Shown: piece after piece, positions 1 through 64,000 of the stretch | Layout of the letters: every line of letters begins with the position of its first letter | Numbering within the stretch: the stretch's first letter is position 1 | From: Spirochaetaceae bacterium | GTDB lineage: Bacteria; Spirochaetota; Spirochaetia; WTKD01 | Assembly: GCA_011524535.1 (NCBI GenBank) | Contig: WTKD01000014.1 | Span: 92,519-156,518, forward strand | Reading direction: 5' to 3' | DNA length: 64,000 nucleotides | The notes under the pieces: model-generated | What the model saw: the letters and a program-made list of their open reading frames with translations, nothing else | The model's database searches: none | What the model was told of the DNA's origin: nothing | Position numbers and translations under genes: made by a program

Positions 1-90
1 CCGAACGTCCACATAATGAAATTAGACGAACACATACGTATGCAGGACGTTATTGATGGATCGGTGGGCACAAAAATCCAGCAGTCATAG
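1..90 (+). CDS. C-terminal end of a gene, probably acetylglutamate kinase (partial)
   Basis: An open frame runs in from the left edge and stops at TAG 88-90. The last 29 residues end in VIDGSVGTKI followed by QQS. This resembles the VDG...DEGIGT tail of acetylglutamate kinase (ArgB), the second enzyme of arginine synthesis. The next gene on the same strand is argD, so the context fits. Only the tail is visible, so the assignment is an inference from a short match and position. Confidence 0.45.
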   Translation, partial: PNVHIMKLDEHIRMQDVIDGSVGTKIQQS

Positions 91-210
91 CTATTCCATA
101 GAATCTTTTTTAAGAACAACTAGATGGATGTAAAAACGTAATAAGCCTATAATAAAATCAATATTTTTCATTAATGAAATCAAAATCAACAATAACAGGA
201 TAATCACCAT
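91..210 (+). other. Intergenic region before argD
   Basis: This is an AT-rich spacer with no gene. An AGGA run about 10 nt before the argD ATG can serve as ribosome binding site. A GATAAT hexamer (199-204) lies six bases before the ATG and would also fit a -10 element, so leader length is ambiguous. Confidence 0.4.
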
Positions 211-1386
211 ATGTTTCCACAACAATACGCAGCACAACGAATCGAATTTTCTCATGGTGAAGGGGTGTATCTTTTTGATAATCAGGGGAAAAAATATCTT
301 GATTTTGGATCGGGAATAGCTGTAAATAGCTTTGGCTACGGTGACCCGGTGTTTGCACGCATTGCAGCACAACAAATGAACCAGCTTATCCACGTGTCCA
401 ATTTGTTCACCAGTAAACCATCTAAAAAACTCGCAGCCCAGTTTCTGGACCTATTTCCAAGCATGCATAGCGTACATTTTGGCAACAGTGGTACAGAAGC
501 AATCGAATCAGCAATGAAATACGCCAGGTTGTATGCAAAAAAACACAAAGGTCCTCACCATACAACATTTGTTTCTTTTGATAACGGATTTCATGGAAGA
601 ACACTCGGAGCCCTGTCCCTGCACCCCAATTCAAAAAAAAATTCTCTCTTTCACCCCTGTATTCCTGATTGTATTCAATTGCCCTTGAACGATCATGATG
701 CCATGAGAACACATATAACCCGAGAATGTGCAGCTGTATTTCTGGAACCAATCCAAGGAGAAGGCGGATTATCCGCATTTTCGAAGGACTCGGCTAGTGT
801 ATTACAGGAAATCTGTGCAGAAAACGATGTGCTGATTATTGCCGATGAAATACAAACCGGACTCGGTCGACTCGGTGCACTCACGGGATCAGAACTCATA
901 GGATTGCACCCCGACATCATCACGTTTTCAAAATCACTAGCCGCGGGAATGCCTCTTTCTGCTGTGTTAATTCCTCTCAGAGTGGATGAATGTATTCCCT
1001 TTGCCGCACATGGAACCACTTTTGGTGGGGGCCCTGTCACTTGTGCTCTAGCGCTTGAAATTCTTGCACGCATCTGTGCTCCAGGATTTTTTGAAGGGAT
1101 ACAAAACCTGGCGCGTTTCTTCGATCACCGAATACAAGAATGTATCAATGTCCTCGGAAAGCAGCTAGAACCTCGGGGGGCCGGTTTACTAAGAGGGATA
1201 CGAATCTGCGCAGAACACCAAGAAAAACGAAACCCCATCGTAGCAACCGCGATCGAACGAGGGCTCATCGTCCTGCCATCGGGAAGCGATGTCATTCGTT
1301 TGGCTCCTCCTCTCATAATCTCTGAAGAAGAAATTGATGAAGGGTTTAGGATATTAACGGAAATACTCCACTCCGCACTAGCCTAA
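211..1386 (+). CDS. argD: Acetylornithine aminotransferase (class III PLP aminotransferase)
   Basis: The 391-residue protein is a full-length class III aminotransferase. It transfers an amino group from glutamate to N-acetylglutamate semialdehyde in arginine synthesis and is cytosolic. Visible signatures are the N-terminal YLDFGSGIAVNSFG, the PLP-phosphate loop NSGTEAIESAMKYAR, FHGRTLGALS, the cofactor Asp in IIADEIQTGLGR, and the Schiff-base Lys in ITFSKSLAAGMP. The short length (about 390) and the arg neighbours favour ArgD over larger GABA-type enzymes. A related ornithine or succinylornithine aminotransferase cannot be fully excluded. It lies between a probable argB tail and argG. Confidence 0.88.
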   Translation: MFPQQYAAQRIEFSHGEGVYLFDNQGKKYLDFGSGIAVNSFGYGDPVFARIAAQQMNQLIHVSNLFTSKPSKKLAAQFLDLFPSMHSVHFGNSGTEAIESAMKYARLYAKKHKGPHHTTFVSFDNGFHGRTLGALSLHPNSKKNSLFHPCIPDCIQLPLNDHDAMRTHITRECAAVFLEPIQGEGGLSAFSKDSASVLQEICAENDVLIIADEIQTGLGRLGALTGSELIGLHPDIITFSKSLAAGMPLSAVLIPLRVDECIPFAAHGTTFGGGPVTCALALEILARICAPGFFEGIQNLARFFDHRIQECINVLGKQLEPRGAGLLRGIRICAEHQEKRNPIVATAIERGLIVLPSGSDVIRLAPPLIISEEEIDEGFRILTEILHSALA

Positions 1387-1507
1387 TCGAACTCAAAAAA
1401 TAGATCATATACAATCAATTGCCTCGAAGAGATGGACATCAATTTCTCGGACAAACCTATACATTGCAAGTAAAAAATGCATACACTGCAATATACAGGA
1501 GAATACT

Positions 1508-2707
1508 ATGTACAAAACCATAGCGCTTGCTTATTCAGGAGGGCTCGATACTTCCATAATTATTCCATGGCTAAAGGAGCAATATCCCGATGCTGCTATT
1601 TATGGTATATGTGTAGACGTTGGACAAACAGAGGACTGGGTCGCAATCAAAGAAAAGGGACTATCAGCTGGCGCAACAGAAATATATATTGCCGATGCTC
1701 GTGAGGAATTCGCAGAAGATTATCTTCGATTACTTATACGTTCTCGTGCTTATTACGAAGAACGATATTTGCTCGGTACATCGATCGCGCGACCTCTGCA
1801 AGCAAAATTACAGGTTGAGTACGCAAGAAAAATACAGGCAGACGCCTTATCACATGGGTGTACTGGGCGAGGCAACGATCAAGTTCGCTTTGAGTTAACA
1901 TACAAGTTTCTAGCCCCGGATCTGCCCATCATCGCACCTTGGCGCATTTGGGATATTTCTTCCCGTGAAGATGCGATCGCCTATGCACGCAAAAAATCCA
2001 TCTCTATCGGTGATATTTCTGAAACAAAAATATTTTCTCGCGATGCAAACGTCTGGCACGTGAGCCATGAGGGAGGATACCTCGAGGATATCAAAAATCC
2101 AGCCGAAGAAGATCTTTTTCTCCTCACCGATTCTCCACTATCAGCTCCAGAAAAACCAGAAACTATTACAATTAGTTTTGAAAAAAGCAAACCGGTTGCA
2201 ATCGACGGAAAAAAAGCCTCTATAATGGAGGTACTCACATTTCTCAGTCAGCGCGCTCGTATACACGGAATCGGTAGGAAGGATGTCATTGAATCACGAG
2301 TGGTGGGAATGAAAAGCCGTGGTGTGTACGAAACTCCAGCGGGCACCATTCTCTACGAAGCATTGGGCGATCTTGAATCCATCACCCTCGATGCCGAAGC
2401 CCGATCGCTCAAATCACATTTGGCGATTCGCTATGGAGAGTTAATCTACGAAGGGAAATTCTTTACTCAAACGCGTGAAGCACTCGATGCAGCCTTTGCA
2501 TCTCTCTCAACTTATATAACAGGCGAAGTGAAGGTATCCTTATTCAAAGGAAACGTCACCAGTATCAGTAGGAATTCTCCATATTCCTTGTACACCGCCG
2601 CTGGTTCTTTTGGGAGCGAGGGAACGCGACAAAAAGACGCCGAAGGATTTATTAATCTATATGGTCTACGTTCTCTAACCCATGGGCTTCGTGCAAAAAA
2701 GCAATAA
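1508..2707 (+). CDS. argG: Argininosuccinate synthase
   Basis: The 399-residue protein condenses citrulline and aspartate with ATP to argininosuccinate. It opens with the N-type ATP pyrophosphatase P-loop in LAYSGGLDTS and carries the family motifs SHGCTGRGNDQVRFE and APWRIWD. The C-terminal segment SPYSLYTAAGSFG is also typical. Length matches the family. CAGGAG sits just before the ATG at 1508. It lies 121 bp after argD on the same strand. The spacer contains an inverted pair ATTGCA (1463-1468) and TGCAAT (1487-1492) that could be a regulatory site. Confidence 0.95.
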   Translation: MYKTIALAYSGGLDTSIIIPWLKEQYPDAAIYGICVDVGQTEDWVAIKEKGLSAGATEIYIADAREEFAEDYLRLLIRSRAYYEERYLLGTSIARPLQAKLQVEYARKIQADALSHGCTGRGNDQVRFELTYKFLAPDLPIIAPWRIWDISSREDAIAYARKKSISIGDISETKIFSRDANVWHVSHEGGYLEDIKNPAEEDLFLLTDSPLSAPEKPETITISFEKSKPVAIDGKKASIMEVLTFLSQRARIHGIGRKDVIESRVVGMKSRGVYETPAGTILYEALGDLESITLDAEARSLKSHLAIRYGELIYEGKFFTQTREALDAAFASLSTYITGEVKVSLFKGNVTSISRNSPYSLYTAAGSFGSEGTRQKDAEGFINLYGLRSLTHGLRAKKQ

Positions 2708-2763
2708 CATAGAATTCACCAGAATATCTGATCGTGTTCAGAGATCAACTAGAATGTTTCTCC

Positions 2764-3453
2764 TTAAGGCAAAAACGTAAGAACAACGGTTTTTTTTGAT
2801 CGTTCTGGAACAAACGGATTGAATCCAAATTCCAACGTTTGCCCCTCTCTTGTTTGCAGATCGTTTTCGTATGCTCTCACAACCCCATTACTATTCGATA
2901 TCTCTATGCGAACATCACTGATGTCCAAGGACTCACCTATAACGGATCGGGCAGCATATTCTTCCATCGCCCAATAAATGGATTCCCTTAATGCATAGGA
3001 AGATGTTCCATCTTCCGGGAGAAACCCCTGACCAACCAGTGATAGACTGGGTATTTCGGATAATATAAATCCTATCAATTCGCTGTGGAGGGATATCAGC
3101 ATTGTCAATTCATTTGAACGTTCTACAATAATGTCTGGATATGCATCAGCACTCTCAAAAAAAGGATACACATCCAGTTGAATCTCCATACCCTGCTCAT
3201 CGATACGCACTTCAGGGGTGAAAAAACGTGGGTCTTTCGCAAGATCCTCGGTAATGCGCTCTTCATCCAGTATCGTTCCAACAATTGTTTCCAATTCACT
3301 GATATATTGGAAATAAAATGATTGATATTTTATATCGAGGGTAACCGACGCTCTATTTTCTTCGGGATCAACCAAAAGATCAATTTCGGTTGTGCAGGCT
3401 CCAAGAATTATTACCAAGCACGCCAGGATCGTCAAAAGTAGAACTTTGTTCAT
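2764..3453 (-). CDS. Lipoprotein of unknown function
   Basis: The 229-residue protein has a lipoprotein signal: a Lys, then a hydrophobic stretch, then LGAC with Cys near residue 20. The mature part is acidic, rich in Ile, Leu and Val, and starts TTEIDLLVDPEENRAS. I recognise no domain and see no transmembrane helix after the signal. It is convergent with argG and divergent from the ankyrin lipoprotein gene. A perfect TATAAT lies 5 nt before its ATG. Confidence 0.75.
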   Translation of the reverse strand: MNKVLLLTILACLVIILGACTTEIDLLVDPEENRASVTLDIKYQSFYFQYISELETIVGTILDEERITEDLAKDPRFFTPEVRIDEQGMEIQLDVYPFFESADAYPDIIVERSNELTMLISLHSELIGFILSEIPSLSLVGQGFLPEDGTSSYALRESIYWAMEEYAARSVIGESLDISDVRIEISNSNGVVRAYENDLQTREGQTLEFGFNPFVPERSKKTVVLTFLP

Positions 3454-3458
3454 GTGAA

Positions 3459-3464
3459 ATTATA
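3459..3464 (-). promoter_or_regulatory. -10 element TATAAT 5 nt before the lipoprotein start
   Basis: Read on the minus strand the sequence is TATAAT, then TTCAC, then ATG. No Shine-Dalgarno sequence fits in between, so the transcript would start at or next to the start codon. A weak -35 (TAGATG) lies 17 nt upstream. Confidence 0.55.
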
Positions 3465-3582
3465 CACAAGAGTTATTCGAACATCTATTCTCCATTTCCC
3501 TGTCTTTTTTGAACACCCAATCATATGTATGCCCCTGTCTTTTTAGCGAAAAATTGTATATAAACCTGCGTATGCAAAAGCC

Positions 3583-3611
3583 TTGTACATAGCCTCAAGA
3601 AAAAGCATACT
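3583..3611 (+). promoter_or_regulatory. Promoter of the ankyrin lipoprotein gene, leaderless type
   Basis: TTGTAC (3583-3588), a 17-bp spacer and CATACT (3606-3611) are followed by five bases and the ATG at 3617. There is no ribosome binding site before the start. Confidence 0.5.
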
Positions 3612-3616
3612 TAGCT

Positions 3617-4159
3617 ATGCGTTTATGTGCATATTGCTTACTAACTATTGTTATAATGCATTTTCTTTCTTGTCAGACCATACACAGCGCTGTACAAAAC
3701 GAAAATATGGAAAGCATTAATCGCTATTTGGATGAAGGCAGCACGGTGAACGATCTGGACTCCGAGGGTAAGCCTCTTTTAATTGAGGCCGTCGAAACGG
3801 GTAACATAGAACTTGTCGTCTTTCTCATCGAAAAAGGTGCAGATATAGACCGTCAATATGCGCCATCTGAGCTAACCCCCTTGCGCGTCGCGATTGAAAC
3901 AAACAACGCAGAGATAACCTCCCTTCTTATCGAAAATGGAGCAGACGTAACGAAAACCAATTCCGTTGGATGGTCTCCTCTTATGTCAGCAGCACGGGAC
4001 GCTTCGGTAGATATTATACAAATGCTGGTTGATGCCGGGGCAAACCCCTATGCAGAAACGGCCCTGAAACGTACGCCAAAATCAATTGCGATAGAAGAAA
4101 ACCGCCTATATGTCGCCTCTTACATACAATTATTTGTCTTGAATCCCCTCGATGAGTAA
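3617..4159 (+). CDS. Ankyrin-repeat lipoprotein
   Basis: The 180-residue protein has an N-terminal hydrophobic stretch ending LSC (Cys near residue 19), consistent with a lipoprotein signal. Three to four ankyrin repeats follow from about residue 30 to 165. Their signatures include GKPLLIEAVETGNIELVVFL, TPLRVAIETNNAEITSLLI and GWSPLMSAARDASVDIIQML. Ankyrin repeats bind other proteins; the partner is unknown. The location is inferred to be the outer side of a membrane. Confidence 0.8.
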   Translation: MRLCAYCLLTIVIMHFLSCQTIHSAVQNENMESINRYLDEGSTVNDLDSEGKPLLIEAVETGNIELVVFLIEKGADIDRQYAPSELTPLRVAIETNNAEITSLLIENGADVTKTNSVGWSPLMSAARDASVDIIQMLVDAGANPYAETALKRTPKSIAIEENRLYVASYIQLFVLNPLDE

Positions 4160-4162
4160 CAT

Positions 4163-4522
4163 TCATGGCAAATTTCGCATCGAAAGCCCGTTGATAACTT
4201 TATGGAATCCTATTGCTTTTAATTGCTCAAGAGCAATTTTGGATCGGGCTCCTCCGGTACAATAAAGGACGACCGGTGTAGAAACATCGCCAATTTCTGA
4301 AGCTCTTTCGATTATTTCGGTATGGGGAATGTTTATTGCATCGTGGTAATGCCCAAGATGAAACTCTGCAGGCGAACGAACATCGACAATCACCGCATCC
4401 GTGTAGACCATTTTTGCCAACAGACGCTTCTCTCTCAAAGCTCGTAATGTACTATATAAAACAGCTAGCCCAATACCAAGAACAATTGATATTGTTATCG
4501 CAAAGATTCCCCAAGTACTCAT
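4163..4522 (-). CDS. Membrane-anchored rhodanese-domain protein
   Basis: The 119-residue protein has an N-terminal transmembrane helix (about residues 5-25) and one rhodanese domain. The domain has VDVRSPAEFHLGHYHDAINIP and the active-site loop CTGGARS around residue 88, with the catalytic Cys intact. Such single-domain proteins carry persulfide sulfur, as in PspE. It is convergent with the ankyrin lipoprotein gene and ends only 4 bp from it. The substrate cannot be read from the sequence. Confidence 0.85.
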   Translation of the reverse strand: MSTWGIFAITISIVLGIGLAVLYSTLRALREKRLLAKMVYTDAVIVDVRSPAEFHLGHYHDAINIPHTEIIERASEIGDVSTPVVLYCTGGARSKIALEQLKAIGFHKVINGLSMRNLP

Positions 4523-4605
4523 TCTAGATTTCCATGGTATGAGAATACTGTTTGAGTGTAAAGATCAGAGAAATCCATTTTCTGGTATTTTTTTTCTGAG
4601 GATAG

Positions 4606-4611
4606 TACACT
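4606..4611 (+). promoter_or_regulatory. -10-like TACACT 5 nt before aroA
   Basis: TACACT followed by five bases precedes the aroA ATG. No good -35 is visible. A GAGGAT 13 nt before the ATG could be a distant ribosome site, so leaderless initiation is only one option here. Confidence 0.35.
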
Positions 4612-4616
4612 GAATA

Positions 4617-5918
4617 ATGAAAAAACAGTTGTTTCCATCTCTCTTAGAGGGCCCAATTGCTCTCCCAAGATCAAAATCGCACGCAATACGAGGGCTAATT
4701 TTAGCAGCTCTTGCCGACACGCCCAGTACGATAGAACACCTTCCTTCTTCATCAGACGTACTTAGCTGTATTTCCTGTCTACGAAACCTTGGTGTATCGA
4801 TCGATACCAACGGTACAACCACCAATATTTCTGGTGGCTTACTCAAGACCATAGACTCAAAACGAAAATCTCCCGTCCCCTTGCTACTCGATTGTGGCAA
4901 TAGCGGAACAACCCTGTTCATATTGACCGCTACCATTGCTCTGGCGAGTCAAAATATATCCCTCGATGGCGATTCTTCATTACGTTTGCGTAGTGCAAAA
5001 GAATTGCTCAATGCTTTAACAATGCTCGGTGTGCTAGTTGAATCTGGGCCCACTCCTCCCTACCGCATCACCGGGCCAATCACCAATTCAACATGTTCAA
5101 TTTCCTGTCCTACCAGCCAATTTCTTACCGCTTTGCTTATTACTCTTCCATTTGCTCCTGTCGATACCACTATCGAGGTTACATCACTTACCGAGATACC
5201 CTATGTACATATGACGTTGTCATGGCTCGACCGTTGTGGTATTCAATATTCGCGAACAAATCTAGAACAATTTTCCATACAGGGGCAACAGAGTATCAAT
5301 GCTTTTAAGGCAACCATAGGAAGAGATGCCTCTGCTGCATCTTTCTTTGCCTGTGCCGCTATACTTCAAAAAAGCGAATTAACACTTTTAGATCTTGATC
5401 TTGACGATAACCAGGGAGATTTTGCACTATTTGATCTCTTAGAAGAACAAGGATGTACAATAACCAAACAAAAGAATGCTTCGGGAACAACCGATCTTAC
5501 CATTGATGGATCAGGATTCATCGGGAGCTCTCAAGTGAATTTGGAACATATGCCCGATGCAGTGCCTGCCTATGCGGTCCTTGCAACCAAGGCAGAAAAA
5601 CCCACAACAATAACTAATATAGCGCATGTACGAAGGAAAGAATGCGACAGAATCCATGCGATTGAAACAGAACTCACAAAAATGGGTATAGAAACAAAAT
5701 CAACTCCCGATTCCCTTACGATTATTCCCGGACCCTTAAAGGGAGCATCCCTCGACGGACATTCGGATCACCGCATACTTATGGCATGTACCATTGCAGC
5801 CCTAGCAGCAGACAGACCATCTACTATCGGTAACGCTCAAGATGCCGCCATAACGTATCCAAGTTTTTATGAGGACCTCGAGGCACTCGGCGCACGCATA
5901 GAAACGTCACGCGAATAA
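4617..5918 (+). CDS. aroA: 3-phosphoshikimate 1-carboxyvinyltransferase (EPSP synthase)
   Basis: The 433-residue protein joins phosphoenolpyruvate to shikimate-3-phosphate on the way to chorismate, which feeds the trp genes of this window. Motifs are PRSKSHAIRGLILAALA at the N-terminus, the PEP-binding loop LLDCGNSGTTLFIL, SCPTSQFLTALLI, MPDAVPAYAVLA, and near the end RRKECDRIHAIETEL and DGHSDHRILMACTIAALAA. Length is normal. It is a stand-alone gene, convergent with the FkbM methyltransferase gene. Confidence 0.95.
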   Translation: MKKQLFPSLLEGPIALPRSKSHAIRGLILAALADTPSTIEHLPSSSDVLSCISCLRNLGVSIDTNGTTTNISGGLLKTIDSKRKSPVPLLLDCGNSGTTLFILTATIALASQNISLDGDSSLRLRSAKELLNALTMLGVLVESGPTPPYRITGPITNSTCSISCPTSQFLTALLITLPFAPVDTTIEVTSLTEIPYVHMTLSWLDRCGIQYSRTNLEQFSIQGQQSINAFKATIGRDASAASFFACAAILQKSELTLLDLDLDDNQGDFALFDLLEEQGCTITKQKNASGTTDLTIDGSGFIGSSQVNLEHMPDAVPAYAVLATKAEKPTTITNIAHVRRKECDRIHAIETELTKMGIETKSTPDSLTIIPGPLKGASLDGHSDHRILMACTIAALAADRPSTIGNAQDAAITYPSFYEDLEALGARIETSRE

Positions 5919-5987
5919 GTTCTTCTGATGGGAAGCCCTTACGATGAAATCAGAGACGAGAAAAGAAAGAATTGCTATGATTGCTCG

Positions 5988-6734
5988 TTACTCGATCCGT
6001 GCATGTAGTTTCTTGCACAGCGCTTCATTGCTCTCATGAACCGCTATAATATTCCACGTTGATCGATCTTTCACTCGATACGTAAGTGTATCGATATTGT
6101 CACGCTCGATACCAAAAAGAAGATAGCCAAATTGCTCAATATATCCCCGAAGTTCTTCGCGTGTATACCCTGCATTCTTGGTATTCTCGTATGATTGTTC
6201 AAAAACAATTATAGGAAGATATTTCTTCAACAAAGAGGCTCCTCCCTGCAAGGCCGGTAATTCCGCCCCCTCAACATCTATTTTTATGCAAAATGGTGGT
6301 AACAAAGACTCTGTTTCAACACAATGCTCGAGGGTATCCAGAACAACATCGATATAGGAAAACTCATTGAGTGAATACCTATCTAAATCATAGGTATCTC
6401 TTTTGAATAATGTATTGAAACTATCATCGGAATACCGAAACAGCCTTGCTCGCCCCTGGGCATTGCTCAATCCCATCGAAAAAACGGGGAAATCCACCTG
6501 CTCTCTTAGTTTTTTGACTTTGTGAGGGTCGGCATCCCAGCCATATATTGGTACTCCGAGATGCAAAATTTCTGCAGCAAAAAGCCCTTCGTGAAAACCA
6601 ATATCATAGAAGGCCCGATTAAAATCAGCTTTGTCCAAAGTCTGTGATTTTGAGCGGTGTTCAGCCAAGACATATGAACAAACCCACTTGGTCCAATAAA
6701 GAGCTCCTACATGGATTTCATTCATTGATGTCAA
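5988..6734 (-). CDS. FkbM-family methyltransferase
   Basis: The 248-residue protein has a class I SAM-methyltransferase fold. Motif I is in YDIGFHEGLFAAEIL (about residue 46), the acidic post-I position is in WDADPHKV, and the FkbM signature is KIDVEGAELPALQGG. FkbM enzymes O-methylate sugars or secondary metabolites; the substrate here is unknown. Its start overlaps the end of htpG by 4 bp, so the two are probably cotranscribed, although no functional link is evident. Confidence 0.82.
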   Translation of the reverse strand: MTSMNEIHVGALYWTKWVCSYVLAEHRSKSQTLDKADFNRAFYDIGFHEGLFAAEILHLGVPIYGWDADPHKVKKLREQVDFPVFSMGLSNAQGRARLFRYSDDSFNTLFKRDTYDLDRYSLNEFSYIDVVLDTLEHCVETESLLPPFCIKIDVEGAELPALQGGASLLKKYLPIIVFEQSYENTKNAGYTREELRGYIEQFGYLLFGIERDNIDTLTYRVKDRSTWNIIAVHESNEALCKKLHARIE

Positions 6735-8554
6735 ACCGATAGGGCTGCTTTTTCTAGTATGGTATGAAAAGAGCGAAGATATTCGGGAGTTGCCTCGGGG
6801 ACAATCCCCTCAGCCAACATCGCAGTAAATAACATCGCTTCGGCTCCATTCTTCAAAAAATCCTGATCTTCGGTTTTTACAAGAGCCTGGCATACCGGAT
6901 GCTTTGGATTTACTCCAAGTATCGGTAATATTTTTTCACTTTGCTCCTGGCCCATGAGTTTCATAATGTCTTGCAATCGCTTACTCGGATCAGCAATATC
7001 CCAAATTGCACAAGCAGGAACATCAGTGAGCTCTGCGATGACCTGGACATCTTTCACCTTGTCACCTAATACCTCTTTGAATCTGCTCACCGTTTCGCTA
7101 TCTTCTGTTTTTGTCTCTGAATCCTTGGTTTCAATGCGATTTATTGCTTTCAATGGATGTTCTTCATAAGGCCCTATCATCGGTACGATTACTTCATCGA
7201 TCTCATCGGTCATAAGCAATACATCTTTTCCTTGGGCTGTATACGATTTCACCAAGGGAGCATTGCGCAAGTATGTCTCTGTCCCTCCGCTAATATAATA
7301 TATTTCCTTTTGGTCGGGAGACATGCTTGTCACATAATCCGCTAGGCTGATCAAACCCTCTTTGGATGAATGAGGAAATCGCACTAATTTCAACAAAAGC
7401 TCTTTGTTTGCAAAATCAGAGTAGAGGCCCTCTTTGAGTGGTTTATTGTATTGCTCGATAAACACATCGAATTTTTCAGGATCATTTTGGGCAAGCCGTT
7501 CAAATTCTTGCAACAGTTTCTTTACAGAGGCGTTTTTTATAGTGTTCAACTGTGCACTTTCTTGCAATAATTCGCGGCTAACATTCAGAGGTAAATCCTC
7601 CGTGTCTATGACACCTTGGACGAATCGAAGATATGAGGGAAGTAATTCTTTTTTTTCATTGGTGATAAATACGCGTTTTACATAAAGACTCACACCAGGA
7701 CGATAATCGGCATTAAACATGTCGAATGGTGCCTTCTTTGGAACATAAAACAACGTAACGTACTCTTGTACCCCTTCTGCTTTCGTATGAATATGCAGCA
7801 AAGGTTCATCATCACCCGGATACATGTTTTTAAAAAAGGATACATAGTCGTCATGCGTCAATTCTTGCTTACTACGTCTCCACATCGCCTGAGCTTCGTT
7901 TACTTGCTTTATTTTTTCTGGTTCAGCGAATGTACCAACGTAGATAGGAAAGGAAACATGATTCGAGAATTTTTTTATGAGTGATTCAACTGCATATACA
8001 TTGGCAAACTCGGTGCCTTTTTCGTTGAGAGTGAGGCGTATGGTTGTTCCGCAGATATCGCGTTTTGAAGGCTGAATAGAATATTTTCCGGTCCCATCCG
8101 ATGTCCATTTCCAGGAATCCTCTTCTCCCGCCTTCCGAGTAATACATTCCACGCTACTCGCAACCATAAAAGCACTATAAAAACCCACACCAAACTGACC
8201 TATCAAATCAAGGTCTTTTGATTTTCCCTTCTCCAAGGATTCGAGAAAGGCCTTGGTACCAGATCGTGCGATCGTACCAAGATTCTCTTTGAGATCCTGC
8301 TCGTTCATCCCGATGCCATTGTCCCTAATTTCAATAGTTTTCTTGTCTTTTTCATCAATAATTATCTCTATTTTGAAATCTTGGGAAATATCCTTCAAAG
8401 ATTCATCGAGAAGACTCGTATACCTCAGTTTATCCAATGCGTCCGAAGCATTAGATACCAATTCACGTAAGAAAATCTCCTTGTGTGAATACAATGAATG
8501 TATGATTAGACGTAGCAGCTGGCTAATTTCGCTTTTAAATGTATGTGTACCCAT
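6731..8554 (-). CDS. htpG: Molecular chaperone HtpG (Hsp90 family)
   Basis: The 607-residue protein is a cytosolic ATP-dependent chaperone. The GHKL ATP site shows [35 protein letters not shown] and [14 protein letters not shown]. The middle domain has [20 protein letters not shown] followed by [18 protein letters not shown]. The C-terminal dimerisation region is present and slightly short, as in many bacterial HtpG proteins. AGAGGA a few bases before the ATG is a clear ribosome site. The FkbM gene overlaps its 3' end. Confidence 0.96.
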
Positions 8555-8635
8555 AAGTCCTCTGTGATGATGTTACAACGAACGTTGAATTTATATGGTA
8601 GCACTGCTTGTTAGCTTTGTAAATACAAAAAATTC

Positions 8636-9967
8636 CTAATGCAGCTCCAGGCTCAACACACGACTCTTGCTTTTGCTCGCAACATATTGTTGCCTTCGTT
8701 CTTCGCTTACGTTTTCTATCGAACTCGATCTGAATCCCTGTGAATAAAACCAATCGATCGATCTGCGAGAAAATGCAAATATCGTCTTATACTTGAGTTC
8801 TCTTCCTCGTTCAACCACAAACTGCACCATCCGTTTACCTATACCGAGCATTTCGGACCCTTCTGCAAGCGCTAGCATGGACAACTCCGCGGTATCGCTC
8901 GAAAGAGGGAGTAGAGCACAACAGGCCTCAATGCTTCCATCGGTTTCGTGCACAACGGTATGCTGTATCATTGCTTGCATTTCTTGTTTTGATCGTTTTC
9001 TGAGGTATTTCTTCTCAACCAACGGTGCGACAATATGTTCTATGTCTGTCAAATCATCGTTATTCGCATCGCGTATATTCTCATATGCATCGGTATGGAT
9101 CATACAGCCGCTCCCCGCATGCGAAAATGTTTCAATGAGCAGCTCACCCTGGAGCACACTCCCAATAATATGAACCCTGGAAACACCCTGCTTTACTGCA
9201 TCTTGAATGTGAAAAATTAGTTTACTTACTCCCTCATCGGGCACACCGGTTATAGTAAGAAGTTCTTGAGCGGCAATACTGCTTCGTGTGCTATCAAATT
9301 CGGTGATATTTAGAAATTCATTGAATACCCTATCTCCCGTAAGAAAAAGCAATTTTTGTGCATGTAACTGTACGGCAAGCGCACAAGCAAGCTCATAAGG
9401 ATTCAGACAATACATGTCTCCTATCTTGTTCCACCCAATCGATGGAAAAACCGGTATACAAGAAGCGTCTAGTAATGTCTCAAGCATACGAACATCGACA
9501 AGATGCACCTGGCCTTCTTCATGAAACGAAGCGTCTTTTTCTTGCTGGTAATGTTCGCGCGCCCTTACAGCATTGCTTATTACCGCCGTAAGTTCAAAAT
9601 TTTGTGCAGCGCTCAAAAACTGTGTGCAGTAGTAAATAGACTGGCTACTCTGCGGGCTATCTGCATGGGGTGCTTCCAGGAAGTTTTCTTGATCATTAGC
9701 CTCACCGGATATACCTGTGCCAGGATCAAACACAACCAATACACGAATATTTGAACGCACTAGCAAACTCATGTCCCGAGCCAATTCTTGCATTGTTTGT
9801 TCTACCTTCAATCGAATTGTTTTATCCGAAGAATTCTTATCGAGAGATGTATCAAAAAAAAGTTTCGAACTAACATGAATAACAAAGGTACTTCCACTAA
9901 ATCGATGAAGATATGACAAAAATACTCGTATCTGCTCCGATTGTTCAAAATAATGTTGCTTGTTCAT
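8636..9967 (-). CDS. argA: N-acetylglutamate synthase (amino-acid kinase plus GNAT domains)
   Basis: Starting at the ATG at 9967 gives 443 residues, the usual length of classical ArgA. Residues about 15-290 form an amino-acid-kinase-like domain (FVIHVSSKLFF near the start, KLLFLTGDRVF later). Residues about 300-443 are a GNAT acetyltransferase with the acetyl-CoA loop GIGKRMVQFVVERGRE and the tail WFYSQGFRSSS. It makes N-acetylglutamate from acetyl-CoA and glutamate, the first step to arginine. An upstream in-frame ATG at 9988 would add 7 residues; a longer frame to 10270 overlaps the divergent gene and is unlikely. Confidence 0.88.
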   Translation of the reverse strand: MNKQHYFEQSEQIRVFLSYLHRFSGSTFVIHVSSKLFFDTSLDKNSSDKTIRLKVEQTMQELARDMSLLVRSNIRVLVVFDPGTGISGEANDQENFLEAPHADSPQSSQSIYYCTQFLSAAQNFELTAVISNAVRAREHYQQEKDASFHEEGQVHLVDVRMLETLLDASCIPVFPSIGWNKIGDMYCLNPYELACALAVQLHAQKLLFLTGDRVFNEFLNITEFDSTRSSIAAQELLTITGVPDEGVSKLIFHIQDAVKQGVSRVHIIGSVLQGELLIETFSHAGSGCMIHTDAYENIRDANNDDLTDIEHIVAPLVEKKYLRKRSKQEMQAMIQHTVVHETDGSIEACCALLPLSSDTAELSMLALAEGSEMLGIGKRMVQFVVERGRELKYKTIFAFSRRSIDWFYSQGFRSSSIENVSEERRQQYVASKSKSRVLSLELH

Positions 9968-9998
9968 CTTCTTATTGCCTTGTATCATTGTGCCATAA

Positions 9999-10559
9999 GT
10001 GTGCTGTATAGGTAAGATTCTATGCATAGTTCTTGCAACGACTAGCCTCTTGCTTGGATGTATTGCTCTACCAAATGATGAAGCGATTGAGTTGAATATT
10101 ACTCCTGTTCTTGAGTTTTCAACGGTCGTGTATACGTATCGTAGCGTCTTGTATTTTGAAGACGTCCAGGAAATATTGGGATTCATTCCAATATCACAGC
10201 AACGTCTCTTGTTCAGCATAAAAACCAACATCACTGCGGGAATCCCACTCTCTGAAGGTATGGAAGTCATAAAAGAAGGGACATTGATCCGTATAAGGCT
10301 TCCAGAACCAACGATATTGTCGGTTGATGCAGACGAAGAATCTCTTCTTCAATACACCGTCAGTGAAACAGGGCGTCGAATAAACTGGGTTGATGTAAGC
10401 GAATACATCAATGAAAACAGCGAAGTTCTTTCCGAGAATGCCCAAGAAGCCAATATTTTGCAAAAAGCAAAGGCAAATACATTACTACAAGTAGGGGAAC
10501 TTATGGATTTGCTCTCTGTCGCGCGGTACAGAGTCGAATTCTTTACAAATGATGAATAA
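9999..10559 (+). CDS. DUF4230-type lipoprotein
   Basis: The 186-residue protein begins at GTG and has a lipoprotein signal ending LLLGC near residue 21. The body has the pattern of DUF4230 proteins: FSIKTNITAGIPLSEGMEVI and a beta segment IRIRLPEPTILSVD, then a C-terminal helix rich in Ala, Leu and Glu. Function of the family is unknown. It precedes a second protein of the same type and a CNNM-like membrane protein on the same strand. Confidence 0.7.
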   Translation: MCCIGKILCIVLATTSLLLGCIALPNDEAIELNITPVLEFSTVVYTYRSVLYFEDVQEILGFIPISQQRLLFSIKTNITAGIPLSEGMEVIKEGTLIRIRLPEPTILSVDADEESLLQYTVSETGRRINWVDVSEYINENSEVLSENAQEANILQKAKANTLLQVGELMDLLSVARYRVEFFTNDE

Positions 10560-10631
10560 TAAACAACAAGAGACACAAGAAAGGAATATCTCCACAGATT
10601 TTCTTATTGTTTCGACTACACAGACTAGCCT

Positions 10632-11330
10632 ATGACCATGCGTAGAAAATTGATAGTAATTATTAGCCTTATTGTTGTCATTGCGATCGGATCAATCATC
10701 GGAACGCTAGCTGTACAACGAATATCTATAACCTCTAATAATGCTGCGCAATCCACCCTCGAACGCATCAAAAGGCTCGCCGCCTTGGAATCTATTGAAT
10801 ATTTCTACCAATTTGTCTTCCCCTATGATTTTGGATTAGACGATCAAACCATGTTTCTACTGGAGCAAGGCAATATTCCGGTCGAAGAATTGCCCGAATT
10901 GACGCGTGTCGCCTATGACCTTAGTAAAGGAACCGGAGTACGTCGGTTCGGCAAAACTCATTTTGTGGTACTCGGTATGCGCATTCGTGCGGGTATTTCT
11001 TTGGAAACAGAAGCTCTACAACAAGATTTTTCCATTACCGAACAAGAAAACAATCAATACACAATAACCCTTCCCTATCCACAGGTATTATCAATCACTT
11101 CCCAAGATATTCAAAGCACATATAACTATCCAAACATTCCTCTCGATGCAAACGAAATAAGTACAATCGTCTCCTTCGTAAAAAATAGAGCCCAGGAACT
11201 CGCTATCGCAGATGGTATACTTGAAAAAAGCGCCGAAGAAATCCGCTCTTTTCTCATCAAAATACTCGATTCATTCATGGATCAACAAACAATCATCCAA
11301 TTCACCGCGGAAGAAACAAGTACCCAATGA
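10632..11330 (+). CDS. DUF4230-type membrane-anchored protein
   Basis: The 232-residue protein has an N-terminal signal anchor (about residues 7-28) and a DUF4230-like core: VVLGMRIRAGISLETEAL and YTITLPYPQVLSI, followed by a long C-terminal helix with RAQELAIADGILEKSAEEI. It resembles the preceding lipoprotein, so the two are probably ancient paralogues. Its stop overlaps the start of the next gene (ATGA at 11327), which implies cotranscription. A second in-frame ATG lies two codons downstream. Confidence 0.7.
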   Translation: MTMRRKLIVIISLIVVIAIGSIIGTLAVQRISITSNNAAQSTLERIKRLAALESIEYFYQFVFPYDFGLDDQTMFLLEQGNIPVEELPELTRVAYDLSKGTGVRRFGKTHFVVLGMRIRAGISLETEALQQDFSITEQENNQYTITLPYPQVLSITSQDIQSTYNYPNIPLDANEISTIVSFVKNRAQELAIADGILEKSAEEIRSFLIKILDSFMDQQTIIQFTAEETSTQ

Positions 11331-12541
11331 TAACCAGCGTCATAATTCTAACGATATCTCTTTTCTTCTCTCTTTTCTTTTCCGCTTGCGAAACAGCCTA
11401 TACGTCATTACAAGCAGCACAGGTTCACACATTGGCTTCAAAACTGGGGAAACGAGGACGAATGCTGCGTTTTTTGTATAGAAATCCTAATCGCATCCTC
11501 GCAACGGTACTCATTGGAAACAATGTTGCAAATATCTTAGCAAGCGTAACCGCAACTCAGTTCACATTGCTGCGCTTCGGAAGTAGTGCATTTGGAATCA
11601 TGACCGGATTGCTCACTCTGGTGATTTTGATTTTTTGTGAAATCATTCCAAAGCAATTCGCCTTGAAACAAAACGAAATTATTGTCAGCCTTAGCCTCCA
11701 CCTTCTCTATTTTTGTTTCGTTGTGCTATCCCCTGTTGTATACATTTTGTCCTACATCACGCGTTTTTTTGATGGGAAGCAAAATACAAAAAAAACAATT
11801 ACCGTGCAAAGCGTAGTGCAAACATTAAATCAAGCACAACAAATGGGGATGCTCAATCAAACCCAAGCTCGCATTATTCAAGGGGGCATGGCATTTTCAA
11901 GTTTAACCGCCTCGAACATTATGACCCATCGGAAAAATGTTCTGATGATTTCAGAATCTGCAACGATTGCGCAAGTATCAGAATTGTTTGCCAAGGAAGA
12001 TCATTCTCAGTTTCCGGTGTACAAGGGTAATCGTGAAAATATTGTGGGTATTATTCGAGTAAAGCATCTTCTAAACCGCAATGCACACGAATCCATTGAA
12101 ACCTATTGTGAAGTGCCCGAATATATCCCCTCACAAAGAAGCATACAAGAATTTATGCATTTTTTCTCAGAAAGTGGAAGGATGCTCATTGTTCTCGATG
12201 AATACGGGGGTTTTTCAGGAATCATAACCTTTACCGACATTTTGAACAGCATTATCGGTATGCGCGACGACGGTGAATACAGTCTACACTACACCCAGAT
12301 AGGAAAAAGAACATTTCATATAAAGGCAGACACCCCTATCAGCCTGCTTCGATCAATTTTTCCCGTCCTTCCAAGCACATCGCGCCTTGCATATACGATT
12401 GGCGGTTATCTGGTGCACCTTGTAGGAAAAATACCATCAAAAAATGAAATAATCAAAACCGATTTTGGTACATTTACAGTACAGGATGTCAAAAAAACGC
12501 AGATAATCAGTCTTATCTATCACCAAAACGACCCATCCTAA
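11327..12541 (+). CDS. CNNM/CorC-family membrane protein with CBS domains
   Basis: The 404-residue protein has an N-terminal DUF21 (CNNM) membrane domain of three to four helices (residues about 1-145). A tandem CBS pair follows (about 185-310; signatures NIMTHRKNVLMI, FPVYKGNRENIVGIIRVKHL, LIVLDEYGGFSGIITFTDIL), and then a CorC_HlyC C-terminal domain. Relatives act in magnesium or cobalt homeostasis; 'hemolysin' in database names is usually misleading. It overlaps the upstream DUF4230 gene by 4 bp. Confidence 0.87.
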   Translation: MITSVIILTISLFFSLFFSACETAYTSLQAAQVHTLASKLGKRGRMLRFLYRNPNRILATVLIGNNVANILASVTATQFTLLRFGSSAFGIMTGLLTLVILIFCEIIPKQFALKQNEIIVSLSLHLLYFCFVVLSPVVYILSYITRFFDGKQNTKKTITVQSVVQTLNQAQQMGMLNQTQARIIQGGMAFSSLTASNIMTHRKNVLMISESATIAQVSELFAKEDHSQFPVYKGNRENIVGIIRVKHLLNRNAHESIETYCEVPEYIPSQRSIQEFMHFFSESGRMLIVLDEYGGFSGIITFTDILNSIIGMRDDGEYSLHYTQIGKRTFHIKADTPISLLRSIFPVLPSTSRLAYTIGGYLVHLVGKIPSKNEIIKTDFGTFTVQDVKKTQIISLIYHQNDPS

Positions 12542-12552
12542 CCAGAGATCCA

Positions 12553-13527
12553 CTAATAGTATTGTTCGTTGTCGTATTGAAAAACTTCTTTTTTTGTAAT
12601 ACTGTTCATCCGTGCAAGCGCTTCATCGTATGTGCATTCGCATGTTAATTCAAAATACGTCTTCTCTTTCCCGCCGGCCGTGAGCAATGTAGGCCTTTTC
12701 ACAATTTCTTGGATATCTTCTTCGGTTTTACCGTGCTTTAAAAGATAGTTACCAAAATTTATCTCTCTGTATGGGACAGGTTCGTGTTCTGGTGTATACA
12801 AATATCCGCTTCCATCAATAAGTTCTTCGCAAGGGCTTTTTGAAACATGTAAAATTCTATTTGCTGGAGTATGTTCATCCATGATCTTGTGTTCCAATAG
12901 AATTTTTTTCATGCGAGCCGTAACTCCTGCAAAATGCTTATGCCCTCGAAGTGTTCGAAACAACATAACAGCGATATCTGTCTCTTTACAATTCATTTTC
13001 AGCAAAGCTGGTATATCATAATTGATCACGTATAGCGGTTTTTTTCCTTCGCGATGAATACGCTTTACCGATTGTCCGTTTACTTTGAGAAGATCCGCCG
13101 GTGCTACCCATGTCTGAAACAATTCTTCTGCGCTATAAGACAATAAATCCATCGCTTCAAAGGCTCCACAGATTTCCGCATCAGCAATCGGCTCTTTCAA
13201 CCACGCTTCCAAACGTGTTTTCATCTTGTCGGTGAAAAAGCGAATGCCATGCAAGGCAAACAAATGTCGCAAAACGTAATTGCGCTCAATGACATGATGG
13301 TGCGTCATAAAATCACCCGGCAAATTAGCTAGGTATACCAACCAAAAATCTTTCCTATAATACGGGTCTGCTTCGATAACTTTCATCAATTTGCTTTCGA
13401 CGAGTACTCCATTCGAAGATGGACGTAAACACACGAAAATGTCTTGCGCGGTATGATTATCCGCTGGACCACTGTATGGCTTTAATATCGAAGGTTTCCT
13501 GATAGACTCGGCGGAACCCTGGTTCAT
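12553..13527 (-). CDS. Conserved-looking protein of unknown function, overlapping pheT
   Basis: The ATG at 13527 overlaps the pheT stop in an ATGA junction and gives 324 residues. A longer frame exists to 13587 but lies inside pheT. The protein is soluble and mixed alpha/beta, with many Lys, His and aromatic residues. Segments include PYYRKDFWLVYLANLPGDFM and MLFRTLRGHKHFAGVTARM. I see no known motif, signal peptide or membrane segment. Translational coupling suggests a role or history linked to PheRS or tRNA, but that is inference only. Confidence 0.7.
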   Translation of the reverse strand: MNQGSAESIRKPSILKPYSGPADNHTAQDIFVCLRPSSNGVLVESKLMKVIEADPYYRKDFWLVYLANLPGDFMTHHHVIERNYVLRHLFALHGIRFFTDKMKTRLEAWLKEPIADAEICGAFEAMDLLSYSAEELFQTWVAPADLLKVNGQSVKRIHREGKKPLYVINYDIPALLKMNCKETDIAVMLFRTLRGHKHFAGVTARMKKILLEHKIMDEHTPANRILHVSKSPCEELIDGSGYLYTPEHEPVPYREINFGNYLLKHGKTEEDIQEIVKRPTLLTAGGKEKTYFELTCECTYDEALARMNSITKKEVFQYDNEQYY

Positions 13528-15239
13528 TTCTCGTACAATGAGTCTATCGTAAACTCTGTATAGGCACAGGGCTGCCCAATTTTCCACCGTTCCAAAATCA
13601 TTGGATGCAATTCTCCGTATACACCTATGTGCTGCCCCTCAACAAATACATCGGCGGCACGCCCAGGCAGGAATCTGCTATCATTAGAAGATTCAAGGCG
13701 ATATGAAATAGAAAAATAGTACAAAACAGCAGCCATATGGCGATGTATCGTGTTGAAATCAGCGTCCCCATCGCAGACCAGTCCTCCCACTATGGTTTCT
13801 GTTCTTGTTTTCTCTGGATGGCTGTCATCACGAAATGCTCGCTTTCCAATCTCAAATTGCATATGCGGATATACTGCGCGAGACGAAGTCGCCTCAACAC
13901 GCAAAAATGATCCCAGTGGATTCATTCTAACCAATGCGTAATTTGCGGAAATGGGATTCACGATTTCAAGCATTCGGGATTCAATATCTGCCCATTCCTC
14001 TTCGGGGTAGCACATTTCTATAAAGTCTTCCCGAGAACCAAGATAATTAAAGACCATTTCCTGGTAGCCTAAACCAACAAATATATCACGAAGGCGACGT
14101 GCATACATCTCACCCGGTAATAGCCGCCCTACGGTGAAATCCTGCGGTATCTCTGGTGCAAAGAAGGATAACCCTTTTGCAATAATTACTTCTTCAACTA
14201 CATCCGCCTGGTGCAAAAAATCATTTCGATAGATCGGCGGATGAACCCGCAAGATGTCCTTATCTTTCGATGGGGTACATGCTATATCGAACATCTCCAA
14301 AGCTTCGAGCACTTCTTCAGTAGAGATCTGTTTTCCTGTCATCTTTTTTAAATACGCTAGAGATACATCTATATGCTCTTGGAAATAAAACGGAGTAACC
14401 GTCTTTCGTCCCTGCGGCGTGTCATAGGGATATTCAATAGAAACAGGAGAAATAGTAAATCCAAAATCAGAAAAGCTGGTCGCCAAAATGGATGCTCCTA
14501 ACAAGACTATCTCCTGATCCGCTCCAGTGCATTCAACGAACAATTCTTCATCTCCAATTTCAACTTTACCAACAGAATCACTATTGATAACGGGGGGAAA
14601 GCTCAATGTCTCTCCCTGGGAATCACATAAATAAGGAAACTGTTCGAGTCCTTCGAGCAATCCTGCATATTTTTTTCCCGTTGGGTGTTCTTGTAATATT
14701 TCAACAAGATTCATGGTTTTTTCGCCCCCCAGTGGGAAAAAGGACGTTTTTTTCGGATCAACCGCACGATACTGCACAGGAAAACTAATTCCACCCAAAC
14801 GATACAATCCTATCGCTAGCCCTCGTCTTTTTTGCCCGTAATTTTCTCCAAGCTTTTCCTGCATTTGGATGAGCTGATCAAGAACTTCCTGATCGATTTT
14901 TAGACCCTTTGCAACAAAACTTGCGATATAGGGGCGCACATGGTGTAATGCTTTATCAACAACCACCGAATACTTTGTATCAATCTGTTTATCCTTGGTT
15001 GAGAAAAAATCATATGTCTTTTTAGGGGCTCCCTGCACCTGTTTTAACAGCCTTAACAGCCCCACAGAAGACCACAAGTCTGGACGATTTGTGTCATTCA
15101 GTTCGATACGAATATGAGAATTATCGACATCGTCCAACTCCCCCTTTGCATACTCCAACAGGGGTATGAGATCATCGAGATTCGTAATATTCTTTAATTC
15201 AGAAAGGAATTTCTTCTTGGCAACATCAATCTTTGGCAT
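13524..15239 (-). CDS. pheT: Phenylalanyl-tRNA synthetase beta subunit, archaeal/eukaryotic type
   Basis: The 571-residue protein is much shorter than the usual bacterial PheT (about 800) and matches the archaeal/eukaryotic form, which lacks the N-terminal tRNA-binding (EMAP-like) and C-terminal anticodon domains. B3/B4-type and B5 segments are visible, such as GLAIGLYRLGGISFPVQYRA and the C-terminal VYGELHPMILERWKI. Together with PheS it charges tRNA-Phe. It starts 1 nt after the pheS stop and overlaps the next gene. Confidence 0.93.
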   Translation of the reverse strand: MPKIDVAKKKFLSELKNITNLDDLIPLLEYAKGELDDVDNSHIRIELNDTNRPDLWSSVGLLRLLKQVQGAPKKTYDFFSTKDKQIDTKYSVVVDKALHHVRPYIASFVAKGLKIDQEVLDQLIQMQEKLGENYGQKRRGLAIGLYRLGGISFPVQYRAVDPKKTSFFPLGGEKTMNLVEILQEHPTGKKYAGLLEGLEQFPYLCDSQGETLSFPPVINSDSVGKVEIGDEELFVECTGADQEIVLLGASILATSFSDFGFTISPVSIEYPYDTPQGRKTVTPFYFQEHIDVSLAYLKKMTGKQISTEEVLEALEMFDIACTPSKDKDILRVHPPIYRNDFLHQADVVEEVIIAKGLSFFAPEIPQDFTVGRLLPGEMYARRLRDIFVGLGYQEMVFNYLGSREDFIEMCYPEEEWADIESRMLEIVNPISANYALVRMNPLGSFLRVEATSSRAVYPHMQFEIGKRAFRDDSHPEKTRTETIVGGLVCDGDADFNTIHRHMAAVLYYFSISYRLESSNDSRFLPGRAADVFVEGQHIGVYGELHPMILERWKIGQPCAYTEFTIDSLYEK

Positions 15240-15240
15240 G

Positions 15241-16761
15241 CTATCTCCTCAACCGCACCACATCAAGATCATACGAAAACAAATCACGTAGGTCTTTTAA
15301 GCCAAGACGCATAAGTGCCATCCTATCTATGCCAAGCCCCCAGGCCAGCACCGGTACAGTTACTCCCAATGGATGGGTAACTTCTTGCCGAAATATTCCA
15401 GAGCCTCCGAGTTCAAACCACCCAAGCTGAGGATGCTTTATATGTATTTCCACACCCGGTTCCACGAATGGAAAATAGGCAGGGACATAGCGCACCTCAC
15501 GGGCGCCTGCTATTTCCTCCGCAAACATCTTTAAATAGCCCAACAAACTCTGCAGATTTACATCCTCACCGAGCACAATACCTTCCACCTGATAAAAATC
15601 AGAAAGATGGGTAGCATCAACCTGGTCATGACGAAAACACCGAACAATACCGAAATATTTCCCAGGTATTTGCGCATTTGGAAGCGTTTTTGCCGATAAT
15701 ACGGTTCCCTGCGATCTCAGAACAAGACGCTTAGCAACTTGTTCATTAAACGCATATCGCCACCCTCTACTACCGGTGTTCCACCCATGTTCATGTGTTT
15801 TTTTGACATTGGAGAAATAGGGTTCCTTTACTTCTGTTGCATGCTGGGGATTCTTTACTGCATATACATCGTGTATGTCCCGAGCTGAGTGAAATTGTGG
15901 CATAAATAAGGCATCGGTATTCCAAAAATCGGTTTCCACCAATGGCCCATCAAACTCTTGGAATCCCAGAGCAACAAATTGGTCTTTCACTTCCTGTAAA
16001 TAATCAGCGTATACATTGCGCTTCCCAAGAAGCACCCGAACCGGAGGTTGTTGGACATCATAGGGTCTAAATTCTTTCCCTCGCCAGGACCCATCCTTTA
16101 GCATAGCTGGGGTCAGAGAACCAAGTGCTTCTTCACTATTCGAAGCAGATAAATATACCTTTTGAATTTCGCACCCCTCTGTCGTGAGGGAATATGCTAT
16201 GTGTTCTGATTCACCAACTCGAAACAGGGTGGCGCTTGCTCCACGTTTTTTGCTCACCAACTGCATAAATGCTCTTTGTTCTTCACTACAGTCCTTATCG
16301 TTTATGGGAGAATCCTGCGCTAGAAATACGTCTATCGAACACACAATATCTGCTTTCTTTTTATCTTTTAACAAGAGTTTCTTGTCTTTGCCAATGCTGA
16401 TCGCCCCAAACGCAACGAGTCTCCCAAGAGCTGGCCCGGTTTCGCTCGCGGTTAATTCCAAAAAAGATGCAATTTCGGTTACCGACACCGCATTTTTGTG
16501 TATGCAAGAGATAATTTGTGAATCCACGCTGCCCAATTCTGCTAGGCTTGCTCCCAATTCTGTTCGCTCATACCAGCGATGAGTATCTGTATGCGTTTTT
16601 TCTATATAAACTCGATCCAACAAACGACTGATGGCCTGATTTATTTGACCCGTTGAAAAATGTACATTTTCTCGAATAGAATCTAGAGAAACTGCCCCCT
16701 CACTAGGGAAATTGCGGAGTACTTGCACTTCTAGCGGATGCAATTGGGGAATGTCCTGCAT
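15241..16761 (-). CDS. pheS: Phenylalanyl-tRNA synthetase alpha subunit, archaeal/eukaryotic type
   Basis: The 506-residue alpha subunit carries N-terminal winged-helix DNA/tRNA-binding repeats (about residues 1-150) and a C-terminal class II aminoacyl-tRNA synthetase core. Core signatures are GFQEFDGPLVETDFWNTDAL, RCFRHDQVDATHLSDFYQVEG (motif 2 region) and LGIDRMALMRLGL (motif 3). This long form is typical of Archaea and Eukarya and is a known feature of spirochaetes. The first gene of a three-gene unit with pheT and an unknown gene. Its promoter is of the leaderless type. Confidence 0.94.
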   Translation of the reverse strand: MQDIPQLHPLEVQVLRNFPSEGAVSLDSIRENVHFSTGQINQAISRLLDRVYIEKTHTDTHRWYERTELGASLAELGSVDSQIISCIHKNAVSVTEIASFLELTASETGPALGRLVAFGAISIGKDKKLLLKDKKKADIVCSIDVFLAQDSPINDKDCSEEQRAFMQLVSKKRGASATLFRVGESEHIAYSLTTEGCEIQKVYLSASNSEEALGSLTPAMLKDGSWRGKEFRPYDVQQPPVRVLLGKRNVYADYLQEVKDQFVALGFQEFDGPLVETDFWNTDALFMPQFHSARDIHDVYAVKNPQHATEVKEPYFSNVKKTHEHGWNTGSRGWRYAFNEQVAKRLVLRSQGTVLSAKTLPNAQIPGKYFGIVRCFRHDQVDATHLSDFYQVEGIVLGEDVNLQSLLGYLKMFAEEIAGAREVRYVPAYFPFVEPGVEIHIKHPQLGWFELGGSGIFRQEVTHPLGVTVPVLAWGLGIDRMALMRLGLKDLRDLFSYDLDVVRLRR

Positions 16762-16766
16762 TTTAT

Positions 16767-16795
16767 ATTATAAAATGTCGCTGACATGAATACAA
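16767..16795 (-). promoter_or_regulatory. Strong pheS promoter, leaderless type
   Basis: On the minus strand the sequence reads TTGTAT (16790-16795), a 17-bp spacer, TATAAT (16767-16772), five bases and the ATG at 16761. The -10 is a perfect consensus and the spacing is ideal. No ribosome binding site can be present in the resulting transcript. Confidence 0.65.
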
Positions 16796-16848
16796 TGCGA
16801 AGCCTATTAGCCCCTCTAACCCAGAAGAGAATTTCTCACCTGCAAACA

Positions 16849-18396
16849 TTATCGATTTTCCATCATGTTGAGAGAACGCTCATGGGAAAATACTAGATGT
16901 GAAGGGAGTTCACCGGTACGATAGCTTGCAACAGATACATAATATATATCTGATAGATTAAAACCTTCTATTTCAAACCGTTCGGTATCCCCCACATCAA
17001 TAAAGCGTGTTGCTTCGGCAGCGACTTCCCTGGACCAAGGCTCCTGTGCTATACGCACATAATACCCTGCAACGCCGTACATGTTCACTCTATTCCATGA
17101 AAGTATTGGAACACCTCTCACCCACCGAATAGTAATAGAATCCGGAGAAGGTAGTGGTTGAATTTGATTCATTTCGATTGAAACGGACTGGATATGAACA
17201 GGGTCCACTATCAGTTTATCCGTAAGTAATTCAAGATGAATTTGTAAAAAACGACCTTCCCGTTCCCCCATTGGGATTGTATCAACAATGGGAGCCCATA
17301 TAGCCCTATCTGCATCTGCAAAATCAGAAAACAGGCGGTATGAAAACCTCGAGAACAACTGTTCATCTCCTGTATGGTGGATGATTATTTTCTCGATATC
17401 GTATTGGCTTTCACCAAAATACACGATGTCACTCATGATTTGACCCAAATTCTTTTCATCAAGATTCTTTTCTACATCTCTTCGATGAGACGTGATCAGA
17501 AATTCATCTATGTACCCTTTGTATCCCTGTCCAATAGAAAAATCTTGGAGGATTCCTGGAAGAATTATGGCAGAAACCAAACGAGGCTCATCTGCAATGG
17601 ATCGCACAGCAACAAGTTCCTCATCGATAAAATAATGCATTCTTGCTGTACTTCTGTCTATAGTGAGTTGATACGACTGCCAGATCTTCGGCACTACGAC
17701 ACGACTATTTTCCACAATAACTGTGATATATTCATCTCCAACCCTAAATAAATTCACAAATTCCCATACAAGTTTTCCACTGCGTATATACGCACGAATA
17801 CTTTGTTCGGATACATTTTTTTCTATAGGAATATGTTTCCACAAAAAAACATCTGCCCCATCCTCTACATCAAGTACAAACAAATCAAAAGAAATTGTGG
17901 CTTCATGCCACTGGGCATAGGAGGAAAACATACTTCTATGTCTATTCAACGAATGGATATCAAGCTCTAGGCCCGAATCGCCACGAAACACCCCCGAACG
18001 AAATCCATGGGAAGCTTCGGTAATTGTCTCAATATCCGAATTCCTTACATACAAGGTGCTTTGTGAATGTGGGTCTAAAATCTGAATTGGTTTGTCGGAG
18101 GCTGGAACCATTCTCTTCCCACGTTCCCTCAGGGCAACCACATCACTCTGCAATCCCAACTCAAGGGCTATGGGTGTTTTTTGTAAGAATGGGTCTTCAA
18201 AAGAAAGATATAATTCCCTACTCTGCGCTAACTCAGAATATTCTTGTGTTCCCAGGCGCAAGCTTCCATCTATGTCTTCTGCGATTGCATATCTATGCGG
18301 AAATAATTCCCAAGAATGAAAATTTCCAAGCTCGTATTGTTCACCAAAAAGGATAGCAGAACAAAAAGACAGCACAGAAAGAACATAGAGACGCAT
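16849..18396 (-). CDS. Secreted protein with LamG-like and fibronectin-like regions
   Basis: The 515-residue protein has a signal peptide (about residues 1-18, ending ILFGEQ). The middle (about 130-300) has the look of a concanavalin/LamG fold, with SYAQWHEATISFDLFVLDV and GYKGYIDEFLITSHRRDVE. The C-terminal 100 residues resemble a fibronectin type III domain (SWNRVNMYGVAGYYVRI, IYYVSVASYRTGE). No catalytic motif is seen. It probably acts in the periplasm or at the surface. It is a single gene between pheS and fba on the same strand. TATTAG lies 5 nt before the ATG. Confidence 0.65.
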   Translation of the reverse strand: MRLYVLSVLSFCSAILFGEQYELGNFHSWELFPHRYAIAEDIDGSLRLGTQEYSELAQSRELYLSFEDPFLQKTPIALELGLQSDVVALRERGKRMVPASDKPIQILDPHSQSTLYVRNSDIETITEASHGFRSGVFRGDSGLELDIHSLNRHRSMFSSYAQWHEATISFDLFVLDVEDGADVFLWKHIPIEKNVSEQSIRAYIRSGKLVWEFVNLFRVGDEYITVIVENSRVVVPKIWQSYQLTIDRSTARMHYFIDEELVAVRSIADEPRLVSAIILPGILQDFSIGQGYKGYIDEFLITSHRRDVEKNLDEKNLGQIMSDIVYFGESQYDIEKIIIHHTGDEQLFSRFSYRLFSDFADADRAIWAPIVDTIPMGEREGRFLQIHLELLTDKLIVDPVHIQSVSIEMNQIQPLPSPDSITIRWVRGVPILSWNRVNMYGVAGYYVRIAQEPWSREVAAEATRFIDVGDTERFEIEGFNLSDIYYVSVASYRTGELPSHLVFSHERSLNMMENR

Positions 18397-18515
18397 ACGT
18401 TCTAATATCGGAATAATAAAAAAAGAGTTTATCTACCGAATGAATGTCATACGTTTTCGGCACGAAATCAATCGGTTATTTTGAAGCAATCCCGCTGCTC
18501 GGTGAAAGCCAATAC

Positions 18516-19589
18516 TCAAAAAGTAAATGCCCCAAATGAGCCAAGATCTCTATAGGCCTCTAACAAACGTTCTGTTATTCCTTTTTCTCCGTTCACAACC
18601 CATGCACGAGGATCTATGTGCTTTTTATTTGGTTTATCTTGTCCTTCTGGATTACCCAACTGAGATTGTAGATAGGCAGATTTCTCTTCCATATACTTCC
18701 GAATCGGACGAGTAAAAGCCCATTGAGTGTCTGTGTCGATGTTCATTTTTACAACACCATACCCCAATGATTCGGTTATCTTTGATTTTTCAGAGCCAGA
18801 ACCACCGTGAAATACGAAACTAATAGGATTTTTCTCCGTCTTGTGTTCTTTTTCTACCATATCTTGTGAATTTTTGAGAATAATTGGTGTTAACTTCACG
18901 TTACCGGGCTTATAGACTCCGTGAGTGTTTCCAAATGCTGCAGCAATGGTTATATGTCCTAGTGGAGTAAGTGTCTCATAGGTCTTTAAGACCTCTTCGG
19001 GCTGTGTATACAAACGAGAGGCATCAATATCGGTATTATCTACCCCATCTTCCTCACCACCCGTAACACCCAGTTCCATTTCAAGGGCCATATCTATTTT
19101 GGCAAGTCTCTGCGCGTATTGAGCAGAAATCTCTATGTTTTCATTCAAAGGTTCTTCGGACAGATCAAGCATATGAGAACTGTATAAAGGTCGTTTGTGG
19201 ATACGATAATACTCCTCACCCGCAGCAATCAATCCATCTACCCAGGGCAGTAATTTCTTTGCACAATGATCGGTATGCAAAATAACTGGGACTCCATATG
19301 CCCTGGCTAGGACGTGAATATGATGTGCCCCCGCAATTCCTCCAGCTATTGCTGCTTGCTGGTTTGTATTGTCTAAATATTTTCCTGCATTAAAATGAGA
19401 GCCACCGTTCGAAAATTGTACAATAATTGGTGATTGCGCTTGTCTTGCTGCCTCGAGAGCTGCATTGGTGCTCGAAGATCCGATAACATTTACCGCTGGA
19501 AATGCACATTTCTGTTCTTTGCAGTATGCATATACATCTCGCAATTCATTTCCATACAATACACCCTGACTGACTTTTAATTTGCCCAT
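18516..19589 (-). CDS. fba: Class II fructose-bisphosphate aldolase
   Basis: The 357-residue zinc enzyme splits fructose-1,6-bisphosphate in glycolysis. Visible motifs are the zinc-ligand segment VILHTDHCAKKLLPW, the flexible-loop region MALEMELGVTGGEEDGVDN, AAAFGNTHGVYKPG and FVFHGGSGSEKS, and the phosphate-binding KMNIDTDTQWA. Length and the large insertions fit class IIA (E. coli FbaA type). GAGGAG about 8 nt before the ATG is a clear ribosome site. Confidence 0.95.
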   Translation of the reverse strand: MGKLKVSQGVLYGNELRDVYAYCKEQKCAFPAVNVIGSSSTNAALEAARQAQSPIIVQFSNGGSHFNAGKYLDNTNQQAAIAGGIAGAHHIHVLARAYGVPVILHTDHCAKKLLPWVDGLIAAGEEYYRIHKRPLYSSHMLDLSEEPLNENIEISAQYAQRLAKIDMALEMELGVTGGEEDGVDNTDIDASRLYTQPEEVLKTYETLTPLGHITIAAAFGNTHGVYKPGNVKLTPIILKNSQDMVEKEHKTEKNPISFVFHGGSGSEKSKITESLGYGVVKMNIDTDTQWAFTRPIRKYMEEKSAYLQSQLGNPEGQDKPNKKHIDPRAWVVNGEKGITERLLEAYRDLGSFGAFTF

Positions 19590-19733
19590 TATTCACTCCT
19601 CATTGTGGTAATACGATATACATCACTGTAAAGAAAAAAAACCGATCGATGCAAGCACATCATCTCTCATACTCATTGCAACTAGAGTAAAAAGCGTCGG
19701 ATAGATGTGAGTGTATGTTCGATGATCAATCAA

Positions 19734-22604
19734 TTACAATGTCACTACTGTTCTTTTCATTGTCTTGTATTCTGAACGCTCTATAATCTCTTTTCCTGAA
19801 ATAACAACTCGATTCGCTGTATTAAATGCCTGGTGCAATTTCTTTGCAACCTGTTTCACATCTGCCGGTTTTACAGCGAGAATTCCATTGTGTATCGTCT
19901 GTCGGAATTCATCATCAATTCCACTAAGAGCATAATGAAAGGCTTCATTCACTGCTTGATACGGTGGTACACTACGAAACTCACTTCCCAAAACAGAGAA
20001 CAAGGTTCCATCAATTTCTTCTTCTCCCAATTGTTTGTTCATGTAGTACTCGAGCGCTTCTCCAAAGATAGCAAATGTATCATCAATATTCGGATCACGG
20101 TACGTGACGAAAGTATATATACCCTCTGACCCTTTTGGAACGGCAAAAGCCCCATAAGCGCCATTCTTCATACGTATATGCTTCCAAAAATATTCCGCGC
20201 TCAATAACCTCGATAGCATCAGAGAAGCCGGGTACAGCGGATCAGTGCGCTTCATTCCCCTCAGCGATAATGCATTGAAGGAAACCTGGCTGGGTATTTC
20301 GATAATTTCGGTCATTCCGGAGCGTATACTCAGTCTAACCCTTGTCGATATAGGATCCGTGCCTTCAGGGAGAATCATTGTTATTCGTTGTATGAATTTG
20401 TTTATAGAATCTCTATCTGCAGAGCCCTGCACCGAACTCACTTTCATTCTAGATGAAACAAATAACGTCTCAATCAACGAGCGGAGTGCTTGTGTAACCG
20501 ATCCAATGTCTTCAGCGCATCGCCTGATGTGTTCCAATTGTGTAATGCCGTACCACAACTCTTCGACCTCAGCCACAGGCGATGTCTGTCTGTCCGCCCG
20601 GTACATAGCATGTATATGCCCAGCCCTAACAAGCGAATTCGACATATCTATGATCATTTCTTCAACGGTTTCTCTAATGCGAGAGTGTTGAGAAACATCA
20701 ATACTTGTTAGCAATTCTTGACACATCCGTACAACCATGTCGAGGTTGTCTGTATGAAATCCTGTTTTTATGAAAAAGTGATGGTGCAAGTGACCGGTTA
20801 TCCTGTGAAGCATACACCCAGCACTGGTATGTATTCCTGTAGTATATGTATCAATATTGCGTTGTAATTGCTCACTGCTAAATGATTTTGTACCACATTC
20901 GTCAAACAACCCCATAAGTAAGGGAATATAGATGAGCAGTTCATCCGGGATACCGCTTGATTCAAAAGAAATGACGACATAGTGCATCTGATTGGTAAAT
21001 AAATCCTGTCTAATGTTCCAGACAGGAGCATCACCTTGTTCAACATCATATTTTCTTATTTCTTTAGGAACATCAGATCGCAATAATTTTGGCATTTTGT
21101 CAATATTGCGTTTTGCTTCTGGTGTACTCTGAAGAGCAAATACTGCACTCGCATCTTCTCGCAGGTCGTGTTCACTCTTTAACACCAAGGATGTGAGTCT
21201 CGTCTCTTCTTCCTCAAGATCTTTTTTTATTTTTTCCTGATCAGGTCGGCACAGAACAACGCTTGTATGATTATTTTCGAGCAAAAATTCATCTACCCAA
21301 TCTTGAAAAATTCCGGGATTTCTAGAATATTCGCTCCGCAGCCATTCAATTCTTTTGTTTGTTTCAAGAAATGGCACAATGTCGGAATTGTATGCCCATG
21401 CCCGGGAAACCCTCCGCATAAGTCTAAGACCTTCTCGATGCCCCTTTCTCACTTCACGATCATTCAGTTCAGTGTGCGCAATAATCGATTCAACATGATC
21501 GGGATCGAATCCCTTGTCCCGTATCTCAACCAAGATACTTTGAATTTTGTCTAATACCGCTTCTTTGTTTTCCTCTTCTACCTCATCTAAGCCAACAGAG
21601 AATATCGGTTCATACAAATCAAAATCAATCCCAGAGACGGCAGTAATCGCTTTACCATACCGCGACTCAAGGAGCTCACGATACAATGGTGAAGAAGTAT
21701 TTCCTATGAGCAATTCTCCAACCATACGCGCAGTGTCCAGAGAATGAACGTCATTATTAAGCTTGAGAAGCCAATTCTTTACAATAGTATTTTTTTGATC
21801 TGAATGCTGTGCTGGGTATGATATTTCATGCACAGCATCGCTTCCTCGATGGAATGTACGGTGTCTAAGGGAGGCAGCCTGTCCGCGAACGAATGATGAT
21901 AGTATTCTTTGTTCAAAGAATTTCAGATATTTTTCTGTTTCTATATTTCCATATAAAAACAAGCAGGTATTTGTTGGATGGTAATACCTACGGTGAAAAT
22001 CTACAAATGCATTGTAGCTCAAAGATGGGATAACATTTGGGTCTCCTCCAGGATCGTATGCGTAGGGTCCCTTTTCAAATAATGATCGAACACAGGCCCT
22101 CGCAACAATTGAATCTTTGTCGGAGTATACCCCTTTCATTTCGTTGTAGACGACGCCTTGAAAACGAGGCGAAGCATCTTCTGAAAATTCAACTCGAACA
22201 CCTTCCTGGCGAAACATTTCTTTTCGGAGGAGCGGGAAAAACACAGCATCGCCATACACCCGCATAAGGTTAAAAAGATCTTTTTCAACAGAAGAACTAG
22301 CAGGATAATACGTCCTATCGAGGCTTGTCATTGCATTCATAAACGTGTTCAAACTCGTTTTGAGCAAAGAAGCAAAAGGGTCCTTCAACGGATATCTACG
22401 AGACCCGCATAAAACTGTGTGTTCCATAATATGAGGTAAACCCGTTGAATCGTATGGAGGCGTCCTAAACATGTAGGCAAACAAATTCTCTGGGTCTTCA
22501 TTTTTGATATGGACAACCTCGCAGCCCGTTGACCTATGTTCGTAGATCAAGCATTGAGCGCCAAGTGAATCTATCCATCGAGAATCTTTTTCAATAAAGG
22601 ACAT
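19734..22604 (-). CDS. M16C-family zinc metalloprotease (presequence-protease type)
   Basis: The 956-residue protein has the inverted zinc motif HIMEH (about residue 58) in GLPHIMEHTVLCGSRRYPLK, with the third ligand Glu in NEMKGVYSD. Size and the four-domain M16 arrangement match PreP-like M16C proteases, known in spirochaetes as a large zinc protease. They degrade oligopeptides inside a closed chamber. The aldo/keto reductase gene lies 15 bp upstream on the same strand, so the two may be cotranscribed. The C-terminal half keeps the inactive M16 repeat, for example MKNGAYGAFAVPKGSEG. Confidence 0.9.
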   Translation of the reverse strand: MSFIEKDSRWIDSLGAQCLIYEHRSTGCEVVHIKNEDPENLFAYMFRTPPYDSTGLPHIMEHTVLCGSRRYPLKDPFASLLKTSLNTFMNAMTSLDRTYYPASSSVEKDLFNLMRVYGDAVFFPLLRKEMFRQEGVRVEFSEDASPRFQGVVYNEMKGVYSDKDSIVARACVRSLFEKGPYAYDPGGDPNVIPSLSYNAFVDFHRRYYHPTNTCLFLYGNIETEKYLKFFEQRILSSFVRGQAASLRHRTFHRGSDAVHEISYPAQHSDQKNTIVKNWLLKLNNDVHSLDTARMVGELLIGNTSSPLYRELLESRYGKAITAVSGIDFDLYEPIFSVGLDEVEEENKEAVLDKIQSILVEIRDKGFDPDHVESIIAHTELNDREVRKGHREGLRLMRRVSRAWAYNSDIVPFLETNKRIEWLRSEYSRNPGIFQDWVDEFLLENNHTSVVLCRPDQEKIKKDLEEEETRLTSLVLKSEHDLREDASAVFALQSTPEAKRNIDKMPKLLRSDVPKEIRKYDVEQGDAPVWNIRQDLFTNQMHYVVISFESSGIPDELLIYIPLLMGLFDECGTKSFSSEQLQRNIDTYTTGIHTSAGCMLHRITGHLHHHFFIKTGFHTDNLDMVVRMCQELLTSIDVSQHSRIRETVEEMIIDMSNSLVRAGHIHAMYRADRQTSPVAEVEELWYGITQLEHIRRCAEDIGSVTQALRSLIETLFVSSRMKVSSVQGSADRDSINKFIQRITMILPEGTDPISTRVRLSIRSGMTEIIEIPSQVSFNALSLRGMKRTDPLYPASLMLSRLLSAEYFWKHIRMKNGAYGAFAVPKGSEGIYTFVTYRDPNIDDTFAIFGEALEYYMNKQLGEEEIDGTLFSVLGSEFRSVPPYQAVNEAFHYALSGIDDEFRQTIHNGILAVKPADVKQVAKKLHQAFNTANRVVISGKEIIERSEYKTMKRTVVTL

Positions 22605-22619
22605 GCTATATATACCTAG

Positions 22620-23432
22620 TCACACAAACGTGTCGGGATCGGGACCATATCGTTTTCCACAATCAAGAGAATTAATGGTTTCAATTTCATCGTTTGTAAG
22701 GACAAAATCAAAAATATCTATGTTTTCCTGTATATGTTCGGGGCTTCGAGACCTTGGAATTACGACAAAATTCCGTTCTATATGCCATCGCAATACAATT
22801 TGAATTTTTGTCTTTCCATATTTTTCGGCAAGACTGTCTACTGCATCAGATTGAAACATATGCCCCTGCATGATAGGTGCCCAGGATTCAATGACAATGT
22901 TGTTTTGCTGACAATAAGACACCAATTCATTCTGAATCAATAATGGATGAAGTTCGAATTGGTTCATACTAGGCATCGGTAATCCTTCTTTCTTCAGAGA
23001 TTTAAAATGATGCTGGTGAAAATTGCATACCCCAACCGCCTTGGCTAGACCAAGTTCCGTCATGCTTATGAGGGTTTCCCATGTTTTTACAAATGTTTTG
23101 GAAACCGGCCAATGCATGAGGTAGATATCCACAAAGTCCAAACCCAATTTTTCTAAACTTTTTTCAAGCTCGGCTCGAACAAAAGCAGGATCATTAACAT
23201 CATTCCATAACTTGGTAGTAACGGTAAGTTCAGATCTGGGAACATCCGAAGAACGAATAACCGATCCTATTTCTCGTTCATTTTCATAGAAAGCAGCCGT
23301 GTCGATGCTTCGATACCCAGCCTCTAGCGCCGTCTCCACCCCTCGAATAGCATCGTATCCCTTTAGCATGTATGTCCCAAAACCCAGTTGTGGGATAGAT
23401 ACGTCTTCGTTTAATTTAAACGGTTTGATCAT
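22620..23432 (-). CDS. Aldo/keto reductase (2,5-diketogluconate reductase-like)
   Basis: The 270-residue NADPH-dependent enzyme has the full catalytic tetrad: Asp and Tyr in YRSIDTAAFYENEREIG, Lys in VTTKLWND, and His in DIYLMHWPVSK. The cofactor-binding end has VIPRSRSPEHIQENIDIFDF. Substrates of such enzymes are small aldehydes, ketones or diketo sugars and cannot be told from sequence. It is first in a unit with the M16C protease and has a leaderless-type promoter. Confidence 0.92.
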   Translation of the reverse strand: MIKPFKLNEDVSIPQLGFGTYMLKGYDAIRGVETALEAGYRSIDTAAFYENEREIGSVIRSSDVPRSELTVTTKLWNDVNDPAFVRAELEKSLEKLGLDFVDIYLMHWPVSKTFVKTWETLISMTELGLAKAVGVCNFHQHHFKSLKKEGLPMPSMNQFELHPLLIQNELVSYCQQNNIVIESWAPIMQGHMFQSDAVDSLAEKYGKTKIQIVLRWHIERNFVVIPRSRSPEHIQENIDIFDFVLTNDEIETINSLDCGKRYGPDPDTFV

Positions 23433-23437
23433 ATGTC

Positions 23438-23466
23438 AGTGTAGTTATTCACTTCTTTAATGTAAA
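23438..23466 (-). promoter_or_regulatory. Aldo/keto reductase promoter, leaderless type
   Basis: On the minus strand TTTACA (23461-23466), a 17-bp spacer and TACACT (23438-23443) are followed by five bases and the ATG at 23432. The -35 matches consensus at five of six positions. Confidence 0.6.
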
Positions 23467-24164
23467 GATTTGGCAACTATATCAAAATAATACAACAATG
23501 TAAGGGAAACGGACCTAGATATTTTAAGAGCTTGTAGAAAATCATCTTGATCGAGTACATCCTCTCTACGGCGTAGTCGCTCGGAACTTTGTGGGATGAG
23601 ATCAGAAATAACTTTTATAATATTGCAAGATATTCTGCGTTCATTTGCCCAGTGGGCAACAATGCCCGATTCCATATCAACGGCAAGCACTGTTTCCTTG
23701 CAGGATTCAAAGCGTTCTTCTTGGTATTTCGCAAACGAAAAAACCCCATGACGCACCATCAAAAAGTCAATAAATGCCGGGTGATAATCTTGTTGCTCCA
23801 GCATATTTCCGATACCCAAGGCCCTCGTTGCATCACAAGTAGCACATACCGATTGCCTGTTTTCTCTAAAGAAACAGGTCGTTCCTACCGCAACATTGTG
23901 TATATCTATCGTGCCAGATAAGGCCCCAGCAATTCCCACCAAGATTATGTCGGTGATGAAAAACTTCTGTGCGATCATGTCGAGATGCTGTCTAGCCTGC
24001 CTTGCCCCCACACCAAGCACCATTCCAAGAAAAACATTCCTGGTTCGTAACGAATGAATAAGATAGGTTTGTGGATTAGTCAGAACGATTTCTACCTTGA
24101 AATACTGCAACGTATCCATCGCGTAACACAGTTCGCTAGGCATTGCCGCGCACAATAACGTCAT
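23457..24164 (-). CDS. Nucleoside phosphorylase/nucleosidase superfamily protein
   Basis: The 235-residue protein has a PNP/UDP-phosphorylase fold: LVGIAGALSGTIDIHNVAVGT near residue 75, the substrate-binding AVDMESGIVAHWA around residue 163, and KVISDLIPQSS. The MESG-type segment fits MTA/SAH nucleosidase-like proteins that cleave nucleoside glycosidic bonds. The N-terminus starts directly with TLLCAAMPSEL. Exact substrate is uncertain; hopanoid-associated phosphorylases share the same motifs. It lies upstream of, and is read in the same direction as, the aldo/keto reductase. Confidence 0.72.
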   Translation of the reverse strand: MTLLCAAMPSELCYAMDTLQYFKVEIVLTNPQTYLIHSLRTRNVFLGMVLGVGARQARQHLDMIAQKFFITDIILVGIAGALSGTIDIHNVAVGTTCFFRENRQSVCATCDATRALGIGNMLEQQDYHPAFIDFLMVRHGVFSFAKYQEERFESCKETVLAVDMESGIVAHWANERRISCNIIKVISDLIPQSSERLRRREDVLDQDDFLQALKISRSVSLTLLYYFDIVAKSLH

Positions 24165-24279
24165 AGATTACTCACACCGACTATCATACCACAGTATCGT
24201 GTGTATATGACCATTTTACGCATAACAAAAAAGCAAAACTATATCAAAAAATATAGTACCCTTTTTCTCAAATCTCGCA

Positions 24280-24285
24280 TATACT
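24280..24285 (+). promoter_or_regulatory. -10 element TATACT 5 nt before efp
   Basis: TATACT is followed by five bases and then ATG at 24291. No Shine-Dalgarno sequence is present. A -35 at 17 bp is poor, so the call rests on the -10 and its spacing. Confidence 0.45.
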
Positions 24286-24290
24286 GCCGT

Positions 24291-24851
24291 ATGAAAGCTG
24301 GTGACATTTCAAAGGGAACGTTTATTTTAGTACAAGGGGAACCATTCAAGGTTATCGAAAGAGAATTTTATAAACCTGGAAAGGGTTCAGCCTATGTGAA
24401 ACTGAAAATAAAGGGCTTGGTCAATGGGCAAATACTGCGCGAGACATTTAATTCAAGCGCCATTGTTGAAGAAGCTACAATCGAAGAAAAACCTGCACAA
24501 TATCTGTATTTAGACAACGAAGAATTTATATTCATGGATACAGAATCTTTTGACCAATTCTCCATTACAAAAAATGTACTGGAACAAGAAGCCGATTTCT
24601 TGCTCGAAGGCGAAGTCTATCCCGTTATGCACTGGGAGACGACCCCCATATCGTTACAATTACCAGCAAAAGTTGTGCTTACCGTTGTTGAGGCCCCAGA
24701 AGCAATCAAGGGAGATACAGTCTCAAAAACGGTAAAACCAATCACCTTGGAAACCGGACTTGTCATTCGAGCCCCTTTGTTTATCAAAAAGGGTGAGAAG
24801 ATTGTCATAAACACCGAAACCAAACAATATGTAGAACGCATGGGTTCTTGA
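24291..24851 (+). CDS. efp: Translation elongation factor P
   Basis: The ATG at 24291 gives 186 residues, the normal EF-P length; an in-frame upstream ATG at 24201 would add 30 unconserved residues. Three beta-barrel domains are visible. The tip loop KPGKGSAYVKLK carries the Lys (about residue 33) that is modified in many bacteria, here with no modification genes (epmA/epmB, rhamnosyl) in the window. The C-terminal barrel ends ITLETGLVIRAPLFIKKGEK. EF-P rescues ribosomes stalled at polyproline. Confidence 0.95.
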   Translation: MKAGDISKGTFILVQGEPFKVIEREFYKPGKGSAYVKLKIKGLVNGQILRETFNSSAIVEEATIEEKPAQYLYLDNEEFIFMDTESFDQFSITKNVLEQEADFLLEGEVYPVMHWETTPISLQLPAKVVLTVVEAPEAIKGDTVSKTVKPITLETGLVIRAPLFIKKGEKIVINTETKQYVERMGS

Positions 24852-24873
24852 TTCTAGCTTTGCTTCTCGACAA

Positions 24874-26055
24874 CTACTGAGCAAAAGTATCAGCATTCTT
24901 TTGTGGCTGAGGGTCTGGTCCCTCCCCTGTAGATAGATGTACATCCATGTGTGGATAGGGGATGGAAATGTTTGCCTGCTTGAAGGCCCGCCATACGGCA
25001 AAATTTATGTGTGAACGAGCAGCATATAGCTGGAAAACACTACGAATTCTACAACTTGTCGAGAATGTTATACCCGAATCATCGAATGCATACAAATACA
25101 CACGGGGAGGATATTTTGAATCGCTTATATCGTAGGGATTTTCCTTGAGTATGCCTTCCAAAATACGGCTAACCTCTTCAAGATCACTATCATAATGGAC
25201 CTGAAAACGTAAAAATAGAGATACACTTTCGTCCATTTCATGTGTTGTGTTGTGCACGATATTATTAACAAGCAATTTGTTTGGAATAATTAGAGTTTCA
25301 TTTGCAACGGTGGAAACGATTGTGTTCAACAAATTTATGCGCTTCACATCTCCCATATAATCATTGATTCGTATACGATCGTTCAATTTTATGCTTCGTG
25401 TAGCGATGATAACAACACCAGCGAATATATTTTCAACGGTTCCTTGCAAACCGAAACCAATACCAACTCCCAACGCTCCTATGAGAAGGGTTATAGAAGA
25501 AATATTAATGCCAACAATGGAAAGACCAAAGACAATGAATAGGGCCATAAACACATAGCGGATCGAATTTGCGAGCGTGAGTCGTACATCTTCCCCTTGC
25601 ACAATATGGGGCAAAACCTTTGATGATAATCCTCTATGTACAATTTTTGACATCCAATTTGCTACGTAGATGATTGGAACAACCAGCAACAATGAAAAAA
25701 CCGTTAATTGAAACTGCTCCGTGGAAATGAGGGGTTGAGACAAAACCTGGAACACGAGTTGGCTCAAGCCAGCAGACTCGTCTCTCTGCAACCAGATTAT
25801 GGCCCATAGGGTTGCTCCAAAAAACAAAAAGCGCAATCCCATATGTATGCGCTTTAGCAATTTTGTCCTTGTAGAGCTTTGCCAAAACGGCATTTTTGCA
25901 ATCCGGGTGAAAAACCGTCTTACGAGTCGAACAAGAACGATATACCCGAGTATGGGAAGAAGTATCTGTAAGAAAAAGTCTATGGGAGTAAGGAGAAGTT
26001 GGATTGAACCAATCGATAGTGGAGTGGTCAAAAACAACTGGATTGATTCGAGCAC
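24874..26055 (-). CDS. MscS-family mechanosensitive ion channel
   Basis: The 393-residue membrane protein has about five transmembrane segments in the first 200 residues. The pore-lining helix has the Gly/Ala pattern in LIGALGVGIGFGLQGTVENIF, followed by GVVIIATRSIKLNDRIRIND and a C-terminal cytosolic vestibule. Such channels open on osmotic down-shock. It starts at GTG just after the SDR stop codon, with AGAGG about 10 nt before it, so it is cotranscribed with that gene. Confidence 0.92.
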   Translation of the reverse strand: MLESIQLFLTTPLSIGSIQLLLTPIDFFLQILLPILGYIVLVRLVRRFFTRIAKMPFWQSSTRTKLLKRIHMGLRFLFFGATLWAIIWLQRDESAGLSQLVFQVLSQPLISTEQFQLTVFSLLLVVPIIYVANWMSKIVHRGLSSKVLPHIVQGEDVRLTLANSIRYVFMALFIVFGLSIVGINISSITLLIGALGVGIGFGLQGTVENIFAGVVIIATRSIKLNDRIRINDYMGDVKRINLLNTIVSTVANETLIIPNKLLVNNIVHNTTHEMDESVSLFLRFQVHYDSDLEEVSRILEGILKENPYDISDSKYPPRVYLYAFDDSGITFSTSCRIRSVFQLYAARSHINFAVWRAFKQANISIPYPHMDVHLSTGEGPDPQPQKNADTFAQ

Positions 26056-26056
26056 G

Positions 26057-26800
26057 TTATAGAACCTCTTGTAACGGCCTCATTCCCAGCAAGAAAAGTC
26101 TTGCTTTTTTCGTCTGGCGTAGGGTGAATAGAATAGATTCAGCCACGTCGTCAGAGTCCATCATGTTCTGCATGATCGGATTTTCGTGATCACGTCCCGT
26201 TCCAATAGCAAACTCGGTGTGAACACCCCCCGGTGCAATATACGTAACTTTTATATTTAATTTGCGAACTTCATGATCTAGAGCCTGAGCAAATCCATAC
26301 TGTGCAAATTTTGAGGCGCAATACACGGCCTCATGCGGTAAACCACGTAACCCAGCAACCGATCCAACAAATATCACCCAGCCATCTTTCCGTTTTTTCA
26401 TATCAGGAAGGAATGCACGAGTACACAAAAAACTACTCCGCATATTTGAATTCATCATCCAGTCATAGTCCTTTGCATCGGTTTCATTCACCGATCCATA
26501 TTTACCTACGCCGACATTATTGATGAGGATATCTACAAAGGAAAATTCTCTTTTTGCCACTTCATACACCGCTTCGACACCTTCTTCGGTCGAAACATCT
26601 GCAACAACGGGAATTACGGTGCTTCCATATTCTTTTTGTGCATCTTTAGCATGATCGCTGAGAAGCTCCTTGCTCCGTGCGACCGCAATGGTATGTATTC
26701 CGTGCTTGGCAAACAAACGCATTGTTGATAGTCCAATCCCCTTGCTTGCTCCGGTTACAACCGCAACTTTATTTCTCAATTCTTCGCTTGATATCACCAT
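26057..26800 (-). CDS. Short-chain dehydrogenase/reductase
   Basis: The 247-residue classical SDR has the cofactor loop VTGASKGIGLSTM, NNVGVG, catalytic Ser in IFVGSVAGLRG and the YCASK catalytic pair. Residues ARSKE after beta-2 suggest NADP preference. It may be a 3-oxoacyl-ACP reductase or another keto-reductase; no other fatty-acid genes are near. It follows mevalonate kinase by 30 bp but has its own leaderless-type promoter, and it is cotranscribed with mscS. Confidence 0.88.
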   Translation of the reverse strand: MVISSEELRNKVAVVTGASKGIGLSTMRLFAKHGIHTIAVARSKELLSDHAKDAQKEYGSTVIPVVADVSTEEGVEAVYEVAKREFSFVDILINNVGVGKYGSVNETDAKDYDWMMNSNMRSSFLCTRAFLPDMKKRKDGWVIFVGSVAGLRGLPHEAVYCASKFAQYGFAQALDHEVRKLNIKVTYIAPGGVHTEFAIGTGRDHENPIMQNMMDSDDVAESILFTLRQTKKARLFLLGMRPLQEVL

Positions 26801-26806
26801 ACCTAT

Positions 26807-26836
26807 ATAATACCGTCAAAAAGAACCTAGCTACAA
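26807..26836 (-). promoter_or_regulatory. SDR promoter, leaderless type
   Basis: On the minus strand TTGTAG (26831-26836), an 18-bp spacer and TATTAT (26807-26812) are followed by six bases and ATG at 26800. The -35 overlaps the stop codon of the mevalonate kinase gene. Confidence 0.5.
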
Positions 26837-27901
26837 CCAAACCTCGTGTTTGCCCACAAAACCCTTCTTTCCATCGGTGAAATACTGAATTATTTTTGTG
26901 CAGTAAGAAACTATGCTATGTTGATGAGCGCTACCGTCGGCAAGAAAAAAGCAAGCCCCTCCTGCCCCGCTTATTTTCCCTACAGTCTCACAAGCCGAAG
27001 AAACATCTTGTATAAATGAACTTTCTTGGGCATTGGCTATGCCAGAGCTCACTTGAATATTGTATATATTCGTCACGTTTTGCCTAGTCAATATCTTAGA
27101 TGAGGGGTCCGACAGATTTTGTGTTATAATCCGCCCCATTTCGTGCACTGCCGCTTCTTGGGTTGCAAGGACATGGCTGATGCGATCCTTTGTTTCGCCG
27201 CTGCGATATAGTGAACAATACACGATAGACTCCGTATACGTGCCTACATGGAAATTCGCTTGTAATGCAAGGTCTTTCTTAAAGTATTCAGTATTCTTTC
27301 CAGAATCTGAACTATCTGGATGTATTTTTAACACACTTCCAACGGGAGAAGCGCTGATGATCGTATCTATTCCCGATGCCCGCCCGTGAAAATAATCTTC
27401 AAAGCGGCATGCACATGTTCGTATAATCGAGTTGAGAGATTTCTCATCGCTGAACAATTCTGGAGTCATCTCGGACAATTGATGCATGATATACCGAGCA
27501 ATAGCAACCGAAAGAGCCGCCGAAGAACCAAAACCTGCTTTCTGCGGTATAGAAGAACTACAGACCAGGGTAGTTAGTTGTGCTATGGCGCTGCTGATAG
27601 CCTCAGAAGCCTTTTTAAAATTCTTTTTCTTATCAAGCGGACCGCCGGCGAATATATCATCGCTGTAAGCCATAAGAATCTTTTCTGTGATCGAATAGAG
27701 GTAATTGAGGTATCCATTTGGCAAAAACTCTCCCAGTAAAGGGTGACCGCCACATATTTTTTCCGGTCCATGACTTTCATGGGGCGTATTTGTTCTAGAT
27801 AATTCAATTTCTTGAGGCAAGCGGGCAACAAGCGCAGGATATCCTAGCAAAGAAGAATATTCACCGTAGAGAATAAGCTTTGCCCCTCCACTAAACCGCA
27901 T
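26831..27901 (-). CDS. mvaK1: Mevalonate kinase (GHMP kinase)
   Basis: The ATG at 27901 gives 356 residues starting MRFSGGAKLILYGEYSSLLG, the typical GHMP N-terminus; a longer frame to 28027 runs into the upstream gene and is not needed. The ATP loop is PQKAGFGSSAALSVAIARY. GRASGIDTII carries the catalytic Asp region and KISGAGGACFFL is the third GHMP motif. It phosphorylates mevalonate. The assignment as MK rather than phosphomevalonate kinase rests on these motifs and on the last position in a Borrelia-like gene order. Confidence 0.85.
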   Translation of the reverse strand: MRFSGGAKLILYGEYSSLLGYPALVARLPQEIELSRTNTPHESHGPEKICGGHPLLGEFLPNGYLNYLYSITEKILMAYSDDIFAGGPLDKKKNFKKASEAISSAIAQLTTLVCSSSIPQKAGFGSSAALSVAIARYIMHQLSEMTPELFSDEKSLNSIIRTCACRFEDYFHGRASGIDTIISASPVGSVLKIHPDSSDSGKNTEYFKKDLALQANFHVGTYTESIVYCSLYRSGETKDRISHVLATQEAAVHEMGRIITQNLSDPSSKILTRQNVTNIYNIQVSSGIANAQESSFIQDVSSACETVGKISGAGGACFFLADGSAHQHSIVSYCTKIIQYFTDGKKGFVGKHEVWL

Positions 27902-27935
27902 ACGTAGAGTATATACTTTTGCGCTTATACTTACA

Positions 27936-29195
27936 TTAGAATATGGTTCTGGAAAGATTGCGATTATAAGAGAACAAACCAACGGTTTCATTGCCCGCAC
28001 CGAGTGATTTCCAATGAAGTTCGTCATCGGGATTGGCAGTTTTTTCCTTTTCTATACTATTGGTTACATCATTTACAAGATTCCCTGGTATATCCGCGGT
28101 CACTCCGATACATGTTCCTATTTCTAATCCATACGTTATCAAAGTTGTAATAAGATTATTTACGGTCTGATAATCTCCATCTTTTTCGTGCATCTCTCGT
28201 ATAAGATGTATATTCGTCTTGTTTGATCGATCTATCTGCGCTTTGATTAATTCTGAATGAGACATCGAATATTCAATAAATGCCCCTAGAGCATTCTTTG
28301 TTTCTACCGACTTTGTATAAAACAGATTTTTCAGGGAAAAAAAGTCTCCTATCGACATCCATGAAAACCATGTGTTGCTGGACACTTCCTTCTCGCATGT
28401 ATTTGCAAGATTGTAAAAATCATTAACGATATTTTCCGATTCCAGGGGATCAAAAAGATGCTTTTGAAAAGACGTTGTTGATTTGTCCATTTGCATCATC
28501 AAAGTTGTTGTTCCGCAATATGATGTAAGAACATCATACCCACTGCCACCACCCTGAAATAGTTTATGAGCAGCGATGACAATCTCTACAAACCCAGATG
28601 CATTATCAAATGGATCCAATTGTGCCATTGACCATAAACACAGACACATAGCGAGGCAGGCTCCTGCGCTGGAACTAAGGCCCTTTTTCTGTGTCGTCAT
28701 GGCTAATCCTTCTCCAGTCTCATCTCTACATCGATTCAATTCCCTGGAAGACAGAAATAATTCTCTCGTGTCTACCAAACAGGTTGCCTCGGTTAGAGTC
28801 GAAGGATTTCCTAAATATGTTTGCTTGATTGCAGGCCAGCACACTGAAAAACAACAATGCCACATATACTCTATTCGTTCTGGCGAAATATGCCCTGGAT
28901 AACAAATACTTCGGATATGGATAGGATATTTACTGTGTGGGTATTGCGCAGTTTTTTTATCGGATGATTCAGCAATACCCTGTAAAGAAGAAGGATCAAG
29001 GCGAATATCTAGAATACTAGGGGGCTTCTGATACGAAAAATTTCTGACAATCTGTTCAGGAGGAACATGCCCTCCGAGAAATATTCGAGTCCAGGTAGAT
29101 TCCTTAGCTACAAGTCCCAATCCAATCCCACCGTATTGTGTAATTGCGTACTCACCAAACAATAGCACACTCGATGGAATACGGAATTCAAGCAT
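27936..29195 (-). CDS. mvaK2: Phosphomevalonate kinase (GHMP kinase)
   Basis: From the ATG at 29195 the protein has 419 residues and starts MLEFRIPSSVLLFGEYAI. A longer frame to 29276 overlaps mvaD by 37 bp. The ATP loop is KKGLSSSAGACLAMCLCLW, QGGGSGYDVLTS is the second motif and KSLGAGNETVGL the third. It adds the second phosphate to mevalonate-5-phosphate. MK and PMK assignments could be swapped, but the order matches Borrelia. Confidence 0.82.
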   Translation of the reverse strand: MLEFRIPSSVLLFGEYAITQYGGIGLGLVAKESTWTRIFLGGHVPPEQIVRNFSYQKPPSILDIRLDPSSLQGIAESSDKKTAQYPHSKYPIHIRSICYPGHISPERIEYMWHCCFSVCWPAIKQTYLGNPSTLTEATCLVDTRELFLSSRELNRCRDETGEGLAMTTQKKGLSSSAGACLAMCLCLWSMAQLDPFDNASGFVEIVIAAHKLFQGGGSGYDVLTSYCGTTTLMMQMDKSTTSFQKHLFDPLESENIVNDFYNLANTCEKEVSSNTWFSWMSIGDFFSLKNLFYTKSVETKNALGAFIEYSMSHSELIKAQIDRSNKTNIHLIREMHEKDGDYQTVNNLITTLITYGLEIGTCIGVTADIPGNLVNDVTNSIEKEKTANPDDELHWKSLGAGNETVGLFSYNRNLSRTIF

Positions 29196-29239
29196 CTCAG
29201 CTTCCCACTGGTCCGTTTCCCCATCTGCAATTTGAGTGT

Positions 29240-30214
29240 CTATTCTTTCCACGAATCTACTCCCGACCCTACGCAACTTTCGTGTAACCTAGCATCCGGG
29301 ACATGCGATTCAATCGACCGGCGTATGCTAGGTCCATCCGCTTGATTGTATATAAGCTTTACTTGTGCCCCCGCATCCATGGTTTCCCAAACTGCGTATC
29401 CTTGTTTCCGCAATGTTTTAATCACATTTAACACAAGAAGGCTCTGCGGGTTCCAATATCTGATCGACGGATGAGAGGCAATCATCGCTCCAAACATCGC
29501 ATAGGCATTATGCGTCATTAGAGGCCCCAGGCTGCCTATATCCCTTTCTGCAACAGCGCTACGTATCAAACCGATTTGTTCTTCAGCAAATGTACACCAT
29601 GATTGATAAAAGGGAGAGGTTTTCTTGCATAATTGCATGGCTTCTCGTGAAGAAATAGATTTTTTTTCGGTATGAACGATCACACACAATACACGTAGGT
29701 CTGGCCAATGCTCTTTCGGGAATATTGATTCCGCGTGGATTGCTCCTTTGTCCAAATATTGAAATCCAGAAAACACCGCACGCGATGCAGATGCCGATCC
29801 AATCCGGGCTATATTTGAAATATCTTTGCTTGTCATATGGACGTCGTATTCGTGTTCAGCACACAATGCAATCGAAGCGGCCAATGCTGCAAAAAAAGCA
29901 GAAGACCCCGCCAGACCAGAGGCGTAGGGAATATTGGATGTCGTTTCTATAGAAATCGGTGGCAAATGAAACTTTTTCCGTACGGCCTCGAGCATGATAG
30001 CAAGCTGGTCTGAAATCTCAAGTTTATCTTTATTCTGGAATACACTATCGCCTTGTGTTTGTGTGAGTAATTCAATGCTCACCTCACAATACAAAGAATC
30101 AAGAGAAATCCCCAAACTTGGTGTCGCTGGTGTGTTTATATTTCCATCCATTTTGCCCCAATACTTCGATAAGGCTAAAGAGGGATGTGCCAGAGCGTTA
30201 TATCGTTGCGACAT
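29240..30214 (-). CDS. mvaD: Diphosphomevalonate decarboxylase
   Basis: The 324-residue GHMP-fold enzyme turns mevalonate diphosphate into isopentenyl diphosphate. Key segments are HPSLALSKYWGKMDGNINTP (LSKYWGK signature), the ATP loop ASGLAGSSAFFAALAASIAL, and IARIGSASASRAVFSGF, the SGSACRS-type catalytic loop. MDAGAQVKLIYNQADG near the C-terminus matches the DAGPN-type motif. It sits in the middle of the mevalonate operon. Confidence 0.93.
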   Translation of the reverse strand: MSQRYNALAHPSLALSKYWGKMDGNINTPATPSLGISLDSLYCEVSIELLTQTQGDSVFQNKDKLEISDQLAIMLEAVRKKFHLPPISIETTSNIPYASGLAGSSAFFAALAASIALCAEHEYDVHMTSKDISNIARIGSASASRAVFSGFQYLDKGAIHAESIFPKEHWPDLRVLCVIVHTEKKSISSREAMQLCKKTSPFYQSWCTFAEEQIGLIRSAVAERDIGSLGPLMTHNAYAMFGAMIASHPSIRYWNPQSLLVLNVIKTLRKQGYAVWETMDAGAQVKLIYNQADGPSIRRSIESHVPDARLHESCVGSGVDSWKE

Positions 30215-30235
30215 AATTCAGTATAGCAGCATAGT

Positions 30236-31402
30236 TCAATGTTCAATATCGGTTATCTGGCTTATCTTTCTACGCTTCTCATGCAGGGGCATGTGACCAT
30301 ACTGGATCCCTCTGCCGATGAGTGCGGTAAGAGCAGCTATATTTTGTATGAGTCCTATGCCTGCTATTACAGAAGATAATTCTGAACTGCCAATGCTATT
30401 CGTAGTATTTTTCTGTGCACCGCTCATTTTGCGGGTCACAAGGTCAAAAAATCGCCGCGATCCTAACTGCGTCCGTACACCATCTCCAACGGTTCCAATT
30501 ACTACCGGTAATTCTAAAAATACATCGATATTATTTTTGCCTATCTCGCACCACGATAATGGGTGATATCTTCCACCCTTAGATGCATATGCATGTGCAG
30601 CGGCTTCGGCAGCACGTGTATCGTTTCCACTCGCAAGCACCACCGCGGTGACTCCATTCATGATCCCTTTGTTGTGCGTAACCGCGCGATCAATATCTTT
30701 TTTTGCCCATACAAACATCCGTTCCAAGCGAGTTACTGCGTCTTGCTTTCCCGTTATTCGCCTCATTATTTTGTGGGGAATAGATGTCTGGGCACGCACA
30801 CAACGTTCATGGGCATTATTGCTCACAATGGAGGCTATGGGAATTCCCCTGCCATCACGCTTAAAGCATGCCCCTACCCACTGGGCCATTTCGGTGCTTC
30901 GATGAGCCCCCATAGCGTCTCGAGAATCAATATACAGGGTGACAACGTGCAAACTGTGCGTAGAGTCTGGGTATTTTTCGATCAATCTTACCGAAACATC
31001 GGTAGCAATACCGCCGCGTTGTATCATCTGGGGAAATTCTTTGTCACATTGCTTGGTATAAGAGGTGGCATATCGCAAAATTTCATCTGTAGATACCTGT
31101 GTTTCTACAAGGACTTGCCCCTTTACGATGGTCCGCAAGGCCGTTGTCTGGATACCCCCAATAGGGCGCAACAATCGGTTCCAGAACCGAACTGCAGCCA
31201 CAATCGAGGCTTCTTCGGTTGCCATGGGCACATCATAGAATTTCTCATTGATATAGGCATCTTCGACTATCCCTAATGGCACCCCATGCATGCCAATTTC
31301 CCCTTCAATAAAATAGGAGGCCAGTTCGCGTGCATCAGAACCTGCTAAAAAATCTTCGTAATGGCGTATACGCCGCAAAAGATCGGCGTGCTCATCAGCC
31401 AT
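30236..31402 (-). CDS. mvaA: Hydroxymethylglutaryl-CoA reductase, class II type
   Basis: About 388 residues from the ATG at 31402, overlapping the fni stop by a few bases; an alternative ATG lies at 31423. It reduces HMG-CoA to mevalonate. The catalytic Glu is in VPMATEEASIVAA, Lys in THNKGIMNG, and Asp in VLASGNDTRAAEAAAHAYA. The segment IGMHGVPLGIV and the lack of membrane helices indicate the soluble bacterial class II enzyme. Confidence 0.92.
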   Translation of the reverse strand: MADEHADLLRRIRHYEDFLAGSDARELASYFIEGEIGMHGVPLGIVEDAYINEKFYDVPMATEEASIVAAVRFWNRLLRPIGGIQTTALRTIVKGQVLVETQVSTDEILRYATSYTKQCDKEFPQMIQRGGIATDVSVRLIEKYPDSTHSLHVVTLYIDSRDAMGAHRSTEMAQWVGACFKRDGRGIPIASIVSNNAHERCVRAQTSIPHKIMRRITGKQDAVTRLERMFVWAKKDIDRAVTHNKGIMNGVTAVVLASGNDTRAAEAAAHAYASKGGRYHPLSWCEIGKNNIDVFLELPVVIGTVGDGVRTQLGSRRFFDLVTRKMSGAQKNTTNSIGSSELSSVIAGIGLIQNIAALTALIGRGIQYGHMPLHEKRRKISQITDIEH

Positions 31403-32549
31403 GACGCTGTTTTCTCCGTCCATAAGCTGCTAGTAAAGACTTGACCTCTATTTCTAGGTCTGCATCGCACCACGTAATGCATGTGGGCATATCTGCGACC
31501 TTGGTTATTCCAGAAACAAGCATCGCATCTTGTAGACCCTGTTGTAGGTCATGCAAATGTGCAATCACGCCCGAAACTCCCGACTCAGCCGCCAATCGGA
31601 TCAAGGGTAAAGCCATACCAACGTAAGAGGCCCCAGAGGCCAAACATACTGCCATATCGTGTACCGTCCGTACACCACCGGATGCGACGAGTCTGGTACT
31701 ACCTAGAGAAAGACTACTCTGCATGAGGGGTTGCTCTTTTTCTAATCCGATTCTTGGCTGTGAAAATTCATACATTAGCCGCAGCAATGTTCCGGTTGGG
31801 CATCCCCAATGCCTAAAAAATTCGACTCGTTCGGGTGATATTTCCTTCCCTCGGTCCTTTGCTTCTATCATTGCCCAATTACTCCCGCCTGAACCCGAAA
31901 TATCTATATAATCGACCTCTATTTCAGAAAGTCTCTGCACAGCATCTGGATCGATGCCAAAACCTGCCTCTTTTACCAATAAAGGGATCGGTGACTCTTG
32001 TTTAAGCAAGTGCACCTTTGGAAGTATGGCGGAAAAATCGGTATCACCTCCTTTCTGAACAAGTTCCTGGGCAACATTTATGTGCAAGGACAGGACATCG
32101 GCTCCCAGTTCATCGCAGCAGTGTAGTATGTGTTTTATGCTATGGCGTTTTAATTCAATAGCCCCAATATTTGCTATGATAGGAGTTGTATTTTTTTTTC
32201 GCTTCGGAATAAAGGTTTTTCTTCCAGAGCTTCCCTCAAGCAGGGCTCGCATAGAACCCAGGCCGATCGGTAGAGAACATTCACATGCTGCTTCGTACAA
32301 TACTTCGTTGAGTTGTCTCCCAAGATGAGTTCCACCGGTCATCGGCAATATAATCAAGGGCATCGATATCTGGGACCCTGCAAACGAGGAAGTCGTATCC
32401 ACCGAGGCTCGAGAACATTCGGGAAAAGCGGTTGGAAGTATGTGAATTTTGGAAAGGTGTGAAGACTGAGATTCTATGTCTGCTGATCGATCGAGACAGG
32501 TTTCAAGATGCTTATTCTTTCGGCTGTGAATCGGATGATCCATATCCAT
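31395..32549 (-). CDS. fni: Isopentenyl-diphosphate delta-isomerase, type 2 (FMN)
   Basis: The TIM-barrel flavoprotein interconverts IPP and DMAPP. The N-terminal SRKNKHLETCL is the type 2 RKxxHl signature. MPLIILPMTGGTHLGRQLNE, GLGSMRALLEG, the substrate/FMN segment VDYIDISGSGGSNWAMIEA and LVASGGVRTVHDMAVCLASG are all present. Starts at 32543, 32549, 32564 or 32579 are possible; 32549 is chosen because 32579 reaches further into the upstream gene, but none has a strong ribosome site. All starts overlap the HMG-CoA synthase gene by 30-70 bp. Confidence 0.9.
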   Translation of the reverse strand: MDMDHPIHSRKNKHLETCLDRSADIESQSSHLSKIHILPTAFPECSRASVDTTSSFAGSQISMPLIILPMTGGTHLGRQLNEVLYEAACECSLPIGLGSMRALLEGSSGRKTFIPKRKKNTTPIIANIGAIELKRHSIKHILHCCDELGADVLSLHINVAQELVQKGGDTDFSAILPKVHLLKQESPIPLLVKEAGFGIDPDAVQRLSEIEVDYIDISGSGGSNWAMIEAKDRGKEISPERVEFFRHWGCPTGTLLRLMYEFSQPRIGLEKEQPLMQSSLSLGSTRLVASGGVRTVHDMAVCLASGASYVGMALPLIRLAAESGVSGVIAHLHDLQQGLQDAMLVSGITKVADMPTCITWCDADLEIEVKSLLAAYGRRKQRHG

Positions 32550-33798
32550 ATACTCTATACCCATCTGAACGAATTTCATCTAAGTGAAATCCATCCGCGT
32601 CCATTGCACCGGGTGCATATTGCGATGGATCTCCTTCTGGTTGCCGTATCCAGTTATGGTACAGGTCATAGGATGCATTCTCGGATCGAGTTAGCAATTC
32701 ATCGTTTTCCCAATTGTTTAGTATCGCTGCAGCTCCTGGGGCTACGGTCCCTTTCATACATACCAAGGTGTTTCCAGACCCATAAGAACACATGAGTACG
32801 GATTTCCCAACAATCTTAGAGCCATAATCGCGATAGGCTGATTGTAATTGATCACGTACAACAACAAAAATACTAGCGGTGTACACATTTCCCGCACATT
32901 TTACGGTGTTTAATCCTTCAGAAAAATGTTTCTTCTCAAGAAATATCTGAAAGTCTTCTGGAGATGCCCCTATATATTTATCGTATATGTGTTTCAAAGC
33001 CGAATGAGCCATTTTAGCAAAGGGAACATGGAGCACTATGAAATCTACTTCTTTTATGATATTCGCAGGAGGAGTGTTGCATTGTTGTGCATAATCTTCC
33101 ACAGCACGTACCAGGGCGGACTTGTAACATTCGACGGAAAACTGACCTCGAACCGATGCATGCATACTCCATGTAGGCCTGAAAAAGTCATCAACATCGC
33201 TTGAATACATCCCAACACTCTGAACATCCAACTCAAGCAGTTGTGGATTTTTTTCGATTAAAACGGAAGCACTCCCCGCACCTTGGGTTAATTCTGCAGA
33301 TGTTTCGTCCTTATACCGAGCAATATCGGAACACATCAATACAGCGATTTCATTGCTTTCTTCGGTAGCCCGAACTTTGAGCATGGTAAGCAGTCCTAAA
33401 AGCCCCAGGCTCCCCGCTGCACATGCATGCTGAACTTGATAAGACAGCAAAGAAGAAGGAAGAGAGACTCCTGCTTTTTTTAGACATCCGAGAACATAAT
33501 TAGCAATTGGTTTGGACATATCCACAGCCGTTTCGGTAGCGGACACAAAATATCGAATGAGAGAGGTGATTTTTGGGTGTCTCTTGAAGAGTTTTAGCGC
33601 AGATTCTGACGCCATTGTAACCGAGTCTTCCCATATCGAAGGAAACCGCATGTAATGCTGTTCTATGAATTTAAAAGCTCGCTCGAAGCGTCTTCTTTGT
33701 TTGGAACCCTGCTCTCCGCGTCTAGAAATTATGGTTTTTAATGAAATAGAGTTCTTTGGGAAATATGTTGAAATATCAGAAATGCCTACTGAAACCAT
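32512..33798 (-). CDS. mvaS: Hydroxymethylglutaryl-CoA synthase
   Basis: The 428-residue thiolase-fold enzyme condenses acetoacetyl-CoA with acetyl-CoA. The catalytic Cys is in QVQHACAAGSLGLLG and the His in IVLHVPFAKMAHSAL. ELTQGAGSASVLIEKNP and the C-terminal VLMCSYGSGNTLVCMKG match the family. It is first in the mevalonate operon. TAGGAT lies 5 nt before the ATG and can be read as a weak -10 or as a ribosome site; a better TATAAT lies at 33831-33836. Confidence 0.88.
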   Translation of the reverse strand: MVSVGISDISTYFPKNSISLKTIISRRGEQGSKQRRRFERAFKFIEQHYMRFPSIWEDSVTMASESALKLFKRHPKITSLIRYFVSATETAVDMSKPIANYVLGCLKKAGVSLPSSLLSYQVQHACAAGSLGLLGLLTMLKVRATEESNEIAVLMCSDIARYKDETSAELTQGAGSASVLIEKNPQLLELDVQSVGMYSSDVDDFFRPTWSMHASVRGQFSVECYKSALVRAVEDYAQQCNTPPANIIKEVDFIVLHVPFAKMAHSALKHIYDKYIGASPEDFQIFLEKKHFSEGLNTVKCAGNVYTASIFVVVRDQLQSAYRDYGSKIVGKSVLMCSYGSGNTLVCMKGTVAPGAAAILNNWENDELLTRSENASYDLYHNWIRQPEGDPSQYAPGAMDADGFHLDEIRSDGYRVYGYGSSDSQPKE

Positions 33799-33830
33799 TC
33801 GTTATCCTATGCTGTACGACCTTAATTTAG

Positions 33831-33836
33831 ATTATA
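33831..33836 (-). promoter_or_regulatory. Possible -10 for the mevalonate operon
   Basis: TATAAT on the minus strand lies about 32 nt before the mvaS ATG, and AGGAT just before the start would then act as ribosome site. No strong -35 is visible at 17 bp. Confidence 0.35.
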
Positions 33837-33942
33837 CCCCGTATTCTCTCCTTTGCACCATGGGTATATATATGTTACTGGAACATCCTTCTCATCAAAC
33901 AGTCTGTACTAGAAAACTATATGCAGGATATGCTGTATAATA

Positions 33943-35058
33943 GTGAATACAGCTATTTTGGTATCTGGAGGAGTCGATAGCGCGGTTTCCCTTGCTCTTT
34001 TGCATAAAGAAGGATGGGACATAACCCCATTTTATTGCAAAGTTTGGCTCGAAGATGAATTCAACAGCCACTGTCCTTGGGAAGAAGACATTTCCTATGC
34101 AAGAGAATTATGCAAACGATTTGGGCTATCGTTGGAAATCGAACCTCTACAAACGGCATATTATGAAAAAATCGTCAGCTATGTAATAGATCAATTGAAG
34201 AAAGGCTTTACCCCGAATCCCGATGTTCTTTGCAATCAATTCATAAAATTTGGTGCTTTTCTCGATTTACATGAGAATTCTTTTAGCAAGATAGCCAGTG
34301 GTCATTACGCTGCAACCGAGAAGAAGATAGACGGAATGTATTTGAAAACCGCACCAGATCCAATAAAAGACCAGAGCTATTTTTTATCTCGTTTATCACA
34401 AAAACAATTGGCAAGAGCTGTATTTCCGATTGGCACGAAAAAGAAACGAGAAGTAAGAGCCCTAGCCAAAGAATTCTCCCTGCCCAATGCCGAAAGAAAA
34501 GACAGCCAGGGCATATGCTTCCTGGGAAAAATTCGATATCCTACCTTTATCGAACATTATCTTGGGCAACGAACAGGACCAATACGCGAATTTCACTCAA
34601 AAAAATACCTCGGAGACCATCATGGGTATTGGTTCCATACAATCGGTCAGCGACGAGGGTTAGGACTTAGCGGTGGTCCATGGTATGTCTGTGAAAAAGA
34701 AGTTGAAAGCAACATCGTGTATGTGCGCCATGCACGCACATTGGACGAACTTGGCCTCCCTATTGTTGCTGTTACCGATGTGAATTGGATCCCTAGCCCA
34801 ATACGCTCTGGTTCCGCACTTGTCAAAATAAGACATGGGGAAGAATATCACCGGGCTATATACCATGTATCAGAAGACAAGAATTACCTATACCTTGCGT
34901 TCTATAAACCCGAAAAAGGAATTTCTCCGGGACAATTCGCCGTTATCTACATAGATGGCTATGTTCGCGCAAGCGGCTGTATAGCGTTCACACTCGATGA
35001 AAACGACCCTTTGTACGAGAAACTCGATTATCTTCGCTCGGAGGGAATATCTGAATGA
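33943..35058 (+). CDS. mnmA: tRNA-specific 2-thiouridylase MnmA
   Basis: The 371-residue enzyme makes 2-thiouridine at U34 of Lys, Glu and Gln tRNAs. The PP-loop is VSGGVDSAVSLALL, followed by NPDVLCNQFIKFGAFLD with the first catalytic Cys, SGHYAAT, DQSYFLSRL and the second catalytic Cys in DSQGICFLGKI. The C-terminal barrel is complete. The start is GTG at 33943, with TATAAT almost touching it and TATGCT (33929-33934) 8 nt before it, so a leader would be minimal. It is divergent from the mevalonate operon. Confidence 0.93.
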   Translation: MNTAILVSGGVDSAVSLALLHKEGWDITPFYCKVWLEDEFNSHCPWEEDISYARELCKRFGLSLEIEPLQTAYYEKIVSYVIDQLKKGFTPNPDVLCNQFIKFGAFLDLHENSFSKIASGHYAATEKKIDGMYLKTAPDPIKDQSYFLSRLSQKQLARAVFPIGTKKKREVRALAKEFSLPNAERKDSQGICFLGKIRYPTFIEHYLGQRTGPIREFHSKKYLGDHHGYWFHTIGQRRGLGLSGGPWYVCEKEVESNIVYVRHARTLDELGLPIVAVTDVNWIPSPIRSGSALVKIRHGEEYHRAIYHVSEDKNYLYLAFYKPEKGISPGQFAVIYIDGYVRASGCIAFTLDENDPLYEKLDYLRSEGISE

Positions 35059-35116
35059 TTGTCATGGGTGCGTATTACTCCGGGTTTTCTCAGATAGTGT
35101 ATACATTCTACTTTTT

Positions 35117-35146
35117 TTGCTGGGCCAATCTTCATCCTTATATCCT
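35117..35146 (+). promoter_or_regulatory. Possible dusA promoter, leaderless type
   Basis: TTGCTG (35117-35122), an 18-bp spacer and TATCCT (35141-35146) precede six A residues and the ATG at 35153. No ribosome site is visible. Confidence 0.35.
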
Positions 35147-35152
35147 AAAAAA

Positions 35153-36177
35153 ATGAAAAAAAACTATAGATACAGTATTGCTCCGATGATGCAATATACC
35201 GATCGTTTTTATCGCCCGATTCTGCGACGCCTGTGCCCAAATGCCATGCTCTATACCGAAATGCAAGTTGCTTCAAGCATTGTTTTTGGCAAGGAGGAGC
35301 GTTTTCTTGCTTTTTCTGCCATAGAAAAACCCCTCGTATTGCAATTAGCAAGCAATGATCCAAAGCAAATCGCGCAAGCGGTTCACCAAGCAGAACGCTA
35401 TGAATACGATGGATATAACATCAATGTAGGATGTCCGAGCGAACGTGCCGTTAGAGGTGGATTTGGGGTTTGCCAAATGGCTGATGTAGAACTAGTAAGC
35501 AAACTATACACTGCCATGAGTCAAGAAACGGATAAACCTATTTCAATAAAGCATCGTATTGGGCTCGGTCTCACGGCAAATGAAGACAATCTCTCCGCCT
35601 TCATTCAGCCCCTGTATACATTGGGGGTACGTCATTTCATCATACACGCCCGAAGCGCATACTGGGCCGATTAAAACCAAATCAAAATCGAAATGTCCCA
35701 CCTCTACAATATGAAGCAGTCTATGCTGTAAAGAAACAATTCCCTGAAGCGTTTATCGAAATAAACGGGGGAATAAAAACAGTCCAAAATGTTCTGACCC
35801 ATCTCCGATACACCGATGCCGTTATGATTGGCAGACTGGCATACCAAGACCCCTTTGCATTGCATAAAATTGATGCTCTTCTTGCAAACCGAGAAGATTT
35901 TTCGGCTCTATCAGCGCCAGAAGATTCACCGCAATCATCGACCGCCACGCATTACACAATCGCCGAAAAAGAATTATTTTTGGATACCATACTGGAAGCA
36001 ACCGCGCAGGCAAAATTCTTTGAAGAAAAAAGCATCAACCCTTGGCCAATCATTCGTCATCTTCTCTACCTCTTTACAGGCTGCCCTGGAGCGCGAATAT
36101 GGCGTAGAATAGTCGCACAAAAAGATATTTCTCGCATCGAAGAAGCTGCGAGAGAGCAAATCGAACGTTTACAGTAA
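35153..36177 (+). pseudogene. dusA: tRNA-dihydrouridine synthase A, interrupted by one frameshift
   Basis: The N-terminal part (from ATG 35153) has IAPMMQYTDRFYRPILRRL, YNINVGCPSERAV with the catalytic Cys, and ISIKHRIGLG, then stops at 35674 after HARSAYWAD. The rest continues in the next frame as GRLKPNQNRNVPPLQYEA through EINGGIKTVQN and IGRLAYQDPFAL to TAA at 36177. DusA normally reads HARxAxLxGLSPKxNRxIPPL here, so one lost T near 35663 (TAC TTG GGC) explains the break. It may be a true null or a sequence error; everything else is intact, about 340 residues if repaired. Confidence 0.85.
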
Positions 36178-36203
36178 TGTTAGATAGAAATATCTAGACT
36201 TAC

Positions 36204-37487
36204 TCAAAAAAGCCACTGGGGATGGGGCTCAGGCAGGTTGAAAACACGCGTAAGCTTTTTCAGCAATCCTTCCGATGCCTTCATTTTTTGCATAAAGCAT
36301 AGCTGCGCTGGTGAAATAGAACCATGCAACATACGACTAAAATCATTTACAGACAAGGAGATACTTTCATAGTTTGGATGTCTGCCCGGGGAAATACTAG
36401 ATTCTTCACCTAAATGCAGTACATACTCGCCCCCCACACCCCGCCATGCAGAATCATTTTCCAAGAATCGCTCAATGGGATCATCGATCTGAATATTTAG
36501 ACTCACCGTTTCCCCAGAAAAATGTGTAGCAGCAACCGCCTGTGCGATGTCCAGAACTCTTAACTGTGAAAAACCATAGGCCTCCGTTTTTGCCGGCAGC
36601 TTTCCTCCCTTGGTAAGTTCGGTGGAGCGAAATGGCTCATGCAGATAATCTTGTAGACGTATTTGTGGAGGTTGCAACAACCAAAAACTGTAAATTTGGT
36701 CACTCAACGACTTTACAATTTGTAGGAGCTCAAGTAATTGCTGTTCATTTTGAAAAACAAGCCAATGAATACCCCCTGGGCCGTGTTCATCTTCGAAATT
36801 TGCAAATAAATGATGCGTAATCTCTCCTTCTTCATTCGTATACCCCAGTACAAATCCATTTTTTTCATCGTGAAAAATCATTTCACCCTTTACCATGGCT
36901 TCTGAAGAAATAGTACACACTCCATGCATACTATGGGCACGGCAACGAGAACGGTAAATAGCCTTAAAATCGTCCAAGGAAAATTCTTTTGGTGGACGTG
37001 ATATCTTTGGTACATTCAGATCACGAGGGTCGATATAAAATTCATACTCATAGGGATTGGTTCCAAACCCAAGACGGTCATAAAACCCTTGATCAAAAAT
37101 ACCAAGCATAGCAAATGCATCTCCTGCTTTTGCTCGGTCTGCCAATACGCGGGCCAATGCAATACTGGTTGCCTTTTGTTTTCGGAGTACATACCCACAG
37201 ATGACCGCGGTAACGGCGCAGAGAGGAAGAATAGTATCCGTCTGTTGTATTGTTCCTTGATGCGTTTGCGCGACAGATTCCACAATCCCATCATAGCAAG
37301 CTAGATATGCATAAGAATCTTCTAAGAAGGCTGCAACGATTTCTTTTGATCGTGAATCATCTGCAAAGAGTTCCTTCTTAAACCCGGAAACCCAGCCAGC
37401 CTTTCTAAACAATCCGAGAACAGCATTAATATCTGCTTTTGGATCAGCAATACGAAATTCGAGTCCTTTGCGGGAATTTTCAACCAT
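36204..37487 (-). CDS. Eis-like GNAT acetyltransferase
   Basis: The 427-residue protein has the three-part Eis layout: an N-terminal GNAT domain (about 1-155, with the acetyl-CoA region YVLRKQKATSIALARVLADR and FYDRLGFGTNPYEYEF), a second GNAT-like domain, and a C-terminal SCP2-like domain (about 320-427). Relatives acetylate amines such as aminoglycosides or lysines; the usual glycine-rich R/QxxGxA loop is weak here, so activity is uncertain. It is convergent with dusA. Confidence 0.78.
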   Translation of the reverse strand: MVENSRKGLEFRIADPKADINAVLGLFRKAGWVSGFKKELFADDSRSKEIVAAFLEDSYAYLACYDGIVESVAQTHQGTIQQTDTILPLCAVTAVICGYVLRKQKATSIALARVLADRAKAGDAFAMLGIFDQGFYDRLGFGTNPYEYEFYIDPRDLNVPKISRPPKEFSLDDFKAIYRSRCRAHSMHGVCTISSEAMVKGEMIFHDEKNGFVLGYTNEEGEITHHLFANFEDEHGPGGIHWLVFQNEQQLLELLQIVKSLSDQIYSFWLLQPPQIRLQDYLHEPFRSTELTKGGKLPAKTEAYGFSQLRVLDIAQAVAATHFSGETVSLNIQIDDPIERFLENDSAWRGVGGEYVLHLGEESSISPGRHPNYESISLSVNDFSRMLHGSISPAQLCFMQKMKASEGLLKKLTRVFNLPEPHPQWLF

Positions 37488-37581
37488 GTTCTATATAAGC
37501 ATATATATAATGCTTGCACTAGGAGTATTAAAGAAGTAGAACAACCTTGCCTTCTGCCATATCTGCATAGAACCGCCTGTA

Positions 37582-38193
37582 TTATTTGGATTCATCGGGC
37601 AATTCAATCAAATGCCCCATTTTTTCTGCCTTTGTACTCAGATATCTCCGCAATAATGGTGGAATATTCTTAGGAACCAGAGAGATACGCTCGCTCACTC
37701 GAATGCCTGCGTGTTCCAAAGCCTGAACCTTCAATGGATTATTACTAAGTAGACGCACCGAATGAATCGAGAGTTTTTGCAATGCCTCCACTGCAACCCT
37801 ATAATTGCGTTCATCCGCTTCGTAGCCCAATTCAAGATTTGCCTCAACCGTATCCAAACCGCGGTCTTGCAAATTATAAGCCTTTAATTTGTTTGACAAT
37901 CCTATGCCTCGACCTTCCTGTCTCAAATAAATAACAATACCCTCGCCTTCTTCAGCGATTTTCTGAAGAGACATCTCTAACTGAGTACCACAATCGCACC
38001 GGATAGATCCAAACAAATCCCCAGTCAGACATTCTGAATGTATGCGGACCAAACAATCATCTTTCGGGGTTCCCATCGTCAACAGGCAATGCTCTTTCTC
38101 AACGGTTGATTGTATGTCTTCAAGTATACTAATCGTAAATAGACCGTATTTACTCGGTAATTGAACCGGAGGGCGATCCGAAGAATTGTGCAT
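37582..38193 (-). CDS. ribA: GTP cyclohydrolase II
   Basis: The 203-residue enzyme opens GTP in the first step of riboflavin synthesis. The three zinc Cys are in CLTGDLFGSIRCDCGTQL, the GTP-binding and catalytic segment is YLRQEGRGIGLSNKLKAYN, and NNPLKVQALEHAGI closes the core. It is a stand-alone RibA without the RibB domain; no other rib gene is in the window. It is divergent from the cyclase gene. Confidence 0.95.
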   Translation of the reverse strand: MHNSSDRPPVQLPSKYGLFTISILEDIQSTVEKEHCLLTMGTPKDDCLVRIHSECLTGDLFGSIRCDCGTQLEMSLQKIAEEGEGIVIYLRQEGRGIGLSNKLKAYNLQDRGLDTVEANLELGYEADERNYRVAVEALQKLSIHSVRLLSNNPLKVQALEHAGIRVSERISLVPKNIPPLLRRYLSTKAEKMGHLIELPDESK

Positions 38194-38198
38194 TTCTC

Positions 38199-38227
38199 AT
38201 ACTAGAGATTAGTGTGATATGCGTCAA
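38199..38227 (-). promoter_or_regulatory. ribA promoter, leaderless type
   Basis: On the minus strand TTGACG (38222-38227), a 17-bp spacer and TAGTAT (38199-38204) are followed by five bases and ATG at 38193. The -35 matches consensus at five of six positions. No FMN riboswitch is seen. Confidence 0.55.
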
Positions 38228-38258
38228 TAATGTTTATTTACATTTAGCTTTTTTATAA

Positions 38259-38287
38259 TTGTAATTTTATTTTTAATAAAATAATAT
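38259..38287 (+). promoter_or_regulatory. Cyclase promoter, leaderless type
   Basis: TTGTAA (38259-38264), a 17-bp spacer and TAATAT (38282-38287) are followed by five bases and the GTG start at 38293. The -35 regions of this promoter and of ribA are about 30 bp apart, back to back. Confidence 0.5.
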
Positions 38288-38292
38288 ATCTA

Positions 38293-39396
38293 GTGGAGTT
38301 TATAATTCTCTCATTACACCTCTCGGATACCTCCTTGGCACTCATTGGGCAGATACTCCGTGGGTATAAAAAATATGAATTCAGAATCGAAAACTGTTCA
38401 ACAGTTGAAGAATTGAATACTATTCTTTTTTCAAAAGAGTGGAATGTGTTATTTATTGAATCTTCTGAGGAAAAAGAAAAGATATTTGCTTCCGAATTCA
38501 AGGAAAGCGAAGTTTTTTCACATATTCCCATAATAAGTATAGAAAACTCTAAAAATTCAGAAGAATTTCTTTCAATTGCTGACTTTATTGTAGAAAACTC
38601 TGAGAAGAATACAACTCTCCCCATAATTCTGGAATCCGTCTTAAAATATTCACATACTATAAAAAAATTTATGCAACAAAACTTGACGATAAAAGAAAAA
38701 TTAATCAATAATTACATTCTTTTAGAAATAGTGTCCTCATACCTCTCCGAAAACACGCTCACCGCCGCCAAACGTCAAGCTCAAGACCAAAATTTGCTAC
38801 CAGAACCGGATATGCAAAATCGAACCATACTTTTTTTGGATATTTGTGGGTTTACGGATTACAGCTCTTCACATGAAACACAAAAAATAATATTATTACT
38901 CGATACTCTTTATTCTCTGATAGTTCCAATATTAAGAGAATATAAAGGCGACATTGACAAGTTTATTGGTGATGGCTGCTTGGTAGTCTTCGAAAAACCA
39001 CGCATGGCGATGCAAGCTGTATTACACATATATCAAATAATTAAGAATACTTCTTCTCCCATACTGGCTGATGTTGCTCTACATGCAGGAATCCATACCG
39101 GCAACGTTATCCGATGCCGAATAGGTGGCGAACATCGCTATGATTACACATTGATAGGAAGTGCGGTGAACGTCGCCTCAAAATTACAAGCTCTTGCAGG
39201 ACCCTACGAGGTTTTTGTTAGCAAGGACAGCCTTGAAGCCGCTGGGATGAGTATTCCGTTTGAATTACACAATGAAGCTAAGCTTGGTACAACAAATAGA
39301 AATATTGCTTATATAGAACTATTCTCATTCTATGCCCAGAAATTTTCAAAATCTAGCATAGAAAAGAAATTGGCTCAACCAAAAGATATTACCTAA
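38293..39396 (+). CDS. Class III adenylate/guanylate cyclase with degenerate receiver-like N-terminus
   Basis: The 367-residue protein has an N-terminal region (1-130) that looks like a receiver domain lacking the phospho-acceptor Asp (FIESS in its place), then a helical linker, then a class III cyclase domain (about 175-350). Metal Asp residues are kept in FLDICGFTD (D183) and FIGDG (D227), and Lys223 precedes the latter. The usual GDxVNxAxR is here GSAVNVASK, so the base-selecting Asp is Ser290 and the transition-state Arg is Lys297. It would make cAMP if active. It starts at GTG. Confidence 0.85.
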   Translation: MEFIILSLHLSDTSLALIGQILRGYKKYEFRIENCSTVEELNTILFSKEWNVLFIESSEEKEKIFASEFKESEVFSHIPIISIENSKNSEEFLSIADFIVENSEKNTTLPIILESVLKYSHTIKKFMQQNLTIKEKLINNYILLEIVSSYLSENTLTAAKRQAQDQNLLPEPDMQNRTILFLDICGFTDYSSSHETQKIILLLDTLYSLIVPILREYKGDIDKFIGDGCLVVFEKPRMAMQAVLHIYQIIKNTSSPILADVALHAGIHTGNVIRCRIGGEHRYDYTLIGSAVNVASKLQALAGPYEVFVSKDSLEAAGMSIPFELHNEAKLGTTNRNIAYIELFSFYAQKFSKSSIEKKLAQPKDIT

Positions 39397-39413
39397 ACTC
39401 TAGGAGAAAAGGC

Positions 39414-39614
39414 GTGCAAAAAAAAGTTATTCAAAAAAAAGAGTCTCCCCGTTTCTATGAAAATTATTCCGAAGAAATAAAAGAATTTTTTGGATATATA
39501 GAATCCCAAGATTGGAATTTGACACCCTATTCAGCTCATCAAAAAAATAATAGTAAGAATATTTCTCCCTTCTTGTATGCATACAGACCATCCAAGGAGA
39601 ATCATAGCCGGTAA
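39414..39614 (+). CDS. Small hypothetical protein after the cyclase gene
   Basis: This 66-residue frame starts at GTG 39414 with AGGAG 8 nt before it and follows the cyclase stop by 17 bp, so it is probably cotranscribed. The product is basic and hydrophilic, rich in Lys, Ser and aromatic residues, with no signal or membrane segment. No family recognised. Confidence 0.5.
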   Translation: MQKKVIQKKESPRFYENYSEEIKEFFGYIESQDWNLTPYSAHQKNNSKNISPFLYAYRPSKENHSR

Positions 39615-39621
39615 CTCGTGC

Positions 39622-39650
39622 TTGCTACCTCTTCTATCGAAAAGTACAAT
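39622..39650 (+). promoter_or_regulatory. tRNA-Val promoter
   Basis: TTGCTA (39622-39627), a 17-bp spacer and TACAAT (39645-39650) lie 21 bp before the mature 5' end of the tRNA, the normal position for a short 5' leader. Confidence 0.6.
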
Positions 39651-39671
39651 AAGTCAATTCCTATTTGTTTC

Positions 39672-39743
39672 GGGCGATTAACTCAGTGGGAGAGTGCTAC
39701 CTTCACACGGTAGAAGTCGGCAGTTCAAATCTGCCATCGCCCA
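39672..39743 (+). tRNA. tRNA-Val (anticodon CAC)
   Basis: The 72-nt cloverleaf has acceptor GGGCGAT paired with ATCGCCC and discriminator A. The anticodon arm is CTACC-TTCACAC-GGTAG, with CAC at 34-36 reading GTG codons. The T arm is GGCAG-TTCAAAT-CTGCC. The 3' CCA is not encoded. Confidence 0.93.
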
Positions 39744-39780
39744 TTCATAAGGAACACTATAAACAGCTCAAGGAGATTTC

Positions 39781-40743
39781 ATGGGAAGAAAAGATGTAAT
39801 ATGGCTAGGTGAAGCAGAAAAATCCATAGATATCGCTGGAAAAACCTATATCGTGACCGGAGCGAACTCTGGTGTTGGGCTAGAAACAACACGACAATTG
39901 ATAAAACAAGGCGGGCATGTCGTTCTCGCCTGCCGGAGAATAGAGGCCGCCAATGAAGCAGCAAAGAGCTTTGATGGACTGAAGGGAAGTCATAACGTAA
40001 TGAAGCTAGACCTGGCAGACCTTCAATCAGTGAGGACCTTCAGCGAAGAATTCCAAAAAAAATATGATCGACTCGATGGTTTAGTCTGTAATGCAGGACT
40101 CGTTTCAATGGATGGAGGAATAAAAAGAACTTCCGGTGGTCTGGAACTGACCATGGGGGTTAACTATTTTGGTCATTTCTTATTAACCGAATTATTGCTC
40201 GATCTCCTAAAAAAGAGTGCCCCATCAAAACTGATTATTCTATCTTCGGTTGTACATGCAGGAAGCCCTGATAAACGTCCAAAAGTCCATCTAGAGGATT
40301 TACATTACCATACAAGACCTTATAAAGCATTTGAAGCCTATGCCGAAGCAAAAGTCGCTGCAATATTATATGCATTGGAGCTCGCCGAACGTTTACAAGG
40401 AACCGGCGTAACTACGGCTTCTGTTCATCCCGGTTGGGCTCGATCAAATTTTGGTCAGGGAGGTGGGTTGTTGACACGAATGATCATGGGAATTATGAGA
40501 CCACTTGTTGCATCCATGACGAATAGCAATGAGGAATCGGCTCAAACCACGCTATATTGTCTGCTTTCTGATAAGGTCTCTTCCCATTCGGGTGCCTATT
40601 TTAGTCAACAAAGCGTCCTGTACCGTGACAAAGAATGTCGTGGAGGTGGTTGGCCCATGACTTCGCCAAACCCCCATGCAAGGGATATAGAAGAGGCCAG
40701 AAAGCTGGTCGCAGCTAGTCGCGAGGTAGTTGGTCTCCAATAG
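39781..40743 (+). CDS. Short-chain dehydrogenase, retinol-dehydrogenase-like
   Basis: The 320-residue SDR has IVTGANSGVGLETTRQLI, a CRR segment after beta-2 that favours NADP, NAGLVS, and catalytic Ser in IILSSVVHAG with the YAEAK pair. It resembles WWOX/retinol dehydrogenase-like reductases of broad specificity. AAGGAG sits 7 nt before the ATG. It lies 37 bp after tRNA-Val and 140 bp from the opposing tRNA-Ala, unrelated to its neighbours in function. Confidence 0.9.
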   Translation: MGRKDVIWLGEAEKSIDIAGKTYIVTGANSGVGLETTRQLIKQGGHVVLACRRIEAANEAAKSFDGLKGSHNVMKLDLADLQSVRTFSEEFQKKYDRLDGLVCNAGLVSMDGGIKRTSGGLELTMGVNYFGHFLLTELLLDLLKKSAPSKLIILSSVVHAGSPDKRPKVHLEDLHYHTRPYKAFEAYAEAKVAAILYALELAERLQGTGVTTASVHPGWARSNFGQGGGLLTRMIMGIMRPLVASMTNSNEESAQTTLYCLLSDKVSSHSGAYFSQQSVLYRDKECRGGGWPMTSPNPHARDIEEARKLVAASREVVGLQ

Positions 40744-40884
40744 TCCTTCCTGGGTCAATACAGCCTGCTTTTTTGGCGTTATCGACTATCCATGGACATC
40801 TTGTCTATTGATTTGGAAAGCTTTAGCCCCATTAGCACAAGACGGTCCTCGAAAGACTGCCTCAATACAAGGCGGGTAATAATA

Positions 40885-40958
40885 TGGAGAATAGGGGATT
40901 TGAACCCCTGACCTGTTGATTGCGAACCAACCGCTCTAGCCAACTGAGCTAATTCCCC
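40885..40958 (-). tRNA. tRNA-Ala (anticodon CGC)
   Basis: On the minus strand the acceptor GGGGAAT pairs with ATTCTCC and includes the G3-U70 wobble pair that marks alanine tRNAs; the discriminator is A. The anticodon arm is GTTGG-TTCGCAA-TCAAC, giving CGC for GCG codons. D and T arms are regular. CCA is not encoded. Confidence 0.92.
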
Positions 40959-41009
40959 ATATTTTACTTTATCATGTTGGTAAAAAGAAAAAAACCAAAT
41001 ATTTGTTCC

Positions 41010-41384
41010 TTATTCTGCCTCAGAAGCAGATTCTTCTTTTTCTGTTTTACTTTTTTTACGACCTCCTTGAAAGTCCACATGTTCTCCCACTATTAACACG
41101 CGAGAATATTTTTTACCATCCTCATCTTCCCATCTATCCTGTTTAAGTCGACCGCTCACACGCACAGAATTCCCCTTCCTCAGGTATTTCTGGCAACTTT
41201 CTGCAAGATTTTGCCATACCTGCACATCAAAATAAGAGACTGATTTCATAATCTCCTCATTCTTCTTGTATTGCTGGTTCACTGCGATCGAAAACTTACA
41301 CACCGTTTTCTCATCCGATACATTGATCGAGTCAGGATCCCGAACAAGATTACCTTCTATCAAAACATTGTTTAATGCATTCAT
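41010..41384 (-). CDS. ssb: Single-stranded DNA-binding protein (short form)
   Basis: The 124-residue protein is an OB-fold SSB: NVLIEGNLVRDPDS at the start, CKFSIAVNQQYKK, VSYFDVQVWQNLAESCQKYL and VRVSGRLKQDRWEDEDGKKY. It is short and ends in KTEKEESASEAE, without the DDDIPF-type tip that recruits repair proteins in the housekeeping SSB. It may be a second SSB or a lineage-specific form. AAGGAG before the ATG is clear. Confidence 0.9.
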   Translation of the reverse strand: MNALNNVLIEGNLVRDPDSINVSDEKTVCKFSIAVNQQYKKNEEIMKSVSYFDVQVWQNLAESCQKYLRKGNSVRVSGRLKQDRWEDEDGKKYSRVLIVGEHVDFQGGRKKSKTEKEESASEAE

Positions 41385-41456
41385 ATTATTCTCCTTTGCA
41401 TGGTATACGGATAGTTTTTTTCCTTTGCATGAGGTTCAAAAACACAAATCACGTGA

Positions 41457-41462
41457 TATACT
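41457..41462 (+). promoter_or_regulatory. -10 element TATACT 7 nt before the 41470 gene
   Basis: TTCAAA (41435-41440), a 16-bp spacer and TATACT are followed by seven bases and ATG at 41470. The predicted start of transcription falls on the start codon. Confidence 0.5.
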
Positions 41463-41469
41463 ATGTGGT

Positions 41470-42162
41470 ATGAAATATATAGTACGTATTTTGATCCTTA
41501 TGAGCATTGTAAGCTATGTTTTTGCTCAAAACACCGAAGACTCAACTCAGCCCCTTTGGCTTATCGCTAATCATAGCCTAGCACGGGAATCTTCCCTAAG
41601 GGCTATTCAGGAACTAATGAGTACCGGATATGTTGTCACCGGTCTTGATTATAACAGGGCGTTTGATGAACTCGAAATTTTTTATTTGCGAAACCCCAAT
41701 GAATTTATTCCACGTTGGACTTTGTATGAGTTCGATGATGCAGATACCCTCGAAGAGGAATTTTCCGCCCTGCTCCAAGAAGGTTATCGCCCGGTCGATA
41801 TTGCGGTCGGACCACAAGGATTGATCGGCTTTTTTCTGGAAGATTCGGATACCCCACTCGGTTGGAGGATTCAGCGATCCACCGATTTCAAGACCATAGA
41901 ACGGTACACCGAAATATATTCCCGTATCGGGTATTCCTTGCACGGGTTATCACGCAATCACAAGGGTGAGTATTGGGCTCTATTTGCCCGATACAAGACG
42001 GTTGCGCATGAGGCATCCTTTGAAGTTATTCAGGAGGACCAGATCGGAGATGCTATCGTCGAAAATATAGCCTCTTTTGCGAATATCGGTCCGATGGTCT
42101 CTCAAGGTTCACGCTTTCTTTTTTCATTCATCATAAAAAGTATTCAAACAGAATCTCAGTAG
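41470..42162 (+). CDS. Secreted protein of unknown function
   Basis: The ATG at 41470 gives 230 residues with a clear signal peptide ending SYVFAQ (about residue 19). An in-frame upstream ATG at 41266 would lie inside ssb and is rejected. The mature part has aromatic-rich repeats, such as PLWLIANHSLARESSLRAI and PLGWRIQRSTDF, suggesting a small beta-propeller or similar fold, but no family is recognised. Probable periplasmic or surface location. Confidence 0.68.
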   Translation: MKYIVRILILMSIVSYVFAQNTEDSTQPLWLIANHSLARESSLRAIQELMSTGYVVTGLDYNRAFDELEIFYLRNPNEFIPRWTLYEFDDADTLEEEFSALLQEGYRPVDIAVGPQGLIGFFLEDSDTPLGWRIQRSTDFKTIERYTEIYSRIGYSLHGLSRNHKGEYWALFARYKTVAHEASFEVIQEDQIGDAIVENIASFANIGPMVSQGSRFLFSFIIKSIQTESQ

Positions 42163-42171
42163 AAAATTTGC

Positions 42172-42190
42172 AGCCTTCCCCGTGAAGGCT
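42172..42190 (+). terminator. Hairpin after the 41470 gene
   Basis: A perfect 7-bp inverted repeat (AGCCTTC, loop CCCGT, GAAGGCT) lies 10 bp after the stop codon. The following sequence lacks a clean T run, so termination is only possible. Confidence 0.35.
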
Positions 42191-42640
42191 CGTTATAAAA
42201 CACCCTAGCCCACCTTAAAAGTGAGATTTTGTTTTAACTGGTTATAGGATGAACTCTCTTTATGGCGTGGAAAGTTTGTTACATTAATTTTTCTACATCA
42301 TTCTCAAGAAAATTTATTCTACGTAGCCTTTCTATTTTTTTAGGGCGCGTCGAGTGCGGAATTCCTCTGCTTTGTTCTATCCTGGTCAGATCGAGCAAAG
42401 CTTACCGTAAGGAATTATTTTCTGAAGTTGTGGAAACTCTAGCCTCTTCTACCTTACCCTTTTGAAAATTTTTAATGGCATAACTTCCTTCCCCTCTCCC
42501 TCGGAGCTACCCTTTGTTCTCCTGCGCTTTCGGATTATGAATGGTGAGTTTTTAGGGATTTTTCCTCTCCGGTTAAATATCTGCACCTTAGATTGGTCTC
42601 TTCCTACAGTAAAGTCATTAAAAAATCGACACACAAGTCA
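42191..42640. other. 450-bp region without a recognised gene
   Basis: Short frames exist on both strands (42262-42465 plus, 42449-42634 minus), but neither has a good ribosome site or a familiar product. The minus strand is strikingly purine-rich in 42470-42600, including GGAGAGG and GAGGGAGAGGGG runs. It could hold an unrecognised RNA or a decayed gene. I see no RNase P, tmRNA or SRP RNA core motifs. Confidence 0.4.
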
Positions 42641-42677
42641 AAAAAAAAAGCTCGCGCAAGAGCACGAGCTTTTTTAA
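42641..42677 (-). terminator. Rho-independent terminator of the outer-membrane protein gene
   Basis: An A-run, GCTCG, a 10-base loop, CGAGC and a T-run form a hairpin flanked by poly-A/poly-T on both sides, so it can work in both directions. It begins 17 bp after the stop of the minus-strand beta-barrel gene. Confidence 0.75.
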
Positions 42678-42693
42678 GCTAAATCAGAATTGA

Positions 42694-44298
42694 TTAGAAA
42701 CTAATTTCTGCGCCGAGTGAAATTTCACCGTAGCGAGCAGCGGTTTTTTCATCAAGACGGATACCAGTTGGACCAGCTTTTGAAGCTTTGTCATCTGTTA
42801 CGTCGGCGTCTTCAAGAAGAAGGTTACCAGAAGCCCAACCAAGCTTGAATGTTACGTTATCAATCATAGTAATATCAACACCAGCTTTTGCTTTGAAGGA
42901 ATCTTTTACTCCAAGAACATTGACCGCAGCTTCTTCTTCTTTTTGCTTGTCTGTGACATCGTATAGAGCATAAGAAACACCAAGGTATGGTGTTGCTAGA
43001 GTAAGGTCAGCGTCAAGGTAAAGACCAAAGGCAAGGTCAGCAACCTCTTCCAAGGCACCTGCTAGGTAGTAGTCAAAGTCAGCAGCAACTTCTGCACCAA
43101 GGAATGGAAGAAGTCCAGCATCACCACCGTCTTCGTAGAAACGAAGATATCCACCGATTGCCTGAGGTTCATTGTCTCCACCGCTGTAGTCTGCGCCCAT
43201 GAAGAATTTTCCTCCAAGTTCAACACCAGATGGAACGTCTGATTCATCGCCCGTAAAGGTGTCAACTTCGTTCTCAAGGCTTCCACCGAGGGATGACCAG
43301 TCAAAACGGAACCCAAGCTTTGCTTGAAAGTCGAGGCTTTCTGCCTTTTTTGAGTTGCCTTCACCAACGTTGTGACCGTCACCGATGTAATAGGCAAGAT
43401 CAAGTCCAACAGGAATCAAGATCCCATAATCGCCAAGGCTGAATTCAGGTGTTATGTTGTACCCAACAAGAAGTGTGTTAGCAGCTTTGAAATCTGTGCT
43501 TTCTTTTGCTGTGGATGTATCATCAGATGTATCATCAGGTGTATCCATACCTCCTAAAGAAGTGTAGTAATCATCCCCTGACTCTTCCACGTTTGTGAGG
43601 TCGAAGCTGACCAAGAGATCATGGGTCAACAGGTCTGGCAATATGACATGATCAACAGCAAGGTAGACCGAATAGCTGTTACCGAGGTTTTCATCATGAC
43701 CACCTTCGGAAAGAATTCCCAATGAGATTTCTGCTGGACCGCCGATGTCTAAGTTTCGGACACCAAGGCTAAAACCATTTGCAGAACTCAATGCAGATTC
43801 GAATGTCTTCCATGGTTTGTTACCATCACGCTGTATCAAGGATTCTGCCACGGCATCACCGAATTCTGACTCGTCTGAAGTCCTAGTTCCGCCCCCGAAT
43901 GCAACGAAAAACTCATCATCACCAGCAAGAGCAACACGAATTTCCGCGTCTATGTCACCAACAGTGACTACGAAGCCACGCTTTGTGCTACTGTTGTCAC
44001 CAAGGTCTTTTTCTTCTCCAGCGTCGTCTTCATCAATGATGTCGAGTTCGACTTTGAGATCGTTTAAATTTATATATCCATATACATCGCCTTCACCATA
44101 TTCATGGTCTGCTTCTTCTCGCAAAACCAATGAACCGTCAAGCGTGAACGTATTTGTAAATCCTGTACTAATTGGATCGGCCAGGTCGACTCCGAATGTA
44201 ACTTCGGCAGATGGCTCAAAATTGAACTCTACCGTTTGCGCAAAGGTTACTCCTGTTACCAAGGCGCTGATAAAGAGTATGAAAAGTAATTTTTTCAT
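42694..44298 (-). CDS. Outer-membrane beta-barrel protein, possibly Msp-like
   Basis: The 534-residue protein has a signal peptide ending VTFAQ, many alternating beta strands, acidic Asp/Glu-rich loops and a C-terminal Phe (EISLGAEISF), as in outer-membrane barrels. The start of the mature part, AEVTFGVDLADPISTGFTNT, resembles the AxVTWGIDLG...HGFKNT opening of treponemal Msp/Tpr proteins; that link is from memory. One loop contains a small repeat (TPDDTSDDTST). AGGAGG before the ATG and a strong terminator suggest high expression. Confidence 0.75.
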   Translation of the reverse strand: MKKLLFILFISALVTGVTFAQTVEFNFEPSAEVTFGVDLADPISTGFTNTFTLDGSLVLREEADHEYGEGDVYGYINLNDLKVELDIIDEDDAGEEKDLGDNSSTKRGFVVTVGDIDAEIRVALAGDDEFFVAFGGGTRTSDESEFGDAVAESLIQRDGNKPWKTFESALSSANGFSLGVRNLDIGGPAEISLGILSEGGHDENLGNSYSVYLAVDHVILPDLLTHDLLVSFDLTNVEESGDDYYTSLGGMDTPDDTSDDTSTAKESTDFKAANTLLVGYNITPEFSLGDYGILIPVGLDLAYYIGDGHNVGEGNSKKAESLDFQAKLGFRFDWSSLGGSLENEVDTFTGDESDVPSGVELGGKFFMGADYSGGDNEPQAIGGYLRFYEDGGDAGLLPFLGAEVAADFDYYLAGALEEVADLAFGLYLDADLTLATPYLGVSYALYDVTDKQKEEEAAVNVLGVKDSFKAKAGVDITMIDNVTFKLGWASGNLLLEDADVTDDKASKAGPTGIRLDEKTAARYGEISLGAEISF

Positions 44299-44430
44299 AA
44301 TCCCTCCTATGTTTTTTTATATTCCCCCATAACATATCACCCTTGAGAGTAAATTGACTCGCAAGAAGCGAATTAGTTCTGGTTTCATGCATTATAGGTC
44401 ATAGATGATTTTCTTGCAAGTAATTCGTAC

Positions 44431-44459
44431 TTGTGTGAAAAAAAATACACGTTCATAAT
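44431..44459 (+). promoter_or_regulatory. trpE promoter, leaderless type
   Basis: TTGTGT (44431-44436), a 17-bp spacer and CATAAT (44454-44459) are followed by six bases and ATG at 44466. With no leader, there is no room for a trp attenuator or leader peptide before trpE. Confidence 0.55.
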
Positions 44460-44465
44460 AATGGT

Positions 44466-45881
44466 ATGCGATCATCGCACAAATCAATCTCTGGAGATCA
44501 ATTTACGCCGCCTCGTTTGGTGAAAGCCCTCTCTGCTCCCGTTCTTCTCGAATCCGCATCACTAAGCAGTCATCAAGGGCGATATTCTATCATTATGGTC
44601 GATGAAGCCTTTCGCCTCGAACAACTCGATGAAGGCGTTTTACTCCGTCATCCATCAGAGCGAAGAGGAGCCAAGAGCTTTCTCAATCATACCAATATCC
44701 TCGATTGCCTCCCTTCGTTCTACGAACAACACGATGATCTTGGTGATAACGAATTACCCATTCCGGCAGCTGGTATCGGATATCTCGGATTTCCTTATTG
44801 TCGGTATTGCGACACCATAGAGTATTCACGATCCGATCATCGCGGTGGCGATCCAATTGGTATACCCGACGCGATTATCCTCTTTGGCCATTCCTATATT
44901 ATCTTTGATCATTATCATGATCGTCTGCATGTAGTTGCCCTGAGTTATAGTGAAGCCGAAATCGATACAGAAGAAAGGGTTTCGGATCTCATTACACGCA
45001 TACAGGATAAGTATGTGCATGGCCCCATACCAAAGGATGATCCTGCTCCATTTCAGCACCTCGAAAAAAAAAGTAGCAGCGAAGAAGGATATACAGAGGG
45101 TGTACGAGCGCTCCATTCTGAATTTAGAAACGGAAACCTCTATCAATGCGTGCTCTCGAGGAGAATAACGATAGAATCTTCCCTTGACCCATTCGTTGCC
45201 TATCGGAGGCTACGCTCGAGTAATCCATCCCCCTATATGTTTTTTCTTGATTTTGGTTCCTTCCAGTTAATCGGAGCCTCACCGGAAATGCACGCAAAAG
45301 TAAGCAATGGGGAAGCCACCATCCGCCCCATAGCAGGGACCTGTCGTCGTGGGAAGACAGAGGCTGAGGATAAAACCCTCACCGAAGCCTTACGTGCGCA
45401 TCCAAAAGAGCGTGCAGAGCATCTGATGCTGGTGGATCTTGCCCGCAATGATCTTGGGCGAATTTGTGAGCCGGGAAGCGTAACAGTCACCGAATGCATG
45501 GTTCCTGAATATTTTTCAAGCGTGATCCACCTCACATCGAATGTTGTTGGCACATTGAACCCCGATACAAAGCCAGCCGATGTTATCCACGCAACATTTC
45601 CCGCCGGCACCCTGAGCGGGGCGCCAAAAATAAGAGCCATCGAAACATTGCCCAAGCATGAACTTTTTTCACGCAGTTTTTATGGAGGCATCATTGGACA
45701 TTTTGAAGCCCGGGGAAACTTTGATTCTTGCATAGCCATACGGAGTGCCCTATGCAAAGACGGAACGTGGACCGTCCAGGTCGGAGGTGGCATAGTTATG
45801 GATTCTGAGCCCGAGCGGGAACTCGAAGAAACCAAGGAAAAATCTGCCGCTGTTCTGAGAGCCCTTGGATTAAATCCATGA
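44466..45881 (+). CDS. trpE: Anthranilate synthase component I
   Basis: The 471-residue protein converts chorismate to anthranilate. The PIAGT motif (Ala, not the Lys of PabB) and the trp-operon context identify TrpE. The N-terminal LLESASLSSHQGRYSI matches the tryptophan feedback site. SPYMFFLDFG, ERAEHLMLVDLARNDLGRIC and AGTLSGAPKIRAIE are intact. The residue after PIAGT is Cys where Arg is common, a single-base change of unknown effect. Confidence 0.93.
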   Translation: MRSSHKSISGDQFTPPRLVKALSAPVLLESASLSSHQGRYSIIMVDEAFRLEQLDEGVLLRHPSERRGAKSFLNHTNILDCLPSFYEQHDDLGDNELPIPAAGIGYLGFPYCRYCDTIEYSRSDHRGGDPIGIPDAIILFGHSYIIFDHYHDRLHVVALSYSEAEIDTEERVSDLITRIQDKYVHGPIPKDDPAPFQHLEKKSSSEEGYTEGVRALHSEFRNGNLYQCVLSRRITIESSLDPFVAYRRLRSSNPSPYMFFLDFGSFQLIGASPEMHAKVSNGEATIRPIAGTCRRGKTEAEDKTLTEALRAHPKERAEHLMLVDLARNDLGRICEPGSVTVTECMVPEYFSSVIHLTSNVVGTLNPDTKPADVIHATFPAGTLSGAPKIRAIETLPKHELFSRSFYGGIIGHFEARGNFDSCIAIRSALCKDGTWTVQVGGGIVMDSEPERELEETKEKSAAVLRALGLNP

Positions 45882-45975
45882 TCCTAAATACTCTATTGAA
45901 GCGAAAAACATCTCTTTTCTCGAAATACTTCATATTTGTCCAATATCCACCAATAGTTAGCGAAAAGAGGCGATT

Positions 45976-47571
45976 ATGATAATCATCATCGATAATTTTG
46001 ATTCATTTACCCACAACATTTTTCAGTATGTTCGAGAATTTAGCGAAGAGCCCTGTTCTGTATTTCGCAATAATCAATTAAGCGTTGATGAAGTTCTAGC
46101 CTTAAACCCATCGTTGATTATTCTCTCGCCTGGTCCAGGAAGGCCCGAAGATGGTGGTATATCATTGAAATTGGTCAAACGAGTCGCTGGGAAAATACCA
46201 CTGTTCGGGGTCTGTCTCGGCCATCAAATCATTGCAGCTGCCTTTGGCGCCTCGATTACCCTTGCGGAAACCGTTATGCACGGTAAGACAGACACCATCT
46301 CCGTCGATCGATCGGGTCTGTTCTGTAATAGTCCAAAGACATTTTCTGTAATGCGCTATCATTCACTCTTAGTGGACGAATCGACCCTTTCTTCGGAATT
46401 TATTATCAGTGCTCGGAGCAGTTCCAACGAAATCATGGGAATACGCCACAAACAATCCGATCAAGATGGGTTTGCCTTCATTGAAGGGGTACAATTTCAT
46501 CCGGAATCTATTGCAACCGAGGAAGGCAAGCGAATGATCGCAAATCTATTTGATTATAGACGTGAATCATTTCGATCTGAAAGGCTCCTTGGAACTCTGA
46601 TGGAAAAAAAAGAACCAAATACCGAAGATGTCCGCCGATTTATTGAAGATTTAACCAAGGGGATTGTACAACCTACCCTGGCTGCGGCGATTATCGGGGC
46701 CTTTGGTCAGATGCCAAGCGCAGCAACCATCGCTGCGGCGGCTACCATACTTCGAAAAAAAGCTCCTCGAATATATTCCGATACACCGATCCTAGATACC
46801 TGTGGAACAGGAGGAGACGGAGCCCATACATTCAATATTTCATCGCTCGTCGCCTTGCTTTGTAGCGCCTGCGGAGCAAAGGTTGCCAAACACGGTAACC
46901 GTGCGGTTAGTTCTTCTTCGGGGAGCGCCGACCTCTATGAATCATTGTCCATCCCCATCGATCTTTCTGTCGAAAATGCAACTCGCTGTCTCGCCGAAAC
47001 GGGTTTTTGCTTTTTATTTGCCCCACGATACCATGGTGGACTCCGATTTGCAGGTCCCATACGTGCGGCTATGGGTGTGAAAACAATTTTTAATATTTTG
47101 GGACCTCTTTGCAGCCCAGCCCAAGCAGAACACCAGCTGATCGGAGTTTACGACGATGCATTGAGACCCATTGTTGCTAAAGCCGCATTATTGCTTGGTG
47201 TTAAACGGGTCCTCGTCGTTCATTCTGGCATCGATGAAATATCGGTATCTCGCCCAACCAAGGCGAGCCTTGGAGAAAACGAAAGCATCAAGGAACTCAC
47301 CATCGATCCGCGTGATATGGGCATCTCATTCTACGATGATTCAGCATTGGTCGCAGAAACAGCCCAGGATATTACTGAACAACCACGCCTTTTCTTGAAC
47401 GGTGATGAATGCAACCCCGCTTTACGCGATGCGGTGCTGATAAATACAGCCGCTGCCTTGTTTGTGGGCGAATTATGCCCGAGTATATCTGAAGGGTTTT
47501 CTCTCGCTCGCAGGACCTATGAACAAAACAAGCAATCAAAGCTCTTGCAGACCTTGCAGACATGGAGCTAG
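45976..47571 (+). CDS. trpGD: Fused anthranilate synthase glutaminase and anthranilate phosphoribosyltransferase
   Basis: The 531-residue fusion has a class I glutamine amidotransferase (1-190; SPGPGRPEDGG, catalytic Cys in FGVCLGHQI, His/Glu in VQFHPES) and then TrpD (about 200-531; DTCGTGGDGAHTFNISS, AKHGNRAVSSSSGSAD, RYHGGLRFAGPIRAAMG, NILGPLCSP). It supplies ammonia to TrpE and joins anthranilate to PRPP. GAGGC before the ATG serves as ribosome site. It follows trpE by 94 bp. Confidence 0.95.
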   Translation: MIIIIDNFDSFTHNIFQYVREFSEEPCSVFRNNQLSVDEVLALNPSLIILSPGPGRPEDGGISLKLVKRVAGKIPLFGVCLGHQIIAAAFGASITLAETVMHGKTDTISVDRSGLFCNSPKTFSVMRYHSLLVDESTLSSEFIISARSSSNEIMGIRHKQSDQDGFAFIEGVQFHPESIATEEGKRMIANLFDYRRESFRSERLLGTLMEKKEPNTEDVRRFIEDLTKGIVQPTLAAAIIGAFGQMPSAATIAAAATILRKKAPRIYSDTPILDTCGTGGDGAHTFNISSLVALLCSACGAKVAKHGNRAVSSSSGSADLYESLSIPIDLSVENATRCLAETGFCFLFAPRYHGGLRFAGPIRAAMGVKTIFNILGPLCSPAQAEHQLIGVYDDALRPIVAKAALLLGVKRVLVVHSGIDEISVSRPTKASLGENESIKELTIDPRDMGISFYDDSALVAETAQDITEQPRLFLNGDECNPALRDAVLINTAAALFVGELCPSISEGFSLARRTYEQNKQSKLLQTLQTWS

Positions 47572-48062
47572 ATTCAAGAACATAGCTCACTGCAAAAATA
47601 TATCAACTTGAACAATCAGGAACGCTCATCATCGAAACTGGCGATGAATTCTCTGCTGTGTCTTTCTTATTTCACTCGCACATGTACGGAGAAACACCGG
47701 CTTGCTATGAATTTTTGAACGACTATAATACATTCTATAAGAACTCATCAGCATCAAGAAAGCTCTACTAGGATTTCAACCTTTATTTGCCTGCTTATCA
47801 CTATAATAATAACCGAATAGAAAACAATAATAGTGACCGAATAGGCTAATTTCTAAAAAATCGGCTCTGAATGCGGAACCCCGTGTTTTTATCCCTCCTA
47901 TGTTCCTAACAGATTTATTATAGAAAAATTCTGCGATCACGTGATTCTCTTCAATCTCATTCGACTATATGCATGCCTCGTTTCTACTTCTCAAAATGTC
48001 TATTTAATAGATGTGCAACAAACAACCGTGCACCGAGATGTGAATTTGCATACAATATATGC
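47572..48062 (+). other. 490-bp interruption inside the trp operon
   Basis: A frame without a start codon runs from about 47588 to TAG 47771 (product rich in Ser, Phe and Tyr, ending SASRKLY), which may be a gene remnant. An imperfect direct repeat ending GACCGAATAG or AACCGAATAG occurs at 47803-47820 and 47826-47844. No intact gene is seen. The right end holds the trpCF promoter. Confidence 0.4.
48051..48056 (+). promoter_or_regulatory. -10 element TACAAT 6 nt before trpCF
   Basis: TACAAT is followed by six bases and the ATG at 48063. No ribosome site and no good -35 are visible. Confidence 0.42.
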
Positions 48063-49616
48063 ATGCATACCGATATTCTAAGAAATATAATCGCAAAAAA
48101 GCTCGAATTTCCATCTACCTACCCCATTCCCACAAAAAGAGAATGTCCCATTACACCATTCTTGCAATATCCAGGTATCATCTGTGAAATAAAACGCAAA
48201 AGCCCCTCCAAAGGGGTTATTTCTTCCGATTTGGATCCGGTTTCCCAGGCCCAAACATATGTCTCGTCGGGGATACGCTCCATCTCGGTTTTGACCGAAG
48301 AACATTATTTTCACGGAAGCATAGCGGACCTTCTCGCGGTAAAGCGAGCCCACCCAGATTGTGCCGTATTGCAAAAAGATTTTATTCTTTCACAACGAGA
48401 TGTGGAAACCGCTTACCTCATTGGGGCTGATGCCATTTTACTGATCGCTTCAATCCTTGATCCAGAAAGCATGGAGCAGTTGATAAAAAAAGCCAGAGAA
48501 TACGGGATGCAAACCCTTGTTGAAGTCCACACGAAAGAAGAAATAGAGGCCATTGCCCCCCTCTCACCCCCCTTGATTGGTATCAATGCCCGAAACCTGA
48601 ACAATTTCACGGTTGACCCACTCTTACCGCTATCTTTACGTTCACTAATCAGCTGGAACGCTCGTTGCGTTTTTGAATCGGGAATACACTCGCAACAAGG
48701 ACTTCTGTTGGCATTGTATGGCGGATTCGATGCCGTGCTTGTAGGGGAATCTGTTGTAAAAAATCCTGAACTTACAGAAGTTCTCGTTAAAACATATAGG
48801 CGTCATCGAGAAGAAAGCAACGAAACGAATACTGCTCCCTCAGTGCAGAATGAAAAAAAGTTAGAGGATTTTACGCTAAAAAGAACCCCTTCTGCGGATG
48901 AAGATTCTCTTTATGGTAAAAACTCTTGTGTTTTTAACTCTTCTTTTTGGCAAACAATAGCCAAAAGAATAGCAAACAATAAGGAAGAAGGGCTCCCACT
49001 TGTGAAAATTTGCGGCATATGTTCGAGAGAGGACGCATTGCGCGCGCTCGAATTGGGGGCAGACATGCTGGGGTTTATCCTCGCCGAATCGAAGCGTAGG
49101 GTTGATCCGGCTTTTATCGCATCCCTTGCAGACCTCAATATAATAAAAATTGGTGTTATAGAACTTAAAAACCCCGCTAGAGGGACCCCTCCACGTATTC
49201 CACAAGAGATTCGATCCCTTCTAAGCTCAAATATGCTCGATGCCTTGCAATTGCACGGTGATGAATCTCAAGAAACCGTCACATCGGTGTTCCCCTGCTA
49301 TAAGGCCCTCAGAATAGGAAATAAAAACGATATCCTCCACGTAGACCAGCAGGCAACTCCGCGGGTACTCCTAGATGCGTATAGCCCAAAGGCTCGAGGA
49401 GGGACCGGGCTACGCATCTCCGATGAACTTTTGTCATCGCTACCTTCTGAATTCCCCCTTTGGCTGGCTGGCGGCCTTTCGCCAAACAATGTAGAAGAAA
49501 TTGTGCGGAAATATCGCCCAGAATGCATAGATATATCGAGTGGACTGGAAATAAGTCCTAGGGAGAAATCTCACGAAAAAATGAAGCTCTTTTTTTCCTC
49601 CTTGAGGCGTTGTTGA
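48063..49616 (+). CDS. trpCF: Fused indole-3-glycerol phosphate synthase and phosphoribosylanthranilate isomerase
   Basis: The ATG at 48063 gives 517 residues; a longer frame from 47973 adds 30 unconserved residues. The TrpC barrel (about 1-255) has ICEIKRKSPSKGVIS, AVLQKDFILSQRDV and LIGINARNLNNF. A linker (about 255-320) rich in charged residues follows. The TrpF barrel (about 325-517) has KICGICSRED with the catalytic Cys, GADMLGFILAESKRRVD, LLDAYSPKARGGTG with the catalytic Asp, and LAGGLSPNNVEE. Order is C then F, as in E. coli. Confidence 0.93.
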   Translation: MHTDILRNIIAKKLEFPSTYPIPTKRECPITPFLQYPGIICEIKRKSPSKGVISSDLDPVSQAQTYVSSGIRSISVLTEEHYFHGSIADLLAVKRAHPDCAVLQKDFILSQRDVETAYLIGADAILLIASILDPESMEQLIKKAREYGMQTLVEVHTKEEIEAIAPLSPPLIGINARNLNNFTVDPLLPLSLRSLISWNARCVFESGIHSQQGLLLALYGGFDAVLVGESVVKNPELTEVLVKTYRRHREESNETNTAPSVQNEKKLEDFTLKRTPSADEDSLYGKNSCVFNSSFWQTIAKRIANNKEEGLPLVKICGICSREDALRALELGADMLGFILAESKRRVDPAFIASLADLNIIKIGVIELKNPARGTPPRIPQEIRSLLSSNMLDALQLHGDESQETVTSVFPCYKALRIGNKNDILHVDQQATPRVLLDAYSPKARGGTGLRISDELLSSLPSEFPLWLAGGLSPNNVEEIVRKYRPECIDISSGLEISPREKSHEKMKLFFSSLRRC

Positions 49617-49922
49617 TTATAGTGGGGTAACTATATGCCTCAAGAAACAGATCCATGGCTATTGGATTTTTCTATGATTACTTCTGACTAGATTCCGTGT
49701 CTCGATCGGCTACACATGCAGTCAGAATAAAAAGCCGAAAAAACAGTATATTCCATTCCTTCTTAAATCCATCTCTTTCTCTGGAAGCATAAAAAAGCTT
49801 TTCGATAAGTCCCAATTGAAATATCTTGTAAACATTCAAGACATCTATGGTTTTTCTTGACCGATGATCAGTAAAAATCCTATCTATACCCCATGTAAGG
49901 CAAATTGATATACTTCTATAAC
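49617..49922. other. 306-bp spacer between trpCF and trpB
   Basis: An 18-codon frame at 49635-49691 starts ATG and contains a single Trp, which is weak as a leader peptide. A minus-strand frame (49678-49935) has no ribosome site and overlaps trpB. No terminator-antiterminator pair is obvious. The right end has the trpB promoter. Confidence 0.4.
49909..49914 (+). promoter_or_regulatory. -10 element TATACT 8 nt before trpB
   Basis: TATACT is followed by eight bases and the ATG at 49923. No good -35 is visible. With the spacer, it suggests separate transcription of trpBA. Confidence 0.4.
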
Positions 49923-51257
49923 ATGACGGATTCAAATCGTATACCTCATACAGGGTATTTTGATCGTTTTGGTGGGCGATACAGCCCCGAAGTGCTCATT
50001 CCTGCCCTAGACACTCTCGCACAAGCCTTCGAAGAAGCAAGAAATGATCCTGCTTTTTGGCAGGAATTCAACAGACATGCCCTAGAATACATAGGAAGAC
50101 CCACTCCCCTTCTCCATGCCCAACGCGCCAGTGAAAGTCTGGGCGGAGCCCAAATATATATAAAACTGGAGGGTCTTGCAAATACAGGAGCGCATAAAAT
50201 AAACAACGCCCTCGGTCAAATTTTGCTTGCAAAACGTTTGAAAAAATCACGCATCATCGCGGAAACCGGAGCGGGGCAGCATGGAGCAGCTACAGCCGCT
50301 ATGTGTGCTCGGTTTGGTATTCCCTGTCGAGTATATATGGGAAGAACCGATTGGCGCAGACAATATCCCAACGTCTATTACATGGAACGCTTTGGAGCAG
50401 AAGTTGTTCCCGTTGACAGCGGAAGCAAGACCTTGAAAGACGCCGTAAACGAAGCCCTCAGGGATTGGGCAGAATCGTTCCTCGACACCCACTACATAAT
50501 AGGCTCTGCGCTTGGTCCTCATCCTTTTCCTACTATGGTTAGAGAATTTCAATCTATCATTGGAAGAGAGCTTATTGATCAACTCGCAACCAAAAATATT
50601 GCACCCAGTCATATTATCGCATCGGTGGGTGGTGGTTCGAATGCATTAGGGATTTTTTATCCCTATCTCCACGGACTCGCACAAGAAACGCTAGATTCTT
50701 CTTTGCAAAACGCGAAACTAGAAAAATATCTACAATCGGTCGAACATCCTTTATTGTTGGGGGTGGAAGCTGGAGGCAATGAGACGGGGCATGCATCTCG
50801 TATGAATGGCCGAGCAACGGAAGGTATCGTGCAAGGCTACAAGTCTTTCTTTTTAAGCGATGAAAACGGGCAATTGCTTCCAACACATTCGATTGCAGCC
50901 GGTCTCGATTATCCCGGTATTGGTCCTGAACTGGCGTCCTGGGGCGACGTAGGTAAGGTTATGTTCGATTCTGCAACCGATGAAGAAACCCTCGAGGCGC
51001 TTGATTTCTTTGCCCAACGAGAGGGGCTGGTCTTTGCATTGGAATCGGCACATGCAGCCGCGGCGGCAATAAAAATTGCACCAACACTCGATACACACCA
51101 ATCGATCGTTATACACATGTCTGGGCGTGGGGATAAAGACCTCTTTATCGCAGCAGCTCACCTTCAGCCCGAGCCTTGGGCTGAATTTCTGAGGCGTGAA
51201 CTAGATGATCTTGAACCTCATAATAAGCACAGCGCTGTACCGGGGGACAGTGAGTAA
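49923..51257 (+). CDS. trpB: Tryptophan synthase beta chain
   Basis: The ATG at 49923 gives 444 residues starting MTDSNRIPHTGYFDRFGGRY. The PLP Lys is in LANTGAHKINNALGQ, ETGAGQHGAATA is present, and GGGSNALGIF binds the cofactor phosphate. VEAGGNETGHASRMNG and HSIAAGLDYPGIGPE are typical of TrpB1. It has a short C-terminal extension beyond the usual 400 or so residues. It condenses indole with serine. Confidence 0.95.
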   Translation: MTDSNRIPHTGYFDRFGGRYSPEVLIPALDTLAQAFEEARNDPAFWQEFNRHALEYIGRPTPLLHAQRASESLGGAQIYIKLEGLANTGAHKINNALGQILLAKRLKKSRIIAETGAGQHGAATAAMCARFGIPCRVYMGRTDWRRQYPNVYYMERFGAEVVPVDSGSKTLKDAVNEALRDWAESFLDTHYIIGSALGPHPFPTMVREFQSIIGRELIDQLATKNIAPSHIIASVGGGSNALGIFYPYLHGLAQETLDSSLQNAKLEKYLQSVEHPLLLGVEAGGNETGHASRMNGRATEGIVQGYKSFFLSDENGQLLPTHSIAAGLDYPGIGPELASWGDVGKVMFDSATDEETLEALDFFAQREGLVFALESAHAAAAAIKIAPTLDTHQSIVIHMSGRGDKDLFIAAAHLQPEPWAEFLRRELDDLEPHNKHSAVPGDSE

Positions 51258-51265
51258 AAAACTCT

Positions 51266-52006
51266 ATGCAAAATAATAGAATTATGGCCCATTGCGTTTC
51301 GCATTTCCCCGATAAAGACGGATATCTACGTATCGTAGAGGCATTGGTCAATGGCGGTGTATCGTATATCGAAGTACAATTTCCATTTTCGGACCCTTCC
51401 GCCGACGGTGTCCCAATTCAAGAAGCTTGCAATCAAGCCATTTTGAATGGAAAATTTAGTATAGAAGAGGGGTTTGACTGTCTCCGAGAAATCAGCGAGC
51501 GATATCCCGTTCCTATATTCCTTATGACATATGCCAACCTTGCGTTTCGCTATGGAATCAAAGCCTTCATCAAGTCCTGCAAGGCATGCAAAATCGCTGG
51601 CGTAATTATCCCCGACCTTCCATACGATGCAAACGAAGACCTCCTTCGTATAGGGAATGAACAAGGGGTTCCTATGATCCCTGTTGTGACTATTTCTACT
51701 CCATTAGAGCGAATGCATTTTTACGAAGGTTGCGACTGCGTATATGTGTCTTTGCGCAGCGGTATTACCGGAAAACAGACTATAATAAGCAGTCAAATCC
51801 TTAATCGATTACATGAAATTCGTGATTTCTTTCCCGCTATAATAGGGGGCTTTGGTATTCAAACCTCGGAACAAGTACAAACGATTGCGCCTCACGTAGA
51901 CATTGTCGTTGTCGGCACAGCTATTCTGAAATCCTTCGAACAAGCTCCCACAGAAAACAAATTTGCAGTACTACAATCTTTTGTGTCTTCATTGGTGCAT
52001 GCATAG
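51266..52006 (+). CDS. trpA: Tryptophan synthase alpha chain
   Basis: The 246-residue TIM barrel cleaves indole-3-glycerol phosphate and passes indole to TrpB. Catalytic Glu and Asp are in YIEVQFPFSDPSADGVPIQ, followed by FLMTYANLAFRYGI, GVIIPDLPYDA, and GGFGIQTSEQV in the phosphate site. It is slightly shorter than E. coli TrpA (268). It starts 8 bp after the trpB stop, so it is coupled to it. Confidence 0.94.
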   Translation: MQNNRIMAHCVSHFPDKDGYLRIVEALVNGGVSYIEVQFPFSDPSADGVPIQEACNQAILNGKFSIEEGFDCLREISERYPVPIFLMTYANLAFRYGIKAFIKSCKACKIAGVIIPDLPYDANEDLLRIGNEQGVPMIPVVTISTPLERMHFYEGCDCVYVSLRSGITGKQTIISSQILNRLHEIRDFFPAIIGGFGIQTSEQVQTIAPHVDIVVVGTAILKSFEQAPTENKFAVLQSFVSSLVHA

Positions 52007-52036
52007 GCTCTCCCCATTATCCATAGCAAGAATTTT

Positions 52037-54133
52037 TTAATGAGATTCATAACAGGGCGCAAAAAACATAACTTCAGGTGGACATAATTCCAAAAAACGA
52101 TGAATTGGTATCTTTTCTGTGAACAAAAACCACCATTCTTCAAAGCGTTCTTGTCTCGTATAAGGAAGAATCTCATGAGGAATAGCCTGTGTACTCCGCA
52201 CAAACCATTGATAGGGTAAGGATGATGCTTCGCATGGAACGGTCGGAATTTCACTTGCGGGAACTCCGAAACTGCTCCTGGATCTGTTAACAAGTACATC
52301 AACAAGATCGGACAATGCCGCATTGGCTGCAGGTTCGACGCCGGTTCCTGTCCCTTGCAAAAATAGGTCTCCGACCGCATCGGAAATACAGTGCAGCGCA
52401 TTGTGTGCATTATCAACCTGTGCGAATCGACCAGAACGTCGGTGCAAAGAAGGCCCAACCCATGCTGTCACTCGATCTCCCTCGTCGCGGGCATGCCCAG
52501 ACAATTGTATCCGGTACCCATATCTTTCAGCAAAAACTATATCATGGTAATTTACCTTCTCAATACCATAAATGGGCATTGAATCGATGAGATAATTTTT
52601 GCCAAATCCGATACAGGACAATACATTCAGTTTGAATGCGGTATCATATCCAGAAACATAACGTCTCCCAAAGAGTGAATTGGTGTCCGTGTCGTTTCTC
52701 TTCTGAAGCAGCTCCGTAACGCTGCTTTTTTCCAAACCGATGGTGTCTAGTATCATATTGCTTGGTGCACTGAGCAAGGCCCTGATTTCATTAATATGAT
52801 CCGAAGCAAGAGCTTCTCGAATGGTTTTCAATACGGGAATTCCACTACCAACAATCGATTCAAAAGCAAAGGATGTTTGTAATGATTCGGCATGTTGTAT
52901 GATCGAAAGTCCATGTTCGGCTAGGATGCGTGCATTGGTCGCTATAACGGATTTCCCGTGTTCCAAAGCGGTTTCGACAAGTTTCCGCCCCTTCTTCGCA
53001 TCTCCATGTGCCTCTACTATTATATCTATGTCTTCACGGACAACCAGTTCTTCATCGGAATGCAACTGCCCGGTCTTTTCTGAGCTTTGATGCGCCGGTT
53101 CACTGCTCTTCGTCACGGTAGTCATGTGGATATACGATCCTGTTTTTGTTTCTATCACATCCCTCCGCTTGTAGAATTGTTCGACGATCGCATGTGCTCG
53201 CTCGGTTTTCCCAACAATCCCAACGACCACCCGCCGCGTCCCATTCATCCGCTTTTTGAATTCATTGACGCATATATGGAGCCAATTGCTATGCAAAAGG
53301 GTCGCGTACGAACGCCATCGATGTAATAATTCTCCGTGTTGTTCTGCGTTGAAATAATTTGAGGGTTTTTCTATATCTGTTCCCTTTTCAACATCTCGAG
53401 CATATTCATTTCCGAGGGTTTCTGCTTCGTATTCGAGGTGGTTGAACAAGAAAAAATGGGGTTTTTTTGTATTTTGCACCGCGTATAACCCCGATTCTTT
53501 CGATTCTGATACTATTTGTAATTCGTCAACAGCGATGACATCATCTCTTTCGATGCCCGTGTGACGAGAAACAGGCACCAAGAAACTGTCATCGAATCCC
53601 AAGAACAGAGGATTGCTAGCTTCTAATGTATGAGAGAATAACCCGAAAGCTTTTTTTTTCAATTTTCTTTTTTGTATATCAAAATATGCATATAGGGCCG
53701 CTTGCGCACTCCAACATACAAACAAAGTGCACACCCTATGCCTATCCAAAAAAGCAAATAATCCCCGCAATTCTTCCCAATAATCCACTTGTTCATACTC
53801 AAGAAGTTCTACTGGAGCTCCAGTAATTATAACACCGTCTATGGGTATAGATTTTTCCTGGAGCGATTGCCATGTGTGATAAAATGCATTGAGATGTTCT
53901 GCTGATACATGGGTCGGGGTGTATGATTCCATACGAATGAACACCAATTCCACATTCACTACGGTATTTGATAGTACACGAGCAAATTGTGTCTCGGTTT
54001 CTATTTTTTTCGGCATGAGATTTATCAGGCCAATGCGGAGAACCTCTTGACTCTCTTTTTTTTCAAACACATGGTATCCCTCTTTTTGCAACACCGCAAA
54101 GGCCGGATGATCTGCCTTAAGCATAATTGGCAT
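52037..54133 (-). CDS. Fused homoserine O-acetyltransferase (MetA) and homoserine dehydrogenase-like protein
   Basis: The 698-residue protein joins two consecutive methionine-pathway functions. Residues 1-297 are a MetA-type acyltransferase: PKKIETETQFARVL, TGAPVELLEYEQVDYW, catalytic Cys140 in FVCWSAQAALY, and His232/Glu234 in NHLEYE. Glu109 (PVE rather than PLG) is the residue linked to acetyl-CoA use. Residues 298-698 resemble homoserine dehydrogenase: VVVGIVGK, VGSGIPVLKTIREAL and GYDTAFKLNVL, which keeps the catalytic Asp497 and Lys501. The usual TANK and NGTxNY motifs are altered (ATNAR, SAPSNM). metY lies 66 bp upstream on the same strand. Confidence 0.85.
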   Translation of the reverse strand: MPIMLKADHPAFAVLQKEGYHVFEKKESQEVLRIGLINLMPKKIETETQFARVLSNTVVNVELVFIRMESYTPTHVSAEHLNAFYHTWQSLQEKSIPIDGVIITGAPVELLEYEQVDYWEELRGLFAFLDRHRVCTLFVCWSAQAALYAYFDIQKRKLKKKAFGLFSHTLEASNPLFLGFDDSFLVPVSRHTGIERDDVIAVDELQIVSESKESGLYAVQNTKKPHFFLFNHLEYEAETLGNEYARDVEKGTDIEKPSNYFNAEQHGELLHRWRSYATLLHSNWLHICVNEFKKRMNGTRRVVVGIVGKTERAHAIVEQFYKRRDVIETKTGSYIHMTTVTKSSEPAHQSSEKTGQLHSDEELVVREDIDIIVEAHGDAKKGRKLVETALEHGKSVIATNARILAEHGLSIIQHAESLQTSFAFESIVGSGIPVLKTIREALASDHINEIRALLSAPSNMILDTIGLEKSSVTELLQKRNDTDTNSLFGRRYVSGYDTAFKLNVLSCIGFGKNYLIDSMPIYGIEKVNYHDIVFAERYGYRIQLSGHARDEGDRVTAWVGPSLHRRSGRFAQVDNAHNALHCISDAVGDLFLQGTGTGVEPAANAALSDLVDVLVNRSRSSFGVPASEIPTVPCEASSLPYQWFVRSTQAIPHEILPYTRQERFEEWWFLFTEKIPIHRFLELCPPEVMFFAPCYESH

Positions 54134-54199
54134 CTTCTTTCCCCGATCGATATAAATTGAACGTTACATACCGGAGAGCCCTAGACTCCCCCGATTTTT

Positions 54200-55483
54200 T
54201 TAAACTGTCTGCAATACATTGTCCAAATCTGCAATAAGATCATCGGCATCTTCGAGACCAACCGATAAACGTACGATGCCCGGCGAAGAAAAAGACTCTT
54301 CTTTTTGTTGATCGCTGAGTTGCGAATGGGTAGTCGTTGCTGGATGAATGATAAGAGAACGAGAATCGCCTATATTCGCCACGTGTGAGAATAATTTCAC
54401 ACCTTGTATGAGTTTTTCTCCTGCCTCAATACCGCCCTTGAGCTTCACGCTAAACACCGAAGGAACTCCATTAGGGAAATATTTTTTCTGTAACGTTTGT
54501 TGATTGGTGTCTTTTCGGTATTGCGGGTAATACACCTCTGCAACTTTGGGGTGCTTGTGCAAAAACTCCGCAACCTTTGCCCCATTGTATATGTGTTTTT
54601 CAATCCTAAGTGGTAATGTTTCAATCGCGGTAAGTGTTGTAAAAGCCGAATGCGGAGCCAAGGGGGCCCCCAAGTCACGTAATCCTACCGCAATCGAACG
54701 GACTGTGAAGGCGAGCTCTTTAAAATCGTTTGCAAAGGAAATTCCGTGATAAGACTGATCTGGCTCCACCAATAATGAGAATTTATCATTCTGCGTCCAA
54801 TCAAATCGTCCAGAATCGATGATAATGCCCCCGAGTGTGGTTGAATTTCCGGTTAAAAACTTGGTCAAAGAGGCAAGAACTATATCGGCTCCGTATTCTA
54901 TCGGACGCAGCAATGATGCCGTTGGAATAGTGTTATCCACAACGAGAGGAATTCCTGCTTCATGGGCGATGTTTGCAATGCCTTCGATGTCTGCTATGGC
55001 TCCAGAAGGGTTCGAATAACTCTCGATAAATAGAGCTTTTGTTTTATTTGTAATCCCAGATTTAATCCCTTCTAGGTCATACACCGATCGAAACACCGTG
55101 TTCCATCCAAATTGTTTAAACGTATGTCCAAATTGATTTATGCTTCCTCCATACAACTCTTTTGCGGCAACGATCTCATCCCCGGCTTGCAAAAGATTCA
55201 GCAGCGCCGTCAGCTGAGCAGCATGTCCCGAAGCGGTCGCAACTGCACCTATACCCCCCTCAAGAACCGCCAAACGTTGCTGGAGAGCCCCTACGGTCGG
55301 GTTCATCAAGCGCGTATAAATATTGCCAAATTCTCGCAATCCAAACAATCGTTCGGCATGACCCGAATCTTTGAATGAATAAGAAACATTGTGATAGATA
55401 GGAACGTGTAAAGATCCTGTTGCATCTGGAGCTTCTCCAGCATGCACCGCTGATGTGTTAAATTTTTGTTTGTTTTCAGACAT
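54200..55483 (-). CDS. metY: O-acetylhomoserine aminocarboxypropyltransferase (sulfhydrylase)
   Basis: The 427-residue PLP enzyme makes homocysteine from O-acetylhomoserine and sulfide. It belongs to the Cys/Met metabolism family: NTSAVHAGEAPDATGSLHVP, NIYTRLMNPTVGALQQRLA, ATASGHAAQL, VVDNTIPTASLL and the PLP Lys in LASLTKFLTGNSTTLGG. The 420-residue size and the MetA partner with an acetyl-CoA-type site support MetY over cystathionine synthase. AAGGA precedes the ATG. Confidence 0.94.
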   Translation of the reverse strand: MSENKQKFNTSAVHAGEAPDATGSLHVPIYHNVSYSFKDSGHAERLFGLREFGNIYTRLMNPTVGALQQRLAVLEGGIGAVATASGHAAQLTALLNLLQAGDEIVAAKELYGGSINQFGHTFKQFGWNTVFRSVYDLEGIKSGITNKTKALFIESYSNPSGAIADIEGIANIAHEAGIPLVVDNTIPTASLLRPIEYGADIVLASLTKFLTGNSTTLGGIIIDSGRFDWTQNDKFSLLVEPDQSYHGISFANDFKELAFTVRSIAVGLRDLGAPLAPHSAFTTLTAIETLPLRIEKHIYNGAKVAEFLHKHPKVAEVYYPQYRKDTNQQTLQKKYFPNGVPSVFSVKLKGGIEAGEKLIQGVKLFSHVANIGDSRSLIIHPATTTHSQLSDQQKEESFSSPGIVRLSVGLEDADDLIADLDNVLQTV

Positions 55484-55503
55484 TGTATTTTTCCTTCTGA
55501 AGA

Positions 55504-55533
55504 GTATTAACTCCCCTTAATTTTTTTGTGCAA
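55504..55533 (-). promoter_or_regulatory. Putative metY promoter
   Basis: On the minus strand TTGCAC (55528-55533), an 18-bp spacer and TAATAC (55504-55509) lie about 20 nt before the ATG, leaving room for the AAGGA ribosome site. The -35 overlaps an inverted repeat at 55530-55548. Confidence 0.4.
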
Positions 55534-55548
55534 TACCTAGCGTATTGC
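55530..55548. promoter_or_regulatory. 19-bp inverted repeat over the metY -35, possible operator
   Basis: GCAATAC, a 5-base centre and GTATTGC form a perfect 7-bp dyad. The T-run lies on the wrong side for a terminator of either gene, so a protein-binding site is more likely. No SAM riboswitch core is visible. Confidence 0.4.
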
Positions 55549-55604
55549 TTATATGTAGTTACATGTAATTATGAAGCTCGCAATGAGTCGGATAATAATA
55601 TATG

Positions 55605-55620
55605 TGTCCCTATCGGGACA
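55605..55620. repeat. Short perfect hairpin upstream of metY
   Basis: TGTCCC, loop TATC and GGGACA form a perfect 6-bp stem about 120 bp before metY and 100 bp before a small plus-strand ORF. Role unknown. Confidence 0.35.
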
Positions 55621-55719
55621 TGCACATGAAGGAGATAAACGTAAGCTGTGGGAAGAAATCCACATTCGTCATGATTAACGATATGAAGATAGATAATTTT
55701 TGTCAAGACAGAAGGAGAA

Positions 55720-55851
55720 ATGTATTCAAAAAAAGTACTATTTCATAATATCATATTCGCCATAGTTGGTTTTTTCATTGCATTCACAATTAGTGCACCA
55801 ACAAAAGAAATGCACCTCAGAAAAGAGAATCTCATTCATAAATCCTATTAA
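55720..55851 (+). CDS. Small membrane or secreted peptide
   Basis: A 43-codon frame starts at ATG 55720 with AAGGAG just before it (spacing is tight, about 3 nt). The product has a basic start and one hydrophobic stretch (about residues 10-26, NIIFAIVGFFIAFTISA), like a signal peptide, followed by a short charged tail. No family recognised. It precedes a second small membrane ORF by 22 bp. Confidence 0.4.
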   Translation: MYSKKVLFHNIIFAIVGFFIAFTISAPTKEMHLRKENLIHKSY

Positions 55852-55873
55852 ACGATTGTAAAAAAGAGGAAAT

Positions 55874-56107
55874 ATGCACAAGCAATTTAGAAATCAGCCA
55901 TCACCATCTTCACTTTGCTTTTACAAAAAAGGGTATTTCCTTAGAAAAATTAAGAAATTCACTCTAACTAGCTTTTTAATTGTATTTTTTTATTTTTTAG
56001 TAATATTTTTCTCGAGACATGAATTATTTTATCGAAAAATAGACTCAAAAACGTGGACTCACAATAGTTTAAAAAATTGCACGTTATCACTATTTACTTA
56101 TAATTAA
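55874..56107 (+). CDS. Small single-helix membrane protein
   Basis: The 77-residue frame starts at ATG with AGAGGA 6 nt before it. It has a basic N-terminus (CFYKKGYFLRKIKKF), one strongly hydrophobic helix around residues 32-47 (SFLIVFFYFLVIFF) and a polar tail. No family recognised. Together with the 55720 ORF it stands at the left border of the GLUG lipoprotein array. Confidence 0.4.
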   Translation: MHKQFRNQPSPSSLCFYKKGYFLRKIKKFTLTSFLIVFFYFLVIFFSRHELFYRKIDSKTWTHNSLKNCTLSLFTYN

Positions 56108-56318
56108 TTTACTAATAATTACAACACATACTAACATCCTTCTAGCCCTGTGGTCGTTTCTTTAGTATTCTATTACCATGTTATATGTGTAATGCATGAC
56201 GTGGGTGAAGTCTAGATAATGCGTATATCTCGAGCATTCATGATACGCCCGCTTCCCTGCCTCACATAAATAAAAAAGTCACACATGCGATATGTTTGAA
56301 TCTATATAAAGAATAATT

Positions 56319-57260
56319 ATGAAACAACCAACCTTACTACTCATCTTTCTCTTCTTTTCATCGTTTTTTGTTGCCTGTTCAAGCAATGGACTAATCACCA
56401 CGTACACCATCGAAGACTGGAATGATCTTGAATATCTCAGCACACGTTTAGGAAGCCAGGAAACTCCACTCAATGGACACTACAAACTGGTCGCCGATAT
56501 CGAAGGCCCCGATTTCAGCGAAAATGCTTCAGGATTTTTCCCGATAGGCACAAAATCTTTCCCGTTTCAGGGAACCTTTGACGGGAATGGGTTTACCATC
56601 AGTAATCTAGTTATCAATAGAATAAGACAAGAGAATATAGGGTTATTTGGGGTCACAAAGAATGCCACGCTCACAAACGTAAAATTGAAGAAAGTAACAA
56701 TTAGAGGAAATAAAAACGTTGGAGGGCTCATCGGGAACATTCAAGACAATACCTCGGTCTTCAATAGCTCGGTAAGCATCGGTGAGCAAGGTACCATAAT
56801 AGGCGGCGAGAACTCTGGAGGATTAATTGGTCTTATTGAGGGATCTGCCACTATAGAGAACAGTTCGGTGGATGGCGTTGTTTCAGGAATTCTTTCTACT
56901 GGTGGATTGATCGGAAAAATGTCCAATGCTACCAGTACAATAGAAAGAAGTTACTTTGCGGGCGGTGTCACAAGCAAAGATTTAGACCTATATCTCTTTA
57001 CCAACTGGAAATTGGCTTCAGCGGAATCTACCGGCGGGTTAATTGGATATGTCGATTCAACGACTCTACGTATCTCTAACAGCTCGATATCAAGCAATAG
57101 CGCCGTAACCGGCGAATCGGCGGTGGGAGGTTTCATCGGTAGCATTAATGGGTCGGACGTAATAATTTCAGGCAGTCCCCTATCCGATGATGTCATTACC
57201 GATGGAGATCAATTGAATCGCATGATTGGAGAATCCTCCGTTGGTGTTACTATTATATAG
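56319..57260 (+). CDS. GLUG-repeat lipoprotein A
   Basis: The 313-residue protein has a lipoprotein signal ending VACS (Cys near residue 20). An N-terminal module follows (IEDWNDLEYLSTRLG, HYKLVADIEGPDF, FFPIGTKSFPFQGTFDGNGF), then NIGLFG, and then five GLUG-type repeats of about 28-30 residues with GGLIG or GGFIG cores. GLUG repeats form an extended beta solenoid and are common in surface proteins. TATAAA lies 8 nt before the ATG. It is the first and shortest intact gene of a five-copy tandem array. Confidence 0.85.
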   Translation: MKQPTLLLIFLFFSSFFVACSSNGLITTYTIEDWNDLEYLSTRLGSQETPLNGHYKLVADIEGPDFSENASGFFPIGTKSFPFQGTFDGNGFTISNLVINRIRQENIGLFGVTKNATLTNVKLKKVTIRGNKNVGGLIGNIQDNTSVFNSSVSIGEQGTIIGGENSGGLIGLIEGSATIENSSVDGVVSGILSTGGLIGKMSNATSTIERSYFAGGVTSKDLDLYLFTNWKLASAESTGGLIGYVDSTTLRISNSSISSNSAVTGESAVGGFIGSINGSDVIISGSPLSDDVITDGDQLNRMIGESSVGVTII

Positions 57261-57525
57261 GCGATAAAGCAAAAGAATAATTAGCAGAAAAACGCTCTAA
57301 CATCGCATATGACATAGAGAAGCTATCTGCTTCATCGCACAAAAATATGTGTGAAAACATCAAAATAACTCCTTTCAGCGGGATTTCCCTCGTTTCTGTA
57401 CTTTTTATACGAACACTTCCCTCAAAAAATGGTAATTGTTCTTTTCCTTTAATTTTTTCTATCACAACAAGATTTCGCCTTTGATGAGATAAAACTCGAT
57501 ATTTTCTTATATCGCTGGTATACAA
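57253..57525 (-). CDS. Doubtful small ORF between GLUG genes
   Basis: A 90-residue frame starts at TTG with AGAAGGA about 6 nt before it, which is the main support. The product is basic at its N-terminus and hydrophobic at its end, with no recognised motif. It overlaps the end of GLUG gene A by 8 bp on the other strand. It may be spurious. Confidence 0.28.
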   Translation of the reverse strand: MYTSDIRKYRVLSHQRRNLVVIEKIKGKEQLPFFEGSVRIKSTETREIPLKGVILMFSHIFLCDEADSFSMSYAMLERFSANYSFALSPI

Positions 57526-57628
57526 GAAAGTCCTTCTTGCATATAATCATTCTGGATCATGCAGTAATTATGTCAAACAAATTAGCAAAAAAACCCATAT
57601 TTCATGTGTGTAAAAAGAAGGATATCTT

Positions 57629-58563
57629 ATGAAAAAATAGTGTTATTTACAATTATTGTGACTTTTCTTTTTGGAGGATGCGATCTCTTTAATCTCCCTG
57701 AAAAAAATAGAGAAGGACCAAGCAGTGGGGCGCTTTGGAAAATTCCAGTTCCAACAACCCTACAGCAAACCAATAGAGTATACATCATCAACAACTGGTC
57801 TTATCTCGAATTTCTCAGTAAAAATCTTGGTGGATCCCTTAATGAAGGTCGGTACCGATTGGCTAATGATATTTTTTTCAGATCTCGATTTTGACGGGAT
57901 AGATTCTGATGATTATGCGGACATGGGTTCTCCAATAGGAACACACGAAAACCCATTCATCGGCACTTTTGATGGCAATAATTTTACCATCAACCACCTT
58001 ACTATTGATCAAAAAATTGGACTATTTGGTCAAAATATTGACCTGGAAATTCAAAGTATTGGACTATTCAGTGCAGCCGAAGGGGGCACATTCAGAAATA
58101 TGCATTTTAAACATGTAGATGTCACTAGAAGTGTTCCAGTTGCTGGTCTCATTGGATTATTTACCGGAGATAGTGAACTATATAATATCACCGTGAACGG
58201 TGAGATACATGGTCAGTGTATGACCGGGGGGATAGTAAATAGTGATATTACTAGGATACATAATGGCTCTGTGTCAGCCAAGGTCACAAGCTCTGATTTA
58301 TCATCAGTGATACTCAATCTAGTTCAAGATACCAATCCTTTTACTTTAATTATCGGTGATTGGTTGGTAATATTAATGTGGTTATTGTCGAAATTTCAGA
58401 TAGTTCTGTGTCTGGATCGGTTACGGGAATAGAAGCAACGGGCGGACTAATCGGATCCATCGAAAATGCAGAAGTCGATATTTCGAGAAGCCCTGCAGAT
58501 GGATACGATAGCATTGGAGAAAATAAACTCTCAAAAAATAGTATACACACATCCATGCCATAA
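57629..58563 (+). pseudogene. GLUG-repeat lipoprotein B, broken by three single-base indels
   Basis: AAGGA and ATG 57629 are followed by six A residues and TAG; seven A would give MKKIVLFTIIVTFLFGGC, a lipoprotein signal. The frame then runs to a T7 tract at 57872-57878, where T6 would join ANDIF to SDLDFDGIDSDDY. At 58358 a lost G (GGTGAT for GGTGGAT) breaks GGLVGN. With all three repaired the product is about 310 residues, the size of gene A, with the same module (NWSYLEFLSKNLG, PIGTHENPFIGTFDGNNF) and GLUG repeats. Three breaks in 1 kb point to decay rather than chance errors. Confidence 0.82.
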
Positions 58564-58924
58564 CGTTTGAATAATGATTTCTTGCGTCCGATAAAAGATG
58601 TACTAGAGATTATTATTCACGTACATGTTCAATTTTTTTTCCTATTTAATAGGACAGATATGATGCATTTTATGCATTCGCTATTTATATTCACGTACAA
58701 TACATGCTTCTACCTGATGGGTAGGGCATGTTTGATACTGATTGAACCCCCCGGTCATGGTTCTTACGCGGAAAATATCTGTATTTTTTTGTAAAAATCG
58801 CAAAAAATGTAGTTTGTGCTTGCTAAAAATTTCGCATCGTGCTATATATCTCTTGGAAGATATATTTCTATGTGGTTTGGTAATAAAAATACCTACTCAC
58901 AAAAAAAAGATAAGGAGAAATATT
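58564..58924 (+). other. Intergenic region before GLUG gene C
   Basis: This 361-bp AT-rich stretch has no convincing gene. It holds the putative promoter of gene C and a frame that continues upstream of its ATG without a start signal. Confidence 0.45.
58820..58848 (+). promoter_or_regulatory. Putative promoter of GLUG gene C
   Basis: TTGCTA (58820-58825), a 17-bp spacer and TATATA (58843-58848) lie about 76 bp before the ATG, giving a leader with an AAGGAG ribosome site. This gene is therefore not of the leaderless type. Confidence 0.4.
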
Positions 58925-60412
58925 ATGAGAATAGTAATGTTATGTATGATCATTTTTGCATTAGTGTTAGGTGCTTGTAGCAGTAGTGGAACATCTTCCT
59001 CTTCTGCCACTTCCCCTTCTGGAGAAAATAATTCAGAGGACGAAATACCACCAGCCCCTAATAACCAGAGAAACGAAAACGTTAACCAACCAGCCGAAGG
59101 AATCGCAATGGACCCATGGGATATTCCAGCAAGAGAAGAGGCATTAGATATTGATACCCAAGGACAGTTCATAATTGAAACATGGCGAGACCTAGAGTAT
59201 CTAAGTGAAAATCTCGCAAACAACGAAGAGAATCCACCAACTTATGTAGTGACCGATGACATTACTTTTCCTACTATAGAAAATGACCAACTAAATGAAC
59301 CCTATGTTAGGAATGGAGGATTCACCCCCATCGGAAACGCTGAGGCCCCATTCACCGGATCTTTCTTTGGAAATAACCATGTCATCAACAATCTAAAGAT
59401 AACAGGCTCGGATGACGACGGATTAGGACTGTTCGGGGTTGTAGATATCATCACCATTGAAAACCTTAGGTTGCATAACTCTGATATAGAAGGAGCTGGT
59501 CCTCTTGGAACCTTAATAGGAAGGTCTAACGAGCAGATACGTATTAGCAACGTATCAGTAACAGAAAGCAAAATTCGAGGTCATTCGAGAATCGGCGGGT
59601 TAATTGGATACATGAACCGGAGTAATGTCAGCAGCCACATTATATCTAGTACCTTCTCCGGCGAGATTTCTGGGAATGCGCTAGTAGGTGGGCTGGTTGG
59701 ACTATCAGAAGTTAACAGTAGAATCAGAGAGAGTGGTGTAACCATCAATATAAGAGAACGTGATCAGCAGGCCGCCCCCTTCGAGAGTATTGGTGGTCTG
59801 ATTGGGAAACTTGACGGAAACAACAATACTATCATCAACGCTTACGCAAAGATTGAAATGAACCTTCCTCAAAACATAGTCGGAGGTCTAATCGGAATAT
59901 TTGAGGGCACAAACAACAGTATCCAAAGCAGCTATGTTTCTGGTTCCATTACTGGAAGAAACAATGTCGGAGGTCTAATCGGAATATTTCGGGGCTCAAA
60001 CAACAGTATCGAAGATAGCTATGCTTCTGGGACTATCAATGGAGGCAGCGCTGTAGGAGGATTAGTTGGATTATTCGTAGGTGCAGGACCTAATACTCCA
60101 CAAAATAGTATTTTACGTAGCTATACCAATGTTGAAGTAAGCGGAGACCTTAATATTCTTTCCATTGGTGCTCTTATAGGGCAAATCAACGATGGAAACA
60201 CAAATATTAGAAACGTCTACTGGAATGGACAAAGAGCTGCACAAAGCATAGGTATCAACGACATCCGTAATAATGGACAAATAGTTGAAACATCGGCTAT
60301 CGATAACATATCAACTGACGAATTTTCTGACTTCACTTCTACCACTAACAACGGACCTTGGATATTAACCCCAGGTGAATGGCCTCAGCTGAGCTGGCAG
60401 GTAGAACAGTAG
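58925..60412 (+). CDS. GLUG-repeat lipoprotein C
   Basis: The ATG at 58925 with AAGGAG before it gives 495 residues; a longer frame to 58742 lacks a start signal. The lipoprotein signal ends VLGACSSSG, followed by a Ser/Thr/Pro/Asn-rich linker (about 20-60). The shared module follows (FIIETWRDLEYLSENLA, GGFTPIGNAEAPFTGSFFGN), then about eight GLUG repeats and a C-terminal part ending LTPGEWPQLSWQVEQ. Two adjacent repeats are nearly identical at the DNA level with an 87-bp period (59881-60054). Confidence 0.87.
   Translation: MRIVMLCMIIFALVLGACSSSGTSSSSATSPSGENNSEDEIPPAPNNQRNENVNQPAEGIAMDPWDIPAREEALDIDTQGQFIIETWRDLEYLSENLANNEENPPTYVVTDDITFPTIENDQLNEPYVRNGGFTPIGNAEAPFTGSFFGNNHVINNLKITGSDDDGLGLFGVVDIITIENLRLHNSDIEGAGPLGTLIGRSNEQIRISNVSVTESKIRGHSRIGGLIGYMNRSNVSSHIISSTFSGEISGNALVGGLVGLSEVNSRIRESGVTINIRERDQQAAPFESIGGLIGKLDGNNNTIINAYAKIEMNLPQNIVGGLIGIFEGTNNSIQSSYVSGSITGRNNVGGLIGIFRGSNNSIEDSYASGTINGGSAVGGLVGLFVGAGPNTPQNSILRSYTNVEVSGDLNILSIGALIGQINDGNTNIRNVYWNGQRAAQSIGINDIRNNGQIVETSAIDNISTDEFSDFTSTTNNGPWILTPGEWPQLSWQVEQ
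59881..60054 (+). repeat. Tandem 87-bp intragenic repeat in GLUG gene C
   Basis: Two copies start CGGAGGTCTAATCGGAATAT at 59881 and 59968. They match closely over most of their length, coding 29-residue GLUG units. Such repeats can gain or lose units by slippage or recombination. Confidence 0.75.
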
Positions 60413-60450
60413 CGCAAAGCTTATCAATGAATAGCTAGGCAATATGATAA

Positions 60451-60484
60451 AAGAGACCGAGGAATACATACTCGGTCTTTTTTT
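60451..60484 (+). terminator. Rho-independent terminator of GLUG gene C
   Basis: GACCGAG (60455-60461), a 9-base loop, CTCGGTC (60471-60477) and a run of T form a strong hairpin 40 bp after the stop. Confidence 0.85.
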
Positions 60485-60687
60485 GTGCAAAGTAATTATC
60501 TACGCGTTATGGTATTGAATGCCCGTTCAGTTTCTACAGAAATTGGAAAAAGATTCCTATCGCAGAGTCATGGAGGATTATGTCATTTTTTTGTACCTAA
60601 TGATCGTATGACTCAACTCATTATTGCCCTTAGACTTCGAATAAAACTCGTAAGTGTTCTTAGGATAAAGCTAATGAGCTGACTACG

Positions 60688-62028
60688 ATGAAAATTACAT
60701 TATTTAGTGTATTTGCCCATGTTTTTACACTGTCTGCCTGTCCCCTAGCCCCCCAACCCGAGAAAACACACCCATAAATGCTTTAAACGAATCACCCACC
60801 GATACATTCACGGTAGATCAAACCCTAGAACCGTTGCCCGATTCCACAGTAGATCATTCAACGCCTGCGGTGGACCTCTGGAATACCAGCAAGACAGAAG
60901 AATTAATAAAAAAAGAATCTGGCGATTATATCATTGAAATATGGCACGAGCTTGCATATATCAACACCGGTGTTGAAATGAATGCTAGAACCTCTAGAGC
61001 CTGCGTGCAAAGTCGCCCAGAATATTCGCTTCCCAAGCCTCGATGACCTGGATATCCTAGCAAAATATCCGAAGATAGACCGTATTACCTCCCTATGTCT
61101 TTAACAGAAAATTTACTCCGATTAGGTTCAGAACCCAATCCATTCGCAGAAACATTCGACGAGATACATTTTACTATCGGCGATATATACATTAACAAAC
61201 TCGAAGAAAAGACATTGGCTTGTTTTGTCAGGTCGATGCTCCATTCAGGTATATTGTGATTACAAACGTTATTCCAGAAAACACCATGATGATAAGTATG
61301 GAGGATGCAGGCGTCCTAGCGGAATATGCAAATAATATAAGGTGTTCGATCATAAACAGCCGTGTAGAAGGATCCATCACCAGGAGGAAAGTCGTGTCAG
61401 GGGCTTAGCAAGGTAGATGTCCTATGCAGAACATACAATCGATACAAATCAAACAAGGCACCAAATTACAGGCACAAATTATATTGGAGGATTGATTGTA
61501 TATGAAAGTATTTCACCTAGTCCCACAATAAATAGCCAATCGCATACCGCGGTTGAAGGAAACGGTTTTGTTATTGGTGTTCTAGCCGAGAGTAATTACG
61601 GCTCAAATTCCACCCGAATAGGAGATCTTATTGATACATTTTCTCCTCGGAGGGTTACAATCGATACCAATTGCGCAACAAGAAATGTCATCGGTGGGAG
61701 CGGCTGTGGCATCCTAGGATATTTAGAAGATTCGGATAATGCGCTCAAGTATAATTATACAAATGACTTGATATCAGACACTTCAATCGTTGGGGGCCTG
61801 GTTGGAAATGTTTTTTCAGGCAGCCCATTGGTTAGCAAAGAAAAATATTGGAACAAAGATGCACAAAGACCTACAAATAATGGTCTAATTCGCTCTATAT
61901 ACGACAGAGCAGCGCATTCGGACAACACACGCACTATTCCTCTCACTCTAGTACTCCCTGGCAATTACGCATTGCTCTTAGAATCACCCCGGTTTGAGAA
62001 TTAGAATCCTGATGTTTGGAAAACATTC
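60688..62028 (+). pseudogene. GLUG-repeat lipoprotein D, multiply broken
   Basis: ATG 60688 opens a lipoprotein signal (LFSVFAHVFTLSAC) but stops after 29 codons. The frame continues as VDLWNTSKTEELIKKESGDY and IIEIWHELAYI, shifts near 60995 to PACKVAQNIRFPSLDDLD, and later resumes as a 195-residue piece (61417-62004) with GLUG-like units and KEKYWNKDAQRP. RFEN is followed by TAG where gene E has a Trp codon, and NPDVWK continues after it. The order matches gene E throughout, so D is a decayed copy of E. There are at least three lesions. Confidence 0.82.
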
Positions 62029-62413
62029 AGCGAATTTGGACATTACAACACTTCACTAACCCCCAATCGCTTTGGAAGGCATTTATCCTTAGATATGAAA
62101 GGCATACGTGTACACAGTTTTCTGCCGATTCCAGAAAACCCTGCATAAAAAATACTGCCCGATATGCAAATTTCTTTTTAGACAGTTATATCTTTTGAAA
62201 ATCTTGTCGTATTCCATCATCTCAGGCCATTTTTCGCCAAGATCATGATTTCTTTTATAAATATAGTATAAATATTACAAATTTATTATATTAAACTTTA
62301 CATTAAAGTAAAATTATATTATATTTTATATTATGAATCTGCCGCGAATTGCCTCTTCACCATACAGAAGAAGTTCCAGCAGCTAAAAAAATACTATAGG
62401 GAGTAAATAAAAT
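62029..62413 (+). other. AT-rich intergenic region before GLUG gene E
   Basis: The 385-bp stretch is very AT-rich between 62240 and 62335, with long runs of TATA-like sequence. No gene is seen. It probably contains the promoter of gene E, and the extreme composition makes a single -10 impossible to pick. Confidence 0.45.
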
Positions 62414-63946
62414 ATGAAGCAACTGTTAGTAGCGTGCGCCCTCATTTTTGTATTCTTTTCTTGTGAAGACGGCTCAACGAATGTAAGTGATGCTATATCA
62501 AATGATCAGGATATCCAAAAAGTTGAGCCCCCAGTATCAGTATCTGTACCAGATCTCGTTCCGACTCTTTCATCGGATGTTAAGATAGATCTCTCGGAGT
62601 CGGCCCCTGAGCCATGGAGCGTTCCCAAAAAGAACAAATTAACAAAAAAAGATAATAGCAACGTGTACTATATCAAAACATGGCGCGACCTTGAGTTTCT
62701 AAACGAGAATTTTGGTACCGATGAAGCTCCTGCGGATGCGAATTATAAAGTAACTCAAAATATTCGATTTCCTGTCCTCGACGACCAGGATATTCCTCCT
62801 CTTGATGAGATTTCAGAAGATAGTCAATATTACACAGCATACGTCCTAAACGGCGGATTCACCCCCATCGGTTCGGAGGACACCCCATTTACTGGTTTTT
62901 TTGATGGTAGTGATCTCACCATTGAAGATGTGTACATAAGTAAGCCTGATGAAAACTATGTTGGATTTTTCGGTCAAGTCGGAGCATTATTTGTGGATAC
63001 TTTCATCGTAAATGTACGGCTAAAAAACGCTGTCGTGATGGGTAAAGGACATGTTGGTGGTTTGATTGGATATTCAAACAGTACAAAAATACGAATAGAA
63101 AACAACCATGTAGAAGGAACGATATCGGGGACTGAAAACTATGTTGGAGGGATTGCCGGATATTTGAAACGTCCAGAAATTATGTTCAGAATGAATAGCA
63201 CCAGTGGTTTGGTCATCGGAAGGGCTCACGTTGGTGGTTTGATCGGATATGCAAAAGGCGGAGACGCCCTCATCAACGATAACCATTCAAAAAGTTCGGT
63301 TGAAGGAAGCAGGTCAACAATCGGTGGTTTGATCGGCACCGTCATCGGTGGGCGTACTCGAATCGAAGGCAATACTTCCTCAGGTAATGTATTCGGAAAA
63401 AATAATGTTGGGGCTCTTATCGGAAGATTCGGCAGCAACAACGGAGTAGTTACAAAAAATTATGCGACCGGCGAAGTAACCGGAAAAAATAGAACCGGGG
63501 GCCTCATTGGAAGGATTACTCCAAAAAAAGCCACTATCGAGAATAACTATTCAAGTGGTGCCACATCAGGAACAAAAAACGTAGGTGGTTTGATAGGACA
63601 TGTTACTGGTGCAGATAACGTTCTCAGGCACAACTATTCGAGTAGTTCCCTATCGGGAACCTCGCTTGTTGGAGGATTGGTTGGTGGTGTCAATGATAGA
63701 ATCACATTTGTGAGCGAAGACAATTTTTGGAGCAGAGACATGCAGGCCGAGTTAATCGATGGAAAAATTCGCCCGATTTACGGAGTTGCAGCTTGGTCCA
63801 ATAACATGGGAGCAACCCCTCTCACAGAAGAAAATCCAGATGCCGATACCTTGCTTTTTGAATCAGCTCGTTTTGAAAATTGGAATGCTGATGTCTGGAA
63901 ATTACCAAGTTCAAATCAACCAGTATTTTGGCCTACTTTTCAGTAG
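62414..63946 (+). CDS. GLUG-repeat lipoprotein E
   Basis: The 510-residue protein has a lipoprotein signal ending VFFSC, an acidic Pro/Ser-rich linker and the shared module (YYIKTWRDLEFLNENFG, NYKVTQNIRFPVLDDQDI, FTPIGSEDTPFTGFFDGSD). About eight GLUG repeats follow (for example HVGGLIGYSNSTKIRIENN), and a C-terminal segment YGVAAWSNNMGATPL with FENWNADVWKLPSS. GGGAG precedes the ATG. It is the longest intact member of the array and closest to pseudogene D. Confidence 0.87.
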   Translation: MKQLLVACALIFVFFSCEDGSTNVSDAISNDQDIQKVEPPVSVSVPDLVPTLSSDVKIDLSESAPEPWSVPKKNKLTKKDNSNVYYIKTWRDLEFLNENFGTDEAPADANYKVTQNIRFPVLDDQDIPPLDEISEDSQYYTAYVLNGGFTPIGSEDTPFTGFFDGSDLTIEDVYISKPDENYVGFFGQVGALFVDTFIVNVRLKNAVVMGKGHVGGLIGYSNSTKIRIENNHVEGTISGTENYVGGIAGYLKRPEIMFRMNSTSGLVIGRAHVGGLIGYAKGGDALINDNHSKSSVEGSRSTIGGLIGTVIGGRTRIEGNTSSGNVFGKNNVGALIGRFGSNNGVVTKNYATGEVTGKNRTGGLIGRITPKKATIENNYSSGATSGTKNVGGLIGHVTGADNVLRHNYSSSSLSGTSLVGGLVGGVNDRITFVSEDNFWSRDMQAELIDGKIRPIYGVAAWSNNMGATPLTEENPDADTLLFESARFENWNADVWKLPSSNQPVFWPTFQ

Positions 63947-64000
63947 TATTAATGTCAAAATAATTACTAGTTAATGATTTATGACCCGCTTTATTATTCG
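63947..64000 (+). other. Right edge, no feature
   Basis: The 54 bases after gene E hold no gene, hairpin or repeat that I can support. Whether the array continues beyond the window is unknown. Confidence 0.5.

Follow-up and report, generated by a model that had tools for sequence, protein, structure and literature searches.

The routes to threonine and methionine diverge at homoserine. Fusion of homoserine dehydrogenase (HDH) to another enzyme of the aspartate pathway is represented by ThrA and MetL, bifunctional aspartate kinase-homoserine dehydrogenases in which the HDH is active, and within the MetA family a glutamate at the position of B. cereus Glu111 is tied to the use of acetyl-CoA. 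In Xanthomonas the met operon has the order metA-metB-hom, so that HDH is encoded beside metA (PMC7270179). The substrate pocket of the S. tokodaii HDH (StHSD) comprises Lys102, Gly156, Thr157, Tyr183, Glu185, Asp191 and Lys200 (PMC5893615), and in the P. horikoshii enzyme the homoserine hydroxyl is held by Lys116 and Lys215 and the cofactor phosphate by backbone nitrogens of the glycine-rich loop (PMC4495429).

Here we describe a gene joining MetA to an HDH-like half, found in a stretch of 64,000 nucleotides (the window) from a Spirochaetaceae bacterium. Its first half resembles MetA (PF04204; PDB 2ghr, 2vdj, 2h2w) over residues 1-290, in the catalytic triad and in an acetyl-type Glu109, and, like metA in many relatives of the same class, the gene adjoins metY; it differs from MetA in lacking the YQxTP C-terminus, in reading NH.EY for GH.EY and in carrying 403 extra residues. 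The second half shares its predicted fold, domain order, Asp497/Lys501 and dimerisation segments with HDH (PF03447 and PF00742, with or without ACT; PDB 3mtj, 6dzs, 4pg4), but it lacks the cofactor and substrate motifs and a recognisable ACT domain, and it sits behind MetA. ThrA and MetL likewise have HDH fused to another aspartate-pathway enzyme, with a different partner, whereas in Xanthomonas the genes are separate and the fused half described here is without the catalytic residues. Both domains belong to known families, and HDH beside metA and HDH fused to aspartate kinase are already known. A literature search, in which subscription journals were thinly covered, found no account of a MetA/HDH fusion, in line with a preliminary description of the locus, which took the fusion as not known among described enzymes, and none of an HDH as a pseudoenzyme.

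A MetA-HDH fusion gene next to metY

The fusion gene and its upstream neighbour were divided into the following features:

52037..54133, minus strand: metA::HDH-like fusion gene, 698 aa, a single open frame
53264..54133, minus strand: MetA (homoserine O-acetyltransferase) half, residues 1-290, from Pfam HTS and alignment to 2ghr/2vdj
53234..53263, minus strand: junction, residues 291-300, from alignment and sequence
52850..53236, minus strand: Rossmann-type nucleotide-binding part of the HDH-like half, residues 300-428, from Pfam, column comparison and AF2 model
52295..52846, minus strand: dimerisation and putative former catalytic part of the HDH-like half, residues 430-613, from Pfam Homoserine_dh and column comparison
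52040..52294, minus strand: C-terminal tail, residues 614-698 (85 residues), at the position where HDHs carry an ACT domain
54200..55483, minus strand: metY, O-acetylhomoserine sulfhydrylase, 427 aa, from a TIGR01326 match

The frame comprises 698 codons with zero internal stops and begins with an ATG preceded by a plausible ribosome-binding site (ggggaaag); the preliminary description had placed it at exactly these coordinates, leaving the strand unstated. The source genome is a draft of 14 contigs and 1.42 Mb, and its assembly carries the same frame (C5:144558-146651, 100%) well inside a 186-kb contig. The domain search proposed in that description found three Pfam families in the one frame, all above their curated cut-offs: HTS at 2-290 (E 3e-92), NAD_binding_3 at 340-425 (6e-8, 33.8 bits) and Homoserine_dh at 433-611 (1e-26, 93.9 bits), the last two upholding the assignment of the C-terminal half as HDH-like. 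The junction between the halves is short. MetA homology stops at residue 290 and HDH homology runs from about residue 300, leaving about 9-10 residues; NEFKKRMNGT stands in place of the MetA C-terminal YQxTP motif, with HDH-like sequence directly after it.

The upstream neighbour was correctly recognised as metY: it matches TIGR01326 with 542 bits (over the cut-off) and shares the strand of the fusion gene, at a distance of 66 bp. No terminator-like site was seen in the 66-bp gap, and the two genes are probably co-transcribed, judging from their arrangement. An Rfam scan of 45-58 kb for SAM or other riboswitches gave no match. On the other side, convergent trp genes finish 30 bp past the fusion stop codon. 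This trp operon (window 44466-52006, plus strand, convergent with the metY-metA::HDH pair) contains two fused genes of its own, TrpG::TrpD (glutamine amidotransferase::anthranilate phosphoribosyltransferase, 531 aa) and TrpC::TrpF (547 aa). Beyond metY, at 56319-60412 of the window on the plus strand, there is a series of ORFs that are lipoprotein-like and contain GLUG repeats; where they overlap in different frames, at 57604-58432, they resemble a single broken copy.

The MetA half is probably a working enzyme

The MetA half scores 309 bits against Pfam HTS, where the cut-off is 27, and shares 41-46% identity with many plain MetAs from its class; judged by such scores, its homology to MetA cannot be due to chance. 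The closest PDB entry is 2ghr, with whose catalytic residues the triad Cys140, His232 and Glu234 is aligned, just as these residues had been named beforehand. Glu109 (in GAPVE) occupies the position of B. cereus MetA Glu111, an acetyl-type residue consistent with MetY as the neighbour, and Arg246 (EYARD) is retained. Variants are present as well, the GH.EY motif reading NH.EY and CWG reading CWS. Of 73 columns strictly invariant in 20 MetAs of the class, 57 are retained, whereas other MetAs of the class keep 91% or more, and the MetA-family score is 312 bits compared with 388-478 for most of them. The match to NCBIfam NF047918 (327 bits) falls below the cut-off of 460.5, as does that of the MetA from the class-mate G314 (417); this cut-off is a score threshold and not a functional residue, so the half is still called MetA. 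By column retention and family score the MetA half has itself drifted.

Pathway gene content was checked by single-family searches. A MetA family search found no second MetA in the source genome, and a MetX family search gave no match; the genome encodes MetE, and no member of the S-methyl_trans family was found in it. Because no other MetA or MetX was found and MetE is present, the MetA half, with its triad and Glu109 retained, is probably the working homoserine O-acetyltransferase, catalysing the committing step for methionine.

Loss of cofactor and substrate residues in the HDH-like half

The HDH homology of the C-terminal half is real (E 1e-26 to 1e-62), and the fusion is still over the cut-off of NCBIfam NF004976 (212 vs 205 bits). 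The half was compared with 37 HDHs, in which 85 columns are near-invariant (conserved at 85% or more). It retains 46 of the 85, whereas the real HDHs range from 83% to 99%, and the second HDH of the same genome retains 88%. In a maximum-likelihood tree its terminal branch is 8.6 changes per column long (median 0.33).

The changes include columns that are invariant in all 37 HDHs. The GxGTVG nucleotide motif reads GKTERA, G308 of the GxGxxG pattern being retained and the other two glycines lost (G310T, G313A). TANK has become ATNAR, with alanine (K401A) for a lysine present in 37/37 comparison HDHs. NGTTNY reads SAPSNM, the NGT loop being SAP at 455-457 (N455S, G456A, T457P), and GYAEADPTFD reads DTNSLFGRRY (G483D, A485N, E486S, D492Y), with loss of the Glu (E486S) and Asp (D492Y) of YAEADPxxD. 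The Asp and Lys of GxDxxxK are retained as Asp497 and Lys501; both this retention and the loss of TANK and NGTxNY had been noted in the preliminary description and were seen again in the column comparison. When aligned with StHSD, six of the seven pocket residues are replaced, the sole survivor being the Lys200 equivalent, Lys501. Only this lysine (Lys200/Lys215 in the two characterised enzymes) and Asp497, four residues earlier, are left from the catalytic neighbourhood.

From the loss of cofactor and substrate residues we infer that the HDH-like half is catalytically dead and would not reduce aspartate semialdehyde. With nearly all catalytic residues lost, a scaffolding or regulatory role is more likely for this half than an enzymatic one. 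A recent duplication of the resident HDH was considered as its origin and was weakly disfavoured (AU p 0.021; long branches).

HDH activity is also not needed from the fused half, since the genome provides it elsewhere. A separate intact HDH of 443 aa is encoded at C5:169100, on the contig of the fusion at a distance of about 24 kb, with complete motifs (GYGTVG, TANK, NGTCNF, IAEADP) and an ACT tail, and there are two aspartate kinases, one of them adjoined by thrC (threonine synthase). Close to this resident HDH, a 130-aa ORF is followed by a GHMP kinase that bears a galactokinase-type signature and is not a typical homoserine kinase neighbour (L070:10410-11684:- and L070:12198-13526:-).

Signs of retention in the HDH-like half

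The HDH-like half stays open for about 400 codons (1.2 kb) with no stop. Its core has a coding signal of 0.207 bits per codon, compared with 0.216 for other genes of the window; the signal is weaker in the C-terminal tail (0.108). Near-invariant positions that contact ligand or cofactor are retained in 3/11 cases, compared with 41/66 for the other columns (Fisher p 0.034), and those of the dimerisation segments in 9/10, compared with 35/67 for the others (p 0.024); both regional tests are post hoc, having been chosen with the pattern already in view, and at p about 0.02-0.03 they are weak.

An AF2 model of the HDH-like half, made with eight rows only, seven of them HDHs, has a pLDDT of about 80 for the greater part of the core, falling below 50 for most of the final 80 residues. 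When the model was searched with Foldseek, HDHs came top, with 3mtj best (E 1e-27) and a wide margin over other oxidoreductases, so that the structure prediction suggested in the preliminary description returned an HDH fold; since the other rows are HDHs, this match is partly built in and is supporting rather than independent evidence. A full-length model had a pTM of 0.48, with most of the MetA half below pLDDT 60. The tail (614-698) has no Pfam match and a model pLDDT below 50, and a few ACT-region columns (R646, Q661) are aligned in it. Taken from the model, the HDH fold appears to be retained in the C-terminal half; the argument for retention draws on one genome, the relatives compared including none of the same order.

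Distribution and a parallel fusion in the same class

No second MetA::HDH was found among 60 relatives, 393 phylum genomes, for which the HDH half and the MetA family both served as queries, and 395 class genomes. Outside the phylum the search consisted of pattern-based scans of genome contigs and viral contigs, which returned only plain HDHs or one plain MetA, and a plasmid tblastn gave no record spanning both halves. In plain relatives of the class, metA often adjoins metY, and its other flank carries genes from outside the pathway. In one relative of the class (G288, C1:76864-77758) metA is divided between two frames, which cover 163 and 142 profile positions; as read, this is a frameshift or a pseudogene.

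A different fusion is present in the class-mate G314, where MetA is fused to an aspartate kinase (AK) in a protein of 599 aa (L081:12811-14610:-; C1, about 924.8-926.6 kb). The cluster has the order metY - metA::AK - asd - hom (neighbours at L081:14614-15903, 11612-12586 and 10668-11615); the AK domain is ACT-less with intact KFGGSS and NWTDVDG motifs, and hom encodes a separate 315-aa HDH with no ACT and complete motifs. From its gene content, the cluster is apparently a full aspartate-to-homocysteine unit. No match to this type of MetA::AK was found in six other genomes of the genus. Both fusions consist of MetA with a C-terminal aspartate-pathway partner, with metY upstream and in the same class, but in G314 the partner is a motif-intact AK and HDH is a separate gene. 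Thus, MetA has been joined to upstream enzymes of the aspartate pathway at least twice.

Discussion

We propose, with moderate confidence, that the gene encodes a MetA with a C-terminal pseudo-HDH kept for dimerisation, regulation or docking. Judged by its conserved residues and family, the MetA half would move acetyl from acetyl-CoA to homoserine, after which the neighbouring MetY would make homocysteine and MetE would methylate it. The HDH-like half, presumed catalytically dead, would persist as a folded domain, with the dimer interface as the most likely reason: this interface could set the oligomeric state of MetA or regulate it, pointing to a scaffold or regulatory role. It could also support mixed dimers with the active HDH encoded elsewhere in the genome, placing MetA where homoserine is made. 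In this more specific form, the dead half would be an adaptor that docks MetA on the active HDH and diverts homoserine from threonine to methionine, which we consider doubtful.

The main rival is that the HDH-like half is a decaying passenger, the remnant of a once-active MetA::HDH that became redundant beside the resident HDH and is drifting, held in frame only by the essential MetA. The extreme divergence of the half (branch 8.6), a tail with no recognisable ACT and a weaker coding signal (0.108), the erosion of the MetA half as well and the small genome (1.42 Mb) all fit such decay. However, about 400 codons have stayed open with normal codon statistics in the core, the losses concentrate at ligand sites, with the dimerisation segments spared, and truncation right after MetA, an easy neutral event, is absent. 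On balance, we regard decay as somewhat unlikely.

The preliminary description had proposed that the two halves catalyse consecutive steps, so that homoserine could be passed on directly. Even in its strongly altered state, the HDH half might still make homoserine and hand it to MetA, given that Asp497, Lys501 and the HDH fold are retained, that NF004976 is still matched over its cut-off and that the two steps are consecutive; the metY-metA::AK-asd-hom cluster of G314 would dedicate the pathway to methionine. Against this, six of the seven substrate-site residues are replaced, including the lysine that holds the substrate hydroxyl (P. horikoshii Lys116, PMC4495429), here Ala401, Pro457 leaves no backbone NH at the NGT site, the YAEADPxxD loop is without its Glu and Asp, GxGxxG is broken (GKTERA for GxGTVG) and a complete HDH is encoded elsewhere in the genome. 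Bifunctionality is therefore improbable, and the C-terminal half is predicted to have no dehydrogenase activity, an outcome which that description had itself set against its interpretation: its account of the fusion, of the domains and of the lost motifs stands, and the bifunctional channelling is not supported, given the lost catalytic residues and the presence of a separate HDH.

It is very unlikely that the HDH-like half binds another ligand (for example homoserine, methionine, SAM or, in a new way, a nucleotide), serving as an allosteric sensor for MetA or catalysing another reaction: a pocket can outlast catalysis and the 85-residue tail sits where HDHs normally carry their C-terminal ACT region, but no ligand-binding motif was recognised and Foldseek places HDHs well ahead of other oxidoreductases. 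Finally, although the genome is a 14-contig draft, the joining of two genes by a frameshift or misassembly, raised at the outset as a way in which the fusion could be spurious, can be discounted almost entirely, with both halves in one uninterrupted frame across a 10-residue junction, consistent codon usage, a position well inside a 186-kb contig and divergence in both halves, which are not chimeric copies of intact genes.

A retained pseudo-HDH would tie MetA to a disabled form of the preceding enzyme while the active copy is encoded elsewhere, and would place a pseudoenzyme within central amino-acid metabolism; the adaptor form, if true, would be a pseudoenzyme-mediated metabolon at a branch point. 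The fusion offers a direct test of adaptor, regulator and relic, and the MetA::AK of G314 suggests that tying MetA to upstream pathway enzymes arose more than once.
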